Assembly (NCBI GenBank): GCA_003024175.1 | Contig: MDYQ01000108.1 | Location: 25,798-89,797, forward strand | Length of the DNA: 64,000 nt | Direction: 5' to 3' | Origin: Planoprotostelium fungivorum | Lineage: Eukaryota; Evosea; Variosea; Cavosteliida; Cavosteliaceae | Shown: positions 1-64,000 of the stretch, piece by piece | Layout: every line of letters begins with the position of its first letter | How positions within the stretch are numbered: position 1 is the first letter of the stretch | Notes under the pieces: model-generated | The model's database searches: none | Seen by the model: the letters and a program-made list of their open reading frames with translations, nothing else | Told to the model about the DNA's origin: nothing | Made by a program: the position numbers and the translations under genes

Positions 1-2159
1 ATCAGAATACCATGCTCCAATCCAATTAGCTCGAGAATCGTCCGATTATCAGTACACAGCCCTTCGCGACCTCCAGATTGGTACATCTGCACATGTATAT
101 GGTGTGGTGTCTGCTATTCAAGCACCAAAAAAATCGATCAGAGGACAAGGTGAGGACGTCACAGAGATGAAACCTTGTGAACAACCCTCAGATTACGTCA
201 TGACGTTGACTTTGTGCGATCCCAGCTATCCTGGTGGCATGTTAATCAACATCTTCGAACCCGATGAATCGAAATTCCCTGCCATTACCAGCCCAGGTGA
301 CATCTTCAGAGCACACAGGATGGTCGTCAACAACTACAATGGAAAGTTGCAAGGTGAATGATTACAATGCATTCATTGATGTCATCGATGACGCGGATAG
401 GTTTATGTTCTAGAAAGTTTAGGTATGCAGCTCTTGTCATTGGGAGATACGATGGTATACCGTCCATCACGTCGGAAAGATGCACTTTCGTAGAGGAAGA
501 TTTAGAGCGCATACAAGTGAGTGGTGTCCCTCAAAGTGGAGAGTGACAGTTCACAGTCACTCAAACTGTGGTGGGAAGGCCTGGGGAAAAAGTCGAGCTA
601 CCTCCAGACCGTGAAGGCCAACGTGTGTTAATGTTCATCACATCCCTAACGTTCATCACTCTAACGGAGGACCGCAGGAATCAGACACATTTGTGAATCG
701 AAATCCCGTTGAGAGAACAGTGAACCAAGCCCCAGCACGGTTGACGCTGGGAGAGGTGATTTCGAACATCGACACAGTGAATGACACAGCGCAGGTGGTG
801 GAACCTGATGTGGACTGCGAGATCATCTGTCAGGTGGTGCACATATCCGAAGTGATAGGAAATGCACCCACACAGAGGATCAAACTCAGCGTGTGGGATG
901 GCACGGGAACGAAGCCAACTTCTGGTCAGCTGACCACACCGATCCCTCTTCACTATTCTCCCGCCTCTCCCTTTGGATTTCTCGCTGTGGTGTGTACACC
1001 CTCTTCATCTCCCTCTAGGATTGATCTACTATTTATCATTCAAATCCTCTCACTTTGTTCTCTATCGATAGCTCTCCCTTCAATGTTACGTTGATCGAGA
1101 ATCAGGTGATCTTGTGGAACGAAGCACTGTTCCCCGTCTTTCTGGACGGAAGCGTCACAGCGGGCCGGTGGGTTCATCTCAAAGGAGTTCAGACGAAAAT
1201 GTATCTGGGATGTCTGGAGCTCAAGATGTCCAGCCAGTCCGAGGTGAGCCTCAACGTACGTCGTAGGTTGAACGTTGTGTACAGTTGCTCCCATTGGAGC
1301 CCACCGATGAGAGAGTGGAGAAGTTGATCGATGAATACAAGACGAGATGTGAGATTCTGTTGGAAGAAGCTGAACCAGCTGAACCGGTTCAATCTGCCAA
1401 ATCTCCTCAGTCCACTAAATCAGTTCAACCGCCTCAGCCGGCTCAGATCGTCGAACCAGAAGAAGTCTTCGTAACAACAACGACTCACGATGATATGCCC
1501 ATAACATCCATTCGAGAGATCTTGAGTCATCAGGTGATCACCGTCTGCATGCATCACCATCCATCTCTATGAGAATGATATGGATGATGTACACGAGAGC
1601 TGATGAAAAAATGGCAGAGAGTGGGTAAATATCGATGTAAGGCGAAGGTCTTGTCCTATCTTCCCAGAGACCTCAAGAAATTCACAAAACCGTTCTGCAC
1701 CAAATGCCAGAAGAGGTGACGCACAAGAGCACCCTCCATTCTCACACCGACCAGCTCCGGACAACTCTTCACTGAAGAGGGCGACGTCAATTGTGAGCAT
1801 TGTGGAGACATCATCAGTGAAGCTGTGTGGGTCTTTCAACTTAAACTGAGAGACGAGACGGGGGATATGATGGTCATCGGATACAAGCACAATGCGGTGA
1901 GTGTGAATGGAATGTGAAATTGAAGAGTACAGACGAGTTTGTTCCATGGGTTACCACCGAGCAATCTAAGAAAGAGCAACGTGACACTGGATCTGTTGAA
2001 GAAGAAGGTGAGAAGTGAAGAGGAAGAAGAGGAAGCTGAAGAGAACAGATGGATCAACTGATGAGAGAGAACGTGTTGGTGGACTGCTGCATCAGTTCGT
2101 ACCTGACAGAGAAATACCTCAAGTGGAGATATCAGATCTTTGATACGACAATATTGTGA
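1..2159 (+). CDS. POT1: POT1 telomere end-binding protein (5' partial)
   Basis: POT1 coats the single-stranded telomeric overhang through OB folds and, in animals, binds TPP1 through its C-terminal part. The reading frame is open to the left edge, so the start lies outside the window. OB1 is seen around 92-360 (VYGVV, DYVMTLTLCDPS, GDIFRAHRM, YNGKLQ). OB2 follows at about 735-1255, with VWDGTGT at about 893 then IENQVILWNE. A proline/glutamate-rich linker follows. The C-terminal domain (about 1617-2159) has FCTKC at about 1694 and CEHC at about 1792, matching the two zinc-binding CxxC pairs of animal POT1. The protein ends YQIFDTTIL, very like the human C-terminus, with a TGA stop at 2157. 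Several GTGAG..AG introns of about 35-85 nt interrupt it. Exon edges are approximate, but the family call rests on three separate regions. Confidence 0.88.
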
Positions 2160-2265
2160 GAAATTTATTTAAAGAAATACAACAGTTGTATCATCTCTAC
2201 TCCAAGTTGGAGTAATCTCTGTAGACAACCTGTCTCGATCAGCGTCGTGTCTCTCTCAAATGTCG

Positions 2266-3184
2266 TTATTCGTTATAATGAATCACCTTCTTGGGAGCAG
2301 CAGCTTCACTCTTGAGATGGCTGACATCCACAAAGTTGACGTCGTGTTGAACGGCTACCTACGCGGACATCAGCATCACGATGGAGGGTGATAGGATCAT
2401 CACCTCTGAGATCTGGAGGAAGCTTCCCAGAGCCTCATCGATATCATAACAGTTGAGGAAGTTCTCAAACTGTTGGAACGTGGCTTGACCTCCAGTGGAG
2501 ATCTGCGATCGCATCACTTCACCTGAATGATGATGGTTCTCACCTTGTTCAATGTCTCGGTCATAGCGGGTCCGAATTTGACGCCAGGGGCGACGACCTC
2601 TTTGGCACCCTTCTTTCCCTTTCTCATGGCATACAGATCAAGCGAATCCTATTGCAACGTAAACCAGTGTTCGTCGCAGCGATAGAGCACACCTGAATGA
2701 ACTTCTCTAAGATCTTCTTGGGTAAGACACCAGTGTTCTTCGGATCGTAATGATTCCAGACCTGTCCGTCAGATTCAGATTAGAGATCGAATGGTCGTGT
2801 GACTTCACCTCTTTAATGACTCGATCCAATCGTTCGTCCATGTCACCGTCCAAATCCTTCTGGGCGTTAGGATCCTCGGGGCGAATGGTTCCCTTGGCAA
2901 TCTCCTTCTGCAACTTCTCTGGTGGAATGACTGACTGTCCGTTCTCTGGAGGGTAGATCTGAAATGCAATCAGTCCAGTATTATTAGAGTGACTCACGGT
3001 CTCCATCCAGTAGATTCCCTTGATGTTGTTTCCTCCCTGACATAAATCAGCGTGAAACTGATGCTTTATAACGAACCATGTTGAACTGTGTCTCTACTCC
3101 AGACGCGATGTGCGAAAATGCCTTTTTCACCAATATCACAATAATCTCCTGGTCATCTACAATCGAAAAACGTGAAGATATCAT
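2266..3184 (-). CDS. Small protein with an EF-hand-like stretch, family not recognised
   Basis: A roughly 240-residue protein can be assembled from about six short exons on the minus strand. It starts at an ATG at 3184 (MISSRFSIVDDQ) and stops at 2266. The first exon reads through an apparent TTGTAG acceptor in frame. The middle contains YDPKNTGVLPKKILEKF, which resembles one degenerate EF-hand loop plus helix. It is preceded by acidic text around DLDGDMDERLDRV. No membrane segment or signal peptide is seen. The start lies only 17 bp from the stop of the upstream PPR-like gene on the same strand, so the promoter may lie inside that gene, or the two may share a transcript (inference). I do not recognise an orthologue. 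Calcium binding is only a possibility because the loop lacks the full acidic pattern. Confidence 0.6.
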
Positions 3185-3201
3185 GAAACACAGACAATGT
3201 A

Positions 3202-5139
3202 TTATACATCCGACAGCGTCTGGATGTCCTCCGGTAGCATGTTCCTCCGTCTAGCTTGTTTGAACAGAGCCTCAGCCTCTCCCACTTTTCCGTGCTGTCG
3301 CATCAAGCTCAACGCTCTCCTCATCTCCTCCGGTGAAACGGTGATAGTATCTGCTTCTGCCGCCTGCAGTATCTGTCTGATCCTAGGTAGAGATCTACCC
3401 TCTACGTCCTCCCTGCAGAGGGCACCCATTATGATGTCGTAGCCCCTCTTCAGTACGTCCTTGTCCATGTACTTCCTCCCCCGGCTGAAGAACCTGACGA
3501 TGCTCTTGGCGTCCATGCACTTGTTCATCTCCTCCAATACGATGGGATAGCACTCCCTCCTCTCCTTCTCTTCCGCAGTGAGGATCAGCTCGGCTGCCTT
3601 CTCGCACCACTTTGCGTCTCCGTCTTTCATGAGCTGTTTGAGACGGATCCAGCTCCGTATGGACATGGTCTTCCCCTTCATGTGGAAGTCTTCGATGACT
3701 CGGTTGATCTTCTGTCTCTCTCCTCTCTCCTGCAGGCACTCGATGGCCGTATCGAAGAACCCCGGGTACACTTTGGTGTCCGTTGAGACGATGTCTTCGT
3801 AGTACTTCCAGCCCAGTTCAGAGGATATCTTGAAGAACAACTTGAGGTGGATGTGAGGCGGAATGCCGGGGTTGTTCTGGATGAAGCTCTTGACCAGGGA
3901 GAGGGTGCCCTCCAAATCGATGAGTAAGCTGAGGGTCTCGTCGAGGTCGTTGGGTTCTCTGAATTCCGGGCGGTTGTCTTGCATGTCGCGTAAGATGAGT
4001 TGGATCATGTCTCGATGATCGACTGCGACGGCGGAACGGAGGGCGAGGTACATGAGGCGACCGTCTCTCCTGTGTTGCGGTGTAAGGTCTGTATACCGTA
4101 GGAGGATCTGGTCGTATTCCCTCTTGTCCATCAGAGCCGTGAAGTAGCACTTGAAAGAAGCCACGTCTTGCAATTCCTCTACCCCCTCGAACATCTCGAT
4201 GATCTTGTCATTGTCTCTCGTAGAGGAGTTGATGGAAGAGATGAGGTTCTGTTTCCTTCGAAGGTCCACCGAGACGCTCGATTTCTTCTTTGGAGGGGGT
4301 GAGGTCTGAGTGGCCTTGGGGATGGCTTCATATTGCACTCCTCTCGCCTTGAGTAAGTCCTCGTAGATTTTGGCCTTCTGGAAATCCATGATCTGACGGT
4401 ACCTCTCGATCATGACCATCATCACGGGCTCGCTCTGCACTCCGAGATGTTGGATGAGGTTGGTGAACAGTTCGGCCTTTGCGATCTCTTTCTTATTCCA
4501 GTAGTTCTCCACGATGCTGATGTATGTATCTGAGGGGACGACCAGCCCGTTTTGGTTCAAGATCTTGACCGATTGCCAGAAGGAGCGTGTTGGACCCACT
4601 TGGGAGAGGTAAAGAAGTTGATTGGTAATGTCTGAGGAGGACAGACTCTTTCTCAGTGTTGGATCGCTGATCATCTTCTGAAACAAATTGAGATTCTCCT
4701 CTCGATTGTTCTGTATCTTGAGGGACTCTAAGACGGCTGCCAGTGTTGTTCCAGAGTACTCTGATTCCTTATTTGACAAGTAGAACTGTGTGATCGCGGC
4801 CGCTCGTACTTCTGGAGTTTTGGTGGAGGTGCGATTAATCAGTAGCAGCAATGCATCATCATCTTTCTTCGGTCTCGTGTTGGCAGACGAGATGACTGGT
4901 TTAGAGCGTATTGTCTCGAGGGCCTTTCTCAGATCCTGTGTGTTGACCGTTGTTCGAGCCGGTAAAATCGATGGTGGTGGATGTAACCTCTGTACGACGG
5001 CTCTTCCAGGATAGGCAGCCAGCCTCTTGCAGAGGTGCAGCATGACACCGTGATCGTAAGTGATGTGATGTGATTTGTTAAGATGACCCGATGTTGGGTT
5101 GTAGAGGGGCAAGGCTTGTTTCTCTGTGACACACCGCAC
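3202..5139 (-). CDS. PPR-like helical repeat protein, probably mitochondrial
   Basis: An uninterrupted 645-codon frame, one of only two long intronless genes here. It is mostly alpha-helical. Repeats of about 35 residues have pentatricopeptide character (for example SDTYISIVENYWNKKEIAKAE, then PVMMVMIERYRQIMDFQKAKIYEDLLKARG). The end SPEEMRRALSLMRQHGKVGEAEALFKQARR is typical of a PPR. PPR proteins usually bind organellar RNA. A second ATG at 5043 gives MLHLCKRLAAYPGRAVVQRL, a basic amphipathic start typical of a mitochondrial presequence, so the longer start at 5139 may be wrong. It is head-to-head with the LRR gene across at most 131 bp. PPR rather than TPR is chosen from repeat length and pattern. 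The RNA target is unknown. Confidence 0.7.
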   Translation of the reverse strand: MRCVTEKQALPLYNPTSGHLNKSHHITYDHGVMLHLCKRLAAYPGRAVVQRLHPPPSILPARTTVNTQDLRKALETIRSKPVISSANTRPKKDDDALLLLINRTSTKTPEVRAAAITQFYLSNKESEYSGTTLAAVLESLKIQNNREENLNLFQKMISDPTLRKSLSSSDITNQLLYLSQVGPTRSFWQSVKILNQNGLVVPSDTYISIVENYWNKKEIAKAELFTNLIQHLGVQSEPVMMVMIERYRQIMDFQKAKIYEDLLKARGVQYEAIPKATQTSPPPKKKSSVSVDLRRKQNLISSINSSTRDNDKIIEMFEGVEELQDVASFKCYFTALMDKREYDQILLRYTDLTPQHRRDGRLMYLALRSAVAVDHRDMIQLILRDMQDNRPEFREPNDLDETLSLLIDLEGTLSLVKSFIQNNPGIPPHIHLKLFFKISSELGWKYYEDIVSTDTKVYPGFFDTAIECLQERGERQKINRVIEDFHMKGKTMSIRSWIRLKQLMKDGDAKWCEKAAELILTAEEKERRECYPIVLEEMNKCMDAKSIVRFFSRGRKYMDKDVLKRGYDIIMGALCREDVEGRSLPRIRQILQAAEADTITVSPEEMRRALSLMRQHGKVGEAEALFKQARRRNMLPEDIQTLSDV

Positions 5140-5174
5140 GACACCTGCAGAGCGGATGGTATTACAGAGGGAGA
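5044..5174. promoter_or_regulatory. Shared divergent promoter region
   Basis: The PPR-like gene (minus) and the LRR-kinase-ARM gene (plus) start head-to-head. With the nearer methionine of the PPR gene (5043) there are 131 bp between start codons. With the farther one (5139) only 35 bp remain. The spacer must hold both promoters. No TATA box or other motif stands out. Coordinates are set by the start choices, so this is a positional inference. Confidence 0.4.
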
Positions 5175-8100
5175 ATGAATCTGAACTCGATCATTAACGT
5201 TGCATCTAATGCGAACGTGAACGTCATTCCCCCTGGTAAAGAACTATTGCTAAAAGCGGGCAAAGTACCTGGAGGACCCAAGAATCAGACGAAAGAAGGA
5301 TCTTCTGTGAAATCGGCCACCAATCTGGACCTCTCCTCTCCCGTATCATCGGTTGCATCTTTTCCTGAATCGGCCGATGGTTCCGTAAGAAAGAGGTTGA
5401 CGCCAGTCGAGCTCAAGGTACTGCTGGGGAAAGCCAGCTATCCCATCACTCTCAATCTCTCGGCACCCAATCTTCAACTAGAAGAGGATGACTTCCTCGC
5501 CTCTTGCCAGAACATATTAAAAGAGTGAGATCCGACTATTACCTTACGATTTATAACGACTCATCTAGATTGAATCTCAACGGGAACATGTTGGTGGAAA
5601 TGAGAAGCACACAGCATCTCTCTAGACTGAAGAGGATGTGGTTGGACAATAATCTGCTTTGCAATGTCAATTTCAAAGGTCTCACCTCCCTGGAATCGTT
5701 GTCCATCAGCCAGAATCGCATGCAGAAGCTGAACGACATGTCTGATCTGAAGAAGTTGGTCTATCTCGATCTCAGTGACAATCGGCTATTGGGTAAATCC
5801 ATTATCCCTCATCATCTCACTCACATCTCTCAGTTAACGGGGGAAATCTATTCGAATTGACCAAATTGAAGAGTTTGAGGGTGTGTGAATCGTTTCGACA
5901 AATCATCTCCACATGAAAGATGGAGAGGTAACGTGGAACAGGTGTTGGATCTGGGTAACAATGCCATCGATCTGGCCATCAATGAGATGTACCATTATGT
6001 CATCTCTCATCTGAAAAAGTTACCCAAGTTAGAGATACTCAGTTTCGCTGGAAATCCTGTGGAGTACAACGTGAAGGATCTCAAGCACTTTGTCATCAGC
6101 GAATTACCCAAACTCAAATTCTTCGATTGGGAGGTGACGATCTCATCTGTTCCATATTCACATTTCATTTCCATTCGTTTCCATTCGATAGACAGTCAAT
6201 GTCTGATGACGATGACAGATGATCACACGAGAGGATCGAGTCACGGCGACGAAATTAGATGCAGATGGAGCTTGGGACGAACAACTGCGACCGCTGCCCT
6301 CGAAAGAAACGCCCACTCTCACCGACTACAACCAGCCATCCCCCACTTTCACTCGCGTAGACCGAGCCACATCGAAAGCGGAAGCCCTGGAGGCCATGCT
6401 CAAGGAAGAAGAGGAAGAAGAAGAAGAAGAAGAGCAGGTGGAAACGAAAGACAATCGAACTCTACTTGACGACATCATCCACCAACTCTCCCACCCCACC
6501 CACTCTGATCGAGGTTTCGTCCTATCCCCCAGCATCCGTAAATCGGTCAACATCGAGGCTTCCTTCAACTCTTTCATCAACGCACAGCTGACCCTCTCCC
6601 CTCACGGCTTCGAAGACATACCCACACGCTTCTTCGAAGAACCACCCAAAGAACAACCCTCCGATGCTTCCACCCTCCTTCACCTCCAGATCGTATTGCA
6701 GCCTATAGAGGGTCAACCCGTCTTCCGCAGCAATCTATCGAGTGAAGAGTATCTCAAGGTGTTGGATTTACACCTTGCCTCGGTCAACGTGAAGGACATC
6801 ACGAGCCCACCCGTGAAAGTACACCAGAGGGAAGATGTGACACCGAGAGAAGGACTGACGGAGGAGCCGGAGACGCCGAAGGTGGATCGTAGGGTGACGA
6901 CGAAGACGATGAGTGAATACATCGATCTGTTGGAAGAGGCCACGAAGGCCAACTCACCTGCGGATGCACCGGACTTTAACGTGTCCATCACTGAATTAGA
7001 ATCGACCATCGATCAGTTGGACACTCAGGTGATCACGCTGAGTGGAGATCGAATGGATGTTGATCTCTCGGGTAGGCTGAGGAACAGACGTTGGAAGAGC
7101 TGATGGCGGACACACTCCACACGCTGGAGAACGGACCAGAAGTGGAGGAGGAGCAGAAATTAGACGAACAGATCGTCCAGTTGACTGGAGAGATCCAAGA
7201 GATATTAGATGAACATCATGCCAAATATCCACCGCCTGTGGTGCAGAAGAAGGAGACCGACAAGGAAGTGGATCCGCTCCATTCTTCTGTGGGTCTGATG
7301 ATCCAAGAGCAAATCGATCAACTGGACGAGATGATGGAATCCTTCAAGAGTGAGTCGGTCCATTCGATTCGTTCGTGACGACGATAGATCAAGGAAAGGA
7401 TGAAGGGTTCGTATGGGAGAAGAGCCACAATGTCTTCGTCATCAAGGATAAACTGGGATACGGTACGAGCATGAACAGTCGATCGTGGAGAGCAACTTAC
7501 GATAATTCCACCGTGGTTGTGAAGAAGGTGAACGATCGTTTGTTCGATGGATGATATCATCGATGATATCATCTACACAATGGATGGACTCTGATGAATG
7601 AAACAGATCGATTGGATCGAAGGAGTGACGGAGGACATTCGAGAGGCTGTCATCCGAGCGGTAGAGAAGAACAGGTGAGAGGGAGACGAGGTGAAGATTG
7701 ACACAGACAGCGTCTTACATCACAACAACGTCGTCGATCTCATTGCAGGTTACCGTGGCAACCGAGAGGTCCTGTGGTTGGCATCTCCGTACATATCTGG
7801 CCCCACCCTCCACGGACTCATCTTCAATAAGACTCTCGTTCTGGGATTCGAACAGTTACACAACATTGCTCTAGGTATATCCAATGGAATCAGACACCTC
7901 CACACACACGGAATCGTTCACAGGAGCATCAAGCCCAGGAACGTACTGGTGCGTAATACACGTTTGAACTGTGGCTCACGATGGTAGATCACGGAGGATT
8001 ACACACCCAAGTTGGTGGATTACGGTTTAGCGGCGTACAAGGATGACGTCATCCTGTCGTCAAATTTCAGAAAGGATGACGTGGAGTATCTGGCACCGGA

Positions 8101-10889
8101 GGTGCTGAGGTACATCCTCAACAGGAGGAAGAACGTAGAGGGACAGAACTATGACGATAAGATCGATATTTATTCCTTTGGTATCGTTCTGTGGCAACTC
8201 TTCCAGCGTGATTCACCCTTCCCCAACACCGCACCTCATCAGGTGTCCCTCTCTTTCATCTCGTCTCCTCTTTCATCTCGTCTCCTCTTTCATCTCGAAT
8301 ATCATGATATTCTTGTTCTCATGATGTGGCGACTGACTTGGATTGCAGGTGGTGACGGGAGTATTACGTGACGAGATGGCCCCTTACTTTGGGGGAGAGA
8401 GCATTCCTTACGTACTCTTCAGAGTCATCACCGCTTGCTGCTCTTTCTCCGCTTCGGTGATCATCTCTACACCTCTTTGGAGATTGACACACAACAGGAT
8501 CGACCAAACATCGAACAGATCAACAAGATCTTATCTCAGTCATCCGATGCACTCTTGCGTTACGCTTCCTCTCCACCGAAGACCGAAGACACCCATCGAG
8601 AGGACAAGGAAGTAGAGGAGGAAGAAGAGGAAGAACTAGATCAAGAACAAATCGAACAAATGAGAAGAGAGAAACTCGCGCTCGTCGCAGAGAGAGTCAG
8701 AGAACTGATGGGCAGCAACGTGATGAAGGAACAACTCAGTGCCATGAAGGTGATAGATTCACTGGCGGGATCCCCCACAGACAGTGACGTCATCACATCC
8801 CACCGCATGGTGTCACTCATCATTCCCCTCCTCTCCACGGAAGACCTGAGACAGACCTCCGCTCTCAATCTACTGTACACTTTGGCCAACATCGGTGAGT
8901 GGTTCTCATCGAGGACCGTGGACTGAAGAGAACAGAGGAGGCACAGAAACAGATGAAGGAGGAGAGGATATTCGATGGTGTCATGAACGTGTTGGAATGG
9001 TCCCATGATAACGGAAGGGAGGACCACCAGATATTAGCCACGAAATTACTCAGCCGTCTCCTGAAGAATCAGAAGGACGTGGATGATTTCAAACAGACGA
9101 CACCGCAGTGTCTGGCTCCCCTCGTCATTCAATTGAGATCGGAGGACAACCTTCTTCAGATACAGACCGTGTGGGCCCTTGCCACACTCCTGGAAGACGG
9201 TGAGATGGAAGATTTGAAGAGAACTGAAGGGAGCAGAATGGTGTCAGAACACCTTCTTGGACGGAGGAGGTCTATCTCCCCTACTCAAATTGCTTCTCTC
9301 TCAGCACAGTGGATTGCAGATTCGAGTCTTGTACATCCTGGCCAAGTTGGTGTTCAACGGTGAGAGGAGAAGAGAGACGAGAGAATGACACCACATCAGA
9401 GAGAGCACAAGATCGTATCCTGAAGGCGGAAGTCATGCTGACTCGTTTCTTGGGACTGCTAGAATCCCCCAGTCGAGTTCGACAGCAGATGGCCATGAAG
9501 AACATCTTAGAGTTCGCAGAGAACGAGAGGATGAAGGAAGAGATGATCTCCATGGGCATCATCCAATCCATCTCTCAGCTCCTCACACGCTCTGCCAACA
9601 ACAGCACCGACGCTGAAGCCCTCCTCGATGTGTTGAAGATCACAAAGGTCATGCTGAGAGACATGTCCGGTGAAGTGGCAGAGCAGTGCAGGGCGGTGGA
9701 CATGATGTCTCTCGTCATCAAACAATTTGGAGGGAAGTACCCCACAGAATCACTGGAGATCTTGTCCTTCTTTGCAGAGAACCCACAGGAGAGACACACT
9801 TTCATTGCCACTGGATTCTTGGATCAGCTCATCAATGGTCTCATCCGTGAGAATGCTCTTCATCTGGGGAAATCTTTCGTCTGTGCTGCCCTGCAGTTCA
9901 TCGAGCTCTTTGCTTTCGATGGTGAGTCCATGATGTTCTATTTCATCTCATCATCTCCTTATTTCATCTCATCATCTCCTTATTTCATCTCATCATCTCC
10001 TTATTTCATCTCATCATCTCCTTATTTCATCTCATCATCTCCTTATTTCATCTCCCATGTGATGATTGCTGATGAACCGACAGAGCAAACGTGCTTCGAG
10101 CTGCGTAAAACAGAACAGAAGATGTTATGTTTTTTGAATCTGTCTCTGTCGTCCGATAGAGATGTTGTACAGAAGAGTTTGAGAATCTTATCAGAATTAT
10201 TACGCTACGGTGATTGCCTCGAACGAGGAGAGAAACTGAAATCCACAGATGACACAAAGAACACGGTCAAGGCTTACGGAGGGATCGTTCCTCTCATCAA
10301 ATTGTTACCTATCGATCTCCTCTCCATCCGCGAATCTGCCGTCTTTGCCCTATCTTATCTATCTGATCGAGGTGATCTTTTCTCCTTCTTCATTCCACTC
10401 AACAGACGACAGCGGAAGAGAGGAACATCATCCTGCAGAACGGTGGATTACCCGAATGTGTGAAGGTGTTGGTCTCCTTACGAAGCGAAGAAGCGGGAAC
10501 GGAGGAGACGTGCAATAACATCCTCTTGCGATTGACGTGGATGTTTGCCAATTTCGCGCAGACACGTGAGCATTCGATCATCACGAAAGTTGATGTATCG
10601 AACAGCCTCCGCTCAACCCGAGTTGATGAACACGGTTCTACCCTTGGCTTTACCCTATCTATTGAAGAACGATCAAGTCCTCCAATCTTTCATTCTCAAG
10701 ATGCTCCTCATTCTGCTCCAAAACGGTGAGATGAAAGGAGAGTCTAATCGGACTGAACTCTCTATAGAAGATCACTTTCAGAGGATCACGGAATGTGGAA
10801 TCCTCCAACTGCTGGACCAAGTGATCGGAACGTCACCCAACCCAACGATCGCGAGGGCGGCAACGAAGATCATCGGTCTCTTGAGATAA
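5175..10889 (+). CDS. LRR - coiled coil - pseudokinase - armadillo repeat protein
   Basis: One gene of roughly 1,500 residues and over 15 exons. Order: a 90-residue head; leucine-rich repeats at about 5460-6130 (LDLSDNRLL, VLDLGNNAID, LEILSFAGNPVEYN); a glutamate run near 6405; helical coiled-coil text to about 7365; a protein-kinase fold at about 7405-8570; then armadillo/HEAT-like helices to the TAA at 10887. The kinase has a glycine loop (GYGTS), the VVVKK lysine, DYG for DFG, and APE. Its catalytic loop reads HRSIKPRN, so the HRD aspartate is serine and it is probably a pseudokinase. The LRR-to-kinase join (intron from about 7366, ending GATAG before ATCAAGG) stays in frame, as do the kinase-to-ARM joins, supporting one polypeptide. 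The LRR and acidic head suggest a scaffold, perhaps ciliary, but this is unproven. It converges on RP2 with a 36-bp spacer. Confidence 0.75.
8253..8297 (+). repeat. 17-bp tandem repeat in an intron
   Basis: About 2.6 copies of a 17-bp unit, TTTCATCTCGTCTCCTC, lie within the intron that separates PHQ (8241) from VVTGVL (8349) in the kinase-like domain. The tract is pyrimidine-rich and most likely arose by slippage. Confidence 0.8.
9941..10056 (+). repeat. 21-bp tandem repeat in an intron of the armadillo region
   Basis: Five full units of 21 bp start at 9941, 9962, 9983, 10004 and 10025, with a partial sixth at 10046. Each encodes FISSSPY in the gene's own frame. They sit in a 162-nt segment (9922-10083) bounded by a good GTGAGT donor and a GACAG acceptor. 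That length is divisible by three and contains no stop, so the host frame stays open with or without splicing. Confidence 0.9.
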
Positions 10890-10925
10890 ATATGTTTATG
10901 TTTACCCTTCTCTCACGTCGCTCTC

Positions 10926-12314
10926 TCACATCGTCAGACCGGGCTCAGCCACGTAGAAGAACTGTTTGATGACGCTACTGGTCTGGCCGTCTGAGGGCAA
11001 GAAATAGACGAAAGGCTCGCCGTTCAGCTTGTCCTTGATGTTTTCCAACGCTTCAGCCAGACCACTGGTCTCCGGATCACTCTCAGCCGTGTTGATTTCG
11101 ATGCCGATGACAGACTGTCCCACAAATTCGTTCGATGCGGCACGATGCTCCGCACCAAAGATTTCGATGGCGTTTCTCTTCTCTAATTTCACTTCTTTTG
11201 TCTGGTAGACCACTCCTTTCTGTCCATTTTGAGGGTGGTGTTCATTTCACGTTGGTACTCACTTGGATGCTGTGACAGAACCACAGGGCGGCTTCAGTCG
11301 ATGTGGCCTTGAATAATGCGAATGCACTCTGTCGACAGAGATTCAGGATGGTCAAATCTTATTCTCTCACATGTGGATGAGGTCTGGTTCGGTTGATTCC
11401 GTAGGTGAGAGGAACGATGGAGGGGACGTCTTTCAGCAAGCTACCTTCTGTGTATGTGCCGAAAGAACCCTCAGGTGGAAGGTTTAGAAAAGGCTTGGGG
11501 ATATCATTCTGTGAATGATGAGGATCACGTTTACATACAGCTAGATCTTGAACTCACGTTAGAGATGAGACGGTATGATTCGCTGGAGTTATTGAAATCA
11601 AACACTGAACTCCAATCATTGTTGAATGGACTCAATTTGGCACTCCCAAAGAGTCCTATAAAGGTTCGATTGATTGCTTTCTTCAACCCTCTCACCCAGT
11701 AACTCAGTGAAGTTGTATTGGAAGCAGCTAATCCTCAAATCCTTGGTCGTTTCCAGTGAGGGTTTGGTGAAGCAGAAGAGCATCATGTCGGTGTCAGTCA
11801 GGTCGCGTGTTCTTTCAGCTCTTCAGCTCTCCTGACGTTCACGTTCATCTCACCTCAACTGCTGACAAGCAACCACCACCCGACAAGCAGTTGATTCCCT
11901 CAAGAAGAAGCTGAATTCAATAAGCTTACACCTTGATTGAAAGGGGATACCTTCCATTGACGGGGCCGATGAAGAAGCGGCAGTTTTTGCAGCCATCGAT
12001 ACTGACCGTATCGGTGTGGTCGAAGACGAAGATATCACAATTCTAAATTTGAATTGGATGAAGGATCGGAAGCCATCGATGATGATCTCACCTCGCAGTC
12101 TTCCACAACAAATTGTTTTCCATTCAAGCTCCTTTGAGGAACCAATCAGTTCAACGAAAGGAGGGTGGACTCACCCAGGCTTCCGAACGATCGTTGCATC
12201 TTTCTGTTTAGTCACCTTGAAGTCCTCCGTGTTCGTCTTAACCTTTTTATCCCAAGAGTACTGCTTAGGCTCCTCCGCTTTTTTTGTTTCCTCCTTTGAA
12301 GAGGCGCAGCCCAT
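10926..12314 (-). CDS. RP2: RP2 (ARL3 GTPase-activating protein, ciliary)
   Basis: RP2 is the GAP for ARL3 and releases lipidated cargo at the ciliary base. The start at 12314 gives MGCASSKE, an N-terminus suited to myristoylation and palmitoylation as in human RP2, followed by KQYSWD. The beta-helix (TBCC/CARP) domain follows: [37 protein letters not shown], then CQQLRTRD, which keeps the arginine position used for GAP activity in human RP2 (R118). Next come [19 protein letters not shown] and ALWFCHSIQ. The C-terminal NDK-like domain starts [20 protein letters not shown]. The protein is about 340 residues in about nine exons. A longer upstream frame exists, but the MGC start is the one that makes sense. 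A motile-cilium organism with dynein and RFX fits. Confidence 0.92.
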
Positions 12315-12445
12315 GGTGTCCACTTTTAGGGGCCAATCATTCAACTCATGGTTGTAGATGGATGAATTAACATAATTCAGCGGTTTTTCGTTTGAGACCT
12401 TCACAGTTGTGATGAACACATTACCACACGAGACTTCAACGCAAA

Positions 12446-13002
12446 ATGAGCAACCAAGGTACCGTTCATTACGACCGATCGATTCATGAGCTGATGTATA
12501 GCTAAGATCTACGAGAGACGGCCAGAGCTAAATTCACAGAGGCCTTATCCTCACACGGAGACGCAACATTATCTGCCAGTCAACTGGGCCAGTTGTCTGC
12601 TGCCATAGAGGAGCATGTCTTCAATCATAATGGTGGCTTCTCCCACGGCTACACACAACAGTGCAGAAGTCTCATCTTCAATCTGAAGAATCCCCAAAAC
12701 AACCTCTATAGAAATCTTTTCAACGGTAGTGTCACCCCTGAACAGCTGTGCAACATGGATCACAACCAATTAGCTCCAGAGTCTGTCAGACACGAGAGAG
12801 AACAAGAAGAGAAGGAGATCTTAGAACACGTGATCGATCGAACGCAGTCGTCATAGATCTCACACGAACATAGGTGGTCTTACCAGAGCACGATGAGATA
12901 CTCGAGAACAGACGATATGTAGCTGGACAATGGATCAATACATCAGACGCCATGCAAGCAGACATTGGTTCCAGCTCAGATCAGCAATATGGTGAAATGT
13001 AA
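12446..13002 (+). CDS. Stand-alone TFIIS central-domain protein
   Basis: About 157 residues in three exons: MSNQ, then a 44-nt intron, then a long exon, then an intron (donor after EILEH, acceptor before VVLPEHDE), ending QYGEM with TAA at 13000. The centre matches the TFIIS middle domain that docks on RNA polymerase II: ARAKFTEAL, QLSAAIEEHVF, RSLIFNLKNPQNNLYRNLF, then GSVTPEQLCNMDHNQLAPES. The C-terminal zinc ribbon carrying the RNA-cleavage acidic pair is absent, and so is the N-terminal LW domain. A PHF3/SPOC-type or Bye1-like protein would also have this domain but is much larger. The role may be binding polymerase without cleavage stimulation (inference). It is divergent from RP2 (131 bp apart) and convergent with the RasGEF gene (106 bp). 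Confidence 0.75.
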
Positions 13003-13108
13003 ATGAATTGCGTTACTCTCAAAACACTTTTCTTCATAATGATCGATGATGATCATCACCTCACGATAAATGATGATCATGATACAATCGACGCTCTCTT
13101 TTCATCCT

Positions 13109-16100
13109 CTAAGTGGCATTTAATGAGGAACCATTCTTGGATGACCTCGCTCTGTAGAGCTGGACACCGATGAGATCTTGTGGGTCCACCGTCGATTTCG
13201 TAGCCGAGAGACATTTCGATACGAGAGACTCGATCTTTCCACTCTCTGTCAGTATGAACTTGCACGCCCCCTCTTCGTTCCTCTGATTCCCGCTGCACTT
13301 GCACTGATATTCGATGCTCTCCATCTTCATTCCGAAACATCTACCACATCCATCAGTTCACCTTGTCAATCATCATCCATCATCATCACCTCGTCGCCCA
13401 TTGTGAAATGTAAGCGGCAGTCATCACGCAGCAAGAAGGTCCGGACCACCTCGCAGCCGAGTTCTCCTGCCAACTGATAGGCTCGAAGCCACCCAGCATC
13501 TGTAGCTCCATCCTGACCTCCACCGTCTTGTTCTTCTTGTTGTAATCGAAGCTGAAATCCTTCGATATGGTGCATCTCCCCCAGTAGCTTCGGTTCAAGA
13601 TCGCGGGCAGCATGTGGAATCTCTCGAGTAACTCTAAGCTCGAATTGATCTCGCCGGGAGATCGACTGGTGGGAACTGTCAATCCGATCCTCTCCTTATC
13701 GTTCTCGAATAAGATGGAATACTCGGTGGAAGCTAACGATCGACCGATGCTGTCTAACTGCATGGCCGCCTGCAGCTTACCCTGTACGATCGTCAGCGAA
13801 CGGAAGATGTGAGGGATGTACCTGATCACCGAGCCTCTCGCAGATGGATGTGACGTAATCGGCGGAGAGGGAAGAAGAACGGAGGATGGCGTAACGATCT
13901 CGTGAGCCTTCGAAGGAGATCTTTCCCATCTTTGTCTCCAATCTCAACTTTGTGGGTACGTACAACTCTGCCCTTCCCACTGCGTTCTTGTACACTTGGT
14001 TCATCTCGTCATTCCTCGTCATCGCAATCCTCTTATCCCTGAAGATCTTACTCTTCTTCTTCTTCTCTTTTCCTGTCCTATCGTTCAGTTTCACTTCTTC
14101 ATATCCGTGTGGAATGTATGGATACTGTGAGATGAAGGTGATGGATGTTCTTACGTTTGAGATCGATGGAAACGTCGTGTCTTGGGATATCCGTGATGTG
14201 CATCGTTAAACCGTCGTGTTCCGTAGCTCTCTCTATGCTCTCTCTGTCGGATACAATGATACGCAATCGATTGTTTCCCTTCTTCTCTTCTGCACTGAAA
14301 AATGGTGTCTCTGTGTGAATGTCAGAGACATCACCCTCGTTCATCTCCTCGATGATGTACACGCACCGTACGCTTCGGAAGCATATCCAGTTAAATAAGT
14401 TGTCGTGGTGGGTAAGTCGAATTCTGAATTAGAACCCTTGGTTCTGATGTTGTATTGAATCTTCATTCCATCTCCTCCTTCTCTCGTGATGTTCTCTAAC
14501 GATACGACTCCCAATCCTACTTCACATCAACATCCATCGTCCTCTCTTCATTCTCGATCTCCTCTTCGATTCATTCTTGTCTCTATCTTCTCTTCGATTC
14601 ATCCTTGTCTCTATCTTCTCACCTGTACAGGCTGTGTGAATCATTCCGAAAGCCAATTGCTCCATGGGTGAATGCAATCCCAGCTTCGATTTGAAGTATT
14701 TCGCATCGTTCAATCCCAAGAAATATCCAATCTGCGTCAACATGTTGGGATGCACGTCGTTATCATCCGAATTCCATTCTCTCAGTTGAGAATGCCTCAC
14801 AACGAGGTACCTGAGATATTCACCCTCCTTCTCTTCTCTTCTCTCACCTCTCTCCGGAGATCATCAAGGTTCCCTCTGTCATCTTCACGTCAGAGAAGAA
14901 TTTGAAGGCAGATTGTTCCATGGTAGCGAACATGGGAGACAGGGGAGCTGGAGCTGCTACGGTTCGGAGGATGTAGGCGGTGGATCGTGACAGCTTCTTG
15001 ATGTTACCATCCATCGAGGGACTGCTCATCATTCTGGGCGATTGAAACGGTGATGTACCCTTTCCTAGAGTCATTCTTCTCTTTGGAGAGGGGATGATGA
15101 TGATCTTGTCTTTCTCGTCGTCTAGATCGTCCAGAGTGGAGATGTCAGCCACCTCTGAATCTGCTACGGAGAACTCCTCTTCCGTCTGTTCTGGATTCAG
15201 TATGATGATTTCTCGTTGGGTGTTTCAAACATCGATGGATGTGATGTCAAATCATCGATATGCTTCACCTCGGCGGAGACAGCCACAGATGCATTCGGAT
15301 CGGGCTCCGATTGAAGAGACAACTCGTAGAGGTGATTCTCTTCCGTGATGATTTGGCTGCCAAGGACCAACTTGATGACTTCAGGTACCACAACGAGTTG
15401 GTATGGATCTTTTTGGTACATCTGAATCTTCTCCAGAATCTTTCCCATGTGATGAATGACTTCATCGTTGACGTACGTCGTGTTCCCTGCCTTCTCGATG
15501 TAGACGGGATTCTCCGCCAGAAAAGTCAAGTTACGTAAGAAGAGACCTGGTGGTGTGTCATGATATCGTGTGAGATGTCATAGAGTCTCACCCAGGTAAG
15601 GCAGTATGGGTGATTTCCTCGCTTCTAATTCTTTCTGATAGTTGACAAAATTCCTGGCTGGATTCATCAAGGATTCCATCTGCTGGAAATCTCTGAGGTG
15701 CTTCTCTCCGATGGAGGACCAAAGAGTCTTTAATCGATGTACGGTGTATGCACTCAACCCCGACAAGATGGCCAACACCCCGTTGAAATTATTCAGCGAC
15801 TCGCATCTCTGTCGTCGTTTCAGTTCCCACCCCCTCCCATTTTTTCACCTTTGCGATCTCGATGAATTTCTCCAGCATGAGTTTCTGCTCGGCCTTGTTT
15901 CCGGCCCTCTTCAAGATCTCCGTGATGACCCATTTACTCAGGAAATTGAATCTCTGCACCATCCGATCGATGTTCTTGTATTCTCCCTTCGCATCCGCCG
16001 GTGCCTGTCTCAAATGAGTCCCAAATGTCTCATTCCACCCACCTTGGCCCATTTGATTCGAGTCATGAATTCCACGGGTGTGATACTGCAGAACATCTGA

Positions 16101-17306
16101 GAATCATCCATGGTGATGGATGCAGCTATGATGCTCGCAGGAGTAGAGAGGATGTCTGTCACGGAGGAGATGTGATTCTCTACGTTCACGTCTCTTTCCG
16201 TTTCATTGGCGGGAACAGCGTGGGGAACCTCCTTCACCAAGGAAGATTTGCTCCTGGTCCTCAGCGTGTGGTTCACCTGTTTCTCCGAATTCTTCCGTGC
16301 GAAGAGTTTCTTGAGGGAGGTGAGTGATCCACTGCTCTGGATGATCGGATGATCGGAAGCATTCGAGTTGGAGCCGTTCATCTTCTTGATCTCGGAACGA
16401 GGCATCATGGTCAGGCCGGGTCTCGAGGGAGCGTTGTTTGTGTTCTATTGAATGCATGAGATAGAAGGTGTTGTATCGTATCTCACCCTCAGAATGATCA
16501 ATTTGATGTTGTTGACACGAGGTACGCCCAGGTCGACCACTTGGGATAGGATCATCTTTCGTTGTTGTTTCTTTGGAAAATCGAAGAGATCGAAATTTTG
16601 GAGCCACGTGATTAGAAAGGAAGAGGCTCTTTGTACGATCAGTTTCAGCATGGGATGTCTCTCACCTTTCTTTCTTGCTCTCGTTGTTCTGCTTGGTCGT
16701 GTCTCGAATGGCTCGTTGCCGGGGAGATAGATGGGTGACGGGTTGTAGTCTGTCGATCTCCTCGTTCTCTCTGTCCGTCTGTTGCAGATATTTGTAATAA
16801 TCCACCCAGATGGCAAAGAGATGCTTGGCACTGGTCCACTTTCGGTAGCAGACGAGAAACCACCACACTTCCTCTGCGAAGATTTTAATTGTGTTTTATT
16901 CTCTTAACTCACCTTGGGGTGCATTCGTGCCCAGGATGTGTTTGGTAACGTATCGAATCAGTGCTTCTGTTGGTGCATTCACGTCCTCTGGTGTTTGTAT
17001 GTGTCCGGCTCTGAATAAGATGCGGTTAAGATGAGTTCGTATGTACGATCCCGTGGACGATGAACATCCTGAGACTCACCGTGGGGCCTCTGACTCTTCC
17101 TCTGAAGAAGTCGACTGCGGGTTCTTATTCATCTTTTCGTACAGTGCCTTGCGAAATACAGTGCTACTATCTCTTGTCATTCCTCTGAGAGCTCCATCCA
17201 GTGGCATCAACTCTGGTTTACTCGAGGGTGATTTGACCATTCCTCTCTGTGCATCCATCATGTCCTGATCCTCCATCAGAAAAACATTCGAGGACCATTC
17301 AATCAT
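13109..17306 (-). CDS. Ras guanine-nucleotide exchange factor with long C-terminal extension
   Basis: RasGEFs load GTP on Ras-family proteins. The gene starts at 17306 (MIEWSSNVFLMEDQD). An REM/RasGEF_N region is seen at about 16870-16490 (WWFLVCYRKWTSAKHLFAIW; FLITWLQNFDLFDF). The CDC25 catalytic domain follows at about 16100-15200: RFNFLSKWVITEILK, FIEIAK, then GVLAILSGLSAYTVHRLKTLW, ILPYLG and LTFLAENP. A serine/proline linker follows. About 450 more residues of unrecognised sequence, basic in part (KEKKKKSKIF), run to TAG at 13109. Exon joins checked across the linker (GER to YLVVRHSQ, ACT to VGLGVV, EAY to ETPFFS, LK to QVKLND) keep phase, so I call one gene of about 1,150 residues. The Ras substrate is unknown. 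A second gene beginning near 14,800 cannot be wholly excluded. Confidence 0.75.
14545..14625 (-). repeat. Tandem duplication inside a RasGEF intron
   Basis: A unit of about 29 bp beginning TCTTCGATTCATTCTTGTCT is repeated twice in near-identical form within the intron between the ACT and VGLGVV exons, with a further diverged partial copy at the left. It is probably replication slippage in a pyrimidine-rich intron. Confidence 0.7.
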
Positions 17307-17849
17307 GTCTGAACGTGCTCACATCTCAAGATGAGCTATGGGGGCGGTTAGGTTTGCTGTAGAATAGTAGCGGTTAAAGTGTCAAGCCCGCTGTCAAATT
17401 GAATTTTCGCAGTCTGCGATCTTTCTGCGGTAGCAAACTTTCCTCGAAGATTACTTCATCGCACATCGCCACCTCATGTTGCGCTTGTTGTCCAGACGAA
17501 CTCCTATTTCTTTCCAGAGCGACACACAAGTGAGTATTATCATTCGAATCATGTAGATCTCACCCACTTGTGTAATTATCAAATCACATCTGATGTGATT
17601 CAAGTGTCTTCATCTTCGACATAATCCGCCAGTACCTTCAAAATTATTGCACCGGTCCTTCTTCAAATCAAAATTGAACACCTTCTTTCAACCAACCCCC
17701 GCAAAGCCTCCTACACAAGTGAATCTCCTTCACATTTCTTCCATCATCACCCCTCATCTATTCCATGCCTTTTGTCCTGATGTTGAAGAAGTAAACAGAC
17801 CGACCTCGATCGCCGGCGAGATGCCTACACGGATCTATTATCACGATCC
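17307..17849. other. Gene-free spacer, divergent promoters
   Basis: This 543-bp stretch lies between the start of the RasGEF gene (minus) and the first credible start of the membrane-protein gene (plus). Short open frames at 17647-17853 have no ATG start and no recognisable content. I see no RNA gene or repeat. The 5' untranslated regions and promoters of both genes must lie here. An extra 5' exon of the plus-strand gene could be hidden in it. Confidence 0.5.
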
Positions 17850-19536
17850 ATGAGGGGAAGATTTCCCCCCTGGATCGACGAGAAGACAGAACTGCAGAGG
17901 ATCGCCGTCCGCTCTGCCCTCGCCCCCCAATTTCCATTCGTCATGTCCGTCCTCTATGCCATCCTCGTTCTCGTTCAATTCACCATCGCCCTTGGATTCT
18001 CTGAGGTTGAACCGGAAGGTGAAGCGTCATCATGTTGGGACAGTGATTGAGACGCGTGACAGAATTGCCTGACATGGAGCGATGGTTGAACACAGACGAA
18101 CAGTTTCCCACCATATGTGAGTGGATGCAAAGTCATTCATCACTGACAATATCAGACTCCTATGTGCCGAAGAGAATGATCGAGAACGGATTCCTCGAAG
18201 CTCTCCTCGCCGAAATCATCTCGACACACAAACGTGTCGTAGCGAATAAGATCAGGAACAAGAGAATCAAGATGCTGGATAGCACAGTCGATCCAGATGC
18301 AGTCCGATTGGCAAAAGCCATGGAGATTTTCTTTGGCATCTGTGATGATCGTGAGTCGATCAGATGAGATGATGTCGATCAGATGAGATGATGTCGTGTG
18401 AGACTGATATGGATCAGGGGAGGTGCCTCGATACATCGGAGAGCATCTCGTGGAGAATGGAATGGCGAGAGATTTGCTTCGGATATTGTCGACAGAGAAA
18501 ATGGATCTGAAACCGACAGCCTTGAAGATATACACGATCCGCCAATTGCTGAGAAACGGTGAGATTGAAAGAAGCATCAAGTCTGAAGGGAAATAGGAAA
18601 GTTGTTCGATGAACTCATGAGTCTACCCACTACACCTCTCTTCTTGGAGCGATACGCTTCTTTTGACATCAAAGTGTGTTCTGAGATCCATTCCATTTGG
18701 ATCCATCTCATCTTGTTTCATTTGTGGAGAATGACTCCTTCAGGTTTCGATTCAGACGGATGTACTCGGAACAAAAGAACCTCTTTCCTTCGCCTGTTCC
18801 ATCGCTCCGTTCCGTTGGATCATCCGGAGGATATTCTACGATAACATAGATCGCATGAGTGAGATACCCCTGACCCTTCGATTGCACTGACACAGAACAG
18901 ACATGAAAGATTATCCTAAAATTCTCTACGAAAAGACAGCCGCACGAATACCCTACAAATACGATCACATGGTGAGATGGTGAGAAGGAACGATCCACTG
19001 AGATGAAACAGATGACCGTTCACACGTGCAAGCGTGAGAAGATGGGCTTCCTCAGGGAGCAGCTCTATCCTCTGTGGTTCCTGTTACCCTCCACCGTCCA
19101 ATGGGCTACTCTGCGGACCATCCCGATTCTCCTCTACAAGGAACACAGGGGTCTCACTTGGAAGAATCGATTTGTCGTCTGGAAATCGTGAGACGATGAC
19201 GATAGAGGAAGAGGCTCACACGATCAGGTGCACCCTGCACACCCTCATCAACACGAGTGTCGTCTATCTCGCCGTCCTTCTCATTCAACAACCACCGAAT
19301 ATCCTGAGAGATTTCACCATCGACAGCCACGGTCTACAATGGACCGTGGATGTTTGTATCGGGGCGGCCGCTCTCACTTGGCTCGCAAAGTCCCCTCGTT
19401 CGTTCTACGTGTTTCCCGCCTTCATCTTGTGAGTTGCATCTTCTCTCCTCCCACTCACTCACGCAGAGCTGGGAATATGATGGCCGGTCCGCTAGAAGCG
19501 AAAATCGAATTGGAACCCCGAAAGATAAAACCCTAA
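17850..19536 (+). CDS. Putative multi-pass membrane protein, unrecognised
   Basis: An exon chain in phase gives about 400 residues, starting MRGRFPPWIDEKTELQRIAV and ending EPRKIKP (TAA 19534). A first hydrophobic segment, FVMSVLYAILVLVQFTIALG (about residues 30-50), is followed by a helical soluble part with repeats of ARM character (GFLEALLAEII, EHLVENGMARDLLRIL, YTIRQLLRNG). Hydrophobic segments occur again towards the C-terminus (PLWFLLPSTVQWATL, SVVYLAVLLIQQ, VCIGAAALTWLA). Introns of 39-75 nt have GTGAG donors, and one (about 18350-18419) carries a duplicated 20-bp unit. I recognise no family. Orientation and localisation are unknown. The start could be further upstream because the 5' region lacks another clear ATG in frame. 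Confidence 0.55.
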
Positions 19537-19587
19537 ATCCATGCGTACACTCGAATAGACTACGACATATCGATCTGTAGATTTGTA

Positions 19588-21546
19588 TTACAGAGGTTTC
19601 CGCTCGGTCGATGCATCGGAGAACTGTTGTTGGTGTGGCAACCTCCCCGTCTGTTGAGAAGAGATCAAGGCTGAGGTGGGGATGTTGTGTCGTATGTACA
19701 TCGAAGGGTGGTTCACTGCCGTCGTGGGAGGTACCATCGTGTACCCCCTCCCCGTGTTGTTACCGTATCCTCCGTACCCCATCTGTCCATTGTGCATCCC
19801 GTGGTTCATCTCGTAGGGATGCCCCGCGCTGTACTCCCCCCCGTGCTCGTGGTGCGTCGGTGGGTGCTGCACCCGTGGATCGTGTTTGACGCCTCCGTGA
19901 TCGTTGAATGAAGTGGGAGGGTAATCGATGCCCTGGGAGGGGTGGGAGTTGGTGTAGATGGAGGCTTCGTGTGGATCTTGGGAGTAGGCGTACATGGGCA
20001 TGGAGGGGTTGGGTGAGCCGGAAGGTGTGATTCTCTTCGATTCGATGAGGTAGAGGACGTACTCGTCAAAGAGTGTTCGGAGGAGGTGGAAGGACCCGAA
20101 GGAGGAGGCGTTGCGGATGGTGAGATCGCGAACGATCATGGTGGAGTAGAAGCTCCACTTGAGGATGAACTGCTGGGACACCATGGAGAATTCCTGGGGG
20201 TCGGTGTACTTTCCCAGCATCTTCTGGACCAGATCGGTGAGCCACTGGATCCAGTGGTCGAGGCCAGTTCTCTCCATCAAGAGTCGCTTGACGGTCTCCT
20301 GCAGGGAATCGAGTACTTCTACGCCACACTGGCAGATCTGCTGCGTCTGATCCTTGATGAACTCGAAATCGAGGTGCATCCAATCGTTGAGCATCTGCTG
20401 CAGTTGCGTCGTGTTGTGTAAGACGGCGCGGGCGGCCTGGGTGAGGTGGTTGAGGGAGGCGAGCTTGTGCAGTGACTGTCCAAACTTCTTGATGATCATG
20501 AGCTTCGAGACGCAAAAGTGGGCCGGGAGACCATCGAGGGTGGCAGCCAGCCACGGCTCCAGCTGTTTCGAAAAGTGACGAATGGACTGTGGAAGGGAGA
20601 CCGGAAGAGGTTGCAAGACATTGGGAAGGAGAACGGCTGTCATGGTGCGGTACGTCAGCTGGTCCTTGTCCAAGATGAGAGAGACGATCTCGGGGGTGAT
20701 GAGGAGAGTGCGGTAAGGATGGACGACGGTCTGCCAGAAGTGTCTGAAACTCTTCTCTACGTCGGTGAACAGGTGCTTGTGTGTGGCATCCACGAGTGCC
20801 TGGCAGTATTGACGGTACATCCCAAAGAAGGAGAGGACTTCTTGTTGAGGGATGCGAGAAGATACGGCTCTGAGAACAGATTCGGGGACGTTGAAATCAG
20901 GGAGTGTGATGTGAGGAATACCCGTGTTGGCCGGCTGGTGATTGAGATTTTCTTGCGTCATGTAGTGTGCTTCCGTGTGGACGTCTCCTGATTTTCTCTT
21001 GGCGATCTTGTTCGGTTTGTTCTCGGGTGTTCTGTGTCGTGAGCTCTGGTGACCCTCACTTTCTCCCTCCTCTGAAGAGGAAAATCCATCCTCTTCGGCC
21101 ATTCCCGGATTGATTCGAAGATCCGATCCCTCCTTGAGCTTGACTCCGTAGTAGTGATATTTCGAGTGTCCTCTCGTTCCCAGTCTTCTCGTCTTCAGAG
21201 TGGGAAATACGGATCGAATGAGTTTTCCAAACGATGCAGGATTGATGGGCTCTATTGACATCGTACTGCAGAAGTGGTTGTAGTGGTTGTATAATGTAGA
21301 ACGAGGGAGAGACATGCCCTCCTGACATTCGTAGTTGTCCTGCAACCATTGGAGGACGAGAGGTGATGCCCCCTTGTGTGAGAATTGTTTGGGTGGTGTG
21401 TTCTTTTTGTCTATGAGAGAGCCAGGTGGTTTCACATGCATGGAATAACCCTGACCATCGTCTGGGTTGCTGCTCGAGTAAACGATTCCATTCGAGTCCG
21501 ACATGCTGAGTGTCTGTCTAACCAAGTTTAATTGGTTGCCTCTCAA
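19588..21546 (-). CDS. RFX-family transcription factor
   Basis: RFX factors bind X-box promoters and, in animals, drive ciliary genes. The single uninterrupted frame has the winged-helix RFX DNA-binding domain at about residues 61-137: LQWLQDNYECQEGMSLPR, LYNHYNHFC, NPASFGKLIRSVFP, TRRLGTRGHSKYHYYGVKLK. The recognition residues RRLGTRGxSKYHYYG are intact. A long conserved region follows (about 200-520: VLRAVSSRIPQQEVLSFFGM, FWQTVVHPYRTLL, and the dimerisation-like helices). The tail is rich in Pro, His and Gly (about 530-652). A second in-frame methionine at residue 15 (MSDSNG, 21504) is an equally good start. The lack of introns is unusual for this region. RFX is known from opisthokonts and some amoebozoans, which informs the lineage guess. 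Confidence 0.93.
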   Translation of the reverse strand: MRGNQLNLVRQTLSMSDSNGIVYSSSNPDDGQGYSMHVKPPGSLIDKKNTPPKQFSHKGASPLVLQWLQDNYECQEGMSLPRSTLYNHYNHFCSTMSIEPINPASFGKLIRSVFPTLKTRRLGTRGHSKYHYYGVKLKEGSDLRINPGMAEEDGFSSSEEGESEGHQSSRHRTPENKPNKIAKRKSGDVHTEAHYMTQENLNHQPANTGIPHITLPDFNVPESVLRAVSSRIPQQEVLSFFGMYRQYCQALVDATHKHLFTDVEKSFRHFWQTVVHPYRTLLITPEIVSLILDKDQLTYRTMTAVLLPNVLQPLPVSLPQSIRHFSKQLEPWLAATLDGLPAHFCVSKLMIIKKFGQSLHKLASLNHLTQAARAVLHNTTQLQQMLNDWMHLDFEFIKDQTQQICQCGVEVLDSLQETVKRLLMERTGLDHWIQWLTDLVQKMLGKYTDPQEFSMVSQQFILKWSFYSTMIVRDLTIRNASSFGSFHLLRTLFDEYVLYLIESKRITPSGSPNPSMPMYAYSQDPHEASIYTNSHPSQGIDYPPTSFNDHGGVKHDPRVQHPPTHHEHGGEYSAGHPYEMNHGMHNGQMGYGGYGNNTGRGYTMVPPTTAVNHPSMYIRHNIPTSALISSQQTGRLPHQQQFSDASTERKPL

Positions 21547-22157
21547 CAGATAGTGCTTTCAGTCACCTCGTGAGAAGAAGCGACCTTCTTTGGGTTCCCG
21601 TTGCTTAGTTGTTCTGTTTCTCGCAACCGCTTTTTTTACACAGATTTCCATGGCACCGAAATCTGTATAACTTAGATGCATCGCAGATGTGGTGAGGATA
21701 GATTGCGGAAATCTCCTCCAAATGGCTACAATTAAGTCCCTTACGAACTTCTTAGGAAGGGTTGTGTTGCACCACTCTGTCAACTCCTTACCCCGAATCA
21801 TAGATAAATCTCTTAACCCAGCCTCCTTGGCGCTCTCCTTGTGCCTGCTCCGTATCTTACTTGTACGCTTTGCCTATGGTTGCTCGTTTCTTCACTCTTT
21901 CCGTCGTGGGTACATGTTGCTAAGACAACCCACCCAAGCAACACCCGCAGCTGGATTCTCAAGAGTTTGAGCAGAGAAGCGGAGTCACAAACACCGCCAC
22001 TCCTGATGCGTGAGCCGTCCGATCACAAATGAGGGGGAGCTCATGTGGTTGCACTTCCTAATTGCGAGGGAGGGAGTGGAACCTTTGGTAGAATTTTAGA
22101 GAGAATCGTCTGCGCATTCCTATTTATACGAAAGACCATGGAGTGACCCAAATCAAG
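21547..22157. promoter_or_regulatory. Divergent promoter region between RFX and the PH-like gene
   Basis: A 611-bp spacer between divergent starts. Two small opposed open frames (21559-21801 minus, 21689-21970 plus) have no recognisable family or splice logic and are left out. The imperfect dyad GTTGCTAAGACAAC lies at 21916-21929. No repeat or RNA gene is seen. Confidence 0.45.
21916..21929. promoter_or_regulatory. X-box-like imperfect palindrome
   Basis: GTTGCTAAGACAAC compares with the RFX X-box consensus (GTNRCC, a 0-3 nt spacer, then RGYAAC) with a 2-nt spacer and one mismatch in each half. It lies upstream of the RFX gene itself and of the divergent PH-like gene. Autoregulation is possible, but a match this short can arise by chance. 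Confidence 0.3.
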
Positions 22158-25100
22158 ATGGACTCAGGAGAAGAGACGAGGTATGAGGAGGGATGATCAG
22201 TGGTGGATTGGGTTGATTTCGATCGAATGGGTTCGTTTGTCTCTTCGATTGAGAGGATGATGATGATGCGTCTGCTTCTGAAATCTGCGACTGCGTTCAG
22301 AGAATTTCAAGTTGAATGGCAGTCCATCGATGTCGCGAAACATCTTCATCGATGTCGAATCGTCTGTTTACTACTTCTGATTCTGATGTGGAAGGTATTT
22401 CGTATCTATTTTGTCATTTCTAATCACCGGCTTAGACCAATCCAAGAATGTAACCGAAGATCAGGAAGTAAGAGATTTATACGTCTGCGATATCCCTGCA
22501 TTGGATCGAAAGAGGATTCGTGCTGATTGTCATCAGATACCGTCGCTAAATCGAGTTCATATATCGCCCGCCGCCAGCTCTCCAAGAGATCTGATTGACC
22601 GATCCGAACCCTACGCTTCTGAGGTAAAAGATGAATCTAATCGGATCTGATGTGTGTGGTAGGACTTCACCTACTCACCCGATGCCGAAGTGTTATTGGT
22701 AGTCAACTCATCAAGTGTGTCGGTAGAGGTCCAATCGTGGATCGATCTGATAGAAAATCAACTTGGATTGAAGGTGAATCACACGAGAAGAGATGAAAAT
22801 AATGGATTTAGACTTGCATTTGGAGTATATCATTACAGAATGGTTTCGATCTGCATCACATCATGCTGGATGGAACATCATTGGGCGACAAATTTTCAGG
22901 AAAGACTATTCTCCTGCTCAATAATACATTTCACTTCGGTTCACATCAGGATGTAAGTCTTCCCACCCATCGATCCTTCTGTATTCATTCTCTTCCAGGT
23001 CTGCGCTCTCAATTTCATCACTCCAAGGTGAAAATGCGAAAGAGAAGAGAAGAATGAGAGAAATAGGGAGATCTACGAATCGAGTATGAAGCTTCAGATC
23101 CAATTCTTGATTTACGGTGGAGCATCGATCGATCTGTCAAAGGACGTTCTACCGAATAGTAAGGGACAGAGGAATCGATTCATGTACTCTGAAGAGGGAC
23201 ACCTCTTATTCCACCTTCAAGCCGAACACTCTCTCGGTCAATCCATCACACAGGTGAGAATCACATCGATTTGACCATCGACGATATCAGGTGTTCCATC
23301 CGGATGACCAATCTGATGTATGTGGATCTCTCATCATTTTTGGAAGATTGTCTTGGTATTCCTTACATTTATCTGCCAGTGAGTCACACAAATCCTCCCT
23401 TGATTGAAGATCAAACGTTCATCATGCCATGACGATGACGAAAGAAGATGAGACGATATCTGACACCCCTCAGGAGTTCTGTGTATCTATGGATCGGGTA
23501 ACCAAGTGAGCGTGAAGAGATGACAGGAGACTCACGTAGATAGCCTTATCCATCGAGAATCTTCAAATTGGGTCGACACATCATCATCGATGTGCAGGGT
23601 GAATCTCACGTTGGAGGATTCGAAGAAAACGAAGCGGGTTATTCTTTCCATCTCGTCAACGAAGAGACTTCCTTGACCATTCAGGTGAGTCATTCGAATC
23701 GAAGGAGAGTAAAGAAGGAAGGTCCCCCCAGATGCTCAGGTGCAGAGGAAGAGGAGCCGATATTCCCACCGACACAATTACACGGAAGGGGCAGCCGCAC
23801 TGATCGGTGAGAAGATGGAAGAGTGGGAGATCTGAATGACTTGAGGTCTGTTACTACCTTCAGCGTTAGAGAGGATCGTTTCAGCTGGAGATTTAGATCC
23901 TCAACACATGACCAGCTGTGGATCTCTACGCTACAAGATCGAAGAGCAAGGAAAGAGAGAGACACAAGAAGTCCAAGCGTGGTTCGTCCTGAACATGGAG
24001 AAGGGAATCCTCTTCTGCAACCGAGATCTCAACAGCACCTTTCACCCCACCTTCGCCCTCGTGGTGACTCAGTATGAGATCAGTACCAGCATCAACCGAA
24101 ATCACAACGGAAGCCAACTGTTTGGTTGGATGACGTGGGGGAACAACGAATTCACCATGATGGGCAAGGAGAGGAAATTGACCTTCTACGCCAAGGGAGA
24201 AGAAGATCGGAACGGTTGGCTGACGGTGTTGAATCACGTGACGCAGAGAGGGAAGAGGAGGGTGAACACGTGGGCCCTACCAGAGACGAAGAGAGTTGGA
24301 GATGTCGTTGGAATCATTCCACTGGAGGTGATGTAGACAGAGTTGGTCCGTCGTCTCATGTCATCAGAATCAATTTTACTTGAGGTCATCGATGCCCACG
24401 TATCAGGTCAACAAGGACTCTGTCATCAAGAGACATCAGGAGTTGATGGATCGAATCCGCTCTCATTTCCCGAATTCTGGGTTGATTACGTTCCACAGGG
24501 TGAGGTCGATATGGTCACATGGGATGGTGATGGTGATTCAGGTGACGGACGATAAAGTGAATAATAAGAGGGGGCTGGCAACGTATCACATCGGGGACAT
24601 CATGATTTACCAGGGGCTGCCGGCAGATTCAACCCACATCGCTCAACAACTCATCCCTGATGAAGAGATGCACGTGGAGAAGAGACTTCCACCGGATGTG
24701 TTTGCTCTACTGAAGGTGAGATCTCATCACATCAAATCACATCATCCTATTTCACATCGATGATGTGATGTAGATCCTTCCTTTTCATTTGAAGATGAAT
24801 ACTCTGTGTCGACTACTGGAAATCGAGAAGGTGAAGAGACAAGAGAGAGACACCTGCGTAGCATCTGAGGCCTCCTTACTGGGATTATGTGTGGCCTCTA
24901 TATTATCCGATGTAGCCGAAGACTTTATCCAATGGAGACCTCACATCGTTTACAACCACGACAAGGTAATCTTACATCACACCGAACGATGATTCACTCT
25001 CACTCAGCGCTCTTCCATCTGTCCGCTGAGCAAAGTGAGAAGATGATCGAAAGAGTTGAAATTGATTCAGCAGGTGACGAGATTGTGTGAGCAGTTACGA

Positions 25101-25475
25101 GGGATGTTAGACCCGAGGATGAGATCGGCACCTGAAGCCTCTACCTCCATCGTAGGTGATCTCACACTCGAGCTGTGGATGCACGTGCAAGTGATGGGAT
25201 GTGAGGGTCAGGGAGCCAACCAGAATCAACTTTCAGAGTTCTTACAACCTTGGAAGACCTTGTTTCCCGCGGCGGGAGCGGATCCTCTGCTGAAGAGGAA
25301 GAGGAGGCTGTGGGGAGCTGCCTTCTGTGCGGGGAGAACGAACGCGCAGATCTTAGAGCAGTACACTCGGCCCTTCCCTCAGATCACGACGGACTCGGCC
25401 GCTGCGAGATCGAGAACTGTGGCTCAGGTGAAGAGTGGCCTGCGAGGAAGATCACTGATAGGAGGAAAAGGCTGA
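22158..25475 (+). CDS. Large protein with a PH-like domain, family not recognised
   Basis: A multi-exon gene, probably starting at the ATG at 22158 (MDSGEETR) and ending GGKG before TGA at 25473. The first solid exons read DLYVCDIPALDRKRIRAD, then SPDAEVLLVVNSSSVSVEVQ, GFDLHHIMLDGTSLGDKFSG and KTILLLNN. The middle contains IQFLIYGGASIDLS and LLFHLQAEHSLGQS. At about 23960-24250, EVQAWFVLNMEKGILFCN..KLTFYAKGEEDRNGWLTVLNHV has the layout of a PH domain: strands ending in a helix with the conserved tryptophan. The C-terminal part is helical (LTLELWMHVQVMGCEGQG, FLQPWKTLFP) with a basic tail. No membrane segment is visible. Exon edges before 22400 are uncertain, and more than one gene is not fully excluded. 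A role at membranes or in signalling is only suggested by the PH-like fold. Confidence 0.55.
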
Positions 25476-25663
25476 ACCGGAAGAAGAGAGTGAATACCGA
25501 AAGATAAGGGGAGAGGGAGACGATGGCAAAACAGTCAGAGGAGAGCGAGTCAACGTGAATGTATCGTATTGAAACGTGAATCTTGCTTTCTCTCAATCAA
25601 TTTCAATCACAGCACTTGACAAGTGTTTCGATGATGAGACGACGTTTCTCTTTCTCTGTTTAT

Positions 25664-27135
25664 TTAGATCTGTCTGATGCGTGATTCCAGTGAATCCTTC
25701 GTGACGTCCTCGAAGACCCCTCGGATGATGTTGATGCACTCCTCCATCTGCTCCTCCGTGATGATGAGAGGTGGTGCCAGACGGATGATGTTCTGGTGTG
25801 TGGGCTTGGCCAACAGTCCCCTCTGCGAGAACATGACACAGATGTCCCAGCCCGTTCGGGAGAATTGTGGATCGATGATGACGGCGTTCAACAGTCCCTT
25901 TCCTCTGACTCCCTGGACAAACGGAGCGTTCATCTCCACCAGGGCGGCTCTAAGTCTCTGTCCGAGTCTCTCGGCCCTCTCAGCCAGCTTCTCATCGCGG
26001 ATGACCTCTAAAGCGGCGATGCCGACGGCGGATGCCAGTGGGCTGCCACCGTAGGTGGAGCCGTGCTCTCCCGGCTTGATGCAGAGCATGATCTCCTTGG
26101 AAGACATGACGCAGGAGAGGGGGAGCATGCCACCCGAGATGGCCTTTCCTAGGATGAGGATGTCGGGGTGGACGTTCGAGTGGTCCAGACACAGCAACTT
26201 TCCGGTTCTAGCTAATCCCTGACATGATGTGAGAACGTGAAGAAGAGAGATGGGCTCACCGTCTGGATCTCATCGCCAATGAAGAGGACGTTGTGTTGCT
26301 TGCAGAGGTTGTAGCACTCGGAGAGGTAATCATTGTCGGGGACAACGACTCCAGCCTCTCCTTGGATGGGCTCCACGAGGAAACCACAGACGGACTTGCC
26401 GTATGTCTCGAGTGCCTCTCTCAGTTGGTTGAGGTCGTTGTAATCAACTTGGACCATACCGGTCATGAAGGGTCCAAAGGTGGAACGACAGTCGGGGTCG
26501 GTGGACATGGAGATGATGGCCAGGGTGCGGCCGTGGAAACAACCTCTAGCGGATATGATGACGGCCTCGTTGGCTGGAATGCCCTTTTTCTCGTATCCCC
26601 ACTTTCTGGCCAACTTGATGGCTGTCTCTACGGCCTCCGCGCCCGAGTTCATGGGAAGCATCATGTCGTAGCCGAACATTTCGGTGGCCATCTTGGCGAA
26701 GCGTGGGAAGACGGCATTGTGGAACGCACGAGAGCTCAGTGCGCACTTGGAGGCTTGATCGACCATGGCTTGGACGATTCTGGGGTGACAATGTCCTGTG
26801 GAGGGTCAGACGAGTCATGTAAGAGGAAATAAAATGTCTACCTTGGTTGACTGCAGAGTATGCAGAGAGGAAGTCGTAATAATGTTTTCCTTCAGGATCC
26901 CAGACATGAACACCGTTGGCTCGCTCGAATACGACTGGAATGGGGTGGTAGCTGTATGAATTCAATACGATGTCGTCATCAATGTTCGTCTTTGTGAGAC
27001 TCACTTGTGAGCGCCGTAAGCGGATTCCATCTCAATCAATTCAGTGCTTGACATTTCGCCAACAGAAGGCACTTCATCGATCTTGGTGCGAATGGTGGTG
27101 TGGTGGTTGTTATCGTTCAAAATTTCTGCTGCCAT
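25664..27135 (-). CDS. OAT: Ornithine aminotransferase
   Basis: A pyridoxal-phosphate class III aminotransferase that converts ornithine and 2-oxoglutarate to glutamate semialdehyde and glutamate. Four exons start at 27135 ([10 protein letters not shown]). Family blocks in order: [112 protein letters not shown] (the D contacts the cofactor nitrogen), ILGKAISGG (the lysine forms the Schiff base), [13 protein letters not shown]. It is about 435 residues, the normal length. In animals the enzyme is mitochondrial. Here the N-terminus is not strongly basic, so the compartment is unclear, and cytosolic forms are known in fungi. Introns of about 40-55 nt fall after GAH, NQG and DEIQT. Confidence 0.95.
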
Positions 27136-27529
27136 CCTTCTTCAACTTAGGGTGGGCGGTCAACAGATACTGTTGTTATGTATAATAAGGCAGGCACTGT
27201 GGTGGTCTCGGGTTGACTCTTATTGAAACTATCCCCGACTCCTCCACAAAACTCGCTTTGTAAACCCAAATTTCAGCACGTTCATAAACGTGCAGATATG
27301 CGTTAACGGAAAGTTCGGCTTTTCGTTTCGCGACCCAGGAATAATCCCCGAATTGGGCGTGAGAAACGGTCGGAACGTTCCGCAATATTCTCCGTAATCC
27401 CGCCCATCTCAGAGTTCCAGGTTTGTGGCTGTCATTTTGTGGTGATCTCTATGTATTGAGAAGTGAGATCACGCTGTATGATCCACGCGTGATCACTTGA
27501 GCGATAGGCACAATAACACAGTCTCTTTA
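27136..27529. other. Upstream region of the OAT gene
   Basis: This 394-bp stretch lies between the OAT start (minus) and the stop of the ankyrin-sirtuin gene on the same strand, so it holds the OAT promoter and the 3' end of the other gene. An A/T-rich TATAATAAG string at 27180-27188 is the only core-promoter-like text, seen on the plus strand. No repeat or RNA gene is seen. Confidence 0.4.
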
Positions 27530-30226
27530 TCATAGGTTCAGGTTTTCGTAATCTTGCCTCCAACCCAACAGGTCTACGAGCTGGAGCGCACCATCGTCAC
27601 AGGCACCTAACAGAGCCACATCTCTGTAGTTCTCCTCTCTCAACGACTCCACCTCCTCGTAACTCTTCCACACCCCTACGGCATCCCTGTTGATCAGCAG
27701 TCTCGCCGTCTTCGGCTCCACTTGGTTCACGAGAGAAGCGAACCTGACCTCACATCAGCCACGTCACCTCCATCGATCACACTCACGGATAGACGACGAG
27801 AGAGGTTCCAGCCACGATGAGGAGGTCACACTCCTTGATGTCTTGAAAGTAGTGATCTGTGTAGCGTTTGGGGAGCCCCTCGCCAAAGAAGGTGACGTCG
27901 GGTCGAACGGTGGAGCCACAGATGCACTGAGGCACAGAGTTGATCGATACGGCCTGCCAGAAGTCCTGGGCTTTGTCAGAGGAGAAGAAGGAGAAGGACC
28001 AACCTCCATATCTGCCGCTCTGTTGCAAGACATGCAGCGGCCACTCGCGAATGAGCCGTGAGCGCAGATGACTTTCTCTTCTGTGGAATCTCAGTTTTCC
28101 ACTCGTCGTGTACAGTCACCTGCGATGCCTGCGGCAGATTCGAGGACGTCGATGTTCTGAGTGTAATTCCTCAATAAGACCCCCTTCTCTTGGAATAAAC
28201 GGATGAGCTTGTGCATCGGTGTGGGTCTACCCATTTTCGTCATCAAACGAGAGTCAAGAAGAGAGAGGTGTCCCACTTGATTGCACCCGTTCTGACGGGA
28301 TAGAAGATGTCCCTGCAGATGGAGAAGAAAGGCTTCGGGTTCTCGTGGAGTTGAGCGAGGTCGAACGCCTTCGCTGGATCTGTCATTCCGTAGCGTCCTC
28401 CCACTTCCTTCGAATAGATTCCATTGGGACTCCTGAAATCAGGTATGCCGGCGCTGACTGATATACCGGCACCCGTGAGGATGACCACCTTCTTGAATCT
28501 TCCCTCTCTGATGCCCCTCGCGATGCCTTCTACATCGACTTGACCTCCCAAGACACTCGTTCTCTCTTCTTGACTCAGATTGTTTCTCAGCCTCCTCTTC
28601 AGCTGCTGCCTGGGTTTCTTCGCATCGAACGAATCGAGGTAGAGTGGCGAATTCTCTGCGATCTTCTTTCTCAGTAAATTGAAGGAGGGAGGGTAACCGT
28701 CCGAGGATGCGGCGTAGTGAAGGGACGACCAGCCGATGGATGACTCGTAGGTGGGATCTGCTCCCTTGCTCAAGAGATACTGCACCATGAAGAATGCTCT
28801 CTCTCTCTCCCTGCACGCCGCAATGTGGAGTGCCGTACAACGATCTTCCCCTGAGTGATCCACGATGGCGCCGTGGGAGAAGAGGAGGTCAGCCGTGGTG
28901 ACGTAAGCTTCCTCTCTTCCCTCCTTCCCGTCGATGTAACCTTGTACCAACTTGTGCAGTGCCGAATAACCGTCGTAATCCAACGAGTTGACCTCCGCTC
29001 CACAGCGAAGGAGTTGTTCGACCATCTTTCTCTCTCCGTTCCTGGCTGCCATGTGCAAGACGGTCTGACCGAACTGATCGACATCAGAGACACTGGCTCC
29101 TGCTTGGACGAGGAGTTGAAGAGCATCTGAGTGACCTCGCAATGCGGCCTCGTGAGAGGGAGTGTTTCCGTCCGACTTCTTCGTGTGGAGGACGAGGTGG
29201 GCGTCGGGTGAGGCGATCATGAGCCTGATGATGTCCACGTGGCCCTTGGCCGCAGCGTCGTGGAGGGGCGTGCCGCCAGCACTGTTTGTTGCGGTGATGT
29301 TCGCTCCACTCTCTAAGAGCCTCCTGAGGGATGGGTCAGGGTTCTGTTGGTGGTGAAGGATGATGATGACGAGACTTTGATGAACGATGGAGATGATAGT
29401 GAAGATAACAAAGTAGACACCTGACAATGGAGAGGTGACCGCTCATGGTGGCAAAACCTAAGGCGGTTCTTCTGTAAGGTCCTGCCTTGTCTTCCATCAT
29501 GCAATCTTCCTTCTTCTCCAATAATATGTTGACGATCTCATCGTGTCCGTTAGCACTCGCGATGATCAGAGGAGTAAAATCTGTGGGTCTCAGATTCTCA
29601 TCTCTTTCATCCCCGTCACCTTTATCGGTCTTCTCTCCCCTCGTTGCACCCAGACTCAGTAACTTACGAGCTCGCTCTGTGTCTCCAACCGAGATGCAGA
29701 CATGAAGAGGTGTCCATAGATTCTCTGCATTCCGTCTGGAAATGGAGGATGGATCTGTGTTCAATATCTGGAGGAAAGTAGTGTTACCACGGTCGCCAGT
29801 CTTGCAGGCGTGATGGATGGGAGACCATCCATTTGCATCCGTGTCGGACAAACTGGCACCCAAGTCCAAAAGAGCTAGCAGAACCCTTGGTCTTGAATCT
29901 CTGGCAGCCATCATGATGGGCGCAAGTCCCTCTCTATCCAGATCATTCAATTGGCATCGACACTCGGGATGGGAGATGATCCACTGCACGATCTTCTCTT
30001 CAGTAAGATGTGGTTTCGATAAGAGTGAGACCAGGGTTGGGTGGGAACCTTGAGATCGCCTCCAAAGGAGATAGGTCGTGACGAGTATGGAAGCTACTGC
30101 AGCAGAGATTATGTATGGTGAGTCGAAGCCCATCTTGTTTCTGATGACTTCGTGTGTCCAACGTCCACCCCGAAGGACGAATGCGATTCGGTGAACGAGT
30201 CGAGTCATGAGACGTCGCAGTCCCAA
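27530..30226 (-). CDS. Membrane-anchored ankyrin-repeat sirtuin (SIR2 fusion)
   Basis: A protein of about 850 residues. A hydrophobic anchor, [18 protein letters not shown], lies near the N-terminus, followed by RRSQ. At least eight ankyrin repeats follow ([74 protein letters not shown]). A full SIR2 deacylase domain completes it: [27 protein letters not shown], catalytic histidine in ICAHGSF, zinc cysteines CMSC and [12 protein letters not shown], and [12 protein letters not shown]. Both NAD-binding and catalytic residues are present, so it should be active, SIRT2-like in motif style. A later methionine at 30133 would put the anchor right at the N-terminus and may be the true start. The intron near 29340-29440 joins the two ankyrin blocks. 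The protein is probably tail-in-cytosol on a membrane (inference). Confidence 0.82.
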
Positions 30227-30459
30227 AGTTCATTCATATCATCTGAAATCCAGGCTGATGGTGATTATAAGACGAGTATCGTATCATATTCCGCTTTGGC
30301 GTCATCGATGTGGCTGGTTGATCACACAGTCAGATCGGTCACGTGCAGATCGAAAATAAAATCGGTGTTCATCGAAAACTCTCCTCCTATCCCACATCAT
30401 CACCACAGCACAACATCAACATAACGACGATACGCCCCATTTTACGTTCTATCAGATCA

Positions 30460-31560
30460 ATGTCTCAGGCCTGGCCAACGTTATCCAGTAAGCACTCATT
30501 CACCAGTATAATCGGTGACCTCGCACAGATTCAGCTGTTTCAGCTGTAAAGAGGCCTAACGAAGCGTGGCCTTCTCTGTCGCAGCCAAAATCACAGCGAG
30601 TTGGTGACATAAGGTCCACCATCCATCCATTATGTAGCTACTCCCACGGCACAATTGAAACAAGCCGTTAAATTATGTGAGTCCCTCAGATATATACGTT
30701 TCGAGAACAACAAGTGAATGGGACAGCGACGGAAGTGAGGGGCAAGAAGACGTCTATAGACACAGCCTGGAATTTGAAGCCCTCCATCACACCATCACCG
30801 GACACGGTTCCCACAGAGATCGCTCCCCCCATCATCCATCAGAGTGCTGACAATGCAAGTCCAGTCAAGGCACAGAAAGGTCCGTTAGTCATCACCATCG
30901 CTTGGGACGAGGTATCTATGGAGTCTCTCCTGCACTACTAATCCTGGAAAGAACACTCACGAGAAACTAACCGGCCTGAGAAAGCAATACTTCCCTCCAA
31001 AGATCAATTATCTCAACGCTCACCTCACTCTATTCCACGACGTACCACTCCCTCCATCGACTGCCATAGATCACATCAAGAGGTGATCGTCCGTCAACAT
31101 CGTGGGAACTGAGATGATACAGATGTTGCTCTTCTTACTCTCAGTTTCCCATACGCTTCAATCGAGTCTTTCCGATGGGGCAGAGAGGTGAGATCAAAAG
31201 TGAAAATGAACTGAACGAGAGAGGTGTGGCCGTATCAGCTTACGCAGACCAAATCATCGGCATCCACAGAGACCTACAAGATCTGTGGTGGGACCATCTG
31301 GGACAGCAAGATCAGAGGAAATTGTCTCCTCACGTTACGATATGCAACAAGGTGACACCAGAGGCGGCGGCTGAGATCTACAACGAGGTGAAGAGAGTGT
31401 GAGGAGGGGGAGTGAAGGAGAATAGGTGGAGAAGATGTGGGAACCACACAGGGGATGGGTAACGGGCATCGATGTGTGGGAGTACCTCGAGGATGGCTCG
31501 TGGAGATTCGAAGGAAAGGTCGAATTCAAGAAGAGATCCTACCAGAACAGATCGAGATAA
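30460..31560 (+). CDS. 2H phosphoesterase / 2'-5' RNA ligase-like protein
   Basis: The 2H fold is marked by two H-x-T/S motifs, both present: AHLTLF at about 31020 and HVTI at about 31333. Around them, LVITIAWDENTHEKLTGLRK joins QYFPPKINYLNAHLTLFHDV across an intron in phase. GVAVSAYADQIIGIHRDLQ and the end GWVTGIDVWEYLEDGSWRF are typical of the branch related to the bacterial 2'-5' RNA ligase family. Such enzymes cut or join 2'-phosphate or cyclic phosphate bonds in RNA or nucleotides. Substrate here is unknown. The N-terminal region (MSQAWPTLS at 30460, then a P/T-rich exon from about 30712) is poorly fixed because the exons are tiny. The gene converges on the EI24-like gene across a hairpin. 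Confidence 0.72.
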
Positions 31561-31608
31561 TAAATGGACTCTGAATCATATGTGTCTTTCACACGGAATT
31601 GGATCACG

Positions 31609-31663
31609 GATCTTATCACTATTGCCGGATCTTTTAGCTATAGCCGGTAATAGTGATAAGATC
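31609..31663. terminator. Strong hairpin between two convergent genes
   Basis: A 20-bp inverted repeat: GATCTTATCACTATTGCCGG (31609-31628) is mirrored at 31644-31663 with one mismatch around a 15-nt loop. It sits in the 127-bp spacer between the stops at 31560 (plus) and 31688 (minus). Either transcript would fold it. A role in 3'-end formation or transcript separation is inferred only from position. A small inverted-repeat element is the alternative. Confidence 0.6.
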
Positions 31664-31687
31664 GCCCAAATGACTCGTCAGATTTAT

Positions 31688-32846
31688 TTACACAGAGAGA
31701 TCGATTGAAGTGTGGGGCAGTGCCTGTTTCTCTGTTCCCGTCGCTCTCCTTTCTCCCTCTGGTGTTCTCAGCATCACTGCTCCCTCTGATTCGATGCCTA
31801 CAGTTTGTTGAGGCCACAGATCTGTCCGAGTTCGAACAAATGCAACTTCTCCCAGCTCCATGTCTGCTGCCCACAATGCCGCTCCCACAACATTCTGTTC
31901 ATCATCAGATCCGGATGAAAGCATGATGGATGATCACGATTTTGCCATGACGATCAGATCTGATGATGGTGATGTGGATGACTCACCGTCCAATAGAATA
32001 AGATTCCAGCGACAGGAACAAGATTCATGGCAGTGCCGGCACCTCCCAACAGCGTGTAATCCATAAAATTCTTCCTTAAGAATGTGATCTGCTGTCCGAG
32101 AGATAGATCCTGATGCCCATCAGATCTCTCCTCTTTCCTCCCTCACCTTCAGTTCAAAGTATTTCGCGTGCAAGCTCCAGCCGTAGACCCAACCGTTCAA
32201 ACCGCAGTAGATACCTGTGCCTACAACGGGTATCGCGTGTATAGGAAGACTGAAGAAGAAGAAGAGTACTTGAACGAGGAGTCTGATCACTGCGAAGAAG
32301 ATCTGATCGGTGGATCAGGATGATGTGACCACAGATGGAAATGGAATCATCCACCTGTCTGATGAAGCCGATGGTTCCTCCCTTGTCTGGTAATTCCACA
32401 CCCTGCATTGTGGTTAGAGGATCATCGTCACACGACGGTGCGTTTGATACTCACCCTCAGACGCATGGTGTGGACGACCAGTCGATCTTCGTACGTTTCG
32501 AAGAGGATGAGACAGACCAGTGCCACGACGAAGCCCGATTCGACAAAGACGAGGAGGATGGCAAGGATCCATGCCAGCCACGTAGCCATGTGTTCGCTGA
32601 GAAGATGCATCTGTGGAACTGTTTGACTTGTGAACATAATGTCGATTTCACATTTGGAGGTAACTCACCCAGGGCAGTTCCCAAGAGTACACCCAAAGAT
32701 ATGATGGCTACGATGATGGAACAGCAAGCTGGTAGCATTACGTGACGCCACAGCTCAGGATGTATGATGAAGAACATCACTCCCTCTATGATGTAGTCCC
32801 AGGAGCTAGATCCACTCACGTTCGGCAGTCGTTGTCTCGCGCTCAT
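31688..32846 (-). CDS. EI24-family multi-pass membrane protein
   Basis: It starts MSARQRLPNVSG at 32846. The early block YIIEGVMFFIIHPELWRHVM carries the HPxLW signature of EI24/CysZ-like proteins. Transmembrane segments follow: ACCSIIVAIISLGVLLGTAL, WLAWILAILLVFVESGFVVA, and, after a spliced stretch, FFFFSLPIHAIPVVGTGIYC. GLNGWVYGWSLHAKYFELK and NLVPVAGILFYWTNVVGAAL are the family's most conserved part. The C-terminal tail is soluble (about 60 residues) and ends IDLSV. In fungi these proteins are ER or vacuolar. In animals EI24 works in ER-linked autophagy. Function here is not shown. About five exons, with GTGAG donors. Confidence 0.72.
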
Positions 32847-33078
32847 CTGTGGATGTTCTGATTGTAACGTCGATTTTGATTTTAGAAAAGAGCACTTGAT
32901 GAATTTCAAGTAAATGCGAGTTCAAAGAAGAACGGACGCCCACGAGAGTTAAAAGTGTGGTTACATGATGTAGAGTACCATACAAGAGTGCGACGAGTAG
33001 TGATACAGAGGAGAGAGAAAAGAGACGACTGAAAGGAGAATAAATATCTCTGAACCTCTGCTTTATATTACAAGAAGC

Positions 33079-33956
<878 letters not shown>

Positions 33957-34130
33957 TTAACAACCGTACTTTTGACGGTTTCTACAACAGTTTCGGAGAA
34001 AGATTTCAGGAAAGCCTCTTTCACCCAACTCCTTCCTCGATCCTCTTCACCTCTCAACTTCGCCTTCGTCCTTCACCTTCCTCTTTATTCGAACACCGAA
34101 GGCCTTCCAGTTACAGGCGGATAGCGCTCT

Positions 34131-35049
34131 TCAACACCTGCCAACGGGCGTTACCAAACAACCGTGTTTTCGTTGTGTTTTCACCTTCGAGACGCGACGG
34201 AAGGTTAAAGAGAGGCGGGGAGTTCTCTCGATCCTCTCACCCGTTCGACTCTGTGATGTGTGTGAGACATCAGATACACATGGATTCGAAGATCACCTCT
34301 GGTGTGTTGGATGTGTGAGAAGAGATGATGTCGTGGTCTCTGAATGGAACGGAATGGAGGTGTTCAGAGTATAGGGAATCTTTCACCACTAGGAGACTGC
34401 GAGGTTCCAGAAGGAGTGACATGACTGGCTCTGCCGTTGTCTCACGACCCTCCTCTGTCTCATTCTCAGCGACCGACTGTGATTTAAAGAATTCCATTAA
34501 CACTGTGCCTTGAAGGCTGATGATCCCGAAGTGTGGAACATACAGCGGGCCATCTGTGTGGGGCTGAAGGAGATAAACATCGACGTACACGATACAGTCG
34601 TACCATGATACCACCGTTTGGGAGATATTCATTGACAAGTACGTGATTTGGTACCTGAGTCCAAAATGACGATTGAACGCCTCAGTACGCAAGTTCACCT
34701 GTGAATCGAAGATACCACTCTCTGTCGCCATTCTTTTACCAAGGATCTCCAACCAATCTGGTAATTTCACAGCGACCATTCCTTTTGGATGAGGATTACC
34801 ACCCCAGTTCTGTAATCTCCTACCATTGACTTCCCTCCATTTGGCCTTCGACAGATAGATCTAATCGCGTGAGCAATCAAGTAGATGTCGAATCATCACA
34901 TGTTGCAGCAGACGCTTCTCCTGATCTTCAGAGATGTAATTTGGAACGTAATAAGCTGTTGGAATCGTACCAACGCGATACTCAGCGAGTGGATGTTGAT
35001 CAGCCATCAATGCGATGTGATGTGTCGCTGCTAATTGTACAAATGACAT
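34131..35049 (-). CDS. ALKBH6: ALKBH6-type 2-oxoglutarate/Fe(II) dioxygenase
   Basis: An AlkB-homologue dioxygenase. Five exons assemble in phase. YYVPNYISEDQEKRLLQH, KWREVNGRRLQNWGGNPHPK and PDWLEILGKRM follow ALKBH6 closely. PNHVLVNEYLPNGGIM joins PHTDGPLY across an intron, giving the iron-binding HxD. ISLQGTVLMEFF, SLLLEPRSLLVVKD and RLSLTFRRV follow, the last with the 2-oxoglutarate arginines. It ends PVGRC before TGA at 34131. The 5' end could be 35049 (MSFVQLAATHH) or 35007 (MADQHPLAEY). The distal iron histidine should lie in LHSVPF. ALKBH6 substrates are not settled (tRNA and DNA repair roles have been proposed). About 225 residues, as expected for the family. Confidence 0.9.
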
Positions 35050-35199
35050 TTACGTATTTCATTCTTTTATCGCAAGACTCTTCCTGAGGGTTGGCTCCGT
35101 CCTTGCTTCCTGTATTCTGGTGGCAGATAATGATACACGCTCTCCACCACTGCCTCCTCCTCTTCTACCATCACGGTCATCATCACACAACGTTCACTC

Positions 35200-37077
35200 T
35201 CATTCACCTTCATGATCCTCCTCTCCTATTTCATCTTCCTCGTCTGTCTCTTGCATCTTCTGAATGTAGATCATCGTCTCACGGTAAGGCATCAAACTGA
35301 TCCGCGGCGAATGAGCAACGAAGTCTCTCCCTATGCTCCTTTTAGAGAGCTCAGGAGAGCCTGGAGGGCAGCCTTCCAAGCTGATCGAATCGCAAATCGA
35401 GTCCAAATGAAGGCCTACATCGATCGTGGGTTCTGTAGTCGGTAAAGTCTGTACAGGTGAGTCATAGGTTTCACATCTTTGACGACCTGTTTACTGGCTT
35501 CGGAACAAACGGATGTGGAGATCGCCTCATCTTCTTTGTCTGATGAGGGGGGTAACTGCAGAAAGATGGAACCACTTGTCCTTCCATTCGATTTCTTGCT
35601 TTCCTCTTCCTCGTTTCTTTCCTTTTCTTCCCTCTCAGCTTGTTTCTTCAGCTCGGTTTCGATAGACTCGAACATTGTCGTCTCTTCTCGATGATCAGTG
35701 GATTCATTACGATGAAATGTATCACCAGACATCATTGGATCAGTCTCAATCGATTGTGTAGATGTCTTTGGTGTCTCAGGTCTCGGTGGTACATAAGGTG
35801 CTGCGAACAATTCATCGAACTCTCGGTAGATGATCACTCACTTTGTAATCCTGGTGGAAGGGGATGAGATAGATTCAGACCAGGAGTCAAGATACTCAAT
35901 AGGGCTCGCTGTATGGTATACAAATCAATATTTTCTAGTGGCTGCGTGAATCAGTGACAATCTGTTCAAGAGAATGATCACCTTTGGAGCGTTGTTGGGT
36001 GTCTCTACAGTAGGTGTCTTTGGAATCTCTCCCTGGTGAAGTCGTGGTGTCGTCTGCGTCGAGACATTATCGATGGATAGAGTCTGTACGAATGTATCGG
36101 TGTACACGATGGGTGGTATCGCCATCTTTGAAGCTGGCCTTTCGTCCTTTTTGATGGGAACAGTATGAGGAGGAGATTCATCGACCACATCAATCTCCTC
36201 CACCGATTCCGACAGTGTATCGATCTTGCTGCCCACCCGGCTCGTTCTCTCTTTTACCTTGGATGGCGATGATACTGCTGGTGTCGTCTTCTTGACACTT
36301 GCGTCCTTCAGTTTTGTTTTCCTGGGAGCCAGGCCTTCGAGACCTCGCATCGAACGCTTAGCGGTGGGCGTTGGTTCTTCGTGACTTCAGCTCGGTTTGG
36401 TCGAGGATGTGGCTCACCTTTTCGGATGATCTTCTTCTTTGGAGTGACTTCTTTCTGTGTTGATTCTGATTTGAGTCGAATGGATGTCTTTGAAGGTGAA
36501 GATACTGTAGTGGTGGAGATCTTCAGTTTTGAAGGTGTCGCGATTCGATGGACTTTGGACGGAGTGGTCGTGAGAGTGATGTGGTGACGGTAAGGATCAA
36601 TGACTGTTTACGTCAGCTGAGACGACGACACGCACGCACATGATGACTTCAGAGGCTCGCCGCATGATACGATGATTTGATCTCCCTCCTCTATGTCAAT
36701 CAATCGGTGGATCTCCTCTCCATCTACGCGGAATAGTCTTCGAGCAGCAAACACCAGTTCCAGCTTCTCCGTCAATTTCTCTAATAGCTGATGGAAATCA
36801 GAAAGGTGTTAATACCAAAATTCACCTTGTCTAAAGTGGAAGGCAACATCACGATGGTAGGGTGGCTGACATCTCCATTGCGCAAGAACTTTGCGTGGAC
36901 AGGTACACGAAGGCCATGTTGTTCCATTGGCCTGCAGAGACGGAAAGGATCTGCTGTAGATGACCACCCCTCATATGATCCCATCAGTTTGAGCGCCAAT
37001 TTTGTAACGGTCGAATTCAACCAAACATTTAATCCATCTACAATAATCCCTGTCTGGTCTTGTCTCGCTCGATACAC
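35200..37077 (-). CDS. Doublecortin-domain protein with disordered basic/acidic tail
   Basis: One doublecortin (DCX) domain near the N-terminus: VPVHAKFLRNGDVSHPTIVM, then STLDK joined in phase to LLEKLTEKLELVFAARRLFR and VDGEEIHRLIDIEEGDQIIV. DCX domains bind microtubules. The rest is low-complexity: a basic Ser/Thr/Lys stretch (VSSPSKTSIRL, TPKKKIIRKG), acidic text (ESVEEIDVVDES), and near the end LDSICDSISLEG then a run of Asp and Glu before TGA at 35200. DCX proteins with one or two copies serve in cilia and flagella or in cortical microtubules. With dynein and RP2 nearby, a ciliary role is plausible but not shown. The start at 37077 (MYRARQDQTG) is divergent from the protease gene. Introns of about 38-45 nt. 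Confidence 0.7.
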
Positions 37078-37246
37078 AGCAGAGGAAGAACATCAGATGG
37101 CCCTCTCACGTTCCAAAGAGAAGTTGGTGTTGCCCTCATTTGTTCCTGTTTCTCGAAAAAGCGTGACGCGACAGAGGAAGTCTGTCGACATTTGTGAGAG
37201 AGTCGAATTCGCGGCAACAAATCAAAACAAACCACACAGACCATCG

Positions 37247-38556
37247 ATGATGTCGAAGACCATCTGTCTATTAGTCTTGACTGTGGCTGCTCTTGCCGTT
37301 GCAGCCAAGTTCCCCAAATGGCACGAGCTGGAGGGTTACACCTTTGAGCAATACATTGCCGATCACAACAAGGTCTACAGCGCCGAGGAGCTACTCGCTC
37401 GCAAGGCTGCCTTCGAGAACCGTCTTGCTACCGTTAGAGCCCACAATGCCAACCCTGGTTTCAGCTGGAAGAGAGGAATCAACCACATGTCCGATTGGAC
37501 CCACGAGGTAATGGGCTTCCCATCTGTTCTCCTCTCATTCTTCTTCAGGAGAAGAACTCTATGAAGGGTTATGACAAGAACATCGGTCACGCCATGCGCA
37601 CCAAGCGTGCCAAGGTTGTCTCCAACGTGCCCAACAAGCAGGAGGACAGTGAGAATGCCACTCTCCCCCAGTATGTCGACTGGCGTGATCTGGGTGTTGT
37701 TACACCCGTCAAGGACCAGGGACAATGCGGAAGCTGCTGGACCTTCGCCACCGCCGAGACTGCCGTGAGTCACTTCTTCCACCTTCTCATATCCATTCTC
37801 AGATCAAGATCCACCTTCTCACATTCTTTAGGAATCTCACTACGCCATCGCCACTGGTCACCTCGGAGAGCTCTCTGAGCAGCATGTCCTGGACTGTGTA
37901 CCCAACCCTCTGCAGTGTGGAGGACAGGGTGGTTGCTCTGGAGGTACCGTCGAGCTCGCCTATTCCAACCTCCTCCTCCCCGGCACCGGAGGTATGGTCT
38001 CCGAGTGGACTTACCCTTACCGCTCTTACTTTGGAGATGCCTTCCAGTGCTCCTTCAACCGCTCTCGCACTGCTGTCTTCGCCAACATCACCGGTTACGT
38101 CACTCTGCCCACCAACAAGGTGACCATCACCCTCCTCTCATTCTCATTCCATCTTCCATCTGACATGCGATGCAGTACAAGCCCCTCATGATCGCCGTCG
38201 CCACCCTCGGTCCCATCGCCATCTCCGTCGATGCCTCCGCATGGCACGACTACGAGTCTGGAGTCTTCAACGGATGCAACCAGACCAACCCCGACATCGA
38301 CCACGCCGTCCAACTCGTTGGCTACGGAACCGACGAGAAGCTGGGAGACTACTGGCTGGTGAGAAACTCTTGGGGACCCAAGTGGGGAGAGAAGGGATAC
38401 ATCCGTATCTACCGATCGGATAGTGAGGAGGGAAGATGTGGAGAGGACATCACCCCCAGAGATGGTGAGGGATGTGCCGATGGACCACCACAGGTGGAGG
38501 TCTGTGGTACCTGTGGTATCCTATTCGACTCGGTCTACCCCACTGTTTCCAAGTAA
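37247..38556 (+). CDS. Papain-family (C1A) cysteine protease, secreted or lysosomal
   Basis: A signal peptide ([20 protein letters not shown]) opens the protein. An I29 pro-region follows ([41 protein letters not shown]). The mature enzyme starts about [20 protein letters not shown]. The catalytic cysteine is in CGSCWTF, histidine in [12 protein letters not shown], and asparagine in [15 protein letters not shown]. Its type is cathepsin L-like. The C-terminal tail ([28 protein letters not shown]) carries three extra cysteines, as seen in several protist cathepsins. There are three short introns (near 37509, 37764 and 38119). It is the best-expressed-looking gene by codon use (C-ending codons dominate), consistent with digestion of prey. 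The divergent spacer to the DCX gene is 169 bp. Confidence 0.93.
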
Positions 38557-38639
38557 TATAAATATTCTTCTGTTCCACTCTTTCTCTATTGAAAAGTACA
38601 ACATCCATTCGAGTGTAAGAGTGTGAGGGACATGTACAT

Positions 38640-41600
38640 TTATTTCTTCTCTGGGGGTTGAATGAGATCGTAGAATTCATTCCAAGAGAGATACATCCTT
38701 CCCTCTCCTCCATACTTTTCCCTCTCTGATGTTCTGTTCGGTCCCACCAGAATATCTCCCTCCTCTGGCTTCTCCACGATGCTTCCTCTCCCCAACTGCA
38801 TTCATTCAGACTAATGGATAGAGAGATACAGATAGAGATACAGTAGAGGATAGAGAGACACAGATACAGTAGAGAGATAGAGAGATAGATACAGTAGAGG
38901 AATAGAGATACATACAGTGGTGACAATGGCCTTGACTTGAGCGAGAGACTGACATCCCGTGTGATCGTTGGATAGCCACACCTTCTTTCCCTTGAAGGGT
39001 GAATCCCTCTTGGGTTGACTGAACTCTGTCTCCAGTACAAAATATCCTACTCTCTTCAGTCTCATCCACTCTTCACGATGTGTTCCACTGTTCATCAATG
39101 ATTCACGATGTGATGTGTTCCACTCTCCGTCACGATGATCCATGATGTGATGTATTATCATCGACGATGTGATGTGATGAGATCACCTGCTTCAGTGGAA
39201 GCGATGATCCACGAGGGATCGATGACCCATCGTTGAGTGAGATGGGCTGCCATGGTCTTGGATGTCCTCGTATTGTGAGGACACACCATGTGTGTGATCT
39301 TCGCATCGTACGCATCATCCAACCTCGCCTGCTCTCATCAGCCTCACATCGTCGATGTCACATCACCTCTCCTCCCAGTAACGTGATTCGATCCGCCAGA
39401 TCATCCATCAACGATTGCATTCGATTGTCCTTCCTGAACCCAGTGAAACTGACGACGACTGTCTCTCGTCATCTACACCGTTGTAGATGGACCTCACCTC
39501 TCCTGCACGTGCTCTTGTCCCTCACGATCTTCTCCTTGTGGGGTGATTCTTCACCGTGTAGAGGAGTAGAGGGTAACATGTCTGATGCATCTGGGATGAT
39601 CACCTTCGCTTTCTTCTGTGGAGAAGGTACGTCTCTCTCCTGATGGTGTGAGAAGTGGCTCGTTGTAGAGGGACGTACCTCGGGGGAACTGTCGATGTCC
39701 TCGACGAGGGCGGAGCGCTTCCGTGATTCGTCTTGTTTCTGCGATTTCGCGTCTGCGACCGTCTTCTTCTTCGTCGCCTGCGACGATTTGACTCCCACCC
39801 TCTTGATCGTGTCAGTCACGTGACTTCCTATGATATCTCACCTTGGATGCCGGCTCCTTCCTCTTGGTCTTCTCTGTGATATCTTCCTTCTTGTTGCTCT
39901 CCTTCTTCTTCTCGGGTGTATTCGGCTTGACGAATTGTACCGTCTTCTCCCTCGGGCTCTCGTCCCTCGCAATTTTTCCCGCCTTTTCTGGTGGGCGATC
40001 TTGATTGGGTGCATCACATCCAGATTGCTTCGAAATTTCAGTCGTGGAATTGGATGAAATCTCACGTCTTCATCGGATGTCACGTTGATCGCCTCGATCC
40101 TCCTCGCTGCTTTCTGGAATGGACTCAGATTCCTACCCTAGATCAATCTTCATCCATCTACAACGCTCACTTGTCTGAATTCTTCTCGGCCAGCTGCTGT
40201 CTCAACAGCTCCAAGGTCTTCTTCATGTTCTCGTTCTGCTTCTTCAGTATGTCCCTCTCCTTCCTGTACCTCTCCTGACTCTCCCTCTTCTGTTCCATTC
40301 AACACCCTCTTCCTCTCTCCTCCTCACCTTCTTCTTCGTCTGCGTGCTATCATCCTCCTCTAATTCATAATCGTCAACGGATCCAAAATATTCCGCCTGC
40401 TTCTCCATCATCGTCTGCTTCTTCTCTTGTGACGTCATCGTCTTCGCGGGTGTCGACTGCACTCTGTCAGGCTAAATATAGATTCCTCCCCCCACCTCCG
40501 TCTGTTGTGCCGCCGTGACTTCTTCTTCGTCCTCTCGAATTCTCTTCTTCAGGTCGCGTGTCTGCTGTTCGCTCAAGACTCCCGGCGTCGTGTCGAGGAC
40601 AGATACGATGGACAAGAACTTCTCCACTCTTCCCTTGTACTCCTTGATGGTCACCTTCTGTGACGTGTCAGGAGAGAAGAAGATACACATCTCACTCTCA
40701 ATAGCCTCTCGGTGAGATATTTGATGGACTTGATCTTCTCGGGGGGTGTCGTCTTTGGAATCTTGAAGCTGGAGAGGGCTTGGGTCAATCGACCGTAGTT
40801 GGCTGGTCGTTCTCAGTGATAGTTGATTTCACACGTACCTACCGTCGTTTCGGTTGTGGAGTTTGACGATGATGTCTTCACAGAGGTTGGGGTGGCTCTC
40901 TGGTGGAACGAATTGCATCAGATGATCGCAGAATTGATTCAACTGAGGGGGTGAGTATCCTATGTCTACGAGGTATGTCTCACTTGAATGGGATACAGAT
41001 TGGATGACTTGGGTGCCTTGGAGATAGAATCCAAGGCGATGACCAATGCACCTCTCATCACCTCCTTTGTTCTCTGTCAGTTCCTCGTGTGGCTGAATTC
41101 TCACCGGTTTCTTGTTGCAGTAAGACTGTAAGACCTGCTCCAGACAGGAATGGAGCATCTCGTTGCCGGGTGTGTTGATACCCCCTCCGAACAAGAGCAA
41201 TAGCTTAGAGAACATCTTATCCCTCATGTCCCCCAGTTGTTCCGCCAACAGAAGCTTGACGACTGTCTCTACCGCAGCCATCTGTAATCCGCTGTTATCT
41301 GATACCAACAGCTACTCCTATTCAGCTTTCCTCCCCTCCTCATCACCTTCACCTGACTGAGGACAACGAGAGCTGAATGTCCGGACACTCTCTTCTGCTT
41401 CTCCTCTGGCGCCTGCGTGGGCTGGCTGAGATAGTCGTTGGCGTCTTGTGATAGCAGATCGTCGAAGCTTTCAGCCTCGAAAACGTCGAGACCGAAGACG
41501 ATGAGTAGATCGCAGATGACCTTCACAACTGCGATCTTGACGCTGTCACAGTCGCTTTCTAACATTCGAAGGAGGAGACCGCTGTACCTCCTCGTGACTT

Positions 41601-43851
41601 CCTGTGAAGAGTGAGTGGATGAAAGAGAGAGGAATATGACCTTCTTGTAGAGACAGCACAGACCGAGGGGGATGATGGAAGCTTCTCTGATCTTCTTCTT
41701 TGGTGATTGGATTCCCTTCAGTATGACGTTGGGAAGTAAATCCACTGCACCGGGGTCGCGTAATCCCTTTGATGGATGAAACCACGATCTGCTGCGAACT
41801 CTCACCGTCTTTGTGTTTTGAAGAATGGTCTTGGCGATCTCCAGACATCTCAGCATTACCCCCTCTCCTTCCTGTTTCTCTCCTTCCAGAGGATCGTTGA
41901 TCTCTGATATGGACTCCAGGCATACCTGCAAACATTCACATCTTCTTCAGTACGAGACGATCACCTGCATGAATTCACTGCTCGAGCAGATGCGGCGTAG
42001 CAACTTCATAATGATGGCGGTGATCTTCTCGCTCAACTGTAGATCCAACAATAAATCCACTGTTCAATTCGATGAGAATCAAAATCTTCGATTCTTCTCA
42101 CCAATGGCAATCCTGAATTCGCGACGTCCGGCTTCATCGGCAAAGTCCAGTAAACCTCCCAATAAGAGAAGCTGCTCGAGGATATATTCATCCTCTTGAT
42201 AACTCGCCAAGATCTTTGCAAAAATGGTTGTCTCGGGCACCAGCGATTCAAATTTATCCTCGTCCTGTGAAGCATAAACAAATAAACAGCGAATGGGAAG
42301 AGGTACCTTGAGTTCAAATTTTACGTAATTGCAGTGCATTCTCCAGATGAGAGCATCTTCTTTCGTCAACTTGGACCAGTTGTGCTCTACCACCACCTAC
42401 ACAGAGTCATTCCTCATTCATTTTGTCCAATGTTGCGCTTACATTCGGATTATCTTTGAAGACGTACATCAATACCGTCTGTGCTACTTGTGGATTTGCT
42501 TCTATGTCTAACATCTCCAATAACTGATCGACGGTCAGACGTTCCAGTGTGAAAGATTTACCTTCGTGACGCTGCCGTTGATGCGATTCGATTTCATCCA
42601 GTGATTAGTGATCATCTGACTGGCAACCTTTCTAACTGCAGGACTCTTATCCATCAATCCCTCTCTCGCGAGCTCGATTCGAAATGATATCTTCATCTTG
42701 GCGACGGGGACCAATCTGAACCGCAGGTGAGAGGCGATTTCGTAAAAGGGTTTCGTATGGGTATTCACCTTCCAACGTTGAGGATGAGATGTTTTCTGAC
42801 TTCATCGGAGACATCATGAAGCCTCTCCATCACGATGGGAAGGGTGAGCGCTGTCAACTGTATAGCTGAGATGACCGCCTTTCGGACGTCCCTGTGACGA
42901 TCATCACGGTGAAATGGGATCTCACGCGAAGGAGAACTCACACGCTAGTATCTGTACGAAGAGTCTTGATGTATAATTGGGTAACTCGGTCTTCCTTTTT
43001 CGTGGCATCTTGAAGTCGAGACAAGGCATCGACCGCCTGTACTCGGACGGCGGGATGCTTGTCGGAAACTCTTTCTGTCATCTCCTCTTCCAGTCTATCC
43101 CAAAGAGAGTTGCTGTGTCGGTCACGATGGAGGTGAATATGATTTGGGCTCACTCGATCTCGGTCAGATTTTTCATGAGACCGGCTATGATGTTGCAAGT
43201 TCGAAAACGAACTCCTTTGTCTTTCGCATTGGTCATCGGTAACAGGTAATTGATTAGATCATGGGCGAGAGACTCTTGTTCTTCCTCCACTGGAATAATT
43301 TCATGAATGAAATGCTTGAATTTCTCACGATCGTATGTTGGCTCCTCTTCATCAGAGATCTCTTCCTCCATTGATTTCTTTCCATTGTTTTTCTTCTTAC
43401 TGCTAGCGTTTTTCGAACTCGTTTTCCTCTTCTTGTTGACGGGCTGGGTTTGCATTCAATTGATTTGTCAAACATCCAATCATCGATTTACCTCTTCGCT
43501 GGCGTTGTCATCCGCCGCGACGATTTTCTTTGTGATTTGAACTGTTGTCTCTACCACGAAAACGACCAATCTCTCGATGGATGGCTCTCTCTTCCCAACC
43601 GAAAGTATCCTCTTGATGTGCAAGAAGAATTCCTTTCTAAAGAGTGCTGGGTCTAAGCGGAAGAGAGTGACCATACTCTTTGCACAACGGGCGTGAGATC
43701 CTAGAGATCTCTGTGCTTGATCGAGTAGTTGACACATTTGGTGTCTTATCCCCTCGAGGCGTCGCTGTTGAGCGGGCACACGAGTCATGTTCGCCAGTTG
43801 GTTGTCGTCTGATAATCTGGTCGCGTGACCAGCGAGAAAATTCGGGATCAT
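38640..43851 (-). CDS. NCAPG: Condensin subunit CAP-G fused to C-terminal BRCT domains
   Basis: The CAP-G part (about 43850-40690): REPSIERLVVFVVETTVQ, NYLLPMTNAKDKGVRFRTCN, VSDKHPAVRVQAVDALSRLQ, GLMDKSPAVRKVASQMITNH, EDALIWRMHCNYVKFELK, EASIIPLGLCCLYK, NPLCEDII-like HEAT repeats. This is the HEAT subunit of condensin that compacts mitotic chromosomes. The frame then continues without a break of phase through YLTERLLR, KVTIKEYKGRV, a Lys/Glu-rich region, and VVVSFTGFRKDN into a BRCT pair: YDAKITHMVCPHNTRT, HLTQRWVIDPSWIIASTEA, then FVLETEF, FKGKKVWLSNDHTG, and the end DLIQPPEKK (TAA 38640). Checked joins all keep phase. The family usually ends after the HEAT domain. The start could also be at the later NMTRV methionine. 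Confidence 0.8.
38815..38920. repeat. Purine-rich microsatellite in an intron
   Basis: The plus strand shows irregular runs of AGAGATA and GATACAGTAGAG units. They fall in the intron before the last BRCT exon of the condensin gene. Reads in this part may be slippage-prone. Confidence 0.75.
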
Positions 43852-43960
43852 TCCAGGAATATCTACATCTACAACATAGAATTCCACATTCATTTCTCTT
43901 CAATTTATTTTCAAAACTTTCTCTACATAATGTACACTATGAATCGATGCACAGTCATTC

Positions 43961-44411
43961 TCATTGCACAGAGATGCCAATTGGATTCTGTCTACGGCTT
44001 TGTCTTCTCTTCGTCCCTGTCAGGCGGCCCGTCCCGCTGCGGTTGACAACGACAAGATATTTGGAGTCCTCTTCGTCCACCTCTTTCGAGGGAGGGAACT
44101 CGATTCTCAAGGCCAACTGTTCAATTATGAGCACACTACTCGATCAGTCATTGTATCACCTCTAGAGAAGCCGCATCGTCTTCCGAAACCTCCGTTGTGA
44201 ATGTGCTCATGCTGTTGAAAGAGCTGGTGGAGAGAGTTGTGTCGACTGACTCTCTTCGCGATGTCCTCTCGTCTTCAACACCCAGAAGTTTCATGGCCTT
44301 GCTGGAGCCGCCCGACCGGATGGTCAACTTCCTCAGGTCCTCGATTTGCTCTGGTGTCATCACCCCGCTCTTTCTCAGACGATTAGCATTTGGACTTCTT
44401 TGGAAGGCCAT
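43961..44411 (-). CDS. Small unknown protein
   Basis: Two exons give about 134 residues. It starts MAFQRSPNANRLRKSGVMTP at 44411, has EQIEDLRKLTIRSGGSSKAM, then a Ser/Thr-rich stretch (STSSFNSMSTFTTEV) and an acidic end. A short intron follows ASLE, then LALRIEFPPSKEVDEEDS and a basic tail GTKRRQSRRQNPIGISVQ before TGA at 43961. I recognise no family. It lies just upstream of the condensin gene on the same strand, with about 110 bp between. No membrane segment or signal peptide. It could be a phospho-regulated small adaptor, but nothing proves that. Confidence 0.5.
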
Positions 44412-44732
44412 TGTTCTTGTCCCTGTCGCGTGTTGTTCTGTTCCTGGTCTGGACTGTTCTGTTGTGTTCTGACAGAGAGTAGAACGCCATGAAATCCAAT
44501 CTATCTTCAGAAAAATACCCCGTCTCGCAGCAACAACGGGCGATTTGGGTGTCGATTAGATTGCGAGGGACGAAAGGCGCCTGTGTGGTGGGTTCATCGC
44601 AGATACACCGCTACCGCACACTTCAAACTTCCACTTATGACACTTTTTACGTCAAAAATCACCCTTATCGACTACGACGGTTGTAAATGCAGGTAAAAAA
44701 TACTTTTCATCCAAAAACGAGTCCCAAACCAG
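44412..44732. other. Divergent promoter spacer
   Basis: This 321-bp stretch lies between the small unknown gene (minus) and the PECR-like gene (plus). A short open frame at 44489-44686 has no recognisable features. Nothing else is seen. Confidence 0.4.
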
Positions 44733-46046
44733 ATGGTGCTTTTCAAGAATCAATTATATTCAGGAAAGGTGGTGTTAATCACCGGTTGTGGTGAGGGCCA
44801 TGAGAAAAGAGGTTGAATGAGAGCTGATTCGACGTGTTAGCATGGGGGAGCATAGGAGCAGCCGTAGCTCTCCAGGTGTGCCAATTGGGTGCTGCAGGTC
44901 TTGCTATCTGTGGAAGACGTGAAGAGCCATTGAAAGATGCAGCTCTTCGACTCGAGGTAATGTTCCGTTAATCCGATAGAGATCCCATCTTCGACAGAAT
45001 CAATCGAAGACACCAGTCTTCTATCAGTCTTGTGATATAAGAGATCCTGATGCAGTAGAATCTTTCGTCGCGGCTGTCGTAGCAAAATTCGGTCGAATCG
45101 ATGTTCTCTTCAACAATGCAGGAGGTGACTCACTCATGTGCAAGTCGATGAGGTCTCACTGCTTCAGGTCAATTCCCAGTCATGGCCGAAAACCTGAACA
45201 GCAAGGGGTAATCCACTCCACTTCTCCGTCTTTTCTAACGTCCACAGTTTCAACGCAGTCATCCGAAACAATCTCCTTGGCACTTGGAACATGACTTCAT
45301 CGGTGGCTCGCCTCGCTTTCATCCCTCAATTCGAGAAGTTGACAGAGGCAGAGAAGGTGAGTGAAGCATAGAGATTCGGCTAAATGAAATCAGAAGGGCG
45401 CAAACGAAGACGACCCGACACAGTCTGTACCGTGCTGTGGACGGATCGTTAACGTGATCGCACAAATTATCCGAGGCGAGGAATGATCCGAAGGTGCTGG
45501 CGTCGCAAACTGACGAGAGACAGGCTTCCCTGGAATGGTGCACACTGGATCAGCCAGGTGAAGTGAAAGTGAAAGAGCGATTTCCTTACATCTCACAGAG
45601 CTGGAGTCGATGTGAGTTCATCATGGAGTTGATGCGAGGGAGGTCACCTGATGATGATGACAGAACATGACCAAGACATTAGCTGTGGAGTGGGCTAAAT
45701 ATCAGATCAAAGTGAACGCAGTGGCCCCCGGTACAATCGTCTCCACCGTGAGTGGATTCAAATTTTAAACGTCTAAAGACCACCGCAGGGCACCCAGAGG
45801 TATCCGAAAGAGATGTTAGACAAGTCCAGGAGAGTGGCACCCCTTCAGAGGCTCGGCACTTGTGAGGAAGTGGCTAACATCTGCACCTTCCTCGGTTCAG
45901 ATGAGGCTGCCGGCTTCATCACTGGACAGACCTTCTACGTAGGTGGGTCGAGTCTTCCATCGTGGGGAAGCGTTGTGACGAGATCTCCAGATGGAGGCCA
46001 GAGTCTGGCAGGAGACCTCTTTGAATTTCAACCGTCCAAGCTATAA
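44733..46046 (+). CDS. PECR: Peroxisomal trans-2-enoyl-CoA reductase-like SDR
   Basis: A short-chain dehydrogenase/reductase: GKVVLITGC joined to AWGSIGAAVALQVCQLGAAG (nucleotide-binding loop), CGRREE, FGRIDVLFNNAGGQFPVMAE (GQF is typical of PECR), NNLLGTWNMT, GRIVNVIAQ, then GFPGMVHTGSARAGVDNMTK (catalytic Y replaced by H in the Y-x-x-x-K-like position, as in the PECR/DECR branch), VEWAKYQIKVNAVAPG, ITGQTFYVGG. It ends QPSKL, a canonical PTS1 peroxisomal signal. PECR reduces trans-2-enoyl-CoA with NADPH for chain elongation. A GC-AG intron (see findings) must be spliced after IIRG to restore the family's GFPxxVHxGxARAGV. Several exons are short (introns about 37-95 nt). Confidence 0.8.
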
Positions 46047-46238
46047 AACAGAAGCGTGTGTCTGCGTTTGCGTTTGCGGGCTCAACGGCCCCACGGGTAA
46101 TATAACGATGGGGTTCACAGAAGCTTCGACTTAAGGGGTGTGGCCCCTTCTGAAACCGCTCTTGAAACTTTCACAGAATGCGACAGATCTGACAACCCCC
46201 GCTTATTCTTTCGCTCGGGAGGCAAGCAACACCACAAG

Positions 46239-47126
46239 ATGTGTATGCCCAAACTGTTCGCTGCTATCTTCTTCGCCCTCGCGGGTATATGCGTCGCTGG
46301 AGCCATCATTGGATGTGTGGTCTTAAAGAAGGAAATCGATAGTATCAGTCGATACGATCTGAATGGAACACGTGAGTGAACGATTTAATGGATTCATCTC
46401 ATATCTTTGATAGTTGCGATTGGGGACTACATATTAGATGCAAACTCTACCACCTCTAACTTGACGGTCACACTACGTAACAATGGAAACAACAACAACA
46501 TCGTTAACGCTCGTTACGATTCCCCCCGAAACTCAGATCTGAGGAAGTTCATTTATGTAGATATGTGCTTCTCCGGTAGAGTTTTCGACAGGGATAATTC
46601 TTCTATCAAGATTTTCACCACCGTCACTAAACCGTACAATGGAGTGAGCAATCACAATCCGTACAAATCACTGATGCGACGGTAGACAATCATCCAGAAG
46701 ATCACTCAACAATACGTCGATAACTATGTCGTCAATACCACCAACCCATGTGTCCAAATCGCCACGTGTTACTCCGCCACCACTTACTTTGGTTTCCAGG
46801 AGTCGAACACAACCGCACCATCTTCTTTCACCGTAGCTACAAATACTACAGAGAGCACTTCTATCAAAGGCAGTGAGTGACCCATCCCGTGAATCATCAA
46901 CCGACACCCTTTAGACATCAAGAACGTCTGTAACGTGGGAATCCTCTACACCTACCCTGGTATCGCCATCATCGCCTTCGCTTGTGTTGCTGGAGCTATC
47001 ATCTTCCTCTCTTTCGCTCTCGCCTGCGTCTTGATCGGCTTCATCAGAATGGTCATGCTCGGTCTTCTGGCCGTTCTCCTCATCGGTGCCGCCATCGCTT
47101 TCGCCGTACTTTACCACAAGATATAA
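46239..47126 (+). CDS. Tetraspan-like membrane protein
   Basis: It starts MCMPKLFAAIFFALAGICVA at 46239 with an N-terminal hydrophobic segment, followed by CVVLKKEIDSISRYDLNGT. A large outer domain has many N-x-S/T sites (NATTSNLT-like runs, NTTNPC, NTTESTS) and cysteines. Two adjacent hydrophobic segments close the protein: ILYTYPGIAIIAFACVAGAI, IFLSFALACVLIGFIRMVML, then LLAVLLIGAAIAFAVLYHKI before TAA at 47124. The layout (TM, glycosylated loop, two or three TMs) resembles tetraspan or CD20-like proteins, but without the CCG motif of true tetraspanins. Probably at the cell surface. Family not recognised. The gene has about four exons. Confidence 0.6.
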
Positions 47127-47333
47127 AACCATTTATTTTATTTCTATCGAGGATTTCATTCCATATGCTTCTGTCATGGTTGATGAGAAATGAGGTGGTG
47201 ATAGAGAAGGTGGGGAGGTGGACATCAAGTGTTCACGATGAATTTCTATTGGATATCAACCATTACGAGCAGATAATCCCGCAACAGATTACATCTTCCT
47301 TTATTCTAAAGGTAAATACAGAGATGTCTCCTC

Positions 47334-48744
47334 TCAATACTCGAAGACGGGGTGTACGTCCTCCCACACCACTTCTTCTTCTGCCTCCGTCACCTCTTGA
47401 CCCACTTCCTCCACCACTTCCTCTTCCTTCTTCGGCTCCATCTCGTCTTGTTTCGATCCGCTAACCACCACCGCAGGGGAGAACTTGTCGATGTTTTCTT
47501 CCATCTATCACGCGTCACATTCACTTCGATCTTCATTCTCACCTCGCGTAAGAGCTGCCTTCTCAAGACTGGCATCTGTATGGACCTCGCCGTCGTGTCG
47601 ATGACTTGTATGGTGTTCTTCTGTGCCAATAGATTCGCATAGAGCATGACAAAGGCGCCACAGTTGTTCGAGTCTCGCTGGTGAGGCATCCTCCCCTTTG
47701 GAAAAGCGCACCGAAACTTCCACTCCTGAGAAACAGATGAGAAGAAGATTTCGATCGATCGTTTACCTTGCCGTCCAGTAGATTGTGTTGATTGAGCCAG
47801 GTCTGCACTCGATCCGGTACTTGACTCTCGTGAGCCAGAGAATCTAAAAGTTGACAGATGCCAGTGCGAGAGGCTGCGACGAGTGTCCAATGTTGCAGCT
47901 CCTCCATGTGATAAGGGATGAGGAGGTGGCTGACGCGGCGGGTTCGAAACTCGTTCAGAGCGTTCCTTTTTTCGTCAGTCGATGTGAAGATGATGAGACG
48001 ACTCACTTGACGCCCGACCATGTTGCGGCATTGTTGTGAGCGAGTGCCCATGAGGGAATGACGGCTACGTTCTCTGGGTTCTTCTCTTGTAAGATCTCCA
48101 TGTAGAAGTTGACCATCTCATCATTGAACCACTCTTGTCGAGAGTTGGCCATGATCTCCAGTTGCTTCTGAAATCTGGTACGTGGATCGCTCGAGATGGG
48201 CGATTGAGCGGGGGTATCGGCGATGGAGACCTCTGAAGAGGAATCATTTGGAGGGAGACCAAAATCCGCCATGAGAGCGAGCTGTGTTCGCGTCAGAAAG
48301 ATGCATCTGTGGAGGATGATTCACCTCAAGGTCTTCGAATCCTGTCTCTACCACAGGAGCCACTATCTTCTCTTGTTGTGGAGTCGGTATGAACTCTTGT
48401 GGAGTTGGTGTATTTGTATGTGAGGTCACTGTATTCTCTTGCTGTACTGAGGTGACGACCTGAAGCGCTGCAGGATTCTCTGGAGGTGCAATGCGTTGTC
48501 TCTTCCTCTCCCTCTCAATACTGTGCTCTTTGGGTGATTTGTTTGTCAGGAGACGAGGTCTGATGAACTTATCAAAGTCTTCTTCCTCGCATGGATAAAG
48601 ACAATTAGCCTGGAGTAGAGAATCAGGACGAGGTGATGAAAAATTAGAATACCTCTCAGTCCAAGGCATAGTGCAAAGCCTTCGAGGTCGATATGTCACT
48701 GGGATCATACCGTGCCTCTTTTGGACGTTCTTTAATTGCAACAT
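47334..48744 (-). CDS. Ulp1/SENP-type SUMO protease
   Basis: A C48 cysteine protease that matures or removes SUMO. An N-terminal regulatory region (MLQLKNVQKRHGMIPVTYRP, then basic RERKRQRIAPPENP) leads to the protease: QEWFNDEMVNFYMEILQEK, SWALAHNNAATW, HLLIPYHMEELQHWTLVAAS (catalytic histidine in HWTLV), GICQLLDSLAHES (aspartate), RDSNNCGAFVMLYANLL (catalytic cysteine in NNCG). The end is a Glu-rich tail (KKEEEVVEEV) closing HPVFEY before TGA at 47334. The catalytic triad is intact. It converges on the tetraspan gene with 207 bp between. Introns of about 40-60 nt. Confidence 0.85.
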
Positions 48745-48939
48745 GCAATCACACCTGAGAACACATTTTGATTACTTCCTCCAGGTTGAGTCCTATGGCA
48801 GAGAGAGGCGATTTACACAGCGGGCATGAAGTAGGTAGACTCATCGCGATTTGTTTCTGTGATGATGGTGTCTCTCTTCCTTTTCCCTCCTTTTTCGTCA
48901 GCTCAAATAAATTCATCTTCCCAATATTTAATCTTCCAC

Positions 48940-51900
48940 TTATTCTGATTTATTCAGAACCAGACAGACACCCTGCAGTGTCCAATGTGAAGGATGATCT
49001 TGAGTGGGAAGGTCTGCCTCAAAGACTAATCCAACCCCCGTTTTCGTGCTCCTCTCTTGTGTCGTGTAAACGGGTGTCTTGAAGGTGTTCTGCAGCTTCA
49101 ACTGATGGGACTCCACCGGTATGACTTGGATCACCGGCATATCTATGAGCAACTGTTTCGGCTCTTGTCTGACCAACTTGTGCTTGACGGGGTCCCAGCC
49201 TGCACCTTCCATAGACAGACCGCTGATGTAACAGCCTTGCTCTGCCTTCGTGACGATCTCGTCGGGGGATTTGAAGGAAGTGACTTCGGTGAAGAGAGTC
49301 GTCTTGTCTAACGGCCATCCGTTCTTTCTGCAGGCGGTTTGGATGAGGGCCTTTAAGAAGGACTCTGGAACGTGTAGACCAGACAGCCAGATGACCTGGA
49401 GAGTCAGTCAATACAGCAGTGGAGGTGTTCAGATGATGATGACGTCCTTGATCGTCGTGATGGGATTGGGTGATGATGAGACGCCTACCTTTGGCTCTTC
49501 CTTGATCCAGTTGGAATATTGTTCGAAACGCTTCATGAAGTGTACGATCCAATTGGACAGACCCATCTGCGTCGAAGGTGCCCTCTTCAACCACATGGTG
49601 GGAACGGCTCCCACAAAGAGTGAGGTGGAAAACTCCTCGAGATCCGAGGATAATCCGATCTCTCCTGACAGGGCCTGCTGGAGCTGCTGTAGAGTAGACC
49701 GCATACAGTCGATCAGAATGTTGAACCTCTCTAATTCCTGGAGTAATACCACGTGAGTGGGTGATAAATTGGTCCCCAGCATCTACAACGAGTCAATCTC
49801 GTGAAACTCTACGCATCTTCTCACCTTGCTGATGGTGCTGATGTTGAATGGCTCGGGCAATCTTGATTGAATTCCCGAGGCAATGGTGGACACATATCCA
49901 TCGCGGCCGACACCAGCGACACCGACCTCCTCGCTCTGCTGAGCCTGCATGAAGACGAGATTGTTCAATATCTCCGAAGAAGCGTTCGTGTAATAGCTGA
50001 CTTCTGCGTTCGAATGTAAACCGAATACTTCTGGTGAATTGATGTGCGGTAGAGCTTCGATCGCTGAGACGTACTTCTGTACTGGTCCATCCGAAGGGAT
50101 AGAATAGTTCACCTGTTGAGAGTGTCACGAGGAGACCACCCTCGAAAGTGTCTCACCTTCTCGTCGTTGTAAAAGTGGAAGGGTTGGAAGGTATCGAACA
50201 AGAAGTCACCCATGTACTCATCGAGGTACGTCTTCAAGATGCGACGATCGAAAGTGTCCGTAACACGTCCTCCGTACATGACCTGCTCCCTTCAGCTTCA
50301 TCTTCCTTCTCTCTCTCACCTCTCCAATGAGATATCTCAGGGAACCCCAGGGTATGACCTTGTCTCGATTCTTCGTTGCCTTCGTGAGATAAGTGGACAG
50401 CAGCATGAGGGAGCTGGCGAAATCGGATTCGTTGAAATCGTAAGGGATGTTCCAGCCGATGTAACCGTACTTTCTTCTCTCCTGCACCACGGCGTGGAAG
50501 AAGGCTAAGACGAAGACGAGGGGTTTGAAGGCCTTGTGCTGACACTGACCCAACGTCTCTTCGTTGATCTTGGAATAGCTGCTGCTCATGTTGAGCTTGA
50601 TACCGTTGGGAGGTTCCGTCACGACCTGAATTTATCAGATCGAGTCGGAAAGTAGGAATCACCTTCAGGGCGCGTTGTAGTATTCCAATGGGGAACTTGG
50701 GGGTGGGTTCGGTGGTCAGCCACACTCGGAATTCCTTGTGTGGTTTGTCTTGCAGTTTCTCCAGTAATTTCTCGAGGGTTCTCAGCCACGAGGTGAGCAG
50801 GTGACAGTTTTGAAGGAAGATCCATTGTCCCCTCGATGCTCCATTCTCCAAGAGAGACGCCGCGATGGGTCCTGATCGATTCAGCTGCGTGGAGCCACTT
50901 CTCCATCTCACCTTGGTTCTGTCCCAACGGATGCTCCTTCAGCTTCGTACCTCCGAATCCCAATTTTTCGGCCAGTTTTCTCACGTCACTGGCTGGATCC
51001 GCACCAGGTGACAGAATGAATATGATGGGTGCTGATGAAGTGCTGAGGTCGTAAATGTCTTGATATTTCACCACAGGAGGCTCTACGAATTTAGGGCCCA
51101 TGTTCTTCGTGACGAAGAGGGTGAGAGCGTTGTAGAGACGGTCCGTTCGGAAGCATCGAACGATGGCCAGTCGTTGCATGTCCGTCAGCTCCACGTTCTT
51201 CGGAACCGGAGGTCTGACCTCCTGACACGTGTCAGTGACGTCATCGAGGATGTTGATGACGTCATCACCTCTGGGTTGTCCAGGTTGTACCACTCCTTCC
51301 ATCTCGATTCTTTCATGAGGAGATTGTGCATGGCTCCCGTGAAGGGCTCTCCCAGGGTGACCAGCAGATTGAGATCTCTCCACCCTTGTTCGGGTAACCA
51401 CGAGGGGAAAGGATTCGGTGATGGAGATTTCTCCAGGGAGCTGATGATGTCATCGGATAAAATATCGAGGGAAACTCACCGATTACCCCGTAAGACCATC
51501 TGGAAGAGAGTCTGATCGATGGCACCATCACCGTTCATGATGCTGACGCACATCTGGAAGGCAAACATCAACTTGTGCCTCTCGAATAATCCCATGCAAG
51601 TGTACTGGAACACCTGATCACATCAGCATGAACCTATCAACGTACCTCACCTGAGTGGTCAGGGTGTCGACGATGTTTCTCAGTCTCTTCTGCAGGTTGG
51701 TATCGTAAGCGGCTATACCGAGAGACTTTCGGTATACATCCAAGAAAGAAGACAGGGCGTACTGGTACATCTCGTTGACCGAATTGAGGGTAGATAAGAC
51801 AGAGAAGATGATGGCTCCACGCTTGGCCACGGGAGTGTAACCCTCCCTCAATCTCTCGATGTCCCTTGCCGTATTCTTCGCTTCCTCTAGTTTTCCTGCA

Positions 51901-54900
51901 ATTTCCACCGATTTCTCCTTGGTTCCCTCCAGCGTGGCGATGAGATCACTGTTATCCAGCATCTGTCCAGTCGAAGAGGCAAGCTCGGCCAGCAGTGTGT
52001 CTTCAAAGTCCTATTCGAGTGAATCTGAAGAACTACCTCTACCTCCTCACCTTCAGCAGGGCACGATTCTCACTCATCTCTGCGACGAGAGTCTCTCTCC
52101 TGTGCTCCGTCTCGGGCTGTTCGAAACCAACGACGACGTTCAAGAGTTGATCTTGGAGGCCGAGTTGAGTGACGTTGAAATTAACGACCATGGTCTTTCC
52201 AAAGATACCGGGGGCGTAGTTGGGATTGCCAATCTTGGTGGTCATGTACAATCGGAAGTTGTCGTTCCAATCGACCTGTACACGTCAGATCGATGTGGAT
52301 GATGCGTGACATCACCTCCTTGTCACCCAAACGAATGATCTTTCTCGATCCGATGACCTTGATGTTCTTGTCGAGGACAACATCGAGTAGGGGATCGATG
52401 TATTCGTCCACACCTTCGATGAGCATGGGGACACCAAAGGTGATGCTCAGCTCCAACTGTTTCGCGAAATCTGCATCGTGGAAGGTTCGGATGACCAACT
52501 TGTGTTTCGCTTCCTTCTTGATGATCCAATTCACCGCTTGCATCTGTGGATCGATACACAGAGGCCACCTGTACCATTCAGAAGAGCTATAAATGATCAT
52601 AGACATACCGACTGGCACGAGTGGTGACAAGTCCATTCTGCACCGACAGCTCATCGTTGGGTAGACCCTCTGACATCCATTTCGAGATCTAACCACGTCA
52701 TTCTCTCCTCTTCATGCATCTCTCACCTCCACTTGATCCGTCAAGAGATCTTCCACCTTGTACTGATCCGACAGAGGGATGTTCTTCCCGATGACATCGT
52801 CCTTCCACATCTGCATCATCTCCTTCCTCAGCTCGAAATTGAAGGGTCCGGCGTAGGACAAAAAGGCGGCGGCCACGAGACTGTCACCCACCAGTCGGTG
52901 TTTCTTATCGGACAGTACTTCCATTTCCTTCGCCCATCTGACCCTCTCTGTTCCAAGGCCTGAGATGAGTTTGCTGGCGGCCACGAGACGCTTCTCCATG
53001 AGTTCAGCTTGCTCCCTCAATTCGGCCTGTTCGGCTGAACCCTTTGCGTATTGTGCCTCGAGGGTGAAGAGCTCTTCTGACAGGGCGGTGATCTCAGATT
53101 TGATCTGATCGAGATCTCTCTCGTTCTGCATCTGATTCTTCTGGGCCATCTCTACGTTCTTCCTCTTGGGGATGACGGATTTTGCCACGTTGTAGTACTT
53201 GATCATGGCCAACACCCACACGTTCAAGCCGTTACCTGCGATGGAAATCGACTCCATCTGAGTTCCCGCGTCGATCTTCTTCAGTAGATCTTTCACCGCC
53301 TTCACTTGTTTCTCCGAGATGGTGTCGGGGTTGAGGTCCGTCAGCTGATTCAAGAAACCGGTGGAGGCCATCATCGTCTTCGCTCCCTTCCACGATGCAT
53401 CCTTGAGGCCCAGTAAGATGCACACACACTGAGCCACCAATTGTACGGCCTTGTGGGGTGTTGCGAAAGACCTCAGCTCAGTGACGTCTGCCTTGGATAG
53501 ATTCTGCAGGGCCGCACGAGCTTCGGCCACCATGGGAAGTGCGGCCTCCAAGCTGGATTCGGCTTCCGTCTTCTTGGTTAAGATCTGGGCTTGCAGTTCC
53601 TTCAGCTCCCTCTCCTTTGCGGTGGCGAGGGCCTGCTTGACTTGTACCTTCGCCTTGTTCTCCGAGATGGCCACCAGGAGGTGGTTGTTCACTTCTGCTT
53701 TCTGATCTACGATGATCTTCTGGGTGACCAACTTGGTGTTCAGCTGATCTAAATAGACGGCAGCTTCGATCAATTTCTTCAGACCTCCGTCGAAGCGTTT
53801 GTGAGCGTCTGTGATCTTCTTCTTGTTGTCTCTCAAGAGTTCGATGTACTTGTTGATGTAATCCAAAAAGTTTGTGGGAGTGACGTAATTGTGTCGATGG
53901 AGTCTCTCCAATTTCGCACAGAAACCAGAGATGGACAAGTGAGTGCCCACCACATGGAAGATGACCTGGATGACGTCATCGTATGTTCTGTTGGGAGGAT
54001 CTCACCTGTTCTCTGTACTGTTCCGGTACACCCGATTGTTCGTCACCCAGCAGATTCGATGCCACTGCCTTCAGTGCTTGCTCTGGCCACTTACTGAACC
54101 AATCTACAACGGTGTTGCTGATCAATCCGGGGAAATTTCTGCATCTCTTTCGCAACAGCTCTCCTGGGCTCATGCACAGGATGATGTGGAGGTTGTTACG
54201 GCAACGGTTGATGAAGTAATTCCAGCAGTTCTCACGGCTGTCGGGTATTCTGGACTTCACAACTTCGTCTCGAATGACGTTGATGACGCTCTCCTTCTCT
54301 TCGTCTGTCAGCATGGCGGGAACCATACCGGAGGTCAACATGTTGTTGATGATTTCCAGGAAACCTGGGAGGGTGAGATTCCGGTGAAATGTCGAATTAC
54401 GTACCCTCCTTCACCACTTGAGATTCGGTGAATAGGAAGACGGTCTCCTTGTTTTCGATACCCAATATCGTGTACAGTTTTTTGAGATCCTCTTTCAGAT
54501 TGTTCTCATCGTATCCCTTCGATATGACCACCTCGAACAATTGGAATTTAGCCACGAAGGAAGCCAGTCTGGCCAGAGACTGTTTTCCACTTCCAGAGAT
54601 ACCAACCAGGAGGGCGTGACCTCTGGGCCTTCGGATGACTCTGAGAATACGCACGAGATGTTCGATGGCATCGTCAAAGAGGACCAGACTCATCGGGTTG
54701 TTCTTCTCGTTGTAGTTGAGTAAGGCATCCTCGAAAATAGGTCTCGCGGCGTCGTATGTGACGTAGTCCTCGAAAATGCGGACATTGTCGTCCAGCACCT
54801 GACCAACGTCAGTCTCGGCCGACGTTCTTTACCTCACCTTGAAGTCACCGAAGACCAAGGGATTCACCAGTGCAGAAGCAGCCTCTTCAGGGAAGAACTC

Positions 54901-57900
54901 TTGAACGAGATCGCAGATGGTGCTGCTGACAAACTGGCGGTCTTCTTCGTTGATGAGACGATCGTGGAAGACTCTCATGCACTCTTGTCTCCAAAGTCGG
55001 ACCATGGAGGCAGGCGAGTCGAACTTGTCGATGGTGGAGATGCATAGACCTTCAAAGATCCTCGATATGTCTCGAATGTTGAAGATGTAGTGGAACTTGG
55101 AGGGAGTGGGCAGCAGGCTCTTCGTGATGATGTCGTACAACTTGAGAGTCACAGTTGTCATCTTGGCCCCGACTTCTTTGATTGATTCGGAGAAAGGCTC
55201 CAGATGCTCCTCCAATACGGTGGAGAAGATACTACCCATGTCAGTCGAAATCTCCGTGAAATCTCACCGGTTCATCGTCTGGGCAGATGGGAAGGGAATG
55301 TTGATGACACAGAAGGCAGAGATGAATCGTGGATCTACAATGTTTCTACCACCACCGGGTGGACCCATGGCCGCGACAAACTGAACGTTTCTCATGTTCT
55401 TCCAGTTCAACTCTTTTCCTCGATCGTACAAGCCTCCCTTCTCGATGAGCAGCTTGAGGAGGGCGATGGGCTGCTGCGTGCCGTACTTGTCCACCGTGGG
55501 CATGTTGAGATCGTCGATGAAGATGACGAGTTGTTTGCCGGGGGATGGGCCGTATGTACCTTTCGTCCACCTCTCCACGTTGTACTCGATGGTCTGTTGT
55601 AGATCCAAGCTCGTGGTACGACTCGAGAAATTGATGTTGAGTCGAACGTAACGATCTTGGTCTAATGATTGCGTGTAGTTGTTCACCATCATGGTCTTTC
55701 CGGTACCCGATTCACCTGAAAGGGTCACGTGACCGTACGTAACGTGAGATCTACACTCACCGATGAAGAGTACGGGGACCTTGGCAGACATGGCGGTGTT
55801 GAGGAACCAACTGCTCCTCACCGTGTCCAACGTTGGAATGAGGATCTCGTGGAACTTCTGCTTCTTGGATGGTTTGTACGGTGTGATCTTGGATATCCAA
55901 GGCTGCCACCTTCCCTCTTCGCTCGAGAAACAATAATCGTAGAGTGTTCCAGACAGAGGTAGTGTACCTATCACATCAGAATGTTTGAAGGGATTAGATG
56001 TGCTCACCGGCCATGACATTACCCTCTTGGCCTTCGGTGAGGGGCCAGTCAGAGATGGACTTGACGTGCTTATCGAATGCAATTCTCGATTCCTCCTCCA
56101 AAGTGGCACCGAGAGACCACACGAGGGCGAAGATGAAGAGACTCTCTATGACTCTGTGTTCCAGCACGTCGTTCTCCTTTGTCAGTAGAATGGAGAGGAT
56201 AGTACACAGCTGCTTGATCATGGCTACCGGGATGATCGGAATCACCGTGCGCAATCGATCCAATGACAGTCCATTGGAAGCACCTGATACACTTCAGTGA
56301 GATTTCGGGTAGAGTTTACACTCACCTTCGAAGATGTAGTCGATGGTGGGGGGCACGTACTTTTCAAACAGAGAACGCAACGTGTCGGCTTCGTTCTTGT
56401 TTCGCTTGGCCATCCAAGAAGCAAAGTAAGGATGATATCCCGTGTTGAGTGGATCGATGTAGACCATTCCACAGCGACTCACCGTGGCAGGTGAAGCGTG
56501 CCTGAGATCCGACACCTCGAAGAGGAGGGAGCACTGTCTCTGCAGCCGAATCCTCTCTCCGTTGGGTAGGGTGAGCAACTTGTTGTCGTCCATGACGGAG
56601 TTCATGTTCTCCACCCAGATGGCATCGACGTCACCGTCGAACACGATGTACTTTAGATCTTTCTTCTCCGTGGGCTTGTTGCACTCTCTGATCGACATGA
56701 GAAGGAGAAGGAAAGAGAAAAGAAATCACCTGAAGATGTTGGAGAGTAAACCATCGGTCCAATCTCTCGTGTTGGGATCTAATACACCGTACAATTCGNA
56801 GGGTGAGCAACTTGTTGTCGTCCATGACGGAGTTCATGTTCTCCACCCAGATGGCATCGACGTCACCGTCAAACACGATGTACTTTAGATCTTTCTTCTC
56901 CGTGGGCTTGTTGCACTCTCTGATCGACATGAGAAAGAGAAGGAGAAGGAGAAAGAGAAGAGATCACCTGAAGATGTTGGAGAGTAAACCATCGGTCCAA
57001 TCTCTCGTGTTGGGATCTAATACACCGTACAATTCGTTGACAGTTTGGGCCTTTGGATTGAGTACGTACAGTTTTGTCGGAAGTCCGATGGCCGTCTGGG
57101 CTCGGGCTAAGGTCTCCAAGACGACCGTTTTACCTGAAATTTCGTGAGGAATTTGGAGATTCGGAGGATTCACCTCCACCGGTGGGACCGACCAGCATGC
57201 TGGTATGTCTCGTCTTCATCGTTTCGTACAGCTGTCAGTCTGAGTTCTCCACTACATTTCACCGACGTTCACCTGCATGACCTTGTCCACTTGATCGGGA
57301 ATGACTTGATAATCGTGTTCCTTCAGTGTGGTTTCGATGGCCTCGAATAACACTTGATTCTTCGCCTTCGGTACATCTAATCCGGGGAAGAGATCGTTGA
57401 TGAGTCCGTTGAACAACGCAGCATCTTCAAAGACGAAACGAGGCAAGTTCATGTCTTTCAGTGCCATGACCAGAACCACCTGAAGAGGTCATCTCAAGAT
57501 CGTTCCACACGTCGATCACCTGCTCTCCCAGCTCGGCGGCCTCCCTCTTTAGAGATCCTGCCCTCACTAGCACGGCCTTGAGTGCACGGAGACCAAAGTC
57601 GTAGTGGAACTGCTTGGATAACTGCTCCCTCGCCACCGAGTACAACACGGTCATCTTCCTCGCCAGTTGTTTCGCCTGCGTGAAACCTATTCTACGTCAC
57701 ACTTTTCTCTATCGAATTGGATCACCTTCAGAGAACAACATGATCTCGCAGATCAGCTCGAGATCGGGGACGACCATGACGACTGGACGGAACAGGGCCT
57801 TGAGGTTGTCGGGTAATTCGGTTCTTCCGGCATAATGAGGATTCATCGTGATGAATATTCCAGCCTTCATGTCCAGGGCGATGTCGTTGCCTTCGAAGGG

Positions 57901-60900
57901 AAGTCGACTGAGACCATTTCTCATGGCATTCTGGATCGTCTTGATCTGAACCGAAATGACAGAGAGGACTTCGGGGTCGATACGGTTGAACTCATCGAAA
58001 CAGCCCCAGCCTGTCACTCGTCAGTGACGTGGAATGATGTCACGCCACGTCATCACCTCCGCATTGTACGAGACCGGAGAAGATACTGCCCATGGTCGAG
58101 TAATCGAGACCTTCGCTGCAGTTGAACACGATGCAGTGTAGTCCGAGTGCTTTGGCCAAATCCTTCACCGTCTCCGTTTTTCCGGTACCAGCGGGGCCTG
58201 ATGGTGAGCCACCCAACTTCATAGATAAGGCTTGAGTCAATGTCATGATGCATCTCTCAGTGAGTGGAGTGACCACGAGCCTGCCAGATAAACCGAGGTA
58301 CTCGTATCCGTAATCGAACGACCCGTTGCACTGTCGGACTTGTACGTCGTCGATCTGCTTGTCCCAATAGTAACGGAGTTGGGACTCCCACTCGAACTCG
58401 CGAGCATCCAAGATGGAATCTTTGACGAAACGCTCGATGACGTCACGCTGGTACACGTCGATGATGATCAACGTGTTGACCTGCTCGCGTCAGATTCGGA
58501 ATCTCCGTGAGATTTCACCTTGATGCGGTCGTTCTCGGTCAGGTCCTTCCTGACCTCTCCAACGAGCTCGATCAGTCGTGACGCCAATTTTGCGCTCAAT
58601 TTCTTCATGGCGTATTTGTCTCCCTCTCGGATCTGCTGGAACGTGTCCTCTACCTCCCACGTCCACCACACTTGACTTCCCAGCAGTGTGATCATTCCCG
58701 GATAAGAGTACAGCCACTGCATCCTCTGTGTCTTGGGGTAGAAGAAGGTCGCCTCCTTGGCCGTGGCTCGCAGAGTTTTTCTCATCTCCGCCTCTACGGC
58801 TGACATCCACGATTCGACTTGTCCTTCGACGAGGACGGGTTGCCTCAGAGTGATCGCCTCTCCCTATCACCGTCAACTTCATCTACAACCCGCCAGGATG
58901 ATTCACCTGAGAGGAGATCATTCCAACGACGTTCCTCGTGTTACGGCTGGATCCGAATTTGAGAGCGATGACATTATCAAAGAGTTTGATCATGTGCTCC
59001 TGCACGTTCGTGGGATCTTGACTACCAATGATCGAAAGCAACTCATCATCCGAGATGAAGAAGAACCTGGGAAACGAATTCCTCTTGGTCAAGAGGTACT
59101 CGGACAGACTCTTCTGGCAGGTCTCCAGCTGCACGGCCAGACTCTTCAGTAGCTCCAGACGGTCCATCTGACAAGCCTCGAGAACGAGAGTGTTCTTTGC
59201 GGTCTCCATCATGATCTTCTTGAAGGTCTTGTCCACTCTCTCGAACCGCTTCGCTTCTTCGGGGAGTTGTAGACGGATGTCGTCGGCCATGAAGATGTTC
59301 TCGAGGTACATCCACTTCCTCTGCACTAACATCCACACTTCGGTGACCTGATTATGTCACGATCTACATCGTTGTAGAGAGTCACCTCGGCGATGAGAGA
59401 CAAAGTTTTCTCCCATTTCTGTACGGTGGTGATGAATGGGGACACGTATCGTGATGCACCCATGCTCTGTAGACTCATCGAGTTGTCATCGTATAGGACA
59501 GTGATCTCGTCGATGCTCTTCAAAATGTGGCCCTTGTCTTCACTTCCCTTGGCGTATTTCTGTATCTCGAATCGAATGCTCTTCCACGTGTCGGCGATCT
59601 TGGAGATACCGGCCTATCGAGTCAGTTCGATGAGTCAAGTGATCTCTCTTCACCTCGATGCTGAGCTCTTTCGATGCGGCGGATGTGATCTCCTCGATCT
59701 TATCTGCGTACATGTGCAGCTCCATCTTGAAGATGGATTCGAGGGTGAACGTCTTCGAGTTGGTCTGGAAGGACTGACCGGTCACCTCCATGAGACTCTT
59801 CCAGTGTCGGGGTCTCAGGGCCTCGTTCTTCAGATGGCGGAAGAGTGGAATGGACTCTTTGAAGCTCTGGATGAGGGTGGTTACGATGCTGTAAGGACGA
59901 TAGTTCTTCAGCTCCTGTGGGAAACGCTTCAGCTTCCCGACAAAGTCTTCGATTCCTTGGGAGAGGGCTTCGATGTCCAAGTCCACCCAGAGTGTGTTGG
60001 CCCATCGATTGATGGCCTCCTTCTGATCGTAGTACAGAGAATAAATCTTGGCCAGACCTGGTGTCTGTTGAGAGGGTGTCTCTTCACACGATCATTCGTC
60101 ACTCACCTTCCAGCTCGTTCTCCATCTCGATGAGCTCGGGGTATGATGTGATGGAGAGATTGAACAGCTTCTCGGCCAAGACGAATCCGTCTCTGATCTT
60201 ACCGTATCTCTGCAGTTCCTTCTGATACTTCTTCACCAACTCTAAACCGTAATCCATCTCGATATCGTTCGATCCTGATTGAGATGAGAAAAAAGAAGCC
60301 GGGAGCGGGTATCGATCACCTGGTCCGTTCTGTTGGAACATCTGCTTGAGCTTGTTGACTTTGCTCTGGAATTTCTTCACTTGCTTGATGGTGGTCTCAG
60401 TGAATCTGGACTTGACGGCAACTAAGCTCTCATCCACTTCTCTCGCTCTCTTCAATAGATCGGACCAAGTCAACGGTAAGCGATGGACCGTCTCGATCTC
60501 AGAGGAGGGTATGACAATGTTGTACATCTGAAGGGTGCGGTATCTCTCTTGGATGTCGGATATCTTGATCTCCATGTCCATCGAACTAGTCCACACCTAC
60601 CGTTCGTCAGCTTTCGTCGGCATTCAGATCTGATGATGAACGGAATAGATGATGTGATGTTGATGTGATGTCGATGTGATGTCGATGTGATGTCGCTCAC
60701 TTGATCGATGACGTTGAGAATAAACTTGAGATCATCCATGGTATCAGGAATTCGACTCAGATCTCCCTCCACCCGACTGAATGCCTCGATCAACTCGTCC
60801 AGATTCGCCTTCACCGAAGTGTGGAGCAACCTCCCTATAGAATGAACCCACGACGACGTCTCACTTCGAATGGCCGCCTCCAGCGGAACACAAGACACTC

Positions 60901-63900
60901 TCAGAAAGTTGATGTCCTTCTCGGTCGACAGGGCCTCCACCTCCATCCCCATCTTCGAGTAGAGGAGCAGCTTCGAATCGTAATCGACTACGGAGGGATT
61001 CTTCTGAGCAAACTTGTCTAGCGTGGGACCCTTGTCCATCTTCCAGAGGGGTTTGAATTTCTTCCAGCCGTCGAGATACTTTGAAAGGCGAGCGAAGGTG
61101 CGATTGACACCTTGGTTGAACTGAAAGATCGTCTTGATGATCTGAGGGTTGACCGAGATGTCCGTGAAGAAAGAGAAGACGATGACCTACGACGTCAATC
61201 CACATCATCCGATTCTCCTCACCTCTTCATCTTCCCCTACTACCTGGGGAGGTGTCTCCATGCAAGTACCGTCCATCCATCGGTAGAAGGGTCTCGTGCA
61301 TTCGATGATGTTCCTGATCATCTTACCCGATATCTTTGACACCTCGTTGAAAGAAGGTGAGACGATGATTTCGGGTGCAGACAGAGATGCGGTGATCTGA
61401 AAGACGATGGGTGAATGATCCGTCGACTCTTCAGAGGTTCCGGAGATGTTCCACAGGGATTGGAGGATGTTGAGGTTGCACAGGACCATTCGATTGAGAG
61501 CGTTGAAGACTCTCCTCTCCCAGAATTGATAGTAAGACTTCATGCGGGGGGATGCGAGGGTGTTCTTGTGTTCGATGATGCCTTCAATCTTTCCCAAGAG
61601 ACTTCCGATGGTCTTGTACTTCTTCACGATCTCCTCTACCACCTACAGATGGGGTCACCGTCTGAACGGTGTGGATGAGATTTCACTCACTTTTCCGTTC
61701 TCCTTCTCCATGGCATCGAGGAACTCTTGAAGGTCTAAGAGGTCGATGGTGGAGTGGGAGAGGGAGGGAGGGAGACGCAGTACACCGTCTTTCACTTGGA
61801 TGTCGGTCCTCGTGTTGAGGTAAGGAATGAGAATGGCATTCGCGATGGATTCCACGACGCCTCCGATCTGTCCCAAATCGATCAGATGGTTTTGGGACGT
61901 GACAGATCTCACCATAGATGCGTTCTTCTGGATCTGGTTGACGATGGACTGAAATTTGCTGATCTCTTGATCACATCGTTTGATGAAATCTGGGATGCCT
62001 AAAGAATTCCAATTGAGAGATTCAAACCCTGGTCTCAGAACGGTATTCAGCTCGTTGAGAATGGGGGTCAGTAGAGGCCATTCTGCCGGTGAGATCTTCT
62101 GCAGAACTGCGTTGTAGTTCCTCAACATGTTCTTCAGGCTGTCGACGTATCTTCCGAATTTCTCCTCCTGTCGACACTTGAGAAATCTCTCAGAAATCTC
62201 GCACTCACCTGCAACGTTACGTTCAATGCCGTCTCGGGTACCTTGAATCCCAGCTGGTCCAAATATTTGGTCTCCCTGATGATCGTCTGTAGATCTGGGT
62301 GAAAATTGATCTCGAACATGGGCCGTGCATTCTTCGCATCGACGATGCCATTCTTTCCATCGATGATGTCTTTCGGCCTCGTATCTACCAACACGGAATT
62401 TTTCAAGAAACCGAGGGCGATAGCCTCCACCGTCTCACTCCACTGTTTGAATTTCTACCCTCCGTCAGGAAAGTTTCCAGATTATTTCATCTACAACTCG
62501 CCTGTGCTTCGTACTCCCTCATCATTTTACCCAATATGAGGTATTCCTTCTTGACTTGATTTCCCGCGTCGGTGTCCAGCATTTCAGGTAGAGATTTAAA
62601 GCGTAGGATGGGTCTCTTGATTCTCTGAAACAATCCCTTGCACCAGATGATGGCCCCCGCCACCGGTGGTTGGTTCTTCGCCAGAGGTGGACTGTTCATC
62701 TCCTTTTCAAAGATCTCTCTCACTCTCTGCAGCTCGATCGTGTATCTGTATGTACTGTCAATGGACGCTCCATCGCACATCCATCACCTCTTGAGTACGT
62801 CCGAGAATTTATCCATCATCTGTTTGTTGATGACGGGACGTGATTTGAGGTTTTTAAAGTTTTGCAAGAGTTCGAATGCACCTTCGGCCGATCTCAAATT
62901 ATTGAAAGCCGCATCGATGAATTGCTTCGTCATGTCTTCGATGGACAAGACGTTCTCGTTGAATCTTCCCATGACTGTCTCCCAGCTGGTCTGGTATCTC
63001 TTGTCGAATACCTGTTGTTGTCAGAGATGGATGTGAAGAGAGGGTACCTCAAAGTTGACCGACTCGATAGAAGAGATCATCTCTTCGACTCGGAGCAACA
63101 CTTGATCGATCCTGTGGGAATCACCAGTGACAGCTGTTCACGTCAGATCTTCCCACCGATCCTCCATCACCCTTCAGCTCCGGACCCAAAATGACGTGAA
63201 ATTGCTCCAACACGGCCGACACGTCCATGAGGTCAGCACATCTCTCAGCCATGTAGTCCGTCTGATCGAACATCTTCTTTCTGTCAAACTCCCAGCGATC
63301 ATCACTTCCGGACTGCTCGATCTTCTCCCGAACTTCGAAATACGTCTCCTTCCACTTTTCTAGGACGTCTCTCGCCTGCTGGATCTTTCTCTTTCCTTCG
63401 TTGTCTCTCAGGACGTTGGCCACGTTGACGGACTATCGATCGATTTAGAGGGTGAAGGTGAAAAATTGCGTCTCACCTCTGAAACTTTGTTGGAGATCTC
63501 CCAGGCGATCCTCTCCAAGAGGGGTGTCATGTATTCGTCTCGGTTGTAATATCTGACCGTGATGTGAGATGATGAGAGTTTGTGGTGGCATCACCTCGAG
63601 ATGATCCACACCATTCGGAGGGCGTTCATCATGGAGGGAAGTGTCTCTTTGATGGTGACGAGTGTACCCTGAGCGATGTTCTTAAAATGTCTTTCCAGAG
63701 TGGTCAGAAACTTAACATTGTCCTGTGCTTCGAAATGCAGTTTCTGTAATTCGCTCGTCACGGTGATGAACGTGTTTCTGGCGGGAGAGTCTCCATTGGC
63801 CTGTCGAAACATCAGCGACATCCAACTGGAAATGCATCTCACCACTTCTAGCACATCGAGCATCTTTTTCAGCAAGGGATTGTTCAACTGCTCGTAAAGA

Positions 63901-64000
63901 GTGTTATATACTGCATTTCTCGCTCGCCAGAACTCGATCTCGGCCATTGGACCATTTCCCTTGGGTTGTTTGTTGATCTCTCGTTCCGTCAGACTGGCGA
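48940..64000 (-). CDS. Axonemal dynein heavy chain, inner-arm type (5' partial)
   Basis: The ciliary motor subunit. The frame leaves the right edge, so the distal tail is missing. The order is complete from the tail on: stem and linker (64000-58470), AAA1 with P-loop [12 protein letters not shown] (about 58190) and [15 protein letters not shown]2 (VGPTGG and GGKT split by an intron, about 57150), AAA3 [10 protein letters not shown] (about 55700), AAA4 [11 protein letters not shown] (about 54600), stalk coiled coil and microtubule-binding region (53953-52712), AAA5, AAA6 and the C-terminal domain ending LNKSE (TAA 48940). AAA1 text IFSGLVQCG and [15 protein letters not shown] resembles DNAH10-like inner-arm f dynein. 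This subfamily call is tentative. There are more than 20 short introns, and one 231-237 bp unit is duplicated around an N at 56799 (see findings). Confidence 0.92.
56568..57036. repeat. Direct duplication flanking a single N
   Basis: Copy 1 (56568-56798) and copy 2 (56800-57036) carry the same dynein AAA2 exon pieces and the intron between them. They differ by a G/A at about 56640 and by a 6-bp length change in the purine tract of the intron. The N at 56799 lies exactly between the copies. The gene needs only one copy. Confidence 0.9.
60632..60692. repeat. GATGTGATGT tandem tract in a dynein intron
   Basis: Four or more copies of an 11- to 12-bp unit, TTGATGTGATG / TCGATGTGATG, extend the intron between two linker exons of the dynein gene. 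Similar GATGTGATG text recurs in introns at 24725-24772 and 39075-39185. Confidence 0.7.

Follow-up and report, generated by a model that had tools for sequence, protein, structure and literature searches.

The 64,000-nucleotide stretch of Planoprotostelium fungivorum DNA analysed here (the window) carries, on its minus strand, a gene model that joins a condensin CAP-G body to a charged linker and a C-terminal BRCT region. As the first-pass annotation had it, the open spliced CAP-G frame enters the BRCT region (39,464-38,640). Two details of that description needed correction. The frame has its first Met at 43,893, and the start given earlier, 43,851, is Met15; conservation with other CAP-Gs begins past Met36 (43,788), which is possibly the true conserved start. 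The joins between YLTERLLR and VVVSFTGF, counted earlier as nine, correspond to eight introns (16-23). The features of the gene are as follows.

38,640-43,893, minus strand: whole gene model, 27 exons, 1,345 aa (exon table with phases)
40,696-43,893, minus strand: exons 1-16, CAP-G HEAT repeats and Cnd3 domain, aa 1-853 (Pfam and PDB matches)
43,113-43,153, minus strand: intron 2, 41 nt, acceptor fixed by alignment to budding-yeast Ycg1
39,498-40,657, minus strand: exons 17-23, charged linker, aa 854-1163 (exon table, GC3>GC1>GC2)
40,457-40,495, minus strand: intron 17, with an in-frame stop (sequence and ORF list)
39,187-39,464, minus strand: exons 24-25, BRCT1 (Pfam, PDB profile)
39,439-39,444, minus strand: T1170-G1171 of FTGF, aligned to FTGF of PTIP 3sqd
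39,257-39,268, minus strand: R1216-T-S-K1219 (RTxK), aligned to RTVK of PTIP 3sqd
38,640-39,070, minus strand: exons 26-27, BRCT2, unrecognised by profiles (pair alignment with a gene on contig C13), stop codon TAA at 38,640
38,639-38,644, minus strand: AATAAA overlapping the stop codon (motif scan)

By its sequence, the body of the protein is a condensin I-type CAP-G, and binding to CAP-H is predicted. The earlier assignment to CAP-G is borne out by the Pfam Cnd3 profile (E=8.9e-39, 133.9 bits against a cut-off of 25.8), a score obtained with an earlier model whose intron 2 acceptor cost six residues and altered one; the linker and BRCT sequences are identical in the earlier and corrected models. 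With the corrected intron 2 the protein regains EIDNSLWDRL, which pairs with EIDESLFNLL of budding-yeast Ycg1. This model matches human CAP-G (6igx_B) at E=7.6e-65 and condensin subunit 3 of fission yeast and budding yeast at 9.4e-47 and 2.1e-27, and condensin subunit 3 accounts for all five PDB sequences at E<=0.001, to the exclusion of other HEAT proteins. The receptor-pocket residues M145, I148, I151, F156 and F185 of Ycg1 (PMC11791182) pair with M224, L227, I230, W235 and L264 of the fused protein, positions that were counted by hand. Condensin2nSMC is missing from the nine Pfam matches of the protein at E<=1, and a genome search with this family gave one match, on contig C49. A lysine-rich insertion is visible by eye near aa 125-190. 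The protein thus shares with CAP-G/NCAPG/Ycg1/Cnd3 the HEAT repeats, the Cnd3 domain and an alignment to the human and yeast structures over most of its length, but differs from them in this insertion and in its BRCT C-terminus.

The genome also holds a canonical CAP-G, on contig C107 (human CAP-G, E=2.1e-73), with no BRCT found in C107:136000-153500. The fused protein is therefore a paralogue and not the sole CAP-G, and it could compete for the same kleisin. All five matches to CAP-H are on contig C173. CAP-G2 is present too, and no BRCT was found in the 9.9 kb scanned at its locus. Against human CAP-G, the canonical copy scores 251 bits and the fused copy 223. The two score 200 bits against each other, below the score of either one to human CAP-G, so the fused copy has probably been kept for a long time.

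The linker contains 9 of the 14 S/T-P sites of the whole protein and, judged by eye, a coiled-coil-like stretch at about aa 951-989. The case for its continuity with the CAP-G body had been made from the phase of the exon joins. The frame is indeed open, but phase is a weak argument on its own. We compared the stretch 40,657-39,465 (introns 17-23) with 500 dinucleotide shuffles. When any GT..AG intron of 33-60 nt was allowed, 334 of the 500 shuffles were open; with GTR donors and introns of 33-48 nt, 40 were. With GTRNG donors and introns of 33-42 nt, rules picked after the model was known, the real sequence was open and none of the 500 shuffles was. With GTGAG donors only, neither the real sequence nor the shuffles were open. 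Base composition provides stronger support that is independent of splice rules: GC3>GC1>GC2 holds in all seven linker exons (17-23) in the frame of the model and in none of the seven in each shifted frame. Synonymous codon use had too weak a bias to tell the frames apart, and HEAT chunks left out of the comparison were equally inseparable. The segment 39,300-40,700 maps to a single place in the genome, so no repeat lies there to encourage a mistaken join. On the minus strand from 44.2 to 38.3 kb, AATAAA or ATTAAA occurs only at 43,909 and 38,644; by a rough estimate, less than one AATAAA is expected by chance over the 1.2-kb linker, and its absence there is a weak argument.

The first-pass annotation saw no start codon context between the two parts. 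In-frame ATGs are present in the linker, so an inner start is possible. One of them overlaps a CRE-like octamer, TGACGTCA, at 40,430. A role of this octamer as an inner promoter is disfavoured: it occurs seven times in the window, and most occurrences seem, by eye, to lie in coding-like sequence.

The earlier description of the C-terminus as a tandem BRCT was upheld by profile for the first repeat; the second went undetected. BRCT1 searched alone scores 21.9 bits against a Pfam cut-off of 21.3, and its match to RTT107_BRCT_5 in that search (20.7 bits) is under that family's cut-off of 27. In the whole-protein scan BRCT1 scores 18.1 bits, under the cut-off. A PDB search of the BRCT region (profile A1) gave TopBP1 BRCT7/8 at 1.9e-5 and PTIP at 2.2e-4. 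SLF1 is in the BRCT profile list at E=0.0013, with a Brc1 chain at just 0.98, and no MDC1, MCPH1 or BRCA1 chain appears at E<=1 in the two PDB lists for the region. BRCT2 alone matched no Pfam family and, with a two-row profile, no BRCT in the PDB. Two alignments bear on it. Its score against the start of the second repeat of PTIP was reached by 0 of 2000 shuffles. The whole pair aligns with the BRCT pair of a coiled-coil gene on contig C13 of the same genome (32% identity, pairwise E=2e-26); the likeness of the C13 BRCT2 to PTIP does not go beyond shuffles (1680 of 2000 reach the score).

BRCT1 is supported, and it keeps the residues of a predicted phosphopeptide pocket. We take T1170 to be the equivalent of MDC1 T1898, and R1216 and K1219 presumably correspond to MDC1 R1933 and K1936. 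The MDC1-type set of Ser/Thr, Lys and Arg is thus present as T1170, K1219 and R1216, as judged indirectly, through the PTIP alignment. In MDC1, T1898 and K1936 hold the phosphate and R1933 reads the +3 carboxylate (PMC4013092). A tether to a phosphorylated mark, as suggested in the first-pass annotation, is plausible because the first repeat keeps these phosphate-binding residues; binding itself is a prediction. In its BRCT1 sequence and its FTG and RTxK pocket the protein resembles PTIP, TopBP1 BRCT7/8 and Rtt107/Brc1. Those are separate multi-BRCT proteins, whereas here a single pair lies inside an SMC-complex subunit, and its BRCT2 is unrecognisable by profile.

A Rosetta-stone link to MCPH1 had also been proposed and is not supported. 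MCPH1 resembles the fused protein in being a BRCT protein tied to a condensin G subunit. However, according to PMC8673838, MCPH1 binds NCAPG2 via a short motif and inhibits condensin II, whereas the CAP-G that is fused here is of condensin I type. The same source describes MCPH1 as restricted to metazoa, with C-terminal BRCTs that bind phosphorylated H2AX. Microcephalin is absent from the Pfam scan of the fused protein at E<=1, and genome-wide it gave a single sub-threshold match (E=0.0095, contig C131).

The locus could instead hold two genes on the same strand, with CAP-G ending in unspliced intron 17 (at about 40,472) and a coiled-coil/tandem-BRCT protein starting at the exon 18 ATG (40,438). 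Intron 17 has a donor, GTGGGG, that is atypical of the gene. If the intron were retained, CAP-G would end in QTEVGGGIYI at an in-frame TAG (40,474-40,472), leaving a protein of the usual length, and the in-frame ATG follows 33 nt past this stop. The C13 gene shows that the genome does encode a coiled-coil protein of its own that ends in a homologous BRCT pair, and short gaps between genes are possible if, as the ORF list suggests, the upstream neighbour ends about 70 nt from the fused gene. (For the neighbourhood, Pfam scans covered 20 open frames out of the 33 in the window that reach 170 aa.) Even so, we think two genes unlikely. The exons flanking intron 17 are coding-like in one frame, no AATAAA or ATTAAA lies at the proposed end of CAP-G, and a second promoter would have to sit within CAP-G exons. 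GC content in 100-nt windows across 39,500-40,700 is 0.46-0.59, compared to 0.36 just before the gene start, an argument tempered by windows of 0.37-0.38 inside the fused gene. It is also conceivable that the gene is a decaying or non-functional duplicate that captured a cluster of BRCT exons by chance, since there are two CAP-Gs and the copy on C107 is the closer to human CAP-G. We regard this as very improbable: the frame is unbroken over 27 exons, the linker has coding-like base composition, the HEAT body and BRCT1 each retain their pocket residues, and the divergence between the two CAP-Gs points to long retention.

The CAP-G body, the coding-like linker, BRCT1 with its pocket residues and the separate canonical CAP-G can all be read directly from the DNA. 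The explanation that we favour, at somewhat better than even chances, is a second condensin I CAP-G that carries a tandem BRCT on an S/T-P-rich linker, forms an alternative condensin I and binds phosphoserine, most likely in gamma-H2A. Alternatively, the fusion could be real but serve as a tether between proteins unrelated to damage; the BRCT pair might, for example, tune mitotic condensin by binding either the linker of the same protein or a mitotic partner phosphorylated by CDK. The concentration of S/T-P sites in the linker favours such a role, as does the general control of condensin by mitotic kinases. Fission-yeast Mdb1 provides a precedent, since its phospho-binding BRCT residues bring it to the spindle midzone by a route that does not depend on gamma-H2A (PMC4013092). 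Pointing the other way, H2A of this organism has an SQ tail whose last residue is aromatic (SSSSQDF-stop), and the pocket Arg and Lys are those with which MDC1 contacts the +3 carboxylate and the phosphate (same source). We consider a tether unrelated to damage rather doubtful.

In the favoured explanation, a fused second CAP-G with a phosphoserine-binding BRCT pair, the fused subunit would replace the canonical CAP-G on the shared kleisin CAP-H, giving an alternative condensin I, and its BRCT pair would bring condensin to a phosphoserine mark or hold it there. The likeliest single target would be H2A of this organism, phosphorylated on its tail, which ends in SQDF. Binding to gamma-H2A is a possibility suggested by the pocket and the tail together, and such pairs can bind other phosphoproteins. 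More specifically, the cell may have two forms of condensin I that differ in their G subunit, with the BRCT form itself reading gamma-H2A (pSQDF) as a damage condensin; we put this forward only tentatively, as less likely to be true than false. Under the favoured explanation, a single polypeptide would take on for condensin the task that in fission yeast falls to a distinct BRCT protein, Brc1, which binds gamma-H2A and recruits Smc5/6 via Nse6 (PMC8075580). As with SLF1-SLF2 and Brc1-Nse6, an SMC complex would be delivered to damage sites by a BRCT protein (same source), but those systems serve a different SMC complex through a separate adaptor, whereas here the reader is fused and its function predicted.

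No CAP-G with a BRCT was found in the titles and abstract openings covered by a literature search, with most subscription journals and bioRxiv outside its range. Non-eukaryote collections gave 64 pattern matches in viral contigs (BRCT profile) and 362 in genome contigs (Cnd3 part), with none confirmed in either, and are uninformative on eukaryotic relatives. One phage record matched at E=0.2, in a collection that is likewise not meant for eukaryotes and tells nothing about sharing of the fusion.

The field has yet to settle what directs condensin to particular places on chromosomes. In budding yeast, receptor motifs target it by docking on Ycg1 (PMC11791182). A built-in phospho-reader would be a different way. 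If the fused subunit does define a damage condensin, loop extrusion would be directed to broken or stalled chromatin with no adaptor needed. Because the canonical CAP-G is present too, a single cell would allow the two condensin forms to be compared.

The putative fused gene of the window, in which a condensin CAP-G paralogue appears to run into a C-terminal BRCT region, was modelled as follows:

43,893 (ATG) to 38,640 (TAA), minus strand: fused CAP-G-BRCT gene, 27-exon model, 1,345 residues
39071-39186 and 38796-38915, minus strand: its two long introns (116 and 120 nt), both within the BRCT part
exons 24-27, minus strand: BRCT region, residues 1163-1345 of the fused protein

The CAP-G reading frame proposed in the first-pass annotation was confirmed. 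Judged by sequence, residues 1-853 are CAP-G: Pfam Cnd3 matched with E=8.9e-39 (query, the model with the later intron 2 acceptor), and all five PDB sequences at E<=0.001 were condensin subunit 3 from human, fission yeast or budding yeast (top E=7.6e-65). Twenty-four of the 26 introns are 33-53 nt long (median of all, 40); by eye, both long introns look simple and repeat-like in sequence. For intron 2 we chose an acceptor 18 nt upstream of a later candidate, which regains EIDNSLWDRL, because the later one leaves a gap where the receptor pocket of budding-yeast Ycg1 maps (M145, I148, I151, F156 and F185 [PMC11791182]). These five positions align to M224, L227, I230, W235 and L264 of the fused protein, as counted by hand on the printed chain. 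The match to human CAP-G was 222.9 bits with the upstream acceptor (818-residue query) versus 205.6 with the later one (899-residue query).

The same genome (G000) has a second CAP-G gene:

G000:C107:147020-147853 and around (stretch L015), minus strand: canonical CAP-G (Cnd3) gene, from profile matches

Residues 28-722 of its modelled 844 match human CAP-G (E=2.1e-73), and its tail is rich in serine and glutamate. A six-frame profile scan of C107:136000-153500 at E<=1 found no BRCT. The CAP-G2 gene lies on contig C49, with no BRCT in the 9.9 kb scanned there, and all five CAP-H matches are on C173. The two CAP-G paralogues score 200 bits against each other, versus 223 (fused) and 251 (C107) against human CAP-G, and therefore either the duplication is not recent or one copy has diverged fast.

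Does the locus hold one gene or two? The first-pass annotation had relied on exon joins that stay in phase across the linker (exons 17-23, between the CAP-G HEAT part and the BRCT region). The frame is indeed open, but so were 334 of 500 dinucleotide shuffles of 40,657-39,465 (introns 17-23) when GT..AG introns of 33-60 nt were allowed. Stricter rules, all picked after the model was known, left 40 of 500 open (GTR donors, 33-48 nt) or none, with the real sequence still open (GTRNG donors, 33-42 nt); with GTGAG donors alone, neither real sequence nor shuffles were open. Staying in phase is thus a poor argument for one gene under loose splice rules. Codon-position base composition is independent of those rules: GC3>GC1>GC2 holds for seven of seven linker exons in the model frame and for none in either shifted frame (19 of 27 exons across the entire gene). 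Synonymous codon use in the fused gene gave no useful frame discrimination. AATAAA or ATTAAA occurs on the minus strand of 44.2-38.3 kb only at 43,909 and 38,644, and its absence from the linker carries little weight, since the chance expectation for that stretch, roughly estimated, is below one. The segment 39,300-40,700 has a single location in the genome. Intron 17 is the weak spot of the single-gene model: if retained, it brings a stop at 40,472, at the usual CAP-G length, with an in-frame ATG 33 nt further on.

The 9-mer CGTTGTAGA, counted in both orientations, occurs eight times in the window (39479, 39661, 40157 and five more sites; 0.35 expected) and 16 times in the 9.9 kb of L015 (0.05 expected). 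Three window sites fall in introns 23, 22 and 19 of the fused gene. The surplus on both contigs is a hint that window and C107 come from one genome, and the 9-mer could mark spreading introns or a regulatory site. Other genes of the window include an apparent ankyrin-sirtuin fusion and dynein frames that are perhaps a single large gene:

28246-29442, minus strand: ankyrin repeats and Sir2 domain start in one open frame (Pfam Ank 2.3e-33, SIR2 4.6e-10)
29339-30229: further ankyrin repeats, in a frame overlapping 28246-29442
19591-21558, minus strand: single open frame for an RFX transcription factor (DNA-binding domain 2.3e-34, BCD domain 6e-84)
50237-62434, minus strand: dynein heavy chain domains, matches in five of ten open frames of one scan

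The proposal of a tandem BRCT held better for the first repeat than for the second. BRCT1 is supported by a Pfam BRCT score of 21.9 bits with the region searched alone (cut-off 21.3; 18.1 in the whole-protein scan), but BRCT2 was recognized neither by Pfam nor by its own profile. Against PDB, the region alone matched PTIP best (E=0.0063). We combined it in a two-row profile with a homologue from contig C13:

C13:98174-98341 (L023, L025): BRCT-pair homologue gene, from ORF lists
C94:54121-54279 (L024, L026): its copy, from ORF lists; the two lie on opposite strands of their contigs

The best matches of this profile were TopBP1 BRCT7/8 (1.9e-5), PTIP (2.2e-4), BARD1 (5.9e-4), SLF1 (0.0013) and trypanosome KKT4 (0.0039), with Brc1 only at 0.98; the five alignments shown, all TopBP1, span BRCT1 only. 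Neither MDC1 nor MCPH1 nor BRCA1 is represented among the 19 PDB entries matched. The score of the fused protein's BRCT2 against the start of the PTIP second repeat was reached by 0 of 2000 shuffles; that of C13 BRCT2 was reached by 1680 of 2000, i.e., no resemblance. The fused-gene and C13 pairs align over both repeats, with 32% identity across 184 columns (pairwise E=2e-26), and therefore the BRCT unit was probably inherited as a pair. From its open frames, the C13 gene appears to encode a long coiled-coil protein with the pair near its C-terminus. The C94 copy, compared through ORF lists, is near-identical, which could reflect a recent duplication event or the separate assembly of two alleles.

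T1170 (in FTGF), K1219 and R1216 (in RTSK) of the fused protein align to PTIP FTGF and RTVK, which we take to be the MDC1 phosphate and +3 carboxylate positions. With these pocket residues present, phosphopeptide binding is a plausible candidate function of the BRCT region. In MDC1 bound to gamma-H2AX, T1898 and K1936 hold the phosphate and R1933 the +3 carboxylate [PMC4013092]. The genome has an H2A with an SQ tail:

L013:1474-2172 (contig C444): H2A gene, protein end SSSSQDF-stop, with an H4 gene adjoining on the opposite strand

This H2A would be of H2AX type; the other of the two loci matching the H2A C-terminal family resembles H2A.Z by eye. We consider gamma-H2A the best single candidate mark for the pair.

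The C-terminal BRCTs of MCPH1 bind phosphorylated H2AX [PMC8673838]. The earlier suggestion of a Rosetta-stone link to MCPH1 is unsupported, because MCPH1 is reported there from metazoa only and regulates condensin II via a short NCAPG2-binding motif, and because the sole match of the Microcephalin model in this genome falls below the cut-off. A literature search by title and abstract start, partial in coverage, found no BRCT-bearing CAP-G; the architecture may already be present in eukaryote sequence databases.

Beyond domain content, we infer that the fused protein could take the place of canonical CAP-G on the common kleisin, giving an alternative form of condensin I. Carried at the end of a linker of ~310 residues that holds nine of the protein's 14 S/T-P sites, the BRCT pair would keep this complex at a phosphoserine mark. 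We propose a parallel with fission yeast, where the BRCT protein Brc1 brings Smc5/6 to gamma-H2A via Nse6 [PMC8075580]: in Planoprotostelium fungivorum, BRCTs may similarly guide condensin.
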